Shown one piece after another: positions 1-64,000 of a DNA stretch of 64,000 bases (within the stretch, counting starts at the first letter, position 1; each line of letters starts with the position of its first letter). The translations under genes and the position numbers were made by a program. The notes under the pieces are model-generated. The model was not told the DNA's origin and searched no databases. It was given only the letters and a program-made list of their open reading frames with translations. Origin of the DNA: Chondrosia reniformis (Eukaryota; Porifera; Demospongiae; Chondrillida; Chondrillidae); contig OX359191.1 of assembly GCA_947172415.1 (NCBI GenBank), positions 1,364,001-1,428,000 of the forward strand, written 5' to 3'.

Positions 1-1343
1 ATGTCTCAAATTTGGACAACATTTATTTAGTGTTTGTATTTGTATATTTGTAACATATATTTGTCATTTTACATTATATTTGCTAAAATGTTAATTGAAT
101 TTCATATTTCGATCACTGCATGCCCATGAATTAAAACTGTACATTTGATACTGGAGGAGGCGGTTATACAAGCTCCACCATAGTTCTACCATAAATGGTG
201 GTGGTCAGACTGTGAAAGGTCCGCCCCTAATGCATAATGTAGTCTATTCACAGTATCAATGAATTTTTTAAACAAACAATAGCTCATTCCTGCAATGCCA
301 CTACCACAAATAACTGACAACATACAATAACTGTCAGACTCATGAAACATTTTAGCTTTTGAAAATCAGGTATGGAATTGAGGTTAAACGATACTTATTT
401 GATAATATATGATTGGAACCAAGAGTTTTAAAAGCAAACATCCTTTGCAAACTGAGTGCCTACATATATATATATATTATGAAGGAGTATATTTGATAAA
501 ATGCATCCCTGCATATATATTAACTCATGTGTGGGAAGGACTATTTCAGTTATAGTTTTGTGTGTATTTAAACCTTAAGCCCTGTATTTGAAAAAAAGAC
601 CCTATTTGCGTGAGAATCAATAAAAAGGAACTTACAATTAGGAAGTCATTGCAGAGGGGATTAGACAGAAGCAGGCATTTAGTCTGAATCTCAAACTTAT
701 TTCTTATACTTAAATTGTTTAGTTGTCATGTATACTATTTGTAAATACACTATTCATCTTTCAATAACTGCCAAAGAAGACTATTTAAGTTACCGTTACA
801 GTAGTCAAATGCAGGGTTGCTATTTTATTGTGGCTTCCTATCTCATCTTGTTAGTCCAAAGCTAGGAAACCCTTCAAGAGGGAATGCAAAGAATTGGTCA
901 CCAAAGATTCCCATGTGCACACATAATAAATTGGATGCATGGACTGAATGCCATCTCTAGTGTGTGGTTGCACTGATACTTCACCAGAAGAGTTATGCCA
1001 AAGGTCAGCCTTGCATTGTAATTTAGTTTTAATAGATCAGTAATTGCATAAACATGACTGAATATCAAATCTTCTCCTGGGTCCAGGATTTTGATAGCTT
1101 GATAGATTCAATAGCTACAAAACAAAAGCAATACATTTTGGCTTTTGGTACAAAGATATGTACGTACATATGTACGTATGTATTTATGCTTGTGCATGTT
1201 TGCATAAGTTTAAAAGTTAATTGCTGTTCCAGCACCAGTGCTTACATGGTTAATTATTTGCATGTCCTATATAGCTATGTACACTCAGTTGCAGGCAAGC
1301 AGTTAAGGCGTGGCCTAACTAGTGCCACGCCCATGTACTCAAA
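1..1343. other. Intergenic, AT-rich, upstream of the armadillo gene
   Basis: I see no coding region here. Open frames in this stretch are short and AT-driven. A short foldback lies near 1157-1180 (alternating gtacgtacatatgtacgtac). The segment just before 1344 probably holds the promoter and 5' UTR of the armadillo gene, but I see no clear TATA box. Confidence 0.6.
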
Positions 1344-4300
1344 ATGGCAGCTACACAGGAGGAACTCGAATTTTTGGAGGGTCGTCATTTGGACAGTGAG
1401 AAGACGGCTAGCCTGAGTCAGCATTCTGTTAAGCGATCTTCTACCATTAAAAAGACAAAGAGAAAGACACTCGTACGAGATTCTAAAAAGTCTCAATCGT
1501 CAGGTAAAAATAACAAGCGAATTTCTTTCACACGTATGCTGGTACAGCTTTACTTGGTAAAGTCATTAACAGTGCAAATGTAAAAAAACTAGATTTAAGA
1601 TTATGTTTATTGAATCTGTCAATTGTTGGTAGTTATTCTACAGTATCTTTGCCTAAAATGACCTTTTCTTAGCTTATTCAACTTTAAAGAGTTAAATTTA
1701 TTCTTTCTTAGATCTTAAGCCACTGCTGTCATTTGAAGAAGGTTTCGCTCTAATGATGGAAACAGCTGCCAAAGACTTGACAGCTAGTGATGTGTTGGAT
1801 GACCTTTTGAAGGGATTATCTGCTGTGGACAGAATTCTGGAAACAGGTCTGTTGGTCAATGTACAGCTTAGAGCCACATGTGACATAAATAGGCTTTATG
1901 TTGCACTATGTAGTTGTAGTATAATAGTCATTGACTGGATGAAGTTTTACATACAGTAAGTTGTGGTATTTTAAGGAACGTTACTTTTCATATTCAGAAT
2001 GTTTACATGTAGATGTGACAATTTACTGTCTGTTGGGATTTTCTTGGCTTCGTACGGTCATTTAAATTCTGTGAGGAAAGATTTAATCTGGGGTCAAATT
2101 GCATGTTTTATAACTTTCAATTCTTTCTGGGCCTGATTCAGTTAAAGCACCAATTATAGGTCAAGTGCAACTTTCCTACCATCCATAACCACTTTCAGGT
2201 ATTTTCGTGTTTTTTAGGCAATAAAGCTGTTGAGTTTTCTGAAAGAGATGGGATAACAGTTATTGTAAAAGTGCTGCAGGAAATAGTCAGAGATGGTGAC
2301 ATTGCTGCTGAGTGCTGCTGGATAATGTCAAACATTTGTACCAGAGGTAAGAACCAGGCTGATTAATAGTCTGTCAATAAGTCTGTCCCATCTGCTGAGA
2401 ATGTGGTCAATAGTGAACATTGATGTTACAAAGGCAAGTGGACATGATGGCATGTTGTTGTTTTAAATGGCCTCTTCCAAAGGATCTAGGCTTCATTGCT
2501 GATGGTCAACTTGTCTGTTTGATGGAATTACTATGAATATAATGATTTTAAATTACAATGGAGTCTGCAATAGTGTCATGGGTCTTCACTAGCTCTTGAA
2601 GTGGTCAGTTTAATCCCAAAAATCACATGCTGTTATATTATATACCTTTAATCCTATACAATCTGGTCTAATGCAGACATTCTAATACATGAAGTAAAAC
2701 CTGTCCAATGTGGTCAGCTTAGGGACAGCTAAACTTGGCCTTATTAGATAGGTGGCTGCATTATAGATAGATTTGCTGAGACATTAAGAGTCAACTGTAA
2801 TTCAGGGGACCACGGTGACTGTTTAAACTGTATGCGTCCAGATTAGGCAGGTTCCAAAGTGCATTATTGAACATATGTGCAAGGGAGTGTGGTCCTAATG
2901 TAAGGAAGTCGTTCCTTCTAATTTGTCATTGACCTACTGACCAGAACACCAGTGTACGTATGTCAAGAGGTTGCTTCAGGAGAGCAGTGCCTCTACGTAC
3001 GTAGATGCATGGTTATCTTTCAACTTTTTAGCATCAAATTATGACGTAAAAGATAATTTTGACTCATTTTGGAGAAATTCTTTTTTTATTTTTAATTATT
3101 AATAACCAGAGCTTTAGTGTTGATTTTAACAACTGTAAATCCAGAAGTAGTTGATGTCTTTGGAATGGCACTATTTGTAGACATATTCCTCGTGCTATAT
3201 CACAAACTTAAAAACAATAATAGGCTTCATACCTAGTTACGTGTGTTTAAATGTAATTAATAAAGTGAATAACACACATAGGAACAGTAAATGATCATTA
3301 TCATATCATCAGGATTTGCTAAGATAAGTAATTGTCACCTTTCCACATACAAATTAGGCCATATTATAAGAAAACCAGACAGTAAGTTTGTTTATAAATA
3401 TCTGGTGTTCATTGAACCGTGAACAGTTGTTATTGTATATGAGAAGAATCTTGGCAACTAACCTTTCTATATATCAGTTACACACTCAAAGTTCTGAAAA
3501 TGACTTGATATTTTGTTTTTAGCTATGCGGTATGTAAATTTTTGAAATAATCTGTTTCTGTAGCAACTTTACAGATATGATTTGTTTTATTAGTAAATTC
3601 TTGTGACCTACAATTTGTGATGACAGGCTACAGATGTTATTGAAACCGAAAGCGCTGCATTTTCATAATATGTAACAAGATTTACGTATAGTAGGTAAAA
3701 TGTTAAACGTTCAAGCTTAACTATACTCAATTTAGATACAGAACCATTCCAGATAATTTATACGTAGACTGGGAAAACGTGATTAAATCAAAACATAAAC
3801 TGGTGGTACTTCACATATTGCACTTTTCCTTCTTTTGGAGTGCCTTAAGCCTTAAGAAGTAGAGTACAGCCAAACGTTTTATCTCTGATTGTTGGAACAT
3901 CTTATCAAGGGACGTGTGCATGGCTAAATTAAAAGGATGTTCTGTTAAGTGCATATGAATAATACTCAAACCACAAGAAATCTCATTAAAGTATTGCAAA
4001 GAAGGAAAAGTGCGTCTTTCATTTATAAAATTCTTACAAAACATACCTACACTGTATATGTGACTTGTTGGTTTAAAGTAATACCCTATCCTTTTTCCAT
4101 CTTCTGTCTTGTAGATGACCTCTGTGAGAAGGTAATAGAGAAGGGAGGTCCCAGGGCTGTATGTGGTGCCCTGGAACGACACAAGACAGTGCAGGTCCAG
4201 CACGCAGGGCTGGCGGCCATATGCAACATGGTCATATTAGGTTGTTAATCTACATATTAGTAGGACATGAATAATCTAACACACCATTTATCTTACATGC

Positions 4301-6781
4301 TACATCTACACTAGAGTAAAGGCCTATAGGGAACTTCAAGTAAACCTATTGAGAGCTTTGGATGAGGATACAAGAATTTTCTCCCTCTACTTCTCTTCTT
4401 CTCCACTGGGCCAGACAGCTGTTTCTGGAAATCCATCTTTTATCAGTGACCCTGGGAGTTTTTGTCATTTTCTTGATCTTTTGTGATTCCTTGGCTCATT
4501 TGTGTGTAAAGTATTTGAATATTCTATCTTGTAAGCATGTGCTAGGTACTGTTGATATGTGGGTATAGCGCCAATCAAAGTGTCAATGTTTATGTGTAAT
4601 TGACTGGTGTTGTTAACTCTACTATACTGGATACATATCTACATGCACATACAAAGAGCATGCTCACGTCAATGTAGTGTTTTTATAGGAACAATGGAGA
4701 CACAAATATTTGTGGAGGAAGATGTGTTGAGTTATTAAGTCACTATCTATGCTTACATTTTAACAATAATATGGAATTTATCCTAATATGGAAGTTTTAC
4801 TCTAATGGGAAGTCAGTCATTCCAATATCCATTATTACTAGAGATTCTTAGTTGTTGTATTTCCATCAACTCTCTGTCTTTGGTGTTCTGCAACTTTGCA
4901 CAAATATATATGTGCTATATTGATAAAGGTGTGTGCATGTACGTATATAAGACTCCTAGATTTAGCACAGGGAGCCAAGGAGATTCATAAGAGATTAAGA
5001 AGAAGATAAATATTCCCATGGTCACTGATGAAGGGTGGAATTCCCAGAAACTGTTGTCTGGACCAGTGGAGAAAAGATAAAAACAAACAGCAATGCATAT
5101 AATATATCTTGACTGTTAATTGGGACAGGTGGCTCTTGTGTGGAGACACTTGTTTTTTAAATCTATTTTACATCTCATTCATGGAGACACTCTTTGTTAA
5201 CATGAATAGTAAGATTTGTTCCAGTTTGTACAACATTACAATGATGTGGTTGGGTCATGGTTTAATTGGAGTAGGTTTATTATTAAAGTTAAGAGTCTTA
5301 TGTAAATGGTCAGAGTTCACTTTACGTGTTAATTGTAAACACTTTTGTTCTAAAGAATGTTTTACATTTCTGAAGACTGAGTGTATGTAGCTTGCGTCAT
5401 TTTCCAATTAGACCAAAGAACAACTGACTGACCATTTATATAAACTACGGGGACAATATTTACAGTACCCTGAATATATATGTATTTTACGATTATTAAA
5501 CTATTTATCTTTTGGTGAAGTACTTACCAACTTTGGTGCACTACTTTTTAGAAATCAATTAATGTTTAGGCGTCACATGGTCATAGTAAGTTAGTTTTCT
5601 AATTGTTTATTATAATGACTATCATGCACTAATACTGTTAGCACTCCTTAAAGTATTAAGGCTTGTCAGGAAAGAGCAGTTTAATTAGTTATGTATTTAA
5701 AGTACAAACTGATATCATTGAAAGTTTTACACAGTAAAACCTGTTTTAGCAGTCACCTCAATAAGGTGGTCACCTCTGAATTACAGTCGACTCTTAAAGT
5801 CCCACCAAAGATTCTGTGTATAATGGGCCATACCTAAGACTTTCTATAATAAAGCCACCTCTCTAATAGGCCAAGTTCAGCTGGCCCCAAGCGCTGGATG
5901 CAAGTCAGAAATATAGATTTAATATTGAGTATATTTCCTCTTTATCAGATCTACTGGCTTCACTGGTTAGCCTAAAGCTGTAGTTTGGAAGCTCTTTTGT
6001 TTATAATTGCCTTTGGTATATTAGTTTCATTGTAGTGGTGATTTATACAGAATGTATACTTTTTCTGTTTCAAATCCTTTAGAAGAGAATAGAGCTTTGC
6101 TGTGTGATCTGGGAATATTGCAGGCATTAGTAAATGCCATTGATCGGTGCCCACACAGTGAGTGGGTGGTTTTCACAGCTGCCCAGGTCGTCCAGAATAT
6201 CAGTGGTACAGGTATGTGATTGGAGTGGGGATATATACCACATTTACTCACTTGTCCAAACTGTTTAATTCTTTCTTACTCTTGGATAAGGAAAAAAGTC
6301 GTGTGTTGCTTGATGCCATACATGGTACTATTGTATGCCCATTTGTATTCAGTTGTTATATGTACTTATGTACGTAGGTGTGAACATTTAAGTCTATTCA
6401 GACCATGAGCTGTTAACCTATACAATACAGTTTTCTTAAACTTCAAATGAAAAGAATGTAGAAATCTTTATGCCTCAGGAATACTTTTGTTACTAGAATG
6501 CATGCCTGTTGAATATAATGAGACTTCACAATTAGATTTTCACTTTTTGAATCTACTCTCTGGGAGGTTCTGGAGCAAGGAACATGACTGTTTTAAATAT
6601 TGTATCTGACATCACAAATGTAAATTAATTTATGTCTGAAGTGGTACTGTTATTAATACTTTATATTTAATTTCAATTGACTCTTCTCGATAACTTTATA
6701 TATGTCACTTGTGTAATAATAAATTGATTTATTTGATTTGGTTGCTAATTACATACACACACACACACATACATACATACA

Positions 6782-6812
<31 letters not shown>

Positions 6813-9800
6813 GTACATACATAGATAAGTACGTTTGTGTTTGTTATTATAATTAGTCAACTGTACTAGTTTTATAATCTATTATTTTATAGAACACTAA
6901 ATGTACATGTCTGTGTACTCAATAAGGTATTTGTTATTATTTTATCTACTTTTGTCATTATTACGTAAACGATTTCATGTGCGTCACTCAAAGGATAGTG
7001 TGGCCCTTAGTTACGTATACAGCATATATGAGTGAGAGGTGATAGTAGCTTATCAGCCTCTAGAAGGAATTTTTGTCTCAAATTTCATTGTACTCTGTTA
7101 GCCCCCTCCTAATTGGTACCAATATCTGACATATGACACCTATGAGTGAAGCAAGCTGTCTGCAAAGATCAAATGACGCTTGCAGTGATTAACTGGTTCA
7201 TTAAATACAAAATTACCTTCACAATATACATACCTATATTTGGGAAAGTACACTATATATCAAGCAAATATTTAGAAGATCAAGCAATATTGGTATGTTT
7301 GATACATTTTTTGTCAAGTAGTGTCACGTACTGTTGTCATCTTATAGCTATATAAATGTATGTATGTACTACTGTGTTAGCTAGTGTACTGTGTACTGTG
7401 ATTATATCTAGTACATGTACATGAATGTGATGTAAACTCAAACTAAACATTGACAATCAATCGGGTTTTACTTTTCCCTTGATTGCAGCAAGCGTTTTAC
7501 TTTTCCCTTGATTGCAGCAAGCGTTTTACTTTTCCCTTGATTGCAGCAAGCGTTTTACTTTTCCCTTGATTGCAGCAAGCGCTTTAACATAAACACTAGC
7601 TTTTGTAATGTCAAATTACTAATCTAAATCCTTTCTGGGCCTTCCTCCTTGATGTAAAGTCACTTGCAGCCTTGCAGGTCTTCTGATTTCCCTTTATAAT
7701 GTAAGACCTTCAAGAGATTGACTAATAAGGAGTGTAACACATTATCCCTGACACTCATACAGTAATAGACAGAGGAGGAGGGTGAGTAATTCATTGTAAC
7801 TGTCAATAAGGAAGACAATATCAAAGAAGTAGTAACAGGGACAACTGTATCTCTTAGCTGCCCTATTAACAGTTATTTAGAGGACACTTGCAGATACTCT
7901 TGTATGGAGCAGACATTAAAGGAGTCCACTTTTAGATGTCTCTAATGTCACCGTGTGTCTGACTTTATACATGTGAACCCACACACTGAGTGGAATGTCC
8001 TAATATTGAAGTGTTACATAAGTATATGTATAATACATTGACATGAAACTTTACAAGTATATCCATCTGACTAATGATCAACCTTCTTTATTTCAAGGAC
8101 ATTCCTTTCACCTAAATCTCAGTATGTCTGAGATACAGTGTGTTTCTTTAGAATTGATTCTCAAGAAGAAACAAACTGCATCTCTAGATGCTCAAAAGAC
8201 TAAAGATAAACCATCTGAAAGATGAATTTGGCACAGTTAGAAGAAATCTCTATCATCTAATCTCATTATGTGTCGGGAACCTCAATCAGGCCTCAGCAAC
8301 CTCAAGGCTGCCATCTTTTTAGAGAGTATTATTTCTGTGCTATATACGCATGTACCTGGGTCCTTTCTTCACTTGTGCTATTTCTAGAGATACGTACGTA
8401 GCTGGGATATGTGTAGCTGTGCAATGAAGTAAATGGGAGAATGCTATTTTTAGCTACAAATAAAATTATAGTGTACCCTATAATTTGTTATCTATTGATG
8501 ACTAGATCCCTGTTATTTGTATTCAATTTCCTTTTAATTAGATGGTGATGTGGTTGCTAAGCAGTGTCCATAATCATGTATGTACATATATAGCATTGAT
8601 ATTTTACACATATACGTATGTCATAAAGGCCATCCTATTGTTATGAGAGAAAACTGAATTGAAACTTTTGTTTTCACATTTTATGCCACTTTAGGGTATT
8701 TTTAAAAATTTCCTGACAGTCTGCATATAGTACCCCAGGACCACAGTTAGTTAATTCACCCGCAACAATACTTGTACGTATGTCACATGAATAATCTAAC
8801 ACACCATTTTTCTAACATGCTACATCTAGTAAAGGCCTATATGGAACTAAGCCTAGTGAGAGCTTTGGATGAGGATACAAGAATTTTCTCCTTCTTCTAT
8901 TCTCATCTTCTCCTTCTTCTATTCTCATCTTCTCCACTGGACCAGACAGTTGTTTCTGGAAATCCACCCTTCATCAGTGACCCTGGGAGTCTTTGTCATC
9001 TTCTAGATAGTTTGTGAGTCCCATCATGTCCCATCATGTCCCATCATGTCTAAGTACGTACCAAATGAGTGAGCATCTACTTCACTCACCATGGGATTAC
9101 AAGTCTACATAGTGGCTACTGTTCAGTTAAGGTCTGGTAAGGGTGAAACCTTATGAACTCCTTGAAATAACTTGCGTAGTTATCATATTGCATTTGGCGG
9201 TTGATGCACCAAAGTAATTAGTATTTGAGTTTTTATCAGCCAATTTGAAATACTGAACAGTTGATTTAAAGTGCAGGCTTGCAAAAAGTCTTTTTGTTTC
9301 AACAGCGAATGTATGCATTGTGTGCTAATGTCATCAATGACAGCTAACATATTTGCAGGTGTACTGTACCCTTTAGTTGATGATGTAGCATTGTCCCTGT
9401 TCTTACGATAGCATCTTTGTAGTGCACTTGTAGATAAAATAGCGCTATTGATCATCAGACACATCTGAACACACTGTAATATCACTACATGACCGCAGGC
9501 GTGCCTGTGGTCACGGTTTGGTATGGTGACAGGTTAGCGTACCAGATGACCTTACATGTACTGTAAGCCCCTTGTCTTGATACGTACCTGATGTTACAGT
9601 TACGTAATATAAGCTGTGCGTGACCATGTAGCTTTGGTGATGCAACTATATGTGTATGACCACATTCACTTTTTATTCTTTTTATGAACTGCACTATAGT
9701 TATTTCATCAATCTTAGATATACATAAGAATTGGTTTGCATGAAAAATCTAAGATACCATTTTCCTACATGCTATGCCTATTCTGTAAAAGAGCCTATAG

Positions 9801-12800
9801 GGGAACTTACCTGAAGAGAGCTTTGGATGAAGATACAGGAGTCTTTTCTTCCTTCTTTTCCCTTCTTTCATCTTCTTCTCCACTGGGTCAGACAGCCGTT
9901 TCTGGGAATTCCACCCTTCATCAGTGATTCTGGGAGTCTTTGTCTTTTTCTTCATCTTGATCTTCTGTGAATCCTTGGCATGTACTAAGGTATTAATTAG
10001 TTTTAGTTTTCCATGCACGAGTTTTGATACTATTTAATGCTTGTACATGTAAAAGACTTTAATACACACATGAATAATTTGATACATCACTTTTCAATAT
10101 GACTCAACTTTAGAGTAAAAGGCCTATAGGGAACTAAACCTAGTGAGAGCTTTGGATGAGGATGAAAGAGTTTTTCATTCTCCTTGTCTTCTTCTCCACT
10201 GTATGTATTCGATATTGCTCTACTGCAAAGTACTTTTTCACAGAGTAGTTATGAATTCAAAGAAGTGTCAATTTTATTTTTGAATGTTTAGACTTCATTT
10301 GGTTACATGTTTAACTTTCAAACTTCACATAAATACTCCTCCATGTTTCAGTGGTCATAAGTGATGAAAAGTGAATCCATTATTTTAGCTGACATTTGTT
10401 TTTTTGGCATTAAAGGCACACTTCTAGTGATGACCATATGGATGAATAGTGTAGCCACGGGAGACCACAGTCATCTAAATGTAATAAAGATCAAAGTAGT
10501 TAACCTGAAAGTATATCTTGGTGGCAAAAACCATACAAGATCAAGTACTTTATGGATAACTTGTATTGTTCTCAAATATCACTATTTCTAATCATTAGAA
10601 AGTACTCTTATTGTATCTTTTTACCACCACTATGTAAGAAATTGAAATAAACAAATTGTGGGTATGCTCTATTCTGTTGCCACTTTGGGTTATCATTATA
10701 ATACTTTGATCTTGTACGTTTTTGCGACCAAGATATCCATGCACTTTCAGATTAATTCCTTTGATCTGTAGTAGGAGAACTGTCATATATCTATTACTAC
10801 ATAGTAGTGTCCATATATACGTAGATGAGAAGTCTTAAGTATGTCTTCATTTGCGATATTAAGGAGTTATTGCACCTCTTTATGGCTGCTCTCTGCTCTA
10901 TGCATTTTCATTTTGACTTTACCTATTTCCATCAGTCTCTTTTTCACTTACTTATATCAAAGGTCATATGTAAGCCATATTTGGTAGAACAACTGATGCC
11001 CTTTTGCAACGGACTATTAATAAAGACATTGTATGGATTCAAGATATGCATGTATATGTATGCAAAAGGATGTAAGAATACTGTAATGACCCCTTTGCTA
11101 AATAATTTCCCAGGTCTTAATTTGAAAGTAATGGATTTGAAAGGTCAATGAACCAGTAATGGTGTTTAATTATGCATTTATGTTCTGTTTAGCTATTCCC
11201 CAGTACATACATAGTCAGGTTCATAATCAGGTCAATGTACAGTGAAGATAGAGTAAATCACTGTAAATATTGCACTGAAACAAGTCAATTATAAGGACTG
11301 CATTCAGGGGGGCAAATCCCCCTCCCTAGGATACCATTGCCCCTCCCCCCTGGTCCCAAGTTCTGCATGCAGCCCTGAGTATGGTTCATTATGGTTATGT
11401 ACGTACTTGTCCTCATATAGTCATGTTCATGTTAGGTATGTATAGTCTAATACATTTACAGTTACATTTATAAAACAAGTTGTTTATACAGCACAGCATT
11501 GATAACTTACATGACATCCTGACAATATACATGTGTATGTTACGTGCTCAACTTTCTCCATAAAAGGAAGGTTAAGTTTACTTTATAATATGACCTCTAT
11601 AAGAGTACATTAGACAAACACTTTATTATGAAACTGTTCTCATTCCATGGAAACCCACAGAACACTAAAGTAAAACCCTGGATATTTTAGCTGTAGTAGC
11701 ATGGTAGTATTGATAATCTTTCCCTACAGATTAGAATAGAAGTGTCCAATTGAGTAATTTCCCCATTTGCCATACAACAGTAAAACTCAGTTACTACTGT
11801 ACATATGAAACACTATACAGTACTATATGTGCTGTAATACACTTATTGTCTCTCTTTTTGTAGCAAATTTATGTCATTTAGTTCTTCAAGCAGATATTTT
11901 AAGAAAACTTGGTCAATTTGTTGAGGTTATGTTTGATCATGATGACCTCCTTCAGTCTGTGTGTTGGACAACATCTTGCATGGCCTTTGCACTTGATAGT
12001 AAGTGCACGTCATTCATTCAATCTACAGCAATTTTTAATCTGAGTTGTTTAGGGAAATTAAAAATTAATGCTGCTTTTTATTTATTTGTTTGATATTTTA
12101 TGCTATTCTCCACCCTGGCTTGTATACCTATGTATATGGATACATTAAAATCCATGTAAGCAGTCACCTGTATAGAGGTAGTATGAATTACAGTCTGCTC
12201 TTAAAGCCTCAGCTAAAGTCATATACTGTATATATATAATAGGCTGTACATAAGGTTTTCTATAATGCAGCCACCTCTCTAATAAGGTCAACTGGCCCCA
12301 AGCTGGATGCATTAGACAGGTTTTAATCTTTGATAGTAGTATTCCTGCTGCATTGGGAAGGTATATGATCAAGAAAGACAAGATTACCATCTACAGTAAA
12401 AATGGAGCACAATTGTGATCAACTCTATTATATATTTGTACCATGCAGGCTCCAATAGAGTTGCCATGTATGAGGATGGTGCTATAACAACTGTTCTTAA
12501 AGCTCTCAAGTCGTCTTCTACCCATCCCGGGGTACAATTCACAGGGTGCTCAGCACTTAGCAATCTTGGGAGAGCTGGTATGTTCTTTACTCTCATTAGT
12601 GTTAATATATAGAGGCTATCTACTTTGTAGTTAGTATAAGAGGGAGCATGTATGGTGTATTGCTGAGACAATTGTAGGTAGCCGAGTGGTATACGTATAG
12701 ATTAATAATGGTCTTGTCTACAGTTGTTCTGAATTAATTCATAGCCATCGCTTTTTCCCTTTTTACCTCTTGATGACTGTTTTATTATCATTTTGTTTTG

Positions 12801-13692
12801 CATATATGCATGTAGGCCTTTATAAATGTATCATATAGCAAGAAATAATTGTGAGGAAAACATCCTATAGTTTGTAGCAAATAATTCAGTTTTCCCTCTT
12901 CATGACAGTTTTTGTAATTTAATTATCATTTTGAATCAGTTAATGGATCTGTAACTTGGGTTTTAGCAAGTAATTACTGTCAATGAGAATTACGTAATCA
13001 GATTCATTCCTCCGAGCAAACTGTCATTCTTTGTGAACTATCTGTCTCTTTAGAGTTGCTACTTGAAAAGATAGCTGCAGAAGGTGGAGTGGAACTATTG
13101 ATAGCTGCCATTAGGAGTCATGAGCGTCATCAAGGTATCCAGGCCATTGCCTACAGAACACTCGTTCTCTTGTGTGATTTTGATATAGCCTTGACTATAA
13201 TGAGGAATCTGGAGCTTGAGGCCCTATGTAATAAATCATTACAGGTAGGTGTGGGGATTATATGACAGTGATTACATGTTGATTACCATATGGTTACTTC
13301 AATGGAACCTGTATGGTGGTTACACTTCTTGGATGATGACTTGCTTTTGAGGAGGCTTTAGATTGAGTCCAAAAACTTCACACTTTTCTTAATTATATAG
13401 ACTATATATATTTGTTATACCATTGGAGGACATTCCTACACCCAAATGAAGTGTGATCAACACTCTACTCTACATATCAGTGGATCGAGTATTTTCAACA
13501 ATTGTTGCTTCAGTCTTTCAAAAGTGCAATGTAATAACATCTATATAGAATTATAATGTTGCATGACAAACAATTCTCTTCATTTAGATGTTTCCCAGTG
13601 GTCCTGTCGTACCAGAAGCTGAAGAAGTGAGAAGGAGATTAGTTGCCTTTGGTAGACAGCAAAGTGGCTTCAAAAAATGTGTCCTCCTTTAG
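1344..13692 (+). CDS. Armadillo-repeat protein with CaaX-like C-terminus (9 exons, 412 aa)
   Basis: Exons with consistent phase: 1344-1503, 1712-1846, 2218-2346, 4115-4240, 6083-6211, 11864-11998, 12449-12577, 13054-13244, 13588-13692. Exons 2 to 8 each carry roughly one armadillo-like helical repeat (about 42-45 codons), with hallmarks such as 'GGPRAVCGALERH', 'QHAGLAAICNM', 'GAITTVLKAL' and 'GCSALSNLG'. Introns 1-7 all fall in phase 1, as expected of exon-by-exon repeat duplication. The N-terminus (exon 1) is basic and Ser/Lys-rich, a possible nuclear or membrane-contact tail. The last four residues are Cys-Val-Leu-Leu before TAG, which fits a CaaX box of the geranylgeranyl type (C-terminal Leu), preceded by two Lys. 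ARM proteins are scaffolds for protein binding; the partner is unknown. AATAAA lies at 13914-13919. The donor after exon 4 (ag/gttgtt) is weak. I cannot assign it to a named ARM family. Confidence 0.8.
2692..2853 (-). repeat. MITE-like repeat, family 'aaaacctgtc', reversed copy
   Basis: Ends are near-inverted: left aaaacctgtccaat and right attaggcaggtt. Internal text matches, in reverse, the copies at 5731-5900 and 12146-12335 (motifs such as ggtggctgcattat and attaagagtcaactgtaatt). It lies in intron 3 of the armadillo gene. No coding capacity. Confidence 0.6.
4265..4500 (-). repeat. Interspersed repeat with hammerhead-like core, copy A (core mutated)
   Basis: Copy of a family of about 240 bp found seven times in the window. 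The hammerhead-like segment reads on the minus strand at 4403-4457. The GAAAC box and a GTC triplet are present, but the first box is CTGATAA instead of CTGATGA, so this copy is probably inactive. Stem I (GGGTCA against TGGCCC) can still form six pairs. It lies in intron 4 of the armadillo gene. Confidence 0.6.
4965..5095 (+). repeat. Hammerhead-like repeat, copy B (partial)
   Basis: Partial copy in the opposite orientation to copy A. The plus strand at 5014-5069 holds CTGATGA, a GGG/CCC stem II, GAAAC and a GTC triplet. Stem I is imperfect. It ends in an A-rich run soon after the core. It lies in intron 4 of the armadillo gene. Confidence 0.55.
5731..5900 (+). repeat. MITE-like repeat, family 'aaaacctgtc', plus copy
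   Basis: Shares long stretches with 12146-12335 (agtcacct, gaattacagtc, ctcttaaag, gccacctctctaata, ggccccaagc). It is related in reverse to 2692-2853. Intron 4 of the armadillo gene. Non-coding. Confidence 0.6.
6751..6821. repeat. Microsatellite (CA)n/(TACA)n
   Basis: About 10 CA units run into about 12 TACA units, within intron 5 of the armadillo gene. Confidence 0.95.
7466..7581. repeat. Minisatellite, 4 x 29 bp
   Basis: Four nearly identical 29-bp units, each containing cccttgattgcagcaagcg. The unit has a pyrimidine tract followed by gcag, so it presents four splice-acceptor look-alikes inside intron 5 of the armadillo gene. Confidence 0.95.
8785..9020 (-). repeat. Hammerhead-like repeat, copy C
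   Basis: Minus-strand core at 8934-8988 has intact CTGATGA, GAAAC and a GTC triplet; stem I is GGGTCA against TGGTCC. It contains an internal duplication of a ttcttctattctcatcttctcc segment. Three direct cccatcatgt repeats follow at 9019-9050. It lies in intron 5 of the armadillo gene. Confidence 0.65.
9738..9985 (-). repeat. Hammerhead-like repeat, copy D (intact core)
   Basis: Full-length copy. Minus strand 9880-9936 has CTGATGA, a GGG/CCC stem II, GAAAC, a short stem III (AC/GT) and a GTC triplet followed by TGACCC. The upstream arm ends in ATCA, giving at least three stem I pairs. Intron 5 of the armadillo gene. Confidence 0.65.
10070..10200 (-). repeat. Hammerhead-like repeat, copy E (truncated before the core)
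   Basis: Matches the leading half of the family (atgaataat, aaggcctatagggaact, gagagctttggatgaggat) and stops at cttcttctccactg. The ribozyme-like part is therefore missing. Intron 5 of the armadillo gene. Confidence 0.6.
12146..12335 (+). repeat. MITE-like repeat, family 'aaaacctgtc', second plus copy
   Basis: Bounded by attaaaatccatgt and acaggttttaat, an imperfect terminal inverted repeat. Internally similar to 5731-5900. Intron 6 of the armadillo gene. Confidence 0.6.
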
Positions 13693-13763
13693 TGAACTCA
13701 ATTATGAACTAACATACATCATGTATAATTACTTTGAAGATCTCTGTGTGGCTAGGTGTATTC

Positions 13764-13817
13764 ATGCTTCAGAATCTGGAACTGCCTTGGCTAGTGCAGT
13801 TCCAGATTCTGAAGCAT
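13764..13817 (+). ncRNA. Perfect 22-bp stem hairpin in the 3' UTR of the armadillo gene
   Basis: The arms 13764-13785 and 13796-13817 are exact reverse complements around a 10-nt loop. The hairpin starts 72 bases after the stop and precedes AATAAA at 13914, so it should be in the mRNA. It could be a small-RNA precursor, a 3' UTR control element or a recent inverted duplication. Sponge miRNA precursors usually have longer, imperfect stems, so the miRNA reading is weak. Confidence 0.6.
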
Positions 13818-13819
13818 CA

Positions 13820-14860
13820 TGTATAATTCTGTAACATTTTATTTTAAGTAAAATTGCACAATTTGCAATCACCTGTACATGAGAGGTGAAGCAAACTTGA
13901 CTCTCAGAGCGATAATAAAATCAACAGTTATATATATATATGTATAAAAATGTAAAATGCACCTCTAATATGCTTGGCTTAGAATATATATACGGTGAAA
14001 AGGAGGGCAAGTTCAATTAGCTATAATCTGAATGGTGACCATTAGATGTGTCATAAAGTAATATCTAATATCTTATACTCTGGCAACCCTAATATAGAGT
14101 TGTTGACATGGAACTGGTTGCTATAGAGCTCTTCATATAATTTGTTGGAGATGAACCTGCATGGAATGTAGAAATTAAAGAGCTACATGTACAGGGCATA
14201 ATATATAGTTATACTCTACATGGACATAAGGCTTAAAAAAAGTAATTAACAATCAATAATTTAGTTATTTGCTTAAGAAAGAATTGGATGAATTAAAATA
14301 CAAATCTATTTCACAGAAAGTCTTAGTTTGCACATCAATTAACCTAGTTCAGTTTGATCTTTAAGTACAATTATATATACAGTATATAGCAATGATTTTC
14401 CTACAGTAACTCATAGCTAATTAAAATTGTAACAAGAGAAACATTAACAATGTCTACATACAGAGATGGCAAAGTGGTCAGGAAACAGTGTACATACAGT
14501 ATAGAGGGCAATTTGATTCAATGGCCATGCATGACTGGCTATACAGATACAATTTTACTGATTATATATAATGGATAAATTCTTACATTCACCATCCAAC
14601 TTTTAGATTAGCCTTCAAACACTATAATTGGCTATTACTAAATTGATTTTAGTACCATTCCCTATTTGGTAATAAACTGCATGTTACCATATGCATGGTA
14701 ATAGTTGAGTAAATTGTTTTGCAAGTGATCTTAAAAACATACATTATTCTACAGATGTAAGTTGACAACCATTGATAGGAAATAGACAATAGGCTACATG
14801 AACCCATGTACTATACACAACTTAAGCTTAGCAATAACAATAACAACATCTCATATTCAT
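13820..14860. other. Intergenic, no gene seen
   Basis: AT-rich DNA after the armadillo gene with its AATAAA at 13914-13919. No coding segment or clear repeat boundary was seen. Confidence 0.55.
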
Positions 14861-15052
14861 ATGAAGAGGAATATCCTCCTAAAGTCAGTTGCTATGGTTG
14901 ACATGTACATGAAGAGGAATATCCCCCTAAAGTCAGTTGCTATGGTTGACATGTACATGAAGAGGAATATCCCCCTAAAGTCAGTTGCTATGGTTGACAT
15001 GCACATGAAGAGGAATATCCTCCTAAAGTCAGTTACTATGGTTGACATGCAC
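14861..15052. repeat. Minisatellite, 4 x 48 bp
   Basis: Four units of 48 bp, each starting atgaagaggaatatcc and ending in gttgacatg plus three to six bases. Because 48 is a multiple of three, both strands stay open across the array. This creates apparent repeat-protein frames which I do not call genes. Confidence 0.95.
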
Positions 15053-15450
15053 ATGAACCAAAAGACAGTCACAAAAGTTACATTATATCTATTTAGACAA
15101 AATTGAGAAGATACGTATACATACTTAAGCTAATATCATTTTTATTTCTTATTTCACTTGTTTATATTATACGGAGCAATAACATTACATTACAAGGTCA
15201 ATTAAAGAGCTTTAAAAGAAGAAACAATAGTAATTCTAAAAGGTTTACAGTATTTCTGTAAATGCAACTTATGATTGCATCAGTCTATAGGAATAAACAT
15301 GGCTAAAAGAAGGATTAAATGATTCTATATTCTAATCTTGCACGAACAATAACCTGACCATTTCAATGTTTTAGTTCAATAGTTTCATACTGCCTTACAA
15401 GTAAAAATCACCATAGCAATACGTAAAAACAACATTGCTATAGCAACAGT

Positions 15451-15527
15451 GTTAATCAAGTTAAGGCAATTTTGAACAGTTAAATTGTTAATCAAGTTAA
15501 AGCAATTTTGAACAATTAAATTGTTAA
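15451..15527. repeat. Direct repeat, 2 x 36 bp
   Basis: Two successive copies of a 36-bp AT-rich unit (gttaatcaagttaaggcaat...) and the start of a third, differing at two positions. Confidence 0.85.
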
Positions 15528-15529
15528 CT

Positions 15530-17270
15530 TTGCAGGTAATCTAAGTTCTAATTAGTTGGAAATTCTATGAGCTGGGCAGGACTTGTCATACACACAATAT
15601 ACACAGACACTTATAGAAATTCAAATGATACTAGACCCATATTTCATAAGTTCAATGTACGTATTACAAAATATTTGGACTTTATGAAGTGTCTACAGTA
15701 CATATACGTAGATTAATTTCATAAAGTGCTTAGTTAGACATATTGATTGCCATATTGATTGCCATATTCTAAAATGCCAAAACTCACACTCAGAACAGAG
15801 CTATATATATACAGTCCCACCATCTTCTCAATCAAACAGACATGTATAGTCTACAGCTAGAGATTGCTATATACGTAAGTGCAGAAAGGAAAAGCTTTTA
15901 ATGTACTACCAATACAAACGTTGTCAATGTTTAGGCAATACTAAATAGAAGGTAAATACAAGTTCGTGATTATGAGGCAGGTAGAAGGAAATGAAGTAAT
16001 TTCAATCTAAAAAGAAATGTTATTATAAAGTTTTAATCAATTATACGTAGGCATCTTAGTCATAATTCATGTCTCCTTCTGCAGTTTGCGGTGTCAATTT
16101 AGATTACTTATGCAATGTCCAATGCATACATAAAAGTTTAAAATTGATTCAACTATAAATTTATAGGTAGTTAGCTTGTGCACACATATTGATGTGATTT
16201 TTCTATACAGACTGTATATATAATGCATCCGTGACCAGTAGATTTGATTATTATATATAGCCTACAGTCATGCAGCAGTTAAGAGATGAGGTGCATATAC
16301 GTAAGTGTACATCAAATTGACATTGATATTATACATACCATGCATGCTTTACTAAATTGACAACAGATTTCCTGAGCTCGAGGCCTCAGTAGGCTAAGAC
16401 AAAAATGACATCACTGCCAAAAGACATGTGATCCACACTGAGGTCTGACTAGCCCGCCAAATTTTCCTACAAAAGCCCATGAAAGTAAAACTTTAGTCGT
16501 CATGGATACTCAAGAAGAATAAAAACAAATAGATTATATAAGAAGGTATAGAAACAAATCAGGTTCCCATTGAACAAATGTAGTCCAGGTCCTTTACAGT
16601 TGTTATACTCACTGTATCAGTATATTTTCCCACCTGAATGGGTTAAGTAAATAACTTCAATCCTTCCCTACCACTTTGTCCTTCTTTGCCATTTGGACAT
16701 GTTGCTAGGTAACTGCTCAAGATTTGACTTCCAATGCAATTCTTCTGTAAATAGATGAATTATACAGCAAATAAAGTATATAAAGTATAGACTGCATAAT
16801 AAGCCATATACTTGTAAAATCAATGTCAATTGTACTTGACGTACAAATTGCCTTTGAACAGTCTCACAAGTAAATAGCTATTCTTACAAGGTTAAGATGC
16901 TGATTAATATTATCAAAACATTGTAAACATAAAAGAAACACAAACATTTTATAAGCGGATATATAGTTTCTAAACAAGATAACCTACCAATCAGTGTAGT
17001 TTAGGGCATACACAGCGCCAAATTTCCTCAAGTCAATTATGCTTTCAGCAACGTTAACGGCCATTTTAAATTTACAAATATGAGCAATAGAACAATGGGT
17101 TTGAAGGAACCATGAACCAAAAAATCAAAGAGTTATTAAGCATATTATAAAGTATGTTTTTAAAGAACTCAATAGGTTATAGCCTATATATACGTCGCGA
17201 GTCTGCATGTAAGCCGTCATCATATACAAACGCAAAATACCAGCACAAGCGTACGTAATATAGCGTAAAG
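15530..17270. other. Intergenic, no gene seen
   Basis: AT-rich sequence without supportable coding exons on either strand. Short alternating ta/cgta tracts are common here, as throughout the window. Confidence 0.5.
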
Positions 17271-17277
17271 CCATAGA

Positions 17278-17314
17278 CTATCTATACTTACGTAACCTAC
17301 GTAAGTATAGATAG
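17278..17314. repeat. Perfect palindromic hairpin, 17-bp arms
   Basis: Arms 17278-17294 and 17298-17314 are exact reverse complements separated by acc. The flanks carry a direct gtaaagcc repeat (17265-17272 and 17316-17323), as would a tiny foldback insertion. Confidence 0.85.
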
Positions 17315-17700
17315 GTAAAGCCTTTTTTCGTTTATGATAATTGTGATTCTTGTTAACAACTACATCCGCTTGATATGTCCATTAATGTGCTCGCAAGAGA
17401 TTGTGCATATATATGTTTAAAGTAAAGATAATTGCTACAGGTTCATTGAGATTGATAGCTTGTTTTTTAATTAAGCACTTCTATATTCATGGGGATCACT
17501 GGACATGTTATGATTTGCTTCGCTGAATAGCCATTAATATTTTCGAGTCTGAACTCGATAACAATAATAACTTACTGAATAGGTCGGGTTATGTACTACA
17601 TGTTGTCTATTGTCTTCAAACATGACCTTCAAAACAATTAACAAAATTTCGGTTTCGCGATTTTCCGCCAAGTTCACGATGCTTCCCGCCGACAATTTCT

Positions 17701-18460
17701 TATAAATAGGCAAGGAAATTTTCAGTCTTTGGCCTCCGGGCCATCAACTCTGGAGGTCTATGCTTGCGTAGATCGATGCGAAAACCGTGGTAGGAGCACG
17801 ACCATGGTACCATGCGACAAAGGGTCATCGGTGTTCGTATAGTGGGGTGGTCTCTCCATCATGGGTTAGTGCCTGGAGATGTATCTCACTATTAATCTTG
17901 CTTGTGTGTTAAATTGGCACTTGCGGATTCTTGCTATACGACCCGTACCTGGAGGAGCGTGGGTCCAGTGCCACTACGTAGTCGGTCAGGAACCCCTGTT
18001 GTAGGCTGCAGCTTCAGGTTGGTTTTGAAGGAATTTGCGTTTGTATTCAGTTTATGCAGTTTTTTATAATGTATTTTCAATTCTTTTTTTGCAGTTCAGT
18101 GAACTGATGGGTCCCTACTCTAAAGCGCCTGGCCGATCCCAATGAGCTAAAGTCTGTGTACAGTGTTCCCAAGCTACGTTGTGTGCACATGATGATTCTC
18201 ATTGGTGGGAGTTTGTGGTCCGCCAGGGTCGGGCTTGTTCTGTTCGTAGCGTGGCAGGGCAAGTCTAGTAACTGGTCATAGGTCGGTCAGGTACGCCGGA
18301 TCGCTCCCGTGCAACTTCTCTTACGACGCAAGTAGTGGAAGTGTCAAACAGAGTTGTAAACAATTTTTGGGGCACGAAGTACTTCCACCTCCTTGTGGTG
18401 TGCCCTGGGGTCACCTTTACACTGTGATGCGAAGCGAAGTACTGTAGCAACAATCCCAGT
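17701..18460 (+). other. TATA-led, GC-richer island of unknown nature
   Basis: A strong TATA box (tataaatagg, 17701-17710) is followed by about 750 bp clearly richer in G and C than its surroundings. It contains a polypyrimidine-gcag acceptor look-alike at about 18085-18094. The plus strand has a short Cys/His-containing frame near 18150-18267 (motif CVQC, then CAHDD); the minus strand has a 62-codon frame at 18265-18453. It could be a decayed retroelement, a solo LTR or a promoter with a non-coding transcript. The Cys motif is only loosely reminiscent of DIRS-type gag proteins. I cannot identify it. Confidence 0.35.
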
Positions 18461-19150
18461 CATTTAAAAGAAGAAGAAACAAGCTCAGAACATGGTCTCA
18501 TGAAGAACTAATTTTAAGCACAATATACATGTATTATTGTTTGAACAGTTTCTTTTTTTAATGTAAAACCACAATTATAATATTGAATTGTTAAACAAAA
18601 ATGATCTTTGTGCATTGGTTATTGATATAATGATGAATTTATATGAGAGTGGTAAATAAAGTAAAGTCACAAATGCATCCATATGCATCTATATAAGCAT
18701 TCAGTATTCTCTTGTAAATTACCGCATAACACACGTAAAGGCCAAAAAAAGGTTATTTAAACAAAATTCTAAGAATTCTATGAATGGAAGAGATGGAATC
18801 TTGAGGAAGAGGCTACGGTAGAAGTGAGTTAGAATGTGTCACGAAAATAAATCGAAACAAGACAGTTTCAATACATGAACAACTCTTCTATACTCGAATC
18901 CTCAACGTTAGTAGCACCTTTTGCCGAATGTGAGCGCATAACGTGGTTTAGTAGGAGAATCCTAAATAGTTTTAGAATGCACGAACATATGGAAGGATAA
19001 TGGAGATTCATCTATGACCTGAAATTTGGTTTATTACTTTTGGAAGAACTATAAAGTCAATATCAAACCTTACAATGTCATGTATCTAAGGTTATAATTT
19101 AATAGTCTGCAGGTCTGATTTTCATTTCTACATGTGTTTCTCAATGTAGA
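18461..19150. other. Upstream region of the PARP gene
   Basis: No coding sequence seen. A good acceptor (pyrimidine tract then atgtag, AG at 19148-19149) sits two bases before the PARP start codon, so a 5' UTR intron is likely. Confidence 0.5.
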
Positions 19151-21748
19151 ATGTCTTCAAGCAAGTCTCTCTCATATGTCTATATCGGGTACAACCTTCC
19201 TCAAAGCATAACCTTAGAGGATCTATTTGATCATTTTAATAGTGCAGATATTGTTGAAAGCCACTCATCTATTCTGGAGAAGAATGGTAAAAGAACTGCC
19301 AAGATAGCTTTTGGTAGTGAACGAGCAGCCAAGGAATGTGTGACTAAATATGATAAAAGTCTCTTGAAATCTGCAGAAATATGTGTTAAGCTCTGGGGGG
19401 TAACTGGTGGTAGTGTTTCATCATCACTTTCGTCGAGTGATACTTCTTGTACGGTAAAGGTCAGCAAAATCCCAACCTCACTCAGTGAGGAAGGCCTTTC
19501 TACATTCATTGAGAAGCAATTGGGTATTTCTGTGAGGTCAACCAAAACACAGGAAGGTACACCTAGATATGCCTATGTCAATTGCTATAATGAGGGGCAT
19601 GCACGTAGAATAGTTAAAGCACTAAATGGTAGAAAAATGGCTGGTCAGTCTATTATGGCAAAACTAATGCAACAAGCTTCTGTAGTGCAGCCTGCACTAC
19701 AGGACATACCTCAAACTCCCACTAAAATAACTTCATTTCATAAGTCCCCACAAAATGGAAAAGGGTCGCAATCACAATCAGTAACTGAATTAGCAAGACC
19801 TATGACAGCTGTAACAACCCAAAAGGTATCTACAACTTTCAGTGTCAAAGTTACTAATCTCCCAAAGAGTGTAACAACACAACTGCTTCAGAAGGAAACT
19901 GGACACATTCCTGGCGTCACATTTATTAAGGTTATGTCAACAGATGGTCTACATAACTATGCATATGTTAATTGTAAATCCCATGAGGCAGGTGAACAGG
20001 TAATCCAGCATCTCAATGGTAGATCAATTGAAGGAGTAGTGTTGCAGGCATACTTTCAGTCTACTTCAAGGGAAGTGAGTATTCCATCTCAACCAGACCT
20101 GTCAGCTTCTATTCCAGTGGACCAGTCTCTGATTCCAGCACTTTCTAGTGACGAGATGCGCATATTTTTTGATGGCATAGAAAGGAAGCATCATGTAGCT
20201 GTATCCTTGCCTCAGCCACCATTTCCAAAGTTCTCCAATCCCACCTCTTTAGTGTCCACTATTAGCAGCTCGTATGAACCAATGCAAGGGCTTGTATGGT
20301 TATGGGAAAATGATGTTGGTGAGTATGAATCTTATGAAAGTCAATCCATAGCCACATTGAATCAAGCTTATAGCCAGAATCCATCCAATAATGTAACACT
20401 TAAACATTCAAAATGGATCCATGAGATTGACTTTAGCAAAATGACCCAGACCAATGTCAAGACAGGCAAAGTGAGAAAGATCAAAAGACATCAGCTACAG
20501 TTTGATTGGCTTTGGGAAGATGATCAGCAGAAATTGCAACCTTATTCCACTGCTGAGCAAGTTGCCATTGAAGAGATACATTCTGGTAACCGTAACAAAG
20601 TATTGATCATTGGTCCTCATCAATATAGGTTCCATTTTCCTGAGGACATACAGCAAAATATAAACACCTTACACAAGAGAAGGATCGTTAAAACACCCAT
20701 CCAAACTTCACCTGCAAAATCAAAGTATGGAATGAAAAATATGTCAAATCCCAAGCCAGTACAAATATCTGTAAAAGGTAGCCAAAAAAATGTTAGCTGT
20801 GCTGAGGTGGAGATGAAGCAGTTCTTTGACAATCAAATAAAAAATGATAACTTGCAGGTCCCAAAGTCTTTCAAGTCTCAAGTTGTTCAGAAAATTAACG
20901 AAATCTGCCCTAAATGTTATGTCTACGTTGATATAGTAGATGGGTCTGAGGATTTAACTGTAAATTTAAGAGGCTGGGACAAATCTATTTCTGAGGTGAA
21001 ACAGAATATTACTAAAGAGCTTATGCAAGTGGCCGTAAATGAACATAGCTCAGTCAAAGCCTCAGGAGAGATACCTTTTCCTCAGGAATGGGAAGTTACT
21101 CGTGGACAAAGCACTGTTACTCAGATGGAGGTTAAGCCAAGTAGTGCAGAATTTTCCCAAGTTCAGTCTAAGGTACAAGCTACACTTTCTAATGCCGTTA
21201 TTGTCAAGATTGAGAGAATCCAAAATCCATGGCTATGGACCAAGTACCATCAACACCGAGAGCTAATTAAGAAGAAAAATGGTGGAGTAGCCAGAGAGGA
21301 AGAGCTCTTTCATGGAACCAGACAGACAGACCCTAGCATGATCTATCAAGGAGAAGAAGGCTTTGATATGAGGTTTAGTGCTGAGGGCCTGTGGGGTAGA
21401 GGAAACTACTTTGCAGTTAATGCAAGCTATTCAGACAAATATTCTTTTCATTTGAAAGATGTAAATGGATCATATCCAGGGCAACGTGCACATCAAATGT
21501 TTCTTGCAAGAGTCACCGTAGGAGATACACATGGGTGTCCTCAGGATAGATCACTGAGAATGCCACCTGAAAGACCTTCCAAGTCAGGAGGCTTAATTGG
21601 TATTGAACGTTATGACTCAGTCACAGGTCACACAAATGGATCGAAAGTGTACATCATTTATGACAATCAAAAAGCTTATCCCTTTTATCTGGTAACTTAT
21701 TACTGTAGAGAACTGAACCTATTCAATTTTGCAAAGTTTAAAATTTAG
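19151..21748 (+). CDS. PARP10/PARP14-like mono-ADP-ribosyltransferase (865 aa, one coding exon)
   Basis: Domain order by reading: RRM-like folds at about aa 9-85, 98-174 and 229-303 (each with a YAYVNC-type RNP1 strand in the second and third); two WWE domains at about 380-445 and 447-505 (both with VWLWE/DWLWE openings); a KH-like segment at about 550-627; PARP catalytic domain about 680-860. The catalytic positions read His721 (LFHGT), Tyr753 (GRGNYFAV) and Val833 before YIIYD. Lack of Glu at the third site predicts mono- rather than poly-ADP-ribosylation. WWE modules bind ADP-ribose chains in known families. Vertebrate PARP14 has macrodomains; none is seen here. The coding region is intronless while neighbours are intron-rich. 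AATAAA at 21898-21903. A decayed copy of its WWE2 region lies at 25680-25962. Confidence 0.9.
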   Translation: MSSSKSLSYVYIGYNLPQSITLEDLFDHFNSADIVESHSSILEKNGKRTAKIAFGSERAAKECVTKYDKSLLKSAEICVKLWGVTGGSVSSSLSSSDTSCTVKVSKIPTSLSEEGLSTFIEKQLGISVRSTKTQEGTPRYAYVNCYNEGHARRIVKALNGRKMAGQSIMAKLMQQASVVQPALQDIPQTPTKITSFHKSPQNGKGSQSQSVTELARPMTAVTTQKVSTTFSVKVTNLPKSVTTQLLQKETGHIPGVTFIKVMSTDGLHNYAYVNCKSHEAGEQVIQHLNGRSIEGVVLQAYFQSTSREVSIPSQPDLSASIPVDQSLIPALSSDEMRIFFDGIERKHHVAVSLPQPPFPKFSNPTSLVSTISSSYEPMQGLVWLWENDVGEYESYESQSIATLNQAYSQNPSNNVTLKHSKWIHEIDFSKMTQTNVKTGKVRKIKRHQLQFDWLWEDDQQKLQPYSTAEQVAIEEIHSGNRNKVLIIGPHQYRFHFPEDIQQNINTLHKRRIVKTPIQTSPAKSKYGMKNMSNPKPVQISVKGSQKNVSCAEVEMKQFFDNQIKNDNLQVPKSFKSQVVQKINEICPKCYVYVDIVDGSEDLTVNLRGWDKSISEVKQNITKELMQVAVNEHSSVKASGEIPFPQEWEVTRGQSTVTQMEVKPSSAEFSQVQSKVQATLSNAVIVKIERIQNPWLWTKYHQHRELIKKKNGGVAREEELFHGTRQTDPSMIYQGEEGFDMRFSAEGLWGRGNYFAVNASYSDKYSFHLKDVNGSYPGQRAHQMFLARVTVGDTHGCPQDRSLRMPPERPSKSGGLIGIERYDSVTGHTNGSKVYIIYDNQKAYPFYLVTYYCRELNLFNFAKFKI

Positions 21749-21897
21749 TTTCCTATGGTGTTTTGGTTTAATGTACTTGTATATATTTCTTTTACTCTTT
21801 GAAAGGTCCTTTTGTGATCAATTTATTCAAGATGCTTATAACTTCACTTATTAACCTGAGAATTAATTCACACTTAGATTCTTAATATTGCATGGAA

Positions 21898-21903
21898 AAT
21901 AAA
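21898..21903 (+). terminator. Polyadenylation signal AATAAA of the PARP gene
   Basis: Canonical hexamer 150 bases after the PARP stop codon. Confidence 0.6.
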
Positions 21904-22227
21904 AACTCAGAAACTGTTGTGTAAAGGTTCTAGTTATAACTGAACGTTCAAACGTTCAACTTGCTATATACAGACGACCATTTGTAAATATGTAATATTT
22001 GCATAATACACATCATATTATACATATATGTTGAACTTTTAATTAATCACAGTGAGAGCACTGCAGATATAACGCCTGACCAACCAAGTGACCAAAAAAG
22101 TCTTTCTCTGTATATGACATTGTGTAAACCTTCTACTAATTGCTATTATGTATGTACTGTCTACCTTGACCATCTATATATGGCATAAGAAATTACGCTG
22201 TATATTATAAAGTATGTGCTATCAGTT

Positions 22228-22282
22228 TATAAAAGGCTGCGGAACTCTGTGGTAATTATTAATTTGGTTGTCAAGGTCAAAG
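22228..22282 (+). promoter_or_regulatory. TATA box and conserved TCAAGGTCA element of receptor 1
   Basis: TATAAAAG at 22228-22235 is followed by a block (ctctgtggtaa) and TCAAGGTCA at 22271-22279, ending 7 bases before the ATG. The same block and 9-mer precede the other two paralogues (26432-26440 and 32939-32947). TCAAGGTCA equals the known extended half-site bound by SF-1/ERR-type nuclear receptors in bilaterians; use in a sponge is inference. Confidence 0.45.
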
Positions 22283-22286
22283 AGAA

Positions 22287-24823
22287 ATGGTTAGCACACG
22301 AGCTGCGTATACAGTGTTTTTGGTGTCAGTGATCACCACTGGAGTTGACTGTGAGTATCTAAACACTATACCTACACATATATTGAAAGACAATATATAT
22401 GAAGTTGTTTTACACAATTATCATAGTATTACTATATGCATAATCCTTTGAAGTTGCTATTTAAAATTATCACAGTTAATATTGTTGAATCAAAATTAGT
22501 AGGTAGACCCTACTGTAGATCTTTTTTGATTGGCTGAATATAAAGTTTGCAATTAAATCTTATATACATATCTGTTGCTAGTTTGTATATCTTATAGACT
22601 TTGAGCAAATCCCTGTAGCTAGCTATAGAGCAACTAAAAGTCAACTATTGCTTCCAAGATTACGAGACATGCACTATCTGCATGTGCATGATCGACAATA
22701 TTTGAATATGCATGTATAGCCTTGCAGTCTAGATCTTGAGCATATCATCAGTATCAATTTCTTTAGATTTCTAGCTCCGCATACGTATATGACAGTCTTT
22801 TTATTATGATATTAAAAATTAATTGCTTGTATTTTTATTTACTTATGATTAATATTCTAATACATATGGTTATATACTGTAACATTCATAGGTTCTATAT
22901 CTACACGTAATGCAGGTAATTTTGCAGTGGACGTCTCAGACTTCCAAGTTGTTGATCAATACGATAACAACATAACATTTTCATGGTCATTACCTGACAC
23001 TCTTATATATAGCATTAACTATTTTGAAATATACTACCTGTCCTCAAGCAGTACATCTAGTGGGTACTATAGCCAGATAGGATTCTATCCATCCAGTGAT
23101 AACTTGTTCTCATATCCCAGCTCAAACATTAGCACTACTTATGAATACTCAATAACCATTGCATCATTATCTCACTATGGAGAATACCTCATGGGGTTAC
23201 GTGTTTACAGAGATTACAATCCCAGCATTCTTTTCTCCAAAGAAATTGAAGTTCGTGTGGGTAAGTTCATAAGGGTCTCACTTGTATATTACATGGTTAT
23301 ACGTATACATGTATGTATATATTATGGGTCATTCACAAACATAATATTGTTGCTTTGCAATTTTCTACAATTTTTTCTAGAAAATAGTGTTTATCTTGAA
23401 ATGAAATTGAAGTTAAGAAATGGGAGGACATGTTCAAAACTTGTGGTATATAATACTTGGAATATCTGGATAAACACCTAAATTAGTTTTGCAATTGTTG
23501 TATGGCTTTCCATTATGTGTAGACTACATTTTACATACTTAAGTTATATGTATGTTTATCTATTTAGGATATACATTTCAAAACTTGTGGTAATGCTTGG
23601 ACTATCTGGATAAACACCTAAATTAGTTGTTTTATGGCTTTCCATTATGTACATGCAGACTATTTTTACATACTTAAGTTATATGTATGAATATTTATTT
23701 AGGATGTATATTCTGTGGGTGAAATTGAAGCTCAGTTCTCTAGAGCCTTTCGTCATCAATGTGAATGCTCTTACAATTACTTTAGTAAAATATACTTTGA
23801 AAACAGTTACATTCACTGTCAAACGGAAAATTTTGCAACCTTTAGAATAGGTATATATTCAAATAGAATTAATATAGATGCAAAGCTTGTTGTTCCAGTG
23901 TTCAGTAAGTGGTTGCAGAATAGTGATTCAGAAGCCATTATCTGGTTGCAAAACAAGGAATTATTAGTTGTTGAGACTGGTCCCTGTGGACTGACCATTC
24001 CTCACTTGAATGCACCTTATTGTGGTGACTTTACTTTGACAGAACCAGCTGCAACCTCTGATGCAGTCATTATTGCATCCACTTTTGGAGTACTCATAGC
24101 TCTTATGTTTCTGATCATCTTGGGAGCTCTGGGATACATGATTGGAAGGAAAAGGTGAATTAATCCAATGATATGTTTATGCATGTGGTTTAATTTGTAT
24201 AATGCCATCCTAAATATGTTTACATTTATACAATATATAACAATATATGTTTACATTTACCCAGTGCAATATTTCATGTTTAAATATAACAATATAAAAT
24301 TTTTATATTATATAATGATTATGCTGACTACCTTTCTTAATATATTGCTAGTGTCAGAAGGTATATATATATACGATTGTCATGATCAATAGGTTTTCTT
24401 TGTGGTTAATTCAATTCAATGACCTCAACAAAGTGTGATTATGTAATAATATTTCACCATACGAATATGCCACTTTCAATGAGAATGTGATATACGTACA
24501 TATATGCATGCATGCATAAATATTATGTTCATTATTGTACCTACATGTCAGTATATATATATGCATATATAAATAGACACGCATGCACTTCTATAAGTAA
24601 TTTACAATATGTGTATATAACGTTTTTGTTCGCATGTCACCAAACATTATGTAGAGACACCATCCCCGCTCAGAAGACAAGAGCCAGTAATGAGCAACAA
24701 AATCCTGTAGCTCGGTATGCTGTTCAGCCTAAATCATTCCATACTCCAGTCCAAGTTAAACAGGCAGTTAGAAAAGAATACTGTCAGGAGGCTGGGGAAA
24801 TTTATACTGAAGTGGACATATAA
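22287..24823 (+). CDS. Receptor 1: type I membrane protein with FN3-like domain (5 exons, 364 aa)
   Basis: Exons: 22287-22350 (signal peptide), 22916-23260 (FN3-like, about 115 codons), 23381-23445, 23703-24154, 24655-24823. The FN3-like exon has the core Trp (FSWSLP), a paired-Tyr C' strand and a YEYSITIAS strand, and is bounded by phase-1 introns like a shuffled domain. Exons 3-4 encode a second ectodomain with Cys in TCSK, QCEC, HCQ, PCGL and YCGDF. A single TM helix lies at about aa 279-303 (ASTFGVLIALMFLIILGALG), followed by IGRKR and a tail of about 60 residues ending GEIYTEVDI. The tail Tyr fits YxxV but not a strict ITIM. I do not recognise the second ectodomain. Around exon 3 to exon 4 a segment of about 130 bp is duplicated in tandem, leaving a decoy acceptor at 23566-23567. 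AATAAA at 25011-25016. Function is probably surface recognition, by inference. Confidence 0.8.
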
Positions 24824-25679
24824 GACAATTATGTGTGTGAAAACTGACATTGTTGTGTAAACGGCGTGTTGGTTGTGTGTGTATACACAATTTACTTGTG
24901 AAGTGTGAAGTATAACTCATGTATATACTTGAGTGTTATATGCTGTATATATCCGGGCATTTTAATTTAATTTATGTATGTCTACGTATATACGTACATG
25001 GCTATAGTATAATAAATTATTTTAAGTATCATTAATAGGTATACACTATTCATATTCATCTACTTGTATATGACCCCAATTCAAATTCCAATACGATGCA
25101 GACAAAATATTGTTTTTATCACTTCAAATTAGTCAAATTATTAATTATACATATACGTAAGTTGTCAATATGAACCATATTTACTCTAAATCTAAACATG
25201 TATTTAAGCACACATAACTAGACTTATTCTAAATCTATATTATAGAAACCTACGTACTTCTCTTAACAAAGATCAACTATATTTTCTTGGTTATCTCCAT
25301 TATACATCCCATACACTAAGCAACTGTACATGTGAAAACCTTCCATTACTTCTCCTAGCAGCAAGTCCATGAGATGATTGCAAAACATGTACATGTAGCT
25401 ATATTATTAATCAGCATTGAGTCATGATCAGTATCCCTTTATATATTAGCTACATTTGAATCAGAATCCATCAAAAAGGCAAAACTATTTTGCCTATTGA
25501 TATTTGTAAAATATATATATATCTTACATCTGGCAAACGTATGTGAGACATATATATATGGCATAAGTATATATGACACGTTTGTCATATATATATAGAA
25601 ATTGGATATGTATGCAATTACATGTGTCATATATACGTCATGCATAAATATATGATAATAATAAGTAAATTGACTTTAG
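24824..25679. other. 3' flank of receptor 1, no further gene
   Basis: Contains AATAAA at 25011-25016 and AT-rich sequence with alternating tata/cgta stretches. No supportable gene. Confidence 0.5.
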
Positions 25680-25962
25680 CAGACCAATTGTAATGTCAAG
25701 ACAGGCAGAGTGAGAAAGATCAAAAGACACATGTACAAGCTATACAGTTTGGGAATATGCATGGTCAGCAGAAATTGCAACCTTAATTCCACTGCTGAGC
25801 AGGTTGCCATTGTATATTCTGGTAACTGTAACAATGTTCATTTGTCCTCATCAATATATATAGGTTCCATTTTCCCGTGATTAGCACTTTATTAGTGTAC
25901 AAAAGAAAGATAGTTAGAACACCTATGCAGACTATACAGAATACATATGCAAAAACAAAGTA
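25680..25962 (+). pseudogene. Decayed fragment of the PARP gene (WWE2 region)
   Basis: Nucleotide text parallels 20450-20735 of the PARP gene over the whole length: shared blocks include gtgagaaagatcaaaagaca, cagcagaaattgcaacctta, ttccactgctgagca and tccattttcc. It carries many small indels and loses the frame. It sits just upstream of receptor 2, as the intact PARP sits upstream of receptor 1, so the PARP-receptor pair was duplicated as a block. Confidence 0.85.
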
Positions 25963-26169
25963 TGCATACAAAATCTCTTTTTATTATTAAATAGTTCAAT
26001 TATATTAAAGTATAATAGATCTAGAGAGTTCAATTTTACTAAAGTCAGTGAAAATGTCTATACATAACAAAATGTACTACATAATACAAATTACACATTA
26101 AACAGTTGGTGTGAATGACGGGATTCATGCACCCTCACTGATGACGAGGTCGATTGGAGTGGTTGTTAT

Positions 26170-26318
26170 AAGTAGGAATGGTGCGCCTAAACACAGAAGT
26201 GTATGGTTAAGTTACTTAAATTTTGATGCAACTTCTGTATGATTAGCCTTATCATATAATCAGTGTCCTGTTTCGATACTTTTTGCAGATGTATTAGTGG
26301 AAACTGCCATTCCTACTT
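26170..26318. mobile_element. MITE, 12-bp TIR AAGTAGGAATGG, 149 bp
   Basis: Starts AAGTAGGAATGG (26170-26181) and ends CCATTCCTACTT (26307-26318), exact inverted repeats. The interior closely matches 62216-62356 (aaacacagaagtgtatggtta, gcaacttctgtatgatta, tgtttcgatact, gcagatgtattagtg). Non-coding, non-autonomous. Confidence 0.8.
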
Positions 26319-26431
26319 CTAAACATTTTTACTTTTAATTAACTCCACCATAGATTATATAACTCTGACGTAATCATTCACATATAATCTATGGCTCCAT
26401 TATATCTACATCAGCTGTGGTAACTTGATTG

Positions 26432-26440
26432 TCAAGGTCA
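26432..26440 (+). promoter_or_regulatory. TCAAGGTCA element upstream of receptor 2
   Basis: Same 9-mer, 6 bases before the ATG, as in receptor 1 and receptor 3; the preceding gtggtaacttgatt block is also shared with receptor 3. Confidence 0.4.
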
Positions 26441-26446
26441 AAGAGA

Positions 26447-29400
26447 ATGATTAGCGCACGAGCTGCATATACACTGTTTTTGGTGTCAGTGATCACCACT
26501 GGAGCTGACTGTGAGTATCTATATATACACACTATACCTATGTATATATTGTTTAAAGATGTTTTATATACGATCACCCTGGAAAGTTGTTATACAATTA
26601 TCACAGTCAATAATTTAAAAGTGGAAATTAGTAACTGCTTGCATATGATCATGATGGTGTCCAAATATAATTCTTAACCGGGTGCATGTAAATAAGTGCA
26701 ATTCTTTCTCAGTTGTCTGTAAACAGTTGCAATTGAATATATATGATTTCTTTGCTATTGTTATTATTATCTTTTTGCATGTATATATCCTAAAGGTTAG
26801 CAAATGAGTTGCCCTAGAGCGGTTGACTCGCTGCTAGCAGGCTATAGCATCCAAAAGTACTTTAACTTTCATAGCTGATAATTGTGTAAAAGTATCAACA
26901 AGACTCATGTACGCGTGAATAAAGCAAGCATATTAACTTTATTAACTTTTGGTTGTGAAACAATTTGGAAAAAATTGCCTCTTCAAGCATGCTTTCTTTA
27001 AATTGCCGTCAGACACTCTGTGTATGCAAATTCAAGTTACAATATTTAGTGTGATATTCCCAGGGTTATGAACACCAAATGCTCGTATGTTTATGCACAG
27101 TTAGAATGTGCTATTTCATCAGGACCATGTACCCCTGTGTGACTACAACTTGTTATATATATATATATTGAAGCATGTTTACAGGATATCAAAAACAGCT
27201 CAAGTATATATGCAGCATGTTTGGTATAATGAGAGCATTTGGAAATAGCTACAATGAGTATACTGATAATTGATAAGGATGATTTTCCATTTCAAAAAAG
27301 GGTTTTCCATTTCATATACCAAATTCCGTTTCAATAAAGGTTTTCCGGTTTTGAGCCATTTTAATAATACCATATAATACATAATGCGCTGAAATAGTAA
27401 TAAGCAGTGATTCAATCATAACTCCTTGGCTTCTTCGGTTGTAGCAGAAGCAATTCTGCCATCTTTGTATAAATTCATCAAAATAATTATTGTTCACTAG
27501 AAACAGCTGGAATAGTTACACCTGTGTGTGAATCTTTTATTTATGCACATGTGCAAATATATATAACTGTTTCTGGTGAACAATTATTTTGGTACCGTAT
27601 ACGCATGTACATAGAAATTATCAATTCCTATCATAAATAATTAAAATATGACTAATATACATATAAACAAATTATAATTTGCCCTGCTAAAATTGGTTAT
27701 ATATATATACTATATATTTCATTTCTATTATACATCCATGTCATGCATGTAGGTAATTTTGTAACTGCTGTCTCAGATTTCCAAGTCATGGAACAAAGTG
27801 ACACTCATATAACATTTTCATGGTCCTTACCTAACATTTTGATCAGACGGATCAGCTATTATCGAATATACTATCTGGAATCACTCAGTACATCTAATAG
27901 CTACAATAGTTACATAAGGTTCTATAAATTTGATCAAAACTTATTTTCATCTGTCGGTTTAAACACTACTACTTATGAATACACACTGACCACTTCATCA
28001 TTCCCCAACTATGCATACGGAGAGTACCTTGTGTGGCTGTATACTTCCAATGCTCTTTATTCTAAACAAATTGAGGTTCAGACAGGTGAGTTCATAAGAG
28101 TCTATTTACAGGCTTAATTTGCATAAATCGTGATATACATATAATTATATATAATAGAATAAGGATTCCTTATAACTGCGTCGAACTTATCTTTGGGATG
28201 GTACATCCTTCGACTTTTGAGCGTTTAAAAACGCAGTTGTTTTTTTTCAATTCTTGGTCAAACGTTTCGGCCCTGGGGGTCTTCCTCAGTGACTGATGGT
28301 TGAGTGGAAGAATTGCCTCTATTTATAGAGGATTTTTCCCGCTATTTCCACTTCCTGTCATGTGACCCTCAGCAGGATGAGAAAAACAGGAAGTATGAAT
28401 ATTAAATCGTCTCCAGGCTTGATGTAACACAATGCCTTGATCTAAATTCATTCTCTTCTGGATCCTGATGGCTTCTTTGACCCTTCTCCTTTGCCAGTGG
28501 GTTTCCCTGTCTGTAATCTTGGCCTTGTCCCAAGCAATTGAGTGGCCAGTCTTGCATGAGGGAGTGAACAGCTATACCGTTGTTCACATCCACCATCCTG
28601 ACTGCTCGCTTGTGTTCTGCCAATCTCACTTTCAGGGTCCTTCCAGTTTCACCAATGTAGACTGCAGAACACTCAGAGCAAGGAATTAGGTAAACTACAC
28701 CCTTGATATCCATAGGTGGTTGTGGCTGTTTTGGGTTGGATAAAACGGTTCTCAGTGATCTCTGCTTGGAGAAAATGGTCTGGATACCCATTTTTCTACA
28801 GCTTTTATCGATCATCTCACGGAGACCCTTTATATATGGAATAAAGAGTTTGTTTTTACACTCATCCTCACTCCCCTTAGTCTGCCTTCTCCTGTTGAGC
28901 AGTCTGTGAGCCTCCCGTTTAGGGTATCCATTAGCTTGAAGTACTCCTTCCAGGTGCTCCTTTTCTTTTTCCAAGCTACTGGAGTTTGGTCCACAAATCT
29001 TTTCGGCTCTGTCTTTGAGACACAGTGCGATACCAGTTTTTACCCTAGGGTGGTGATGAGAGGTAAAGTGAATTAAGGTACCTGTCTGTGTGTGTTGGTT
29101 TCCTATATATACACAAATGTGTCCAAACTTCCCATGCACTTCTTTACTTGCACATCCAGGAAGGGTAAGGAACCATTGGTCTCCTTCTCCATGGTAAATT
29201 CGATGTTGCGATGTCTTCCATTGAGGAAACTCAAGAAGTCCTCCAGCTGCTCGTCACCATAATTCCAGATGACAAATGTGTCATCCACTTCAAGCTAATG
29301 GATACCCTAAACGGGAGGCTCACAGACTGCTCAACAGGAGAAGGCAGACTAAGGGGAGTGAGGATGAGTGTAAAAACAAACTCTTTATTCCATATATAAA

Positions 29401-31319
29401 GGGTCTCCGTGAGATGATCGATAAAAGCTGTAGAAAAATGGGTATCCAGACCATTTTCTCCAAGCAGAGATCACTGAGAACCGTTTTATCCAACCCAAAA
29501 CAGCCACAACCACCTATGGATATCAAGGGTGTAGTTTACCTAATTCCTTGCTCTGAGTGTTCTGCAGTCTACATTGGTGAAACTGGAAGGACCCTGAAAG
29601 TGAGATTGGCAGAACACAAGCGAGCAGTCAGGATGGGGGATGTGAACAACGGTATAGCTGTTCACTCCCTCATGCAAGACTGGCCACTCAATTGCTTGGG
29701 ACAAGGCCAAGATTACAGACAGGGAAACCCACTGGCAAAGGAGAAGGGTCAAAGAAGCCATCAGGATCCAGAAGAGAATGAATTTAGATCAAGGCATTGT
29801 GTTACATCAAGCCTGGAGACGATTTAATATTCATACTTCCTGTTTTTCTCATCCTGCTGAGGGTCACATGACAGGAAGTGGAAATAGCGGGAAAAATCCT
29901 CTATAAATAGAGGCAATTCTTCCACTCAACCATCAGTCACTGAGGAAGACCCCCAGGGTCGAAACGTTTGACCAAGAATTGAAAAAAACAACTGCGTTTT
30001 TAAACGCTCAAAAGTCGAAGGATGTACCATCCCAAAGATAATTATATATACTCATGTTTATGCTCACATATATGTATTATGATTTTAATTTCTAGAAACT
30101 AACATTTATCTTGAAATGAAATTGAAAATAGGAATGAGGACATGTACACAATTTAAGGTAATTAGTATACACTTATATAGTTGCAATTGTTTAACAAGTA
30201 GTACATGCAGCTGCCTATATGTACAAAATATGCACTGTAATAATAATATGCTATATATTTTATATATTAGGATACATATTCTCTGAGTGAAATTCAACTT
30301 CAGCTCTATAGGGCCTTTCGTCATCAATGTGAATGCCCATATAATTACTCAGTCAATGTTAATTTTGAAAACAGTTACATACACTGTCAGTCAGAAGACT
30401 TTGCAACCTTTAGAACAGCTGTAATCTCCAGTAGTGTTGATACAGAGCTTGTTGTTCCAGTGTTCAAGAAGTGGTTGCAGAATAGTGATTCAGAAGCCAT
30501 TATCTGGTTGCAAAACAAGGAGCTATTAGTTGTTGAGACTGGTCCCTGTGGACTGACCATTCCTCACTTGAATGCACCTTATTGTGGTGACTTTACTTTG
30601 ACAGAACCAGCTGCAACCTCTGATGCAGTCATTATCGCATCCACTTTTGGAGTACTCATAGCTCTTATATTTCTGATCATCTTGGGAGCTCTGGGATACA
30701 TGATCGGAAGGAAAAAGTATGTAAATGCATTTCTAACTATATATACATTTATAATGTTATAATATATATATACTGAAATATAGGACACGTATAATTATGT
30801 ATACTTTCTTATGACATGATAAAATGACATTATCAGCAGTTTAACTCAATTCAATGTTAACACACATCCTCAACAAAGTGTGATTATGGGAGCAATAATA
30901 TATATATTTGCCACTAAAATCACACTTTCAGTGAGAATGTCTCACTACATTTTTAACATTGATTGTTGCAATATAGTTTTTTGTATTCAGAATGTTTCTT
31001 TAGGGGTACATGTATGCACATTGAAAAGTTGATCAAGTTTTATTGAAAAACACACAAATTGCAGATATATAATACTTCCATTATTATAGTTAAGGATACA
31101 TACACTATATAACTTTCTTGTTCACATGTCACCACATTATGTAGAGATACCATCCCCGCTCAGAAGACAAGAGCCAGTAATGAACAGCAAAATCCTGTAG
31201 CTCGATATGTTGTTCAGCCTAAGTCATTCCATACTCCAGTCCAAGTTAAACAGGCAGTTGGAAAAGAATACTGTCAGAATGATGGGGAAATTTATACTGA
31301 ATTGGACATAAGACAATGA
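26447..31319 (+). CDS. Receptor 2: paralogue of receptor 1 (5 exons, 359 aa)
   Basis: Exons: 26447-26510, 27753-28085, 30096-30157, 30271-30716, 31145-31319. Exon phases match receptor 1 exactly (1, 1, 0, 2). Signal peptide, FN3-like domain, Cys-bearing second ectodomain, TM helix ending IGRKK, and a tail ending IYTELDIRQ. The FN3-like exon is close to that of receptor 3 and more distant from receptor 1. The 3' part of exon 4 (from WLQNSDSEAIIWLQNKE to the TM) is almost identical in all three genes. Intron 2 (28086-30095) is enlarged by an inverted pair of Penelope-like element copies. The open frame and intact splice sites suggest the gene is still functional despite the insertion. Confidence 0.8.
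27485..27600. repeat. Foldback repeat in intron 2 of receptor 2
   Basis: Imperfect inverted arms (aaaataattattgttcacta... and ...tgaacaattattttggtacc). The orthologous intron of receptor 3 has a cleaner version at 33676-33783. Confidence 0.6.
28189..29288 (-). mobile_element. Penelope-like retroelement, minus-strand copy, 5'-truncated
   Basis: The minus frame at 29103-29288 has the RT motif DDTFVIW and a later LPFLDV motif. The frame at 28402-29139 continues through a linker to a GIY-YIG nuclease (VVYLIPCSECSAVYIGETGR). RT plus GIY-YIG is diagnostic of Penelope-like elements. The frame shifts by one base after the motif HSLMQDWPLN: the expected continuation (IAWDKAKI) lies in another frame. 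The outer end carries a hammerhead-like motif at 28256-28294 (minus). It is a relic without a complete RT. Confidence 0.85.
29289..30039 (+). mobile_element. Penelope-like retroelement, plus-strand copy, 5'-truncated
   Basis: Frame 29276-29827 encodes the linker and GIY-YIG nuclease, nearly identical to the minus copy and carrying the same one-base frameshift. The two copies meet head to head at about 29288, with their 3' ends outward, forming a giant inverted repeat whose shared arms reach 28189 and 30039. The whole lies in intron 2 of receptor 2. Confidence 0.85.
29936..29973 (+). ncRNA. Hammerhead-ribozyme-like motif at the Penelope 3' end
   Basis: Elements in order: stem I strand GTCA, CTGAGGA, a stem II with GACCC/GGGTC around CCA, GAAA, a two-base stem III (AC/GT), T at the cleavage site, then TGAC pairing back to GTCA. 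One unpaired A follows CTGAGGA. Hammerhead motifs with very short stem III are known from Penelope-like elements, where they probably act as dimers. The mirror copy is at 28256-28294 (minus) with a T/C difference in stem II. Confidence 0.65.
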
Positions 31320-31395
31320 ATATTTATGTGTGAAAGTTGGAGTTACGTTATTGTGTAAACGGCGTGTTGGTTGTGTGTGTATACACAATTTACTA

Positions 31396-32525
31396 GCTTG
31401 TATTATTGTATTATTATTATTAACAAGTATTTGGGTTGTGTGGTAGATCAGTTCCTGGACTGTTCTAGTATGGTGGAGCATCGGGTGAAGTTAGGCATTG
31501 GGTGCATGGTTGCGGAGGTGTCGGGAGTCAGTGGGAGAGGTGAATGGCAGATCTTTTATGCAGTTGATGCAGTCACTGGTGGAGCCTGTGTTATTGTATG
31601 GAGCAGAGATTTGGGGCTGCCACTGTAAGTTGAAGGGGTTGAGTCAGATCCAGCTACTGGCACTACGTATCTTTTTTGGTGTGGGTCTACGCCACCCAAG
31701 GGGGTTGTTACTGATGGAGGCTGATGCTTTTCCTGTTGTTTGGCTAGTGAGGGTCAGATGTGTTGCATTCTGGTTTAAAGTGTTGTCAAGTCCATTGTAT
31801 GACGGGAGGACTCTGAGGGGAGCTGCATTGGAAGCAATGGAGTGTGGAGGGTCATGGATTATGAAACTGTGGGAGTGTCTCAAGTCCTTTGGGTGGTGTG
31901 GTGTTGGAGCTGAGGAGGTACCTGGTCTATCTAGTGGAGAAATAAGGGCAATGTTAGAGACTTGTGCAAGGAGGATGATGAAGAGGAATGGTTATGTGAG
32001 ATTAGCACCAAACTGAAATTGGCAATTTTTGCTGCTACTTAACCTAGGAGAATGGTGGTGAATCACGGTGCTTGGACGTGGGCAGCAAGAGTCACAGACG
32101 ATGATGTTGAGAGGTGGGACAGCCCCCTCATGATTGAGAGTGGATGGTGGCGGGGGCTTCAGAGAGAAGAGAGGACATGTCGGGAGTGTCAGGCAGGGAC
32201 GGTGGAGGATGTTACTCATTGGCTGCTTGAGTGTAATGCATGGTGCACCAAACGCCAGCCTCTCTTAGCCAATGATTTTGACAATCTGTGCAAGGATGAT
32301 AAGTTAGTTCTAGCTCTGGACAAGGGATGCCAGCATTTGTCAATACTGAAGAGTGTTATGATGCGGACTGCTCGATTTTAGTAATGAAACAATTTTGTTG
32401 TTGCTGAACTGACTATTGAATTAAGTATATGGTTATGTATTATTGTATCACTAGTACATATGTTTGTTATTGTTGTTTTGTGCCTCATAGGGCAGTTTGG
32501 CCCTAGTGCTGGCAAATTAAAATAG
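31396..32525 (+). mobile_element. Non-LTR retrotransposon (LINE) 3' fragment, degenerate
   Basis: Three broken plus frames. 31498-32016 includes the RT thumb signature LVEPVLLYGAEIWG. 32052-32381 has a C-terminal zinc-finger pattern C-x2-C then H-x4-C (RTCREC...THWLLEC), typical of LINE ORF2 ends. The left boundary is visible because the 3' flanks of receptor 1 and receptor 2 agree up to caatttact and then diverge. A tail rich in ttgtt/ttattg precedes about 32525. No intact ORF. Confidence 0.8.
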
Positions 32526-32953
32526 CGGCAGTATTTTTATTACCGAGCGGTAGAGCGAGGTTAATTGCTTCCGTCGCTTAGGGGAGTCGAATCGAGGTTA
32601 ACGTTGCCCATGCACATAATTGCCTAAAGGTGTGGTAAAGAAGATAGTTTTCACAACGTCCATCGTCTTGAAATTACAACAACAATGAGATTAAACTTTC
32701 CTGCGGAAAACAGTTTTCGATTTATTTATTGGAGAAGCGGGGACTACTAATTTCTCTGCGGGACACTGAAAACAAAACGAGCAACCATATTGACTTCCAT
32801 ATTTTTAATTTAACGATATATCATGTTACATTTCAAAATGGATGCTGCCGAGGGTCTGAACTACGTTCACGGCTATCTAATCTTGTGGTTTATCGCTCAA
32901 TGTATAAGATCTCCGGAAACTCTGTGGTAACTTGATTATCAAGGTCAAAGAGA
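32526..32953 (+). promoter_or_regulatory. Promoter region of receptor 3
   Basis: A GC-richer stretch (32560-32640) of unknown origin leads into the promoter block shared with receptor 1: TATAAGA near 32912, ccggaaactctgtggtaa, and TCAAGGTCA at 32939-32947, six bases before the ATG. Confidence 0.4.
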
Positions 32954-35785
32954 ATGATTAGCGCACGAGCTGCATATACAGTGTTTTTGGTGTTAGTGAT
33001 CACCACTGGAGCTGACTGTGAGTATCTATATATACACACTATACCTCGCATATATTGAAATCCTGGAAAGTTGTTTTACAATTAATAATTTAAAGGTGGA
33101 AATTAGTAACTGATCATGATGGTGTCCAATTATAATTCTTAACCGGGTGCACGTAAATAAGTGTCGGTTTTCTGTAAACTGTTGCAATTGAATTTCTTTG
33201 CTATTATTATTATCTTTGAGTGTATCCTAAAAGTTATATTTAGCAAACGAGTTAAAAAAACTTGCCCTAGAGCGGTTGACTCGCTGCTAGCATCCAAAAG
33301 TACTTTTACTTTCATAGCTGATAAATACGTACTAAATATGTGCTATTTCATCAGGGCCATGTACCCCTGTGTGACTGCAACTTGTTATATATATTGAAGC
33401 ATGTTTACAGGATATCAAAAATAACTCACATATGCAGCATGTTAGGTATAATGAGTGCATTTGGAAATAACTACAATGAGTATACAAATAATTAATTAAT
33501 AAGGATAATTTTCCATTTACTATACCCAAATTCCGTTTCAACAAAAGTTTTCTGGTTTTGAGCCATTTTTAATAATACCATATAGTACATAGTGTACTGT
33601 AATAGTAATAAGCAGTGATTCAATCAAAACCCCTTGGCTACTTCAATTGTGGCAGAAGCGATTCAGCCATAATTCATCAAAATAATTGTTCACTAGATGC
33701 AGCTGGAATAGTTACACGTGTGTTTCTTTTCTTTCCTGTACCACACGTGTAACTGTTTCTAGTGAACAATTATTTTGGTACCATATATACACATGTGCAT
33801 AGAAAATTCCATTTTCAAAATGCGGGTTCCAGAATTCCATCCATATTCCACAATTACGGATAATCATCCCCTCTATAACTATACAACTATATTAATAAAT
33901 TAACCTTGCTTTGTGTTGATGATATTGAAAATACTAGGGTTAAACATCCATGTCGTGCATGTAGGTAATTTTGTAACAGCTGTCTCTGACTTCCAAGTCA
34001 CTGAACAAAATGACACTCATATAACATTTTCATGGTCCTTACCTAACATTCTGATCAGCGGGATTAGCTATTATCAAATACACTATCTGGAATCACTCAG
34101 TACATCTAATAGCTCTGGCAGTTACAGAACGTTCTATACATTTGATCAAAACTTATTTTCATCTGTCGGTTTAAACACTACTACTTATGAATACACACTG
34201 ACCACTTCATTATTCCCCAACTATGCATACGGAGAGTACCTTGTGTGGCTGTATACTTCCAATGCTCTTTACTCTAAACAAATTGAGGTTCAGACAGGTG
34301 AGTTCATAAGAGTCTATTTACAGGCTTAATTTGCATAAATCGTGATATACATACATATATACTATGCTCACATAGTATTTTCTATATAGAATATAATGTT
34401 TATCTTGAAATGAAATTGAAAATACCAATGAGGACTTGTACACAGTTTAAGGTAATTAGTATAATTATGTAGTTGCAATATATAGTTTACAAATACTACA
34501 TGCAGCTGCTATATGTACAAATATAATACACAGTGTAATAATAATATGCTATACATAATATTTTTATTTTTATATTATATATATTAGGATACATATTCTT
34601 TGAGTGAAGTTGAAGCTCAGCTCTATAGGGCCTTTCGTCATCAATGTGAATGCCCTTATGATTACTCAGTCAATGTTTATTTCGGAAGCAGTTACATTCA
34701 CTGTCAATCGGAAGATTTTGCAACCTTTAGAACAGCTGTAATCTCCAGTAGTGTTGATACAAAGCTTGTTGTTCTAGTGTTCAAGAAGTGGTTGCAGAAT
34801 AGTGATTCAGAAGCCATTATCTGGTTGCAAAACAAGGAACTATTAGTTGTTGAGACTGGTCCCTGTGGACTGACCATTCCTCACTTGAATGCACCTTATT
34901 GTGGTGACTTTACTTTGACAGAACCAGCTACAATCACTTCTGATGCAGTCATTATCGCATCCACTTTTGGAGTACTCCTAGTTGTTATATTTCTGATCAT
35001 CTTGGGAGCTCTGGGATACATGATTGGAAGGAAAAGGTAATATGTGCATTCAGTTAGTAATTGCATTCCTATACCTTTACCATGTGTGCACTTGTTCAAA
35101 TTTATATGTAGACTTAATTGTATGTAAATTTATGTATATACATTATCTAGTACTGTAAGTTATTTTCTTTGTGATTGTATCGCCCAATGTTGTTTCAACA
35201 GTACACGTAAATTGATTGTCAGCTTGTTCTGATGAACATAATCACAACTAGATTGTGTGAAGAGAGACTGATTACTTAATTTCTAGTTAGTATATAAGAT
35301 CTTGAGGGAGGCATGAATAAGGCATTGTTGTGGCGATTATATATAGCCAAGTGGCTGAGTACTGTTGGTCAACACCAGCTTTATATCCTACATGGTCAAT
35401 TACTTCTTTTATTTTTTCTCTTGATAATTCATACTTATTTATTGGACTGTAAACTTGTAGTTTGATTGTCCATAAGCAAGACTCATGTATGTATATATGT
35501 GCTATAATAATTGGAAATTTTATATTTGTATCATGATCATATACAAAATGTATATAACTTCATTGACATACTGTACATAATATACATACTTTTGTTTACA
35601 TTACATATTATAGAGGTTTAGTGTGTAGTCAGAAGCCAAGAGCTGTTAATGAGCAAAAAAATCCTGTAGCTCGATTTCCTGTAAAGCCTCAGTCTTTCCG
35701 TAGTCCAGTGCAAGCTAAACAACAAGCAGTTGGAAATGAATACATTCAGGATGCCGGTGAACTCTACACTGAAATGGACCTATAA
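32954..35785 (+). CDS. Receptor 3: paralogue of receptors 1 and 2 (5 exons, 359 aa)
   Basis: Exons: 32954-33017, 33965-34297, 34390-34451, 34588-35036, 35614-35785. Same phases and domain order as the other two: signal peptide, FN3-like domain, Cys-bearing domain, TM helix (STFGVLLVVIFLIILGALG), IGRKR and a tail ending GELYTEMDL. The last exon is the most diverged part. The tail acidic-Tyr motif (YTE then hydrophobic) is conserved in all three, suggesting a sorting or signalling role. Introns 1 and 2 still align with receptor 2 in patches, so the duplication is recent. Confidence 0.8.
33676..33783. repeat. Foldback element in intron 1 of receptor 3
   Basis: Inverted arms ataattgttcactaga / tctagtgaacaattat with inner arms gttacacgtgtg / cacacgtgtaac around a pyrimidine-rich centre. 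Confidence 0.7.
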
Positions 35786-36030
35786 ATGTATGAGTGAGAG
35801 TGAAAGTCGTGTGACCAGCATAAAAGACATTATGCATGTTTCTTTATAAACTAGATAACTTTCATAGTAACATACAGTCATACCATACAATATCATGATA
35901 TTGATCATGCTTATTTGTGCATTTGGTACATATATACATATGCTTATATGTATAATTCTTTGGACTTTTGTTATAATTGTTATGAGTGAATATTATTGAT
36001 ATCGATATCATATGTAATACTATATGTAGT
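35786..36030. other. 3' flank of receptor 3
   Basis: AT-rich, no gene seen, no clear AATAAA. Confidence 0.45.
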
Positions 36031-36032
36031 AG

Positions 36033-36122
36033 TTATATCACACCCAAGTGTGATGCATAAGTGATATCTGCCCCAGACCAAAGGGGATATCACTTAGCTT
36101 CACACTTGAGTGTGGTATAATT
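36033..36122. repeat. Foldback element, arms of about 40 bp
   Basis: Two near-complementary arms with the text caagtgtga, aagtgatatc and gggg/cccc meet around agacc. A third copy of the arm (ttataccacactcaagtgtgaagc) lies inverted at 36409-36435, so the whole 36033-36440 may be one nested element. Confidence 0.7.
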
Positions 36123-36995
36123 AATATATATCAGGTATGACTTGAATCAATTGTAAAGGTGATGATAAGTAAACACCAGTAGGCCTACTGGTGATATAAC
36201 ATTTATCACTCGTTCAAGTGTGAAATATAAGGTTTGTAACACCCCGGATATCACCCGGTTGCCCTGGTAATGTGATATATATGATAATATCTTGCTATAC
36301 TTTTATTTCAATATTATGTATATATACATGTTGATGTCTATTGTATAATGGTATATACATGTCTGTTAAACTATATCAACCATAATAATATAAAAATATA
36401 TTAATTATACCACACTCAAGTGTGAAGCTAAGTGATACCAGAGGTTGCAGCAACTGAACTTAAATTAGTAAGGCTTCCTCCACTGTTGTTGTATTTTGTG
36501 GGATTCCTAGACAGGTTTCTCACTTATAAACAATTAGCAAAAAGTATTTTCAAAATAATTACAAATGATATGGAAGTTGAAATGGCATGCAGTATAATGA
36601 GAAACAATAAACATACATGTTGTAAAGAAGGTGGGTAAATAGGATCAAAAGATAATTGTATATAGTTAATACCTTCTATGTAGTTTATCATGATTATTTA
36701 AAAAACATTATAAAAATGCAGAAATTAAAACTGTCCTGTGCATGCATTAAATTGCAATGGCTATTACATTTACGGTAAATTTATGCATTTTTTATGTGTC
36801 TCTGCTTAATGTAGACATTAACATAACATATGGCACTCAGTATTATAACAAAATACAGAAAATGTGGTCCTAATAGGCCTCAATTAGCAAGGATATTATG
36901 CACATATGTAACTATGTGCCTTAATATGTGTTTATTCTACAATAGCTCCAGTCCTTGCTTCATTCATGGAGGTTTATAAGCTTATTAGACACTGA
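36123..36995. other. Intergenic region between convergent genes
   Basis: Repeat-rich: palindromic caccagtaggcctactggtg near 36174-36193 and the inverted arm at 36409-36435. No coding exon recognised. Confidence 0.45.
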
Positions 36996-37230
36996 TTCAC
37001 AATAAAGAAAAAGACAAAGACTCCCAAGATCACTGATGAAGGGTGGAATTCCCAGAAATGGCTGTCTGACCCAGTGGAGAAGAAGATGAAAGAAGGGAAA
37101 AGAAGGAAGAAAAGACTCCTGTATCTTCATCCAAAGCTCTATTCAGGTTTAGTTCCCTAAAGGCTTTTTTACAGAATAGGCATATAGCATGTAGGAAAAT
37201 GGTATATATATTAGATTTTTCATTGATAAA
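36996..37230 (+). repeat. Hammerhead-like repeat, copy F
   Basis: Plus-strand core at 37022-37077 has CTGATGA, GGG/CCC, GAAAT (GAA kept) and a GTC triplet followed by TGACCC. The remainder matches copy D in reverse. Intergenic. Confidence 0.65.
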
Positions 37231-37862
37231 TGGTGACACATTGACAGTATTCAAATGTCAAAGGTTCGCTAGTTGTGATAATTTTCAACATGATCAAAGG
37301 GTGCACACCTTGATCATAACCTCTTTGTTAATGCTGTAACATGCATATACATAAGAGCATGTATATAGTTCACATGATACACACGTAGTACATATATATA
37401 CGTATATGATAGAACTAATTTTAGTGAAATTATTATATATACAGTGCAATTAATTGCAAGTTACAATGAAACACTTCTACGTACATCATTATATAAACAT
37501 TCATTATTTTCTTATAACTATAGCTACCTATATATAGCTATATATTATAGAATATATATATACTGTACGTATGTGCATGTACATATAAAGGTATATATAT
37601 AGACAGTATATACTAGATACTTAAGCTTCCTATAGCTATATAGTCGATCACATGCATCGATCATCCATTAAATTTTGAAAATTGCATTTCCAGGCCCAAC
37701 AGTGGCTGAACCATATGTAAAAATATATGCACTAAAAGTAGTTGTTCTTTAAATTTGCACACATGGCCATATTGATTAATTTTATATCTGATTCAGTATT
37801 AATTCAAACTTTGTTATCAAACATAAATCATGTCTAGTAACTGTTATAATAGGTTTTTCAGT
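37231..37862. other. Intergenic, 3' side of the minus-strand NIDO/AMOP/VWD gene
   Basis: AT-rich with many alternating tata tracts. No gene seen; it should contain the 3' UTR of the minus-strand gene ending at 37863. Confidence 0.45.
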
Positions 37863-40800
37863 TTAAAAGTATTTAGTGATCTTGATTGTTATGTCTGAGG
37901 GAGCTGTAGTGTCAACATTGAGCAGTAGAATATCTTGACCAGTGTCTACAGTGAAGGTGAAGCCCTCTTGTTTCAGGAGCAACAATTCAGGATATCCTGA
38001 AGAGAGTACTTTCCATGATGTAAGCATCTTCATTCCCTCATTCCGACTAATGCTGAAACTGTTCTCAATATCAGCTGTAAGCATTGAAATATCCGGGCCT
38101 ACATATACACACAATGAAATTATACCTTACTAGGATAAAATAATATGCATACAGATTTATGCATGGAGTTTTAGTATTTGGTTACACGTGTGTATATGTA
38201 TATATAGAGAGAGGTTAAATAATATGCTAACAATATGTACCTTCAGTACAGAGGGCCCCGGAGTATCCCCTTCGACAGATACACATGTATGTTCCAGCAT
38301 GCTGAGTGCATGTACTACCAAAACCACACATGTTCTGGTCACACTCTGAAAATACTGTTGAAATGTAGAAATTAAAGTATACATAACTTATCATATTATA
38401 GGAAATTCAACAAACAAAACCACGTATACATAATAGTACATGGATTCACAGAAGATCAAGATAAAGAAAAAGACAAAGACTCCCAGGATCACTGATGAAG
38501 GGTGGAATTTAAACGGCTGTCTGACCCAGTGGAGAAGAAGATGAAAAAGGAAAAAGAAGGAAGAAAAGACTCCTGTATCCTCATCCAAAGCTCTCTTCAG
38601 GTTTAGTTCCCCTATAGGCTCTTTCACAGAATAGGCATATAGCATGTAGGAAAATGGTATTTTAGATTTTTCATGGTTTGTGCATACTGCACGCGCATGT
38701 AATTCTTTATCTCACCAATTTCAGTACAAAGTGGGCCACGATATCCATTGGCACAAGCACATGTGTTGTTAGCAACACAGACTCCATTTTCACAAGGTGG
38801 ATCACAGAATACTTGAAACAGATTGTATATGTTATATACGTACTTATAACACAATATTCACACAATTTAATAAAAATATACCTGGCAAGCTTGCATTGTA
38901 AATATTTCCTAACAACTGTCCACTAGTCAAAGTGGTTAGACCAAACTGTTTATCTCCAGTTGCAGCTATATCATAGAGACAGAAAATATCTCCTTGGCAG
39001 ATAGCAATGGCTTCCCCCTCCAAAGTGGGATCAGAAAAGACAATTTCAAAAGTTGGAGTAAAGTTTGCATCAAAGTATGTTGACCATGAGTCACGAGTAT
39101 AATAAAAAAGACTCTCCGATTCATTAGCTATAATCCCTGTATATATTGAACAGGAAGAATTAACAAAGTATGTACAGAATGTATATCATTGTATATATAT
39201 ATATTGAACAGGAGGAATTAACAAAATATAGAATATACGTATATATATATATCATTGTACTAACATGAAACTCCAAAGTCCCAATGTATCCTTTCTATTG
39301 AAGAATTAAGAGGTATAAAATTATCACTATATCTTGGCTGAAAGTCATCTTCTTGTTCATCATTGAAGTTTCCCAATAGTCCTTTTGTTTTTCTTTTAAA
39401 ATCTTGTGATAAGCTGATTACGATAGAAGACACAAAACTAACATTGTTACTATCAAAATCCCGCTCAATACTCATGTAACAGCCGCTTGTAAAGGTTGCA
39501 GCCAAACGGTTTTCTTGCTCTCTTGTTACTTTAACATTTTCAAACAATGCTTCATTCCCATTTTCCAAATTATAGATATTCCCATTGACTACAAGAATGA
39601 GGTCTGTAAGGAGCTGAAACTGGATTGAAGCTGAGTCATTTTGTTTAGCTACAAGAGCTGTGAACACAGTAGCCCGAGCATTCCCACTTTCGATATTGGT
39701 TGCCTGTTCCATTCTTCCTTGAATGGTAAAGCTGTCATCTTCAGTTTGAACGAGAATGTACTCACCTTTTCCATTAAAAGTATACTTATGACCATCCAGT
39801 GTTACTAGATGCGGATCACCATATATGCAAGCTATAAAAGTGAATGTACAGTGTCTGTTAATTCATGTGGAATTAGCCACAAAAATGTATTATATATATC
39901 ATGCAGTCTCTCTCCATCTCCCTTCTTATCCATCCCTCTATATAGCTCTCTCTCCCCTGTCTTACTCTATATCTCTACCATACCTGGTAACTCTGGTTGT
40001 ACATATCTTTCACGATCAGATGGTCGTTTTTCAAAATAGTCTTTGCAGTTAGGAAAAGTTGATTTGCAACAGTATATAAAAGGTAAGAGGTCGTGTTTAT
40101 GGTGAGCAGCTATAGTTGCACTTGAAAATCCATTTGGGCGTACACTATCAACAGATCCACCACCTATTGGTCCAATCATAAGTGTACTATTTTCAAGATA
40201 GCAGCAATGCTGACCATGCCCATTGCTATAAATACATTATAGAACTACAATTTTTAATCTGCAAGCCTGTATAATATGTACATATAAATGCACATATATA
40301 TAGTACGTACCTGTTAGGTCTTATAGGCTGGAAACATGCAGATATATTAGGGTGAAAGTACTCCCACCACATATTGTCATAGCTTTGCTTATTAGCAACC
40401 CCATTCCTTAGGATTGATGTTTTACGATCCCTCTCAAAACCACTGTTAGGAAGTTCACATATATCTCTGGTAGGAGGACAGGGCAGAAGCTGATTGAGAC
40501 TGTCAGAAGTGATACCAACATCATCTTCAAGCCAACTGTTGCAGTGTACTAAGTCTATTTGATCTTCTTGAAGGAAAAATATACCAGTCCACTTCTTTGA
40601 GGCTTCGTTTTGAAGACCAACATTTACACAAACTGAAAAAATGATTGGTATAAGGCCAACTGCTACAATAGACTTGTTTAAACTGGGAATTTTTACAGAA
40701 GTCAGAGGAGATTTGTTTTCATAGTGAGAACCTTGATCAGTTTTAATAGAGACACTATTGAGTCTAACCCATCCACCTAACTCCAAGTCCATTTCATACA

Positions 40801-43375
40801 TGAAGATACTGACGTCCTTGGGTTCACTTAGCATTTCAGGAATAAAAGAGCCTGACCAAGTTAGATCTACTTCCTCAGATATAGTAAGTAATAGTGCATC
40901 GGAGTTCACGTCAACTTCGTGGCCTCGATCAACTGGTACTACATGCATATAACATATTATTTATATTCATATTTCTTTATAACAACACATATAGTCATTA
41001 CTTTGTATATATATGCACAAGGATATACAGTATATATATTTAGGAAGATCTAGAGTTGGTTATCCGAACTTCAATATATCCAAACACATTACAAGTTTAT
41101 AGTTAGTCTTGCACGATTCCTTACAATGACTATGGGACCAGTTAATGTTTTTAAGACAGCAAAGAAGTAATCCAGGAATCAGAAATAGGAAAAACTCTAA
41201 TGGAATGTATATATATATAATTGATAACAAACAAATTGCCCATATACGTATACGTATGTACGTACATACGTAGATGTAAATTGATTGCTTTAACAATAAG
41301 CTTTTAAATTAAAATTATACAAATTGTCCTAATATATTTTAGCTATATTATATACATGTACATGCCTGAAAATAATCTGATCACAATGTGTTTGGATAAC
41401 AACTTCCTATACACTGTATACTCTCAATTAAATATGACTACAAAGCTATAAACTCACAAATTTGAATGCTTCTTTTTGCATAAAATTTCCTTTGTGATTG
41501 GAATAGTACTGTGAATGTAAATTCTATGGTACCAATGTTAGAAAAATTTGGAGAAAAACAAAATGCCTTCCTTGGATTGAGATAGTAGCCTGGGACCTCT
41601 TGGCTGCCAAAAGTGCAATTAATCATATCATTTTCTTGAAAACAAGACGTTTCTGTTACAATAGTTACCGGTGTTCCTCCTAGCATGTGAATAAACTGAG
41701 GCTCTAGTGATATGGTACCTACGTATAAATAATTTATGGTGTATATTATTAAAGTGACATTGTCAAATGAAACTACAAATAATCTTATTTAGTCAAGCAT
41801 GTAGGGAATGATTGCAGGCAATTGAAACTGGGACAGCTGGTTTTGCTCTGTCATTAGCTGATCATGAGCTATTTATGTTTGCCACAATAGGCCTCCCTTT
41901 TATACATGTATACACTAATACACTAACACATTATTAAGTTCCATTCTGAAAACAACAACAAATACATAAAATAACATAATCGTATATATGCCAACCTGAA
42001 CAGTTTGCAAATTGCAATTGTTCTTTGTCAATTCTGAAAATCCACTTTCCAATTTCCCCAGTGTTTCCTGGGATACTGTCAATGAAGCCAATGTCATTAG
42101 TAACTGAGCCATCAATCTCGTAGTAAGTTACATTATCTCCAGCATTGTAGCCTGCTAAAGCTCCATCTGTATCAGTCATGTTCCACTCTATTCCATTAGT
42201 GGCATAGTTAAATATAGCTATTGATCTATTTCCATCTGTTGCTATGACTACCTGGAAAGTATTCAGCTACAAATGCCAATAACAAAAGTATAAATGAAGA
42301 TGCATTATAGTAAATTGAAAAAAAAACTGGCTGTATAGACATATGTATATATGCTATTTAGGGCAAATACACTATATAATAGCGTTTGCATAACAAAATG
42401 CTATATGCTTAGGCCTGTGCTATGGAACTGAAGAGATTAACCTCAAATAGGTATTATAACCTATATCACAGCTAGCTTAATAATATAGCAATTGTGCAGT
42501 TCAAAATATTCCTACATGGTAACTAATTATATAGTGTATAGACATTGTGATGGTTGCAATTGGCAGGTTATTAATTAATCATTATATGAGATCATTTGTG
42601 CACAATTACTAAGTCATTGTGTTCATTGTAGTATCCCACTTGACTCCAAGTCACTATAAGGCCCCAATTGGCTGAGAATTCTTGAAAACCCAAAAAGTCA
42701 CCAGTCTCTTTACTGATACTTGACAGTAATTCAGTACTGTTTGTTGGGTATAGAACTCGATAAGTTATTCTGCCAGGCTCCACTCTGATGTCAACATCAG
42801 ACCAATAGGGGGCAACCAGTGCTGCCCAGTAAGTGAGATTTGAGGATAGGGGAAAGGACATGGGTATGTATTGTGAAAAATCATAGTCCTGAAGCTGAAA
42901 TGACAGAGCACCGTGCACATTCATCTAATCAGAATAGTAGAACATATAAGTATAGAAGTACATAAAGATTAATACTGTGTCATGAATCCGTGTTTTCCAA
43001 AAAGTGCTTATATGATTACATTCATAAAATATGGCCAATTTTACTCAGTGACAAGGGGGATTCCAGGTAATTGACCATGGGTGGTGCAATTTTCTGTAAA
43101 TTTGATTTACATAATAAAATGAGATAACTCACGATCACAAATGGATAGTTTTCGCCAAAGAAAGGAAAGCTAAATGGAAGAGTATCATGCGGTATCCGAA
43201 TGGGGATAGAGTGATCCAGGATTCGTGGAAAGAACTGATCTCCCTGTTCCTCTCCAAATGGAAAACCAATGAACTCTTCATAGGGAATCGCAGCGCAATA
43301 TTGATTTATTAGCAAAACAGTCATTGTTTCCGTTAACCAAATTAGATTCCATGAAAACACTCTATGCCTTCCCAT
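37863..43375 (-). CDS. Secreted NIDO-IPT-AMOP-VWD-EGF-EGF protein, Mesh/MUC4-like (11 exons, 1067 aa)
   Basis: Exons, 5' to 3': 43133-43375, 42610-42924, 41996-42251, 41458-41718, 40311-40938, 39984-40225, 39265-39831, 38882-39136, 38716-38811, 38241-38345, 37863-38098. All phases agree. Reading: signal-like N-terminus; NIDO about aa 40-270 (FPFFGENYPF, then an AALVAPYWSDVDI core); IPT/TIG-like about 272-358; AMOP about 500-640 (CCYLE, then IYCCKS and RPSDRERY); VWD about 649-837 opening with YGDPHLVTLDG; an unassigned segment 838-922; EGF at 923-954 and 955-989. NIDO-AMOP-VWD is the core of Mesh, MUC4 and SUSD2-type adhesion proteins. Those usually end in a TM segment; here the C-terminus has none, so it should be secreted or matrix-bound. 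The NIDO donor at 42609 is the least certain junction. Confidence 0.85.
38446..38685 (+). repeat. Hammerhead-like repeat, copy G (core deleted)
   Basis: Matches copy F, but the segment between stem II and GAAAC is shortened (ggaatttaaacgg), so the core is broken. It lies in the intron between the two EGF exons of the minus-strand gene. Confidence 0.6.
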
Positions 43376-44095
43376 AGTGCAATTGTGGGGAGCTGGTTAT
43401 GCGTATACGTACTGTCATCCAAATTTGTATTTACTAGCTTCCAACGTTTTTCTACTCTAGAAATAACAGTACTAGTGTGCCTTCATAACCTCCAGGACTT
43501 ACATATATACGCTGGATTCCACTTGTAAACAACTAAATGTTATTCATTGAATACCGCTCGTGTGATTCTAAGGGAATGTTTGTGTAATAAATAATATTCA
43601 TTAGAGCGCTTCTAAACCTAAAATACACTGACTACTCATATCACAAATAAATTGGCTATACAGTAAGTGATTTCAATTGCGAGGTTCAGGATACTATAGC
43701 CAATGGCTATGAGATTCAGGAAAGACCAGTAAGACACTAGTTTACCTTAATGCAATTAGCAAGAGTTCTCTTCTGATATATTAAAAAGCATACCTCAAAG
43801 AGTAATTATGCATACATAACAAGCAGATTTCCCTACCTGGTCCTGGTAGGGTATTATATACAGAATTTGCTTTTCTCATACGCTACCATGATGTCATAAA
43901 GCAGTATCTATGCCTGCCATACTTTGATATATGATAATTCGCATGTCATAAGCAATTGCAAGCTGAACTTATTCATATATAAGCAAACCTACAGGCACTT
44001 TATAAGCATATATATCATATTTTGTAGCAGCGTTCTAACACTAATACTAGGCACATAATCTCTTGTTCAAGATCCCAGGGCCCTTAACTTCTTTA
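43376..44095. other. Intergenic between two minus-strand genes
   Basis: No coding sequence seen. It should hold the promoter of the NIDO/AMOP/VWD gene and the 3' end of the Ig-domain gene. Confidence 0.45.
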
Positions 44096-46134
44096 TCAAT
44101 AGATCATGGCTGTCAAGGCAGCAAGGAACAATAGAACTGCTGTGCTAGTTGCTATATAATTGTAGAGAAGAAACAACAAATGTGTATAATATGTAATATG
44201 AAGAAGACTTGATTTAAAAAATCACAACTATACATACCTCTGACTGTGACCCCAGCACTTTCGCTCATGACCATGCCATAACTAAAGGTAAATGTGGATA
44301 CAGCTGCAGTATTATCAAAACTAGCCACATAAGTGCCTTGATCCTCAAACTGTGTCTCCACAAATTGTAATCCATTTTCCAAAATAGTCACCTTGTTATT
44401 GCCAGTAAAGGGACGATCATTGAATGTCCAAGATACATTATGTCCAGCTGGTTTTCCAGGGTCAGTGATTGTGAAATTTACTATAAATGCTTCTCCAACT
44501 GAGAATTCTCTAGTTTCTGTACTTGTAGACAAACTTACTGGCCCTTTATAGACAGAAAATGTGATAGAGGAACACCGATGTCATAGTTTGTTATTTCAGA
44601 AATCCAAAGCTTTGATAATGAAGACAACATAGTAACTAGCTGATAGCAAGATATATTATATACCTAGATCAACCTTTACACAGAGCAAATTTATATACAA
44701 TGATCTTGTAGTTTGCAGTTGACTAAGACTGTCAACTCAAAATGTACTGTAATAATAAGATTTTCCAGTTAGGCTACATGTCATTTGCTATAAGCTTCAT
44801 ATGGTATAGGTAAGCTTTCAGGAAAACTATACACCTTAAATATCATACCTATTACTGTAGATTTAAGCGGGATGAAGTTATACTTGCTAGCTTGCAATTG
44901 TATGAAGTGTTGCATACAACTTACAAAGCACTGAAATTGTAGGCCATGGTTCAGGCTGGTTATAGTGCTTATCAAAGTCAATAAGACAACGGACAACTGC
45001 ACCTTCTGAATCCCTAGTTACTCCTGTTACCATTAAGGGAGACATATAATCTGTGCCAAGTCTAGCCCGCCCTTTCCAATCCACCCAAACATAAGGAATG
45101 GTCGAATCTGATTCTGAAAAAGTGAATCCAGTAGGTACAAGTGAGCCGTACACTATCCAAGTTAAGTCTTGTCGTTTTCCATCCCAGGTGGCCTTACAAT
45201 TCAAATCAAAGCCCTGGCCCTCCACCACAGTTATATTATCAGTAGGGTATTCAATAAACTCAATTCCTACATGTTAGCAAAGAGAAATACAATTTATGAG
45301 GAATAATGTATTGATAAAGATAATGAAATTAACAGGACCTGGTTTAAAGACTACATCAAAAAGCAGCTGACAGGACAAGAGGTAAAGAGCCATGGCAATG
45401 GAGAAGACTGGTCACAGCTATATCCTTTACCAAAATGGTGGACACTCGGCTGGCTTTCGCTTTCTAGCTTAAAATTAGCTTTCCCTTCCTTAGCATCGAA
45501 AGTTTTACCAACGAAAAGTATTTAGAAACCACCTTTACTAATACTTTGTAACGTAAAGCTTGCGCAAAAACGTTTTCTACGGGATACGGTCTTGAAATTG
45601 ACTGCAATTAAGCAACGATCGGAATCGAATTTATAATAAATAAAAACTAATTTGCATAAATTTGCTGGAAGAGAGCTACTGATTTTATCTGCTCCATGCA
45701 TATAGACTAACTATATTATACTATACTCCTATACTTTATAGTACACACAGTAAAACTGCTATAGTAAATGTACATACGGTATATACCTGTAGTACAGGTA
45801 AAATTGTTTGCTAGAGCAGTACCTCTTGGTGGTGGAGGAGGTGGAGTAAAGTCATCAGGACTATCTGTCAGAATAAATGTGTACATTGACAATCCAGCTT
45901 GGTTCTCAAAGCTGACAATGTAGGTTCCCATGTCTGCTGCCATTACATTTGTAAACTGAAGGCCATCTGCCACAATGGTCACTCGGCTATTTCCAGAGAA
46001 TGGTTGGTTATTGAACATCCAAGTTGTGGTGTAAGTGTCAGGATTTCCAGGATCAGTAATGTTATAGGCTACACTGAATGTTTCTCCTGATGCAAATATC
46101 TTTTTCTCCCAATTTGTTTCCAGAGTCACTGGCC
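44096..46134 (-). CDS. Ig-like domain exons ending in a GPI-type tail
   Basis: Exons, 5' to 3': 45787-46134, 44925-45266, 44238-44543, 44096-44151, joined by phase-1 introns. The first and third exons are related to each other (both have ITDPGxP, a Trp-Phe-Asn core, NGLQF/DGLQF and DQGTY/DMGTY) but lack the usual Ig cysteine pair. The middle exon is a conventional Ig-like domain with LNCKATW and VVRCLID. The last exon encodes 18 residues, mostly hydrophobic and without a basic stop (TAVLLFLAALTAMIY then TGA), as in GPI-anchor signals. A PPPPPP linker follows the first domain. No start codon is found for this set, so it needs an upstream exon; the obvious candidate is at 46977-47458, but the phases do not fit. 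Likely a cell-surface recognition protein. Confidence 0.7.
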
Positions 46135-46510
46135 CTGTATAGGAGCAGCATTATACATACATACATAATGTATAATTATACGTATTACATATAATTATAC
46201 ATACATATATGTCTATGTATCACAATATATTATAGTAATGGTAAGTTAACTGTTATATACAATGTATACCGAAAGTCAGCCAGTTATGTGTGTACACACA
46301 TAATATATTAAGAATTTAAAATTGTTGGAATTTCTACCATGCATAAACTAATTATTTTGGCAAGAGTCAGTGAATTATTCAAAACAATGTCATTAGATTG
46401 TATCAACGTGTCTACCAATAAAGGTACAAGTTAAAGGAGCTTTCTATCATTTTGTTTTTAAAGTCACTGTTCCTATATATTTAAAGCAAAGTCCATTTGA
46501 TTACTCATGT

Positions 46511-46883
46511 GGAACGCCAAATGTGACTAAACCTAGGACACGCCAGAGACATACATAATGTTGTAGTTTGGATCTTCCTTATGTGCCATCACCCCATTTT
46601 CGCACACCAATTAAGGTGATGGGTCGAGTCACATGGCAAGAGCGTGTTAGTCACATGTTCAATGTAAAATGGCTGCTCGAGTGCAGAATTGAGTTTTGTC
46701 GAAAATCGATTTCAGAAAAACGTTCTTTGGGTAATGAAATCGATTTTTGAATAACGATTTACCGGGAATGATTTCTGTAAAGCGATTTCAGAAGGACAGT
46801 TTTTGCAAAATCGAATTTCAACCAATCGTATCGACATTCGACAATCGATTTTGTGCGCTAGATTTTGTCGCATTTGGCGTTCC
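46511..46883. mobile_element. MITE with 13-bp perfect TIRs, 373 bp
   Basis: GGAACGCCAAATG at 46511-46523 and CATTTGGCGTTCC at 46871-46883 are exact inverses. The interior is non-coding and repeats the text cgatttc/aaaatcg. It lies between the two parts of the Ig-domain locus. Confidence 0.8.
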
Positions 46884-46976
46884 GTAAATATTAATATACA
46901 TTTCACAGGAGAGTATCTGAGCCTACTATATAATCCACAACCAATATCATTAGGGTTTCCATTCAACAACTCACAA

Positions 46977-47458
46977 TTAATAGACTGAAAGATTAGCCGG
47001 GGGATCGGGCTGAGAGGTAAAGTAAGATGAAAGAGGAGGTAGAATCACTTGTGCAATGCACCCGATTTTCCAGCCATGGGCGTTTCTCGTTATGTTAAAC
47101 AGTTTAATTGTAGAGTAGTATTCATCTTTAGGGGCAATTACAGCTTTAGTTCCGTCTTCAAAAAGGACAGGAGAAAGTCTACCATTGTAGAAGCTATCTC
47201 CGTTAGGACCTTGAAGATAATACGAGGCGTAGAATTTGGTTCCGTTTGCGGTGCCCGTGCAGGAGAATGTTACTTCTCCGTATTCTGTCACGGTGACGTT
47301 TTCGTTAGGGGAAGTTTGAAACAGAAGCTGCACATTTTGACCTGTAAAGATCAGAAGAGACAGAAGAGGTATACGTCGACTTCTTCTGATTTAGTCTACG
47401 TACCTTGGCTTTGGCACAAGATGAGTGCAGTTAAAGTGACAACCAGATACAGTGTCAT
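46977..47458 (-). CDS. Signal peptide plus one Ig-like domain (2 exons, 139 aa as read)
   Basis: Exon 1 47404-47458 starts MTLYLVVTLTALILC, a clear signal peptide, and ends in phase 1. Exon 2 46977-47341 carries an Ig V/I-like domain with paired Cys (VTFSCTG and WKIGCIAQV) and a PDPPANLSV linker, then TAA at 46977-46979. A strong-looking donor (gtgagt) lies three bases beyond the stop, and no in-phase donor precedes it. Either this is a short secreted Ig protein, or the 5' end of the Ig/GPI gene with a missed exon or an altered donor. Confidence 0.65.
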
Positions 47459-47570
47459 TTCTGATGAGCGCCCTCTTTGCCTGACAGAATAATTGGAGAA
47501 GAGCACAAAGATTCTGGGCGTACTTCGAATGGGTGGGGCAGAACCACGCCTTTTCCATGGAATCACGCCC

Positions 47571-47999
47571 TTTTCACATTAGTCTCGTACCCAGCCCCAA
47601 CTTCCGCAAAAATGGCTGACGCCGCGGAAGATGGGTCTGGGGACTATCTGCATATTTCTTGGCCGAGTCCGGCGATCCGCGAACTCCAATTAGATTGCAG
47701 ATACATGATTAATAATGAGCAAATCACATGTCGGTCACATGAGCGTGCGTTGGTGCGAACAGCGGAGACGGAGCTACTTTTGGTGAAGCGAACAGTCGAG
47801 CCACTGCACATACATCGCTGATGTCGCTAGAGACCTGGGATACGAATCGCTTACCACCGAGCAAACTGACGCCATATTGAAGCATGTGCCCATCATGTGA
47901 TATTGTGCAATCATCGCCAAGGATTATGCAGATAGTCCCCAGACCCAGCGTCAGCCATTTTTACGGAAGTTGGGGCTGGGTACGAGACTATTTTCACAT
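47571..47999. mobile_element. MULE-like MITE with 9-bp target duplication
   Basis: Element 47580-47990 (411 bp) begins TAGTCTCGTACCCAG and ends CTGGGTACGAGACTA. The terminal inverted repeats run for about 68 bp with one 10-bp insertion in the left arm. Both flanks are TTTTCACAT (47571-47579 and 47991-47999), a perfect 9-bp target site duplication, the length typical of Mutator-like transposases. Non-coding; it sits between two divergent promoters. Confidence 0.9.
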
Positions 48000-48001
48000 G
48001 C

Positions 48002-48031
48002 GTTTAACCATAGACTAGTCTATGGTTTAAC
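48002..48031. repeat. 30-bp near-perfect palindrome
   Basis: Centred on ACTAGT with one mismatched pair. It begins 3 bases after the right target duplication of the MITE. Confidence 0.8.
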
Positions 48032-48338
48032 ATCTCCATTTGCGTTTCGATTTGATATATCGGATCGGCCTATTTCTTAGAATCGGCGTCCCTTTTCGGC
48101 ATAGTTTCGTAGTTTCGAGATCCCGGAGAGGCAGAGAACACTTACAGCAGAAGTGTTTTAACTACAGAAAGCAAGGAGAAATTTAGTTTGCTCCTAAAAT
48201 AGCTAGAAACTCCGGAACGAGGTGATTTTCCAGTGTGCCGTATTACACAGGCCTGCGAACCGCGTGTTTTTCAATTCATTCTTTATTATCTTAATATAGC
48301 TCTCGTAGCTCCTCCATTTGAATCTGAACTACCTGAAG

Positions 48339-51300
48339 ATGGGTGACCAAGATTTAAATCCTATATGCCACGCCTGCTACAAATGCTTGGAATTCAGTCC
48401 TGTCAAACTAGTTGATACGAGTACGGGATGCTTTCAAGTTGATCAACACAATACGAAAATCCCCAAGGTTTGTTTACTGAAGCTTTCATTTTATATTGAA
48501 AATAATAAATATTCTATATAAATTCAAAAATACTTCTATATACCACAGTGGTCTATAAATCATTTTATGCTTGTCTTTATTTTATTAGCGTATAATAATA
48601 TTATATGACATTGTTACATTGTTACACATTCTTGAGCACCCTTTGAAACCTGGCTGTTCAACAAGTTTCAAATAGATGTCATGCCATATGAAACCTGAAA
48701 TTTGATCCTTTGTAGTGCAACATGAAACCAGCTAGTATTATATTGCTGATGTGGCTCTTCCTCTAGATACCTTACTAATGAATACACTCAAATAATGTAA
48801 ACAACAGAGTCATCGTAGCTATATATAGCTTACACAAATTTGCATAGTATAGTCTTGTAACTACATATTAGGTGCATGTTTGAGTATATAGGTTAGAATA
48901 AGGAAGGGATAAAGGTGCATAAACACCAAAAGGGGCAGTTAAAACCTATGAAATTATCAACTACAGTAAGAATATATCCATATAAACATATTTTGAAACC
49001 TGGCCATTCAAAAAGTTTCAATTTTCTTATATTCCATAATATGAAACCTGACCTAATTGTACATGTGTATAGCAACCAACTTTTACAAAGTCATTGTCCA
49101 ATACAATAGTCTTGTAACTACGTACACAACACTATACACTTGATGCATGTTTGTGTAGGTGAAAATGATTGCCCTGCCGTCTGGATCTGTGTATTTGGAA
49201 GAACGATTAAGAAATACCTCAAGAGTAGATGGAGGAAGATGCTGTCGATTCCATTTTCGACGTAAACCTGATTGCTGGAAAGGTTCCAGTTGTCAGTTTG
49301 CTCATGATGAGGTCGATGTATTTAATTCCCATGGTATGTATTCTAGTTTTACAACTGTTTATGTGTTATAGTATAGCATAATATGTATAATAGTTTCAAA
49401 TATACAGCTATGTAGCTACTAATGGTTAAATGATATACATATTATTACATATATATAATCCTGAACATTCATATAGACTATATCAAAGAGGTATGCAATG
49501 AATGCTTGGAGATAGCTTTAGGGAAGTTGGAGCTTCTTCAGAAAAGAGTATGCCTGGAAGAGGAACATAAAGGAAGAGACTTTCCCGATAGTTTTCTCTG
49601 GTGCCTGCCTCTTAAAGGAGGTGTAATCAGTATTTGTAGACCTATCTCTATAAATGCTGATGAAATGAGAAGAAGGGGATTTGACTTTGTGATGCAACAT
49701 ACATTCCTTAACTGTTTCTATGGAGTAATGGCGTGCTACCGCCCTCACACAAAGGTTGAGGAAGATGTGTGGAACAAGTGGAATAAAAGTGGAGAAACCA
49801 GAATGAAGCTTCATAATAAAGGGAAAATCTTCTACATTGAATTGAGTGAGTATTATATGAGTCTGTGTGACTGATTTATGTATAGAATTATATTCACTCT
49901 ACTACTATATATATAGTACATGTAAAGAGATTCTGAAAAAACACTTAATGTTAATTCCAATAAATACATGAAGAAAGAATTATACAAAGTGTGACCTGCA
50001 AAGCATTTTTATATAATTGCCTCTTTATAGTTGATAAAAGAAATAAGAAAATTGAAGAGAGAAAGCTAGCTATTGCATCAGTTGAAGAACGTAAGAGAGA
50101 AGAGAATGCAAAACAGCGCAGATTACTACAGGAGCAAAGAGCCCTTCATCAAGTAGTACATAATTATAAGAAAGATTTCAATACACTTTTGGAGACTGAA
50201 ATGTCTGCTATTACAAAGTCAATTGAATCTTCTTTGAAGTATGTTTGGTAATCTACGTATATATACGTACATATATACTCTCAAGTTTACTATTTACTTA
50301 CTTACTAAGTTGTCTATAATTTCCATGTGTGTTTGTAACTTCTATTTTTGAATCTAAATGCCAGTGAAGTGGCAATGTTCTTAATAGTAATGTGACTGGA
50401 CAGGCTGAACCTGCATGCACGCATTATTGCATGTACAGATTATTATATATACATATTTAATGTGTATGAAATGTTTGTTTTATTCGTTTACATGTAAATG
50501 TCTTTTTGTAGAGAAACATTTCAAATGAAAGCTGTTCCTGAAGAACTGGTAATGGGTTCTCATGATCACTACAGATTGGTTATTATGAATCAAGAAGTGT
50601 CTGAATTTTTAGAGAAACATGTAGAAAGTGTACATGTACTGGTATATCCTCGGCGGGGTACCCCAGCTCACAGTATGCAAAGATTTAATGCTCTTGTTCA
50701 CAAAGTGCACAGCAAGGGGCTAATTTTGCAACCAGAACCTTACTTCCGTTCACAAATGCCATTACCTGTAGACTGTGCTGTGAGTTTGCAATTGAAAAGT
50801 GAAAAATCACAATTTCAATTTCTGCAGCGTGTTCTAAATCAACTGAAGGCAAAAATTATATCACGTGTTAATCCAAATGTTGAGAAATTCAAATTAGTTA
50901 AAAGGAATAAAAGCTTTGAAGCATATTCAAAAAATCCATTCCTTTCCGTGGATGCTCTCTTTCAGCAAAATGCTGTACAGCTAGCCCTAAATGCCCCGCA
51001 TGATGGTCCTCCCTTTCTACTGATAGGACCTTTTGGAACAGGCAAGACACGTCTCATTGCCCGCATGACCTGTGAAGTGTTGATGGACCCCACTTCCAGA
51101 GTCCTTATATGTACTCACCACAATCAAACTGCCGATAGCTATATTAAAGCTTATTTTTCCAAAGTTAGGAATCTCCCATGTGCTCCAGTTAGGCTGGTTT
51201 CTAAAACCAAAGTTGACAAAAGACAAAAAGAAGGAGCTAGTTACTTTTTGTCTAACTATGAAATGAGCAAAGAGGAACTATTTGAAAATTATAAGAAGAG

Positions 51301-54300
51301 CAGGTTGATAGTGACTACCACAATGACTGCATATTCCATGCATGATATGAACCTCCATTTCAGTCACATTTTCTTGGATGAAGCAGCTCAGTGTACTGAA
51401 ATAGAAGCAATGATACCATTATCCCTTGCTGGACCTGAAACAAAGATTGTCCTTGCAGGAGATCACTTACAGGTGTGGAAGTGTACATGTATATGTCACT
51501 CTGGAGTATTGTTATATATATATAGATTACCTTAGTATATTGTAACTTGTACTGTATATATGTACATACTGTATAGCTGGAACATTTAAATGGCTTCAAA
51601 CTGAGTGTATTTAATATTGACGGAATTTAAATTTGACGGAAAAATTAAATCCCCATCAAAGTTTCTGACTATATATATGGTATATATATATACTTTTATT
51701 AAAGATAATATATAATTAGCTACAGCTGACTATATATGTAGCATATTACACATGTAATACAGTCTGTGGTGTATATATGTTTCAAGTATCTTACAATTAT
51801 ACATTTAAATGTTTCTGCTTGAGTTCAGTAGTTATACGTATTTCCTGTTTCATTAGGTTGGTCCTGGTGATAGCCTACGTAGTTCAAATTCTGATGTTGT
51901 CAGAGGAGGTACAGCACCTAGTCTTGCCACATCTCTACTTACCAGACTTCATCAGCTGTATACCAAGTTCCTAAAGCAATCAGAGATTAAGAATGATCCT
52001 CGCATTCTTTCATATATGGCCAGTTTATTGACCAATTACCGTTGTCATGCTGGTGAGTGCACATAGAGCTTACCAATACATGTACATATATATAAACGTA
52101 CTTATGTATATATGTAGTTAGTATGTCTTGATATTGTTTGCAAACTTACTGTAAGTGCATGAGGATTGTGTTTCCATATATATACTCTTTAGGTATTTTG
52201 AGGGTTCCTTCAAATCTTTTCTATGAGTCATCACTTTTGGCCAGAGCTCACTATGAGCTTCATTCAGAAGTGAACAGCTCTCTTTGTTTTCACTGCACCT
52301 CCTTAAAGACACAGGCCTGGTCAAGGGAGATGCAAGAGGAAGAAATCAGAATAATGATGAATAAAGCTTATAACCTCTTTAAAACCTGGCCAGAGGAATG
52401 GAAAAAACTTGGAGAATCTAACAATTCAATCTGCATAATGATGCGAACCCATGAACAGGTATATACGTACGTAATGTAACTTGACACATGTATGCCCATC
52501 AGCTACATAATATATTAGAAGTATAAATTTCTTATGCATATAATGAGACATTCAAACATAATAGCATAGTATATGTGTATATTAGTACCTACATACGTGT
52601 ACTAAAACTTGTCTATAATTGCCATGCATTAACCAGCTGTACGTAGTCATATAATATTTCATAAGTGATTGAAGTACGTATATATACGTATATTAGGACA
52701 GTCAAGTAGTAGGTGCATGTATATTGGCTGCTTTTTATACCCAAGTCTGAACCATTGGTTAATAGGCTTGAGCTTGTAAAACCCCAACAACTCATGTCTA
52801 TTATCAGAACGTATATGTACTTAGTATATAAGTATTGATGTGCATGTATACACTTTATGTATTGTTTCTTTCATTTGATTAGTTGCAGTTAATAAAAAAG
52901 CAGCTATCACAAAGAGAATGCCCCAATTTTAAGAAAGCTGTAATCTTGAGAACTATATACAGCATCCAAGGTATGTTTATATACTTAGATGTATGATGAT
53001 TTATTAGTTTTATATATACTTGGAACTTCATACAATGAATTTAACATATGGCCATGCTTATAGTATCTGAGTGCCTATGCTACATACGTATATACTCTGA
53101 GAAACCTATAAAGCTTGTAGTTTCTAAATTAAGTTAAAAAGATCTCATTATCAGGTACTGCCCTTAACATGGCATGCACTATGATGACTCTACGTATATC
53201 TGCTGACCTTTAGTTGCATGACCTTTAGACTTAGGGAACAGGGTAAACATATCAATACAGTGACTAGTATACATCTGTGATTATCCTTATCACATGATCA
53301 CAGTTACTTTTCCAAATGTGCTAGTCACTGTTATATGCACTGCCATCCCTACTCGTAACTTAAATTTATAAATGTTTTCTTTGACTTAATTATTGGATAT
53401 ATTATACTGAATTATGTTCATGTCCTTTGTAGGTCTGGAGTTTACAGCAGTATTCCTCTGTACTACTGAGCCTTATGATGTAGTGGGTGGAAATCCTGTT
53501 CCTAGGAAGCAAGCCATTGGTTCTAGCATCATGAACAAGAGAGTCTTTAATACTGTACTCACTCGAGCTAAGGCTCTTTTTATTGCCTTTGGAAATCCCT
53601 TCTACCTGATGAATGCTGAAGGTGATTCAGACTGCTGGAGAGAGTACATCAAGCGATGTACTGAAAGCAGCAGCATAACATTTCAAACACAGCCCTCCGA
53701 TGACCAAAAACTACGTTTATGTGATATGGTTTTCCACTTTCCACTCCAAAATATTGATATAAGGCCTGATACTTTTATTGAGAATTATGCTAAAGAGTTT
53801 ATTCAACAGCTGGAATGTGTAAACGAGGAGTGGAAAATTAAGGTTAATGATTATGACCAAAATCATGATTTGCCATTAGAAGAAACTGGTGAATTGATAA
53901 CCCAAGGCACCATTTGTATTCTGCAATGGAAATCCTCAACATATGCGGAAGCAGTCTCAATTTCTACACCCTCTGAAAGATTTGCCGTACAGGGTGTGAA
54001 TAATATGAATGCTGCACTTGACGGAGCCAAAGTTTTGGTTGTACCCTTTACCGAGCTATACCCAGAAACAGAAGAAGTCTCCAAAGAACATTCTTATCGA
54101 CTAAAATGTGTAAAAGTCATAAGGGTGTTGGAGCAGGGAAATCAACAGCCTATCTTGTGTAAAATTGATCCTTTGAATAGAAATTTGTTCATTCCTATAA
54201 GAGGACAAGGTCCCATTTTGGCAAATCTCCCTCCTATATCATTAAAATTATTGCAATTAGAAAATACATTGCACCAAATTTTAAATAAGCACATTTCTTT

Positions 54301-57300
54301 GCTTACAATCCCCTGTTTCAGTGGGCCCCTGATTAAAGAAGGTATTCCACTGTTATCAGACACCATACCAATTGAATTTGTGGATGATCTTCTTTATTTG
54401 GTACACATTATTCACTGGGAAAAAGGTCAGAAGTATCCCATGGCAGCTGTTGTTGGTGCATTTCCCCTAGCTAGAAATAATATTATGCATGAGAATGTAA
54501 GGAAACGGTTTAGCCTGGAAGAGTTTGAATCCATTCAAAAAGGAGTTGGAGGATCAATGATTCAAAACTTAGTTAGTTGCAATTGCATATGCACTGTTAA
54601 GCCAATTATAAAATACAGTATGCTTATATGTAATTCTTAATTTACATATATAGGAGAGATCAATCACTCCTTACACAATGCAATCTTGTCAACAACAGCT
54701 GCTTGAAGTGCAAAAGTTTTTCCTACAAGTAAATACTTCATATTTATATGTCCTAATATATGTAGTAGATTCTGTTGTCATTATGTTTTTATCTTTTACA
54801 GCTCAAGGAACAATTCTCTTGGCAGAAATCACAATTGCAAGATTTTGTAAAGGAGACTGAAGATATGTTAAAGGTTTGTATAATATATGTAAAATAATAC
54901 AATGAATTATACACTCGCTAAATCGTAAATTAACTCGCTGTTAAAATAATGCAAACTAATCAAAATTTAGGCTTATTTCAATAATGCGGTAACGCAGTTT
55001 CGTTGCTTGTAGGAAAAGATTGCTTCCTGAAACAAGTATTTTCAGTTATAGGCGATTAATTACGATTCACCATTAGCCCTCGTTTAATCGTAATTCGCTT
55101 GTGCACAAACACCAATAATAATACAATACACATAGCTTCACTAGTATAGTCAAATGTCTTTTATCCATGCATGAATGTAATCACCGCTTACGTGCTTCAT
55201 GCATACTGTCTTATATTCCCACTCTGGAACACCGTTGGGTGTTGATGTAACATTAATATAAAGTCCTTAAGTACTATAACACATTTGAATGAGTGATTGT
55301 ACTGTAAATTACATACATTTTCCTTTTATATAGCATTCAATCAAAAGTCTGCAGGATTTGGAAAAGGGAAAAATAAATTTAGCACTCCAAAAAGAGGTGG
55401 AAGAAAAAACAGCTCTTTTAGTGAAATATAAATCAATTGAAACAGAAAGGGACAATTTGAGGAAGGATTATATCAGGTCTACAGAAACACAGGCTGAAAT
55501 AATCAAGGTTACACTGTTGTTGTGAATGTCTTTCTAATGTTTATATTGATGCAGCTTAGGAGATAATAATATTATACAGAAATTAAAATATGGTCACTAT
55601 ACAGTAAGATGCATGGTTACTGTATGCACATCTAGAGAGGTGGCCACTAATAATAGAGGGTTGCATTATTGAGAGGTGTTTCAAGATGGTCAGTACTATA
55701 TAGAGAGTAGTTGGGATTATATATTATAGAATTGTGAGATTGTACATTTATACATAATAGTTATATTTTAGTTTAACCTTTATTATTTGATCATGTACAT
55801 ATAAGGAAGAGCAAGAGCTTCGAAAGAAACTGACTTCAACTCACAAGGAAGAATTAGAAGCCTTGGAAATAGTAAAGAACAAGGAAATTACAACTCTTAA
55901 GAAAGAGAATAAAGCTTTAGAAGAGGTATTATTATATATATATGTAGTGTGCCTTAAGATTGGAATTGTTATACGTACAGTACATATATGTATACTGTTA
56001 TAACTTTTTAGCAACTTGCCACTTGCTTTCTTCCGGAACATCATGAAGTCTCCAGGAATATGGAGGTACTATAAACTGTTTTTGTAATGCACATATTTAC
56101 GTATTTATATATTTTTAGCCACTAGATAACGGTTATAATTAATACATTGCCATGTGTACATTAAAATCTCAAGTCTCTCTCAACTTAAGGACTCTGAGGG
56201 TTTACGTATTTGGAGTGGCCATGGGCTATAATTAGTGTATAACTCAAACCCTGAACTAACATTTGAAAGGTGTATTAGACCCTAAGGCCTATGTATATAT
56301 TGTAGATACCAAAATGTGGAAGCATATATTTCTATTTGGGAAGAGTATTATACAGTGGAATCCCACCTTGTGGACACCTTTATATGTCTCAACAATTAGG
56401 CTTATTCTGCTAATGTAAATTTACTACTTATTGCAAACTTTTCATTCTGATGGGTGTTTACATTATATATAGGATTCCACTGTACATCATAATATAATAA
56501 TTATCATGTTATTATTATATATATATAAATTAAATTGAAAAAAATATATGTATTTGATATAGCCCAGAGGTGAGGACAGTAGCCAGAATATATATAATAT
56601 GAGGCCGAGGCCGGGTAATTATATTTTGACAGAGTTCTGAGGTGATGAACTATAACTGATTTATACCCCATTGCCATGGCATTGAGCAGCCACTTCCTGT
56701 TTATTTACTAGTTCACACTGTATATCCTGTTAATCAGCAATTCACGCTGTATACAGTAGATAATGCCCCTATTATTAGCTCGTTGCCATGGCAATGGACA
56801 GGGTTCAATCTACTGGGGTGGGGGGAACTTCTCCCCCAAATACTCCAGCTTCCCCTTCCCCCCGAAATTTATCCAATTGCAATTTAAAAATGGCATAGAG
56901 AAAGTTCTCACCTAGATGCTAGTATAGCTAATTATAAGAAGCGTAGATTACCTTTATGAACCATTATTGTTGTACTGTTTTGTTCTGTGTCTAGAGTATC
57001 ACACTCTCGAATAAGACTAACATGTACCTATCTCTGAATTAATTATATCATATAATTGCTGACAAAATGAGTGCATGAAAAGCATCATGGCTAACGTTCC
57101 AGAAATGTGATTTTTACCTCAGAGTCTCAGATCATGTCAGAATCAATCTCAGAGGGCAAAAATCCTGGGGGGGGGGGGGGGGGCATGCCCCCAGACCCCC
57201 TAGCTCTCACGCCTTCTTCCCCCCCCCAAAAAAAATTGCATTCTAGATAGAACCCTCATGGAGTATGTATATATTTATTCTCTCTGTTAATATTCATTAA

Positions 57301-60300
57301 AGTGCAATAATAATTATATAAAAAGCCTGAATGCACAGTACATACGTCTAGCAAGGTTTTACATACATTATCTATAATTATATTTGCACTGCTCCCAGGG
57401 CAACACATTAATTATTTTGTCAAAATGTTTGAGACACACTAACTTGGTATATAGATGATCTTTTCTGCATTTTTTATTGATAGGCTATCACAGAATTACT
57501 TGATGCTTGCAAGCAGTATATGTCTACTTCTGAAAAAATTGCAAAAAAGGTAGGATCCTTGAATCAACTACTTTGTGATCTTATGAATGTCAAAAAATTC
57601 AGCTTAGGGATCTTAATGTATATTGTTGCAGGCACACATCCATTTGTGCTTTTATTTGTTATTTTGTATAAAATCAGACATCTATAAACAAGACCTATAA
57701 TATATTTTCACAGTATCCAAAGACTCCACTGGACAGAAGTGTAAAAGGTACAGAATTATAGTTTGTTGATTTACAATTTCCATTGCCTAATCAAGAACAT
57801 GCAGTTTATGCTGTGATTTTCTATTTGATATAGGTCATGAAGATTCACTTGAGAAACTATGTTGGTTTCCTTTTGGAATTCATACTCTTTTGGTGGAAGC
57901 CGTAGGTGGAGATTTTACTCTGGATTATGGTGACACTATTCTTGAGATCCCACAAGGAGCTTTTGAAGAGGATTGTATCATTCGCTATGGCATTGCACTA
58001 CATGGACCGTGGCTACTTCCTCAAGGATATTCTTTATGCAGTGTTACAGTTTATTTGAATCTCTTAGGGCAGCAACCAAAAAGGAAGCTGATACTGCACT
58101 TGTCCAACTGGTATGGAGGAAGTAGCAGAGACAGGCTAAGGTTTGCAATAGCGCCTCATCATTTGATTACAGGAGAGTCAAAATACCAGTTTACCTTACT
58201 AAGTGAAGGAAATTTTTCCACTGCTAGCAATGGACAATTATCCATAGTAGAGTCTAAATGTCTTTATACAATTGCCTGTGAAGAACTGCAGGATGATGCA
58301 AAATGGCAGATTGCCAGTATACAAAAGACTTTGGATAATTCAATAGACAAGGAAAAGCTAAATGTGCTGTTTACTGTTTGCTCAAACAATTGGTCACAGG
58401 TTTGTTAGACTATTGTAATGCTTTATTAAATGTTCAATTATGAGACACAACAATCTGTATGTATGTATACATAATATACGTATAATACCTATAATAAGGA
58501 CGATATAAAACGTTTTGGGACAAATTGAAGACTAAGCCAAAACAAAACGGTACGCCGTTCTGGCTTAGTCCTAACGAACTTTACTATACTATTTTTGATG
58601 CCTACCGTATATATGTATACTATGAATTTTGGGTTTTGTAGATCATGGAGGATCTCTATGAAGTAGGGACCAGTTGGAAATTAGAGGGACGGTGGATACC
58701 CTTTTCATTCAAGAAAAAGAAAATATCTGCTAAAATTGATCCCTCTGAAGGTCCAGGCTGGGTAGCAGATATCTATGGATGTCAAGATGTATGTTGACCA
58801 ACTCTGTCAATATATATAACTGTATGAGCATGCAAAGAGTACCCGACATTGCTCGGATGAAAATACCACCTAAATTGCTGTAGTTTATTTGCATTTAATT
58901 TATTGATCTAAAGATGTGGCCGTGTATTAAAAAAACATCCACACATGGATGCATGGGTCTTTGTTTTTTCTGGGAATTTATTCTTCATGATGTTTTTGAA
59001 CGGTGTATCCCTTAAATTATTCATAATATATTACAGTATATCTGTACCATGCATTCTACTGAACTATAATAATATAATAGGGGGTAGTTCTAGTTGCCAT
59101 TCATTGAATTTGAATGTCTGTCTGTTGAGCTATCAGCAGCAAAATTGTACTGGGTTGGACATTTCTTTATCAGCAATTTTGAGGTAAATTGGGATTACAA
59201 CTGGTGGTTGAATAAAATCAAAAGCACCAAAATGAAAAATATAAATTTTAGTGTTAATTGATGGAATGATGTCCTTCCGAATTGGGTCGAGTGACATGCC
59301 CTGATCCATTTTTATGCATGCATCTGTTAACCTGGATATATATGCATTGCCTCTTTAATTTTTCTTCTAAACTTCTCCCTTTTCCTTTGGATCCTCCCAT
59401 TTTATACTATGATCTTATATACTTGGACATGCATTAATATTGAGTTACTAAATGCCTCTCCTAACAAATCTCTTATGATCTGTTATATATTCTTTCATGG
59501 TATTGGATGTTTCCTCAATTTAAATACACTTGGCCGCATTCATAGGGTATCCTGTAGATGACCCCATTAGCTTAGTCTTTCCTGATTGGTGTCTTTACCC
59601 TTTTCAGTTGTAATCTTTCCTCTTTGTTGATTAAGACCTGAAATCAGTACAATTTCATTCTGCATGATATATAGTTCAACAAACATGCAGACTTTCAGGT
59701 TCACATAATATAATACACTTTAGTTATTGTAAATTTTATATGGATATATCACTGAGTACTTCTTTTACCACATGTTATATTGTTGTTACATCTGTTAAAT
59801 TATTCTTATAGATTGAACGTGCAGAATTTCAAAAAGAGTTTTATGATGGTCCAGCTCTTAAGGATGCAGTAGAAAGACATCTATATCCTCCATTTTACCC
59901 CTGCTGGGTTACATACAAAAGGAAAGAGCTACCGCATATGAATAGAATTAAAGTTGTGATTGATGGACTCAGCCGTACATTCGATTTTCCTCTTTTAATT
60001 AAGGAAGGTACTTTATATTCAAAGACATTCACATAATGAAATCAATTAAAACTGAGTCTGGAGCTTATACCTCTATATATTGTCATAACCTTTAGTATTC
60101 TGTACAAAAAAGGAACATTTATTTTACCTATATATATATATACAGTGCAAGTTACAATATACTAAGGTAATCTAAATAAATAAATAAATAATATAATATA
60201 ATATAATGTAATTAAATAATTCATATGGCTCCAAGAAAGGATCTAGAAACAAAATGGGCATATCATCATAAAGTATAGGGTATAAAACTCGTTTTAAATT

Positions 60301-62731
60301 AAGGGATTTCTTATTTAGGCCTCCGTTTGTTAGAAAACGGAGGACAAAGTCTGCATATTAATGGCCATAGGACTATAGAAAACCTATGGAAAATTTATAT
60401 TCAAACCATGTGTTATATTAATAAAATTTTTCAATTTGTCAGATAACTCTGAAACCAACATATATCATGGTACATGTGCATAGGAAACGTCTGGCGAAGT
60501 TTTGCTTAATTAAATGAGAAAAATAATCAAGATAATAATGAAGAATTCAATGTTACGATTGTGCAATCTGATGATGTATTATGATGTTTCTCTTTTGCGT
60601 CACCAACACCTCTCGTATGTCGCTCCGTAAACATTTAGTGAATCTTGTGACATTGCAAAAACGTCACCGCCTCGTTGCTAAAGAAGATCATCCCTTTCGC
60701 GGCTATGACAAGTCGACGCTCTCCTACGAGAAGGAGCTACGGAATAAGCGAGTTGCAGCGAAGGTTAGATAAAGCGTATTTGTATACGTTCATGTTAAGT
60801 TTAAGCCAGAATTGTTGCTATATATTGATGTTAAATAAATAAAATAAATTCGTTTAGACGACCGTAGTAAAACTTTGGTAGTTTAAGCTCCGCCATCTCT
60901 TCTTTTGTTTTCTGTTAATATTTTTACTGGAATTTTTGCTGATAATGGCATGCAGATGCATCATCTTCCAGTCTATACTAAGGTGTGAAAAGGTAATTGG
61001 AAGGCCATGCGTTTAACCTTATATGATCTGTAGAGACTACTACTCTGTATGCAGCAGTTGAGAATTTCAGTGTGGCTAAAGTCTTGTAGCGTTTAATATA
61101 CCTGATTGTGATTATTTTGGGAGTCACTTGCATCCGTGTATAAATTTGTAACTTGCATATATATATACACGTATATAACCCATTGCAATAGTGTTGTATA
61201 TAATGATTGTGTCTGAACCCATGCAACATGCATGCCCAAATGAATATATTTCAGTGGATGTCGGAGGCAATGGGCTATAAAATATCCCATTGCCAGGGCA
61301 TTCTGTCATCCCAGGATTGAAATGGTTAAAAAAGCAAGGGAATGCTTGAAATTTGATTATATCAAAGGAATAAATGTATTAGATTTCTTAATTCTTGTAT
61401 AAACGATTTTATGCATGCTGTATTGGCAACATGCAAGCTGTTATCATACTGTATTCTCTAGCTTTATTAGTTATTTGCTGTTTGTTTTTTTCAGGTCATG
61501 ATCAAAATCCTATCCTCCCTCCAAGTACTAGTTCAATGGACTTTGATGTTACAGCAGTACCTCTTCAAACTCCAGGAAAAACCTCTAACCTGTTTTCAAA
61601 TCACTCAGCTGTTCTCCCATCAAAAAGAAGTACCAGATTGTTAGGTATGCTAACAATACATTATTATCACAAATCCAGGGCCAGATGTAGGGTATTTATT
61701 GCAATTAAAATGAATATGGGATGTATATACCTATTTTCCATATTCATATCTAGTACTACATACATACTGCCTTGTGTTTTATATATAAATTAATTGTATA
61801 TATGTATCAGATACTCTCCAAGTAGGAATGGCCAGGGGAAAAAGTGGCCGCCCTATCCAATGTATTAGCAAGCAACACCTCATAAATCACCAACGAAGCG
61901 ATTTTCGGTTACATTTGGTTATTTGCGGCCATTAATGCACGCTTTTCTAAATGCCAAAACATGTTTCGATGCTCTACACGCTCTACAGCATTCAAAAAGT
62001 GGCTAACCAGGAATAGGCCCATTTCCAAAATTCATTTCTTCTTCTTTTATTGAATAGACTATACCGCTAATATGCGAACTTATGCAGGCACGTACAAGTT
62101 ATAAATTGTCATAAATATTTCCGAACTAGGGAATAGACAGCCCTAAATCTGAATGTGCTCTACAAGAAGCATGTTAATTGTGAAAAGCGAAAATTGTGGT
62201 GCAAAAAGTATCGAAAGGAATGGTGCGCCCAAACACAGAAGTGTATGGTTATATTTCAGTATACATGCAACTTCTGTATGATTATCCTTATCATAATGCA
62301 CTGTCTTGTTTCGATACTATTTGCAGATGTATTAGTGAACACTGCCATTCCTACTTCTAACATGCATCATTTTTGTAAATGTTTTTTATTTACTTGTTGT
62401 ATATATTATATACCAACTAAGATAATGTTGTGAATCATAATAATTGTGTGTAGAATCTGTCCCCTCAGACCAAGATCTTCAAAAGTACATTGTTAACAAG
62501 TGCTCTGCTAAGTGGAGGTCTATCGGTACTTATTTAAATTTAGATAGTAACATTTTAGAAGGAATTCGTGTTGATACTCACTTACCAGATAGCCAAGAGA
62601 AATTATTTAAAGTTCTGGTAACATGGAAGAAAAATTCAAACAGTACATGGAAGGTACTCATTGAGGCTTTAGAAAATGCTGAACAAAAGAGTATTGTTGA
62701 AGAATTAGTGAAAGACTATCAATTTAATTAA
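48339..62731 (+). CDS. CCCH zinc finger - SF1 helicase - coiled coil - ZU5 - Death protein (21 exons, 1820 aa)
   Basis: Exons: 48339-48467, 49159-49333, 49477-49845, 50031-50238, 50512-51472, 51857-52052, 52193-52458, 52883-52970, 53433-54571, 54654-54728, 54802-54873, 55334-55507, 55806-55925, 56012-56065, 57484-57549, 57714-57747, 57834-58399, 58642-58788, 59812-60007, 61495-61644, 62454-62731. Phase is continuous throughout. Reading: CCCH finger about aa 68-90 (C-x9-C-x5-C-x3-H); charged helix 225-290; helicase about 440-870 with Walker A GPFGTGKT (466-473), Walker B LDEAAQ (Asp583-Glu584), AGDHLQ (609-614), NYRCH (about 675) and NTVLTRAK with Arg842; unassigned region 880-1177; coiled coil about 1178-1375; ZU5-like about 1395-1560 (VEAVGGDFTL, EIPQGAF); unassigned 1565-1728; Death fold about 1731-1815 (WRSIGTYLNL, VLVTWKK, LIEAL). 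The helicase half resembles HELZ/HELZ2/MOV10; the C-terminal half resembles UNC5/PIDD-type ends. The exon 9 donor (tta/gttagt) is weak, so a two-gene split is the main alternative. Confidence 0.8.
48600..49150. repeat. Diverged duplication in intron 1 of the helicase gene
   Basis: Two copies of a text block: tttgaaacctggctgttcaa...atatgaaacctg (48640-48705) and tttgaaacctggccattcaa...atatgaaacctg (48991-49050), each followed later by agtcttgtaactac and a gcatgttt block. Confidence 0.6.
56351..56484. mobile_element. Tc1/mariner-type MITE, 134 bp
   Basis: TACAGTGGAATCC (56351-56363) and GGATTCCACTGTA (56472-56484) are perfect 13-bp inverted repeats starting with TA, the usual mariner target. 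In intron 14 of the helicase gene. Confidence 0.75.
56798..57260. mobile_element. Repeat element with G17 homopolymer and inverted ends
   Basis: Left end agggttcaatcta and right end tagatagaaccct are imperfect inverted repeats. The interior holds a run of 17 G (57167-57183) followed by catgcccccagacccccta and a C/A run. A similar G/C-rich fragment occurs at 11306-11355. Intron 14 of the helicase gene. Confidence 0.55.
60617..60772 (+). CDS. Small ORF (51 aa) nested in an intron, hypothetical
   Basis: Starts ATG at 60617 and stops TAG at 60770-60772. The protein is basic and helical-looking (MSLRKHLVNLV at the start, then HPFRGYDKSTLSYEKELRN). The coding stretch is richer in G and C and uses CGT, CGC and CTC codons, unlike the surrounding intron. 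AATAAA lies 62 bases downstream (60834-60839). It could be a small nested gene or an intronless retrocopy. I do not recognise the family. Same strand as the host helicase gene, in the 1487-bp intron 19. Confidence 0.4.
   Translation: MSLRKHLVNLVTLQKRHRLVAKEDHPFRGYDKSTLSYEKELRNKRVAAKVR
61820..62356. mobile_element. Longer relative of the AAGTAGGAATGG MITE, 537 bp
   Basis: AAGTAGGAATGG at 61820-61831 and CCATTCCTACTT at 62345-62356. The right quarter matches the 149-bp MITE at 26170-26318, suggesting that the short form is an internal deletion of the long one. A weaker relic is seen at about 53270-53363. In intron 20 of the helicase gene. Confidence 0.7.
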
Positions 62732-63383
62732 ACAAATGGGATTTACATAAAGAATTAAGTGTATGGTTTGTATAGTTTTATAGTTGAATAATTAGACTAT
62801 GTACGCATATATATAGTTTTTTTTGTATAATTGGACATTCTATATATATAATACTGCTGTAAAATATAAATTTTATAATTTCTGAGCTGGAATTCAGTTA
62901 ACGGCATGTAAACCCTCTTAGTCATTGGCTACTTTACATTGGTTCCAGGTTGTTATTACAAGAGAATCTAATGAAAAGAAGGGTATACATGGGTAAACTA
63001 TGTGGATGAATTAGGGAAAGCAAATATAAATTAAATCATGTCTGAGTATAAAACAGCTAGTGCAATTTTTAAAATTTCAGAGTTAAGAATGTAATGTATA
63101 TATACGTATAGCTCCCACTACAAACAGAACCCAAAGTTTAAAGTATATGTAAGAAAGGAGAGTTGGTCAAAGTATACGTACATCTGATTCAATGCACATG
63201 ACATGCAATGATTATGTATGATTACGTACATGTTTTCCAGAAGACTGTATATACATGTACATGTACCCATCTGCGCATGCAACATTGATCAATCATTTGC
63301 AATGATTAAACATATGCATACAGCTATATATAAGCTATATATATAATATGCACCCTAGCCATTTAAATACATCTGTGCAGTAC
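62732..63383. other. 3' flank of the helicase-Death gene
   Basis: AT-rich, no coding sequence on either strand; I looked for the continuation of the minus-strand integrase-like exon here and did not find it. Confidence 0.5.
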
Positions 63384-63729
63384 CTTCAGGGTCAACCCTA
63401 TGAATACTTGCTCTTAACTTAGCTCGTGGCACCTTTATTCCTTCAGACAGTAAGTGACCAGCGATCATGACCTCACCATCATTGGGATGTACTTGCTTGA
63501 GAGTTGTAATTTTATCATCTAGCTCTCTGTCAGTTATGTCAGTGTAGGTCGACATTAAATCTGATGTTGCTAATTGAGCAATTTTATTGTATAGTGTCTT
63601 ACGACTAATACCAAGAATTTCTGCTATTTTTGATTTTGAAAAATTCAGTGACGTAAGATACTTGATATCTTCAACACTTACTTCCAAAGAAGGCCTTCCA
63701 GTGGTCTGAGATCTAGATGATTCAGCCAT
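63384..63729 (-). pseudogene. Isolated first exon of an integrase-like transposon protein (HTH)
   Basis: The minus frame starts MAESSRSQTTGRPSLEVSV and contains a resolvase-type helix-turn-helix (FSKSKIAEILGISRKTLYNK), then a conserved segment with GEVMIAGHLLSEGIKVPRAKLR and HRVDPEG. This layout is the N-terminal part of a family of eukaryotic integrase-core proteins, where a DDE domain follows. Here a good donor (gaag/gtactg) occurs at 63383-63384; reading through instead gives a stop at 63355. No DDE exon is seen in the remaining 650 bp before the convergent gene, so the copy is probably broken. Confidence 0.6.
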
Positions 63730-63875
63730 TTTTTGGTAAAAGATAGTACATGTGTCATATGAGGATATCCCTGGGTAATAATTTTTAAATTACATTGGCA
63801 GTACTTTTGCATGGTCACATGCACAATTCATGACACCATGTGACAATAGTGTGACCGCACATGCACTAAATATAT

Positions 63876-64000
63876 CAGTTGATACATAATAAATTTCAGT
63901 TGATATACCAGTTGATATACGTATAATATATATCAGTTGATATATGTAAATATCAGTTGATATTATAATATATATCAGTTGATATATAATAAATATCAGT
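63876..64000. repeat. Dispersed-tandem array of a palindromic 14-mer
   Basis: At least six copies of tatcagttgatat or close variants, spaced 15-30 bases, run off the end of the window. The unit is close to self-complementary. Confidence 0.8.

Follow-up and report, generated by a model that had tools for sequence, protein, structure and literature searches.

The locus analyzed here lies in a window of 64,000 nucleotides from the sponge Chondrosia reniformis. It raises the questions of whether an RNA helicase and a Death domain are encoded here by one gene, and what the product of such a gene could do. The original prediction described a single frame passing from a CCCH finger through a HELZ/MOV10-type helicase to a coiled coil, a ZU5 domain, and a C-terminal Death domain. 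Positions given below without a contig name are those of the window.

The predicted gene and its helicase half

A chain of coding exons was rebuilt manually from the window. The chain runs on the plus strand from ATG 48339 to TAA 62731 and contains 20 exons and an optional exon of 54 bases (56012-56065). All introns are of the GT-AG type, and the phases are consistent along the whole chain. With the optional exon included, the product has 1795 aa if exon 9 ends at donor 54497, 1820 aa with donor 54572, and 1828 aa with donor 54596. The 21 exons and 1820 codons of the original prediction, together with its coordinates, strand, and frame, were reproduced with the optional exon and donor 54572; judging by the length of 1820 codons, this donor was probably the one used there. 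With donor 54497, neither a frameshift nor a stop was found within 1795 codons, and the other two frames of the same chain contain 121 and 158 stops. Thus, the coding observation is real and lies far beyond chance.

Exons 1-2 (48339..49333) encode the N-terminus and a CCCH-like finger, which starts at aa 72 and follows the pattern C-x9-C-x5-C-x3-H. The finger predicted earlier is therefore present as a pattern but not as a Pfam match, zf-CCCH remaining below threshold (E 0.3, 11.5 bits vs. a cut-off of 20.5). All four ligands are conserved in a tandem copy of the helicase, described below. Exons 3-4 (49477..50238) form a phase-consistent linker toward the helicase, without domain assignment and with 92 and 90% identity to the tandem copy. 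The SF1 helicase core is encoded by exons 5-8 (50512..52970), and exon 9 with the preferred donor (53433..54496) adds the last motif and a HELZ2-OB-like region, recognized in an alignment with six paralogue frames. The five motifs named in the original prediction were all located in the rebuilt protein: GPFGTGKT (Walker A, aa 466), LDEAAQ (aa 582), AGDHLQ (aa 609), NYRCH (aa 674), and NTVLTRAK (aa 837).

At E ≤ 1, the helicase half gave 15 Pfam families. Three of them exceeded their cut-offs: AAA_11 (1.3e-20) and AAA_12 (6.5e-17), the two families proposed earlier as a check, and UvrD_C. The OB_HELZ2 family matched the window protein weakly (E 0.18, below cut-off). No RNB exoribonuclease domain was found in the window gene by the Pfam scan at E ≤ 1. 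DEAD-box and RIG-I RD families were likewise absent from the matches at E ≤ 1, with a weak ResIII match below cut-off (0.012). A search of the PDB with the helicase returned UPF1/NAM7, SEN1, aquarius, and 5'-3' RNA helicase-like entries. Since no HELZ2 or MOV10 entry was among those listed, this search does not place the helicase in a family.

The placement comes from paralogues in the same genome. A tandem helicase copy was found directly after the window (G000, about C3:1429260-1437278). Its protein identity to the window gene is 76-98% in exons 1-8 and about 55% in exon 9. Homology stops at about 54466, and the frame of the copy extends ~450 aa beyond this loss of similarity. When the tail of the window gene was sought downstream to C3:1446000, the only match had 11 residues and an E value of 6.1, which is chance level. 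With a dS between the two genes of 0.005 in exon 5, the helicase exons have been homogenized recently; the remainder of exon 9 is saturated. A different SF1-type helicase gene, with GTGKS and DECGFATEPE recognized by eye, is located downstream of the tandem copy (about C3:1439200-1441700).

Pfam scans of six helicase paralogue frames from the same genome showed that five reach an RNB domain, the exception being the tandem copy. The RNB E values are 1.2e-31 in the C6 copy, 2.2e-36 and 2.9e-38 in two C10 copies, and 1.4e-9 and 6.9e-7 in two C5 copies, the second of which has precisely the cut-off score. OB_HELZ2 was matched in the C6 copy and both C10 copies with E values from 2.6e-4 to 1.5e-6, under the cut-off. 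In the alignment with all six frames, the similarity of the window helicase ends at the OB/RNB boundary. Because five of six frames continue into RNB, three of them with these OB_HELZ2 matches, the window helicase is classified here, by paralogy, as a HELZ2-type sequence without the nuclease end. The gene would thus be derived from the HELZ2 family without being a full member, RNB being absent. The earlier assignment to the HELZ/MOV10 type holds for the SF1 helicase, but the type is HELZ2 instead.

Several other coding regions were observed in the window. A single-exon ORF of 880 aa on the plus strand (19106-21748) contains three stretches of RRM type and two of WWE type, as well as a PARP catalytic domain; we take it to resemble PARP14-type antiviral proteins. 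Repeated membrane-protein-like ORFs, by eye apparently tandem duplicates, occupy 22861-35040 on the plus strand, one having an fn3-like part (E 2e-4, below cut-off) and another no Pfam match. Near-identical inverted GIY-YIG-like fragments were recognized by eye at 28402-29253 (minus strand) and 29273-29827 (plus strand). The one that was scanned gave a Pfam E value of 2e-4, just below cut-off, and we presume that the pair may be the remnant of a Penelope-like retroelement. The minus strand at 38844-47390 carries one or more genes with VWD (1.8e-17) and NIDO (8.7e-16) domains, as well as ORFs that look Ig-like by eye; the one scanned (46977-47390) had no Pfam match. Just downstream of the predicted gene, a helix-turn-helix ORF with the look of a transposase or resolvase (HTH_8, 3e-7) lies on the minus strand at 63355-63789.

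The tail and its paralogues

The tail starts with a coiled-coil linker, exons 10-16 (54654..57747), in a phase-consistent chain in which every exon has a phase-0 start. Exons 10-13 are located at 54654-54728, 54802-54873, 55334-55507, and 55806-55925, and exons 14-16 at 56012-56065 (optional), 57484-57549, and 57714-57747. The coiled coil expected after the helicase is present but modest, its mean a/d occupancy being equaled or exceeded by 18 of 500 shuffles. The Death domain is encoded together with the stop codon by exon 21 (62454..62731). The tail half gave three Pfam families at E ≤ 1. Among them, Death exceeded its cut-off (2.1e-5, 25.0 bits vs. 22.6), which agrees with the prediction of this domain at the extreme C-terminus. 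The best PDB match of this domain was THO complex subunit 1, a weak one (E 0.022).

Exon 17 (57834..58399) has a phase-1 start and encodes the ZU5-like domain. It has 54-62% identity to six close paralogues and 31-36% to a larger family. An alignment of 19 sequences was built from the window exon, the six close paralogues, and 12 distant ones, 11 of the 29 matching loci being left out. Pfam ZU5 matched 12 of these 19 sequences at E ≤ 0.01, with a best value of 3.7e-6. No match at E ≤ 1 was found in the window protein, nor in any of the seven close members (the window and its six close paralogues) scanned singly. All 12 distant members are therefore the ones that match, although these matches are not all independent, three of the loci (L005, L006, and L023) having first been found with the ZU5 profile. 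The profile of the alignment found nothing in the PDB at E ≤ 1 and missed both of two canonical ZU5 proteins encoded in this genome, and NCBIfam had no match on the ZU5-UPA region. Exon 17 is probably homologous to ZU5 proteins through intermediates, without direct recognition. In this form the ZU5 domain of the original prediction was retained: the distant relatives match the family, but the close members, including the window, do not.

Exons 18-19 (58642..60007) fill the interval between the ZU5-like and Death domains and have matches in the paralogues. No Pfam UPA match was found in this region, and it is labeled from its position. Exon 20 (61495..61644) is, by eye, a linker rich in Ser, Pro, and Thr. 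No HFS or SFS cleavage motif was found in the tail of 643 aa. Comparison with the kinase paralogue described below gave dN/dS values of 0.29/1.79 for the ZU5-like domain, 0.35/2.7 for exon 18, and 0.46/3.2 for the Death domain (Nei-Gojobori method, own script; dS near saturation). Because dN is well below dS in each of these parts, the tail is under purifying selection there.

The closest ZU5 paralogue (C3:432349) is located downstream of a protein kinase exon on the same strand. The corresponding predicted gene (C3:423143-434392) has a Pkinase domain (9.2e-33), coiled-coil ORFs, a ZU5-like exon, and then a Death domain (3.3e-5). We take this order to be reminiscent of RIPK1 with an inserted ZU5. 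The kinase exon has a phase-0 donor at C3:424400, five codons before its stop; the next coiled-coil exon starts in phase 0 at C3:424500, and the first two coiled-coil joins could be read. As in the window gene, the ZU5 exon starts in phase 1.

Other fronts were found upstream of the remaining close paralogues. These pairings are predicted joins by genomic position, except for one paralogue whose unassigned N-terminus lies within the same ORF. Ankyrin repeats precede two paralogues; one set was tested with Pfam (Ank_2, 1.6e-7) and the other was called by similarity. Upstream of another lie a long ORF, whose COR-A match is below cut-off (0.0051), and two Death ORFs (5.0e-5 and 5.1e-5). For the paralogue at C3:421k, coiled-coil and unassigned ORFs only were found within C3:412001-421000. 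At C3:421175-421250, one base is missing near its ZU5 start in comparison with the C3:432k copy, so that this copy may be broken or may use another acceptor. At the N-terminus of the C3:117k paralogue, 100 aa look death-fold-like by eye; having no Pfam match, they were left unassigned. ZU5-like exons with 30-40% identity form a large family, which is clustered at C11:1.36-2.26 Mb and was also found on C8 and C2. Helicase and tail matches occur together only at the window locus, taken with the tandem copy beside it, among the matches listed (at least 40 for the helicase and at least 97 for the tail, compared by eye).

The helicase-tail join and the alternative readings

The gene depends on the join of exons 9 and 10 through intron 9 (54497..54653, 157 bases). 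Nine GTs follow the last conserved stretch of exon 9. Four of them (54497, 54545, 54572, and 54596) are in phase 0, so that an in-phase join is easily obtained by chance. Donor 54497 (AAT/GTAAGG) has a score of 4.9, which is the best of the nine and lies at the 90.5th percentile among 810 GTs; it is outscored by 16 of the 19 donors accepted in this gene. The weaker in-phase donors 54572 (1.8) and 54545 (1.0) were kept as alternatives. Donor 54596 is in phase, yet it was rejected with a score of -3.8 (7th percentile). Acceptor 54654 lies at the 94.5th percentile and is outscored by seven of the 19 accepted acceptors.

The unspliced frame of exon 9 runs through the intron to TAA 54638-54640, which would end a helicase-only product. 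The tail frame includes ATG 54678, which makes a tail gene of its own conceivable. The locus would then hold two neighbors: a truncated HELZ2-like helicase with a natural stop, and a second gene for coiled coil, ZU5, and Death that begins at this ATG or in an exon farther upstream that has escaped notice. This would agree with the end of homology to the tandem copy shortly before the donors, with the modest scores of all in-phase donors, and with the occurrence of ZU5-like exons at many places with no helicase match nearby, among the matches listed. However, the stop is separated by 13 bases from the first acceptor of the tail, and this acceptor has an ordinary strength that would be needless for a first exon. 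No AATAAA or ATTAAA was found in 54601-55371, which is weak evidence against two genes, about one in five such stretches of this AT-rich DNA being estimated to have none by chance. Poly(A) signals were found 210 bases after the stop of the tandem copy and 299 bases after the final stop of the window gene. A real fusion is best supported by the kinase gene, in which both the phase-0 join and the phase-1 start of ZU5 recur. Two neighboring genes are unlikely in our assessment. Because of the kinase parallel, the ordinary acceptor 54654, the best in-phase donor 54497, and the 13-base gap, the exon 9-10 join is likely to be real and the locus to be one gene. The frame from CCCH to Death claimed in the original prediction is open in phase through 21 exons, the join itself being made probable by the kinase parallel.

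A fused frame could also belong to a locus in decay or one rearranged not long ago, as a pseudogene or chimera that yields no stable product. The recent homogenization of the helicase part with the tandem copy would fit such a locus, as would the position of the join in rearranged sequence. This is highly improbable in view of the open frame of 1795 codons, the intact helicase motifs, and dN well below dS in the tested tail parts. Alternatively, one stable gene may act otherwise than as a sensor and give neither a death nor an immune output: the helicase might only recruit RNA or RNPs, or the ZU5-Death tail might do scaffolding work of the ankyrin and UNC5 kind. The ZU5-UPA-Death arrangement does occur outside immunity, in UNC5 and ankyrins. 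On the other side, the partners located near the same kind of tail (kinase, ankyrin repeats, and Death) would by analogy fit death or immune proteins, and HELZ2 acts against LINE-1 (PMC9839780). A non-sensor role appears somewhat unlikely.

A possible effector swap and known systems

We lean toward the reading that the locus is one functional gene, formed by tail swapping, whose product acts as an RNA-triggered seed of a Death-domain complex. The comparison with paralogues suggests how it could have arisen. The starting point would be a HELZ2-like RNA helicase-exonuclease gene that was duplicated in tandem. One duplicate would have been cut short at the OB/RNB boundary, losing the nuclease, and a phase-0 intron would have joined it to the kind of coiled coil-ZU5-UPA-Death tail that also sits behind a kinase in this genome. 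In the mechanism considered most likely here, the window protein would sense RNA and assemble a death complex. The helicase would bind foreign or mobile-element RNA in the cytosol, and this binding and ATP-driven remodeling, aided by oligomerization of the coiled coil, would gather the Death domains. At rest, ZU5-UPA would restrain these domains and, upon release, seed their assembly, as proposed here by analogy with UPA in NLRP1 and CARD8. The resulting platform could recruit a Death-domain partner and lead to a caspase or NF-kB-type output. Because the tail has no HF/S or SF/S motif, release would be conformational, not by self-cleavage. Retention of intron 9 would give a helicase without the tail, possibly a decoy isoform.

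A broader form of this proposal is evenly poised in our judgment. It holds that an antiviral HELZ2-type helicase-nuclease traded its nuclease for a PIDD-like ZU5-UPA-Death tail to become an RNA-triggered death-complex seed. It also makes the gene a member of a modular platform, in which one kind of tail is combined through phase-0 introns with varied fronts (helicase, kinase, and perhaps ankyrin repeats or a GTPase). If there is one transcript, the gene would be an SF1-helicase counterpart of RIG-I-type sensing with the nuclease replaced by a death-fold tail. RNA recognition of the HELZ2 type would then have been coupled in animals to the assembly of death complexes, and a direct route would open to asking whether RNA is sensed by HELZ2 helicases. 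A small plug-in sensor platform, open to mapping across related genomes, is suggested by the kinase gene, which ends in the same kind of tail.

Human HELZ2, an interferon-stimulated protein, lowers LINE-1 RNA, the helicase mattering more than the nuclease; two helicases flank its RNB domain (PMC9839780). The window helicase is, by paralogy, an SF1 helicase of the same kind and has a CCCH-like finger below the Pfam cut-off. Unlike HELZ2, the window gene has neither RNB nor a second helicase, and it ends in the coiled coil-ZU5-like-Death tail. In PIDD and in NLRP1/CARD8, ZU5-UPA stands ahead of a C-terminal death-fold domain and self-cleavage occurs at HF/S or SF/S; UNC5 and ankyrins are named alongside the ZU5-UPA-Death proteins (PMC3210808). 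With UPA beside the death fold, CARD filaments form at a lower threshold (PMC7794386). PIDD1 (LRR-ZU5-UPA-Death) and NLRP1/CARD8 (FIIND-CARD) resemble the predicted protein in their order (PMC3210808): a sensor part, which the helicase would be here, then ZU5 (ZU5-like in the window gene), the place of UPA, and a death-fold domain at the C-terminus. The window gene differs from them in having a helicase in place of the LRR, no HF/S or SF/S motif, and a ZU5 too divergent for Pfam. Elsewhere, ZU5 was described with a NACHT domain in cnidarians (PMC8260672) and in a RIP-kinase-like protein of amphioxus (PMC9573974).

The helicase-ZU5-Death order was not found in the literature searched for this architecture or its parts. 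The earlier statement that no protein with this order had been described stands within this literature; the idea itself has precedents (PMC8998645; PMC8195603). Thus, the HELZ2-coiled coil-ZU5-Death combination has no published match there. RIG-I-like receptors with a Death domain occur in the sponge Amphimedon queenslandica (PMC8998645) and, like the window gene, pair an RNA helicase with a Death domain in an early animal. However, their helicase is SF2, they have an RD domain, their Death domain is N-terminal, and no ZU5 is mentioned in the available part of that account. In invertebrates, TRADD-N is fused to Mov10, DDX60, RLR-like receptors, and UPA-ZU5, and its expansion in Amphimedon comprises 357 proteins (PMC8195603). 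In these fusions the adaptor is TRADD-N, usually with DED, and the HELZ2-ZU5-Death order is unnamed in the available part of that source. The TRADD-N and Death-like fusions of cnidarians, brachiopods, and others nevertheless resemble the predicted gene in mixing death-fold adaptors with RNA helicases (PMC8195603), and in this respect the principle behind it is a known one.
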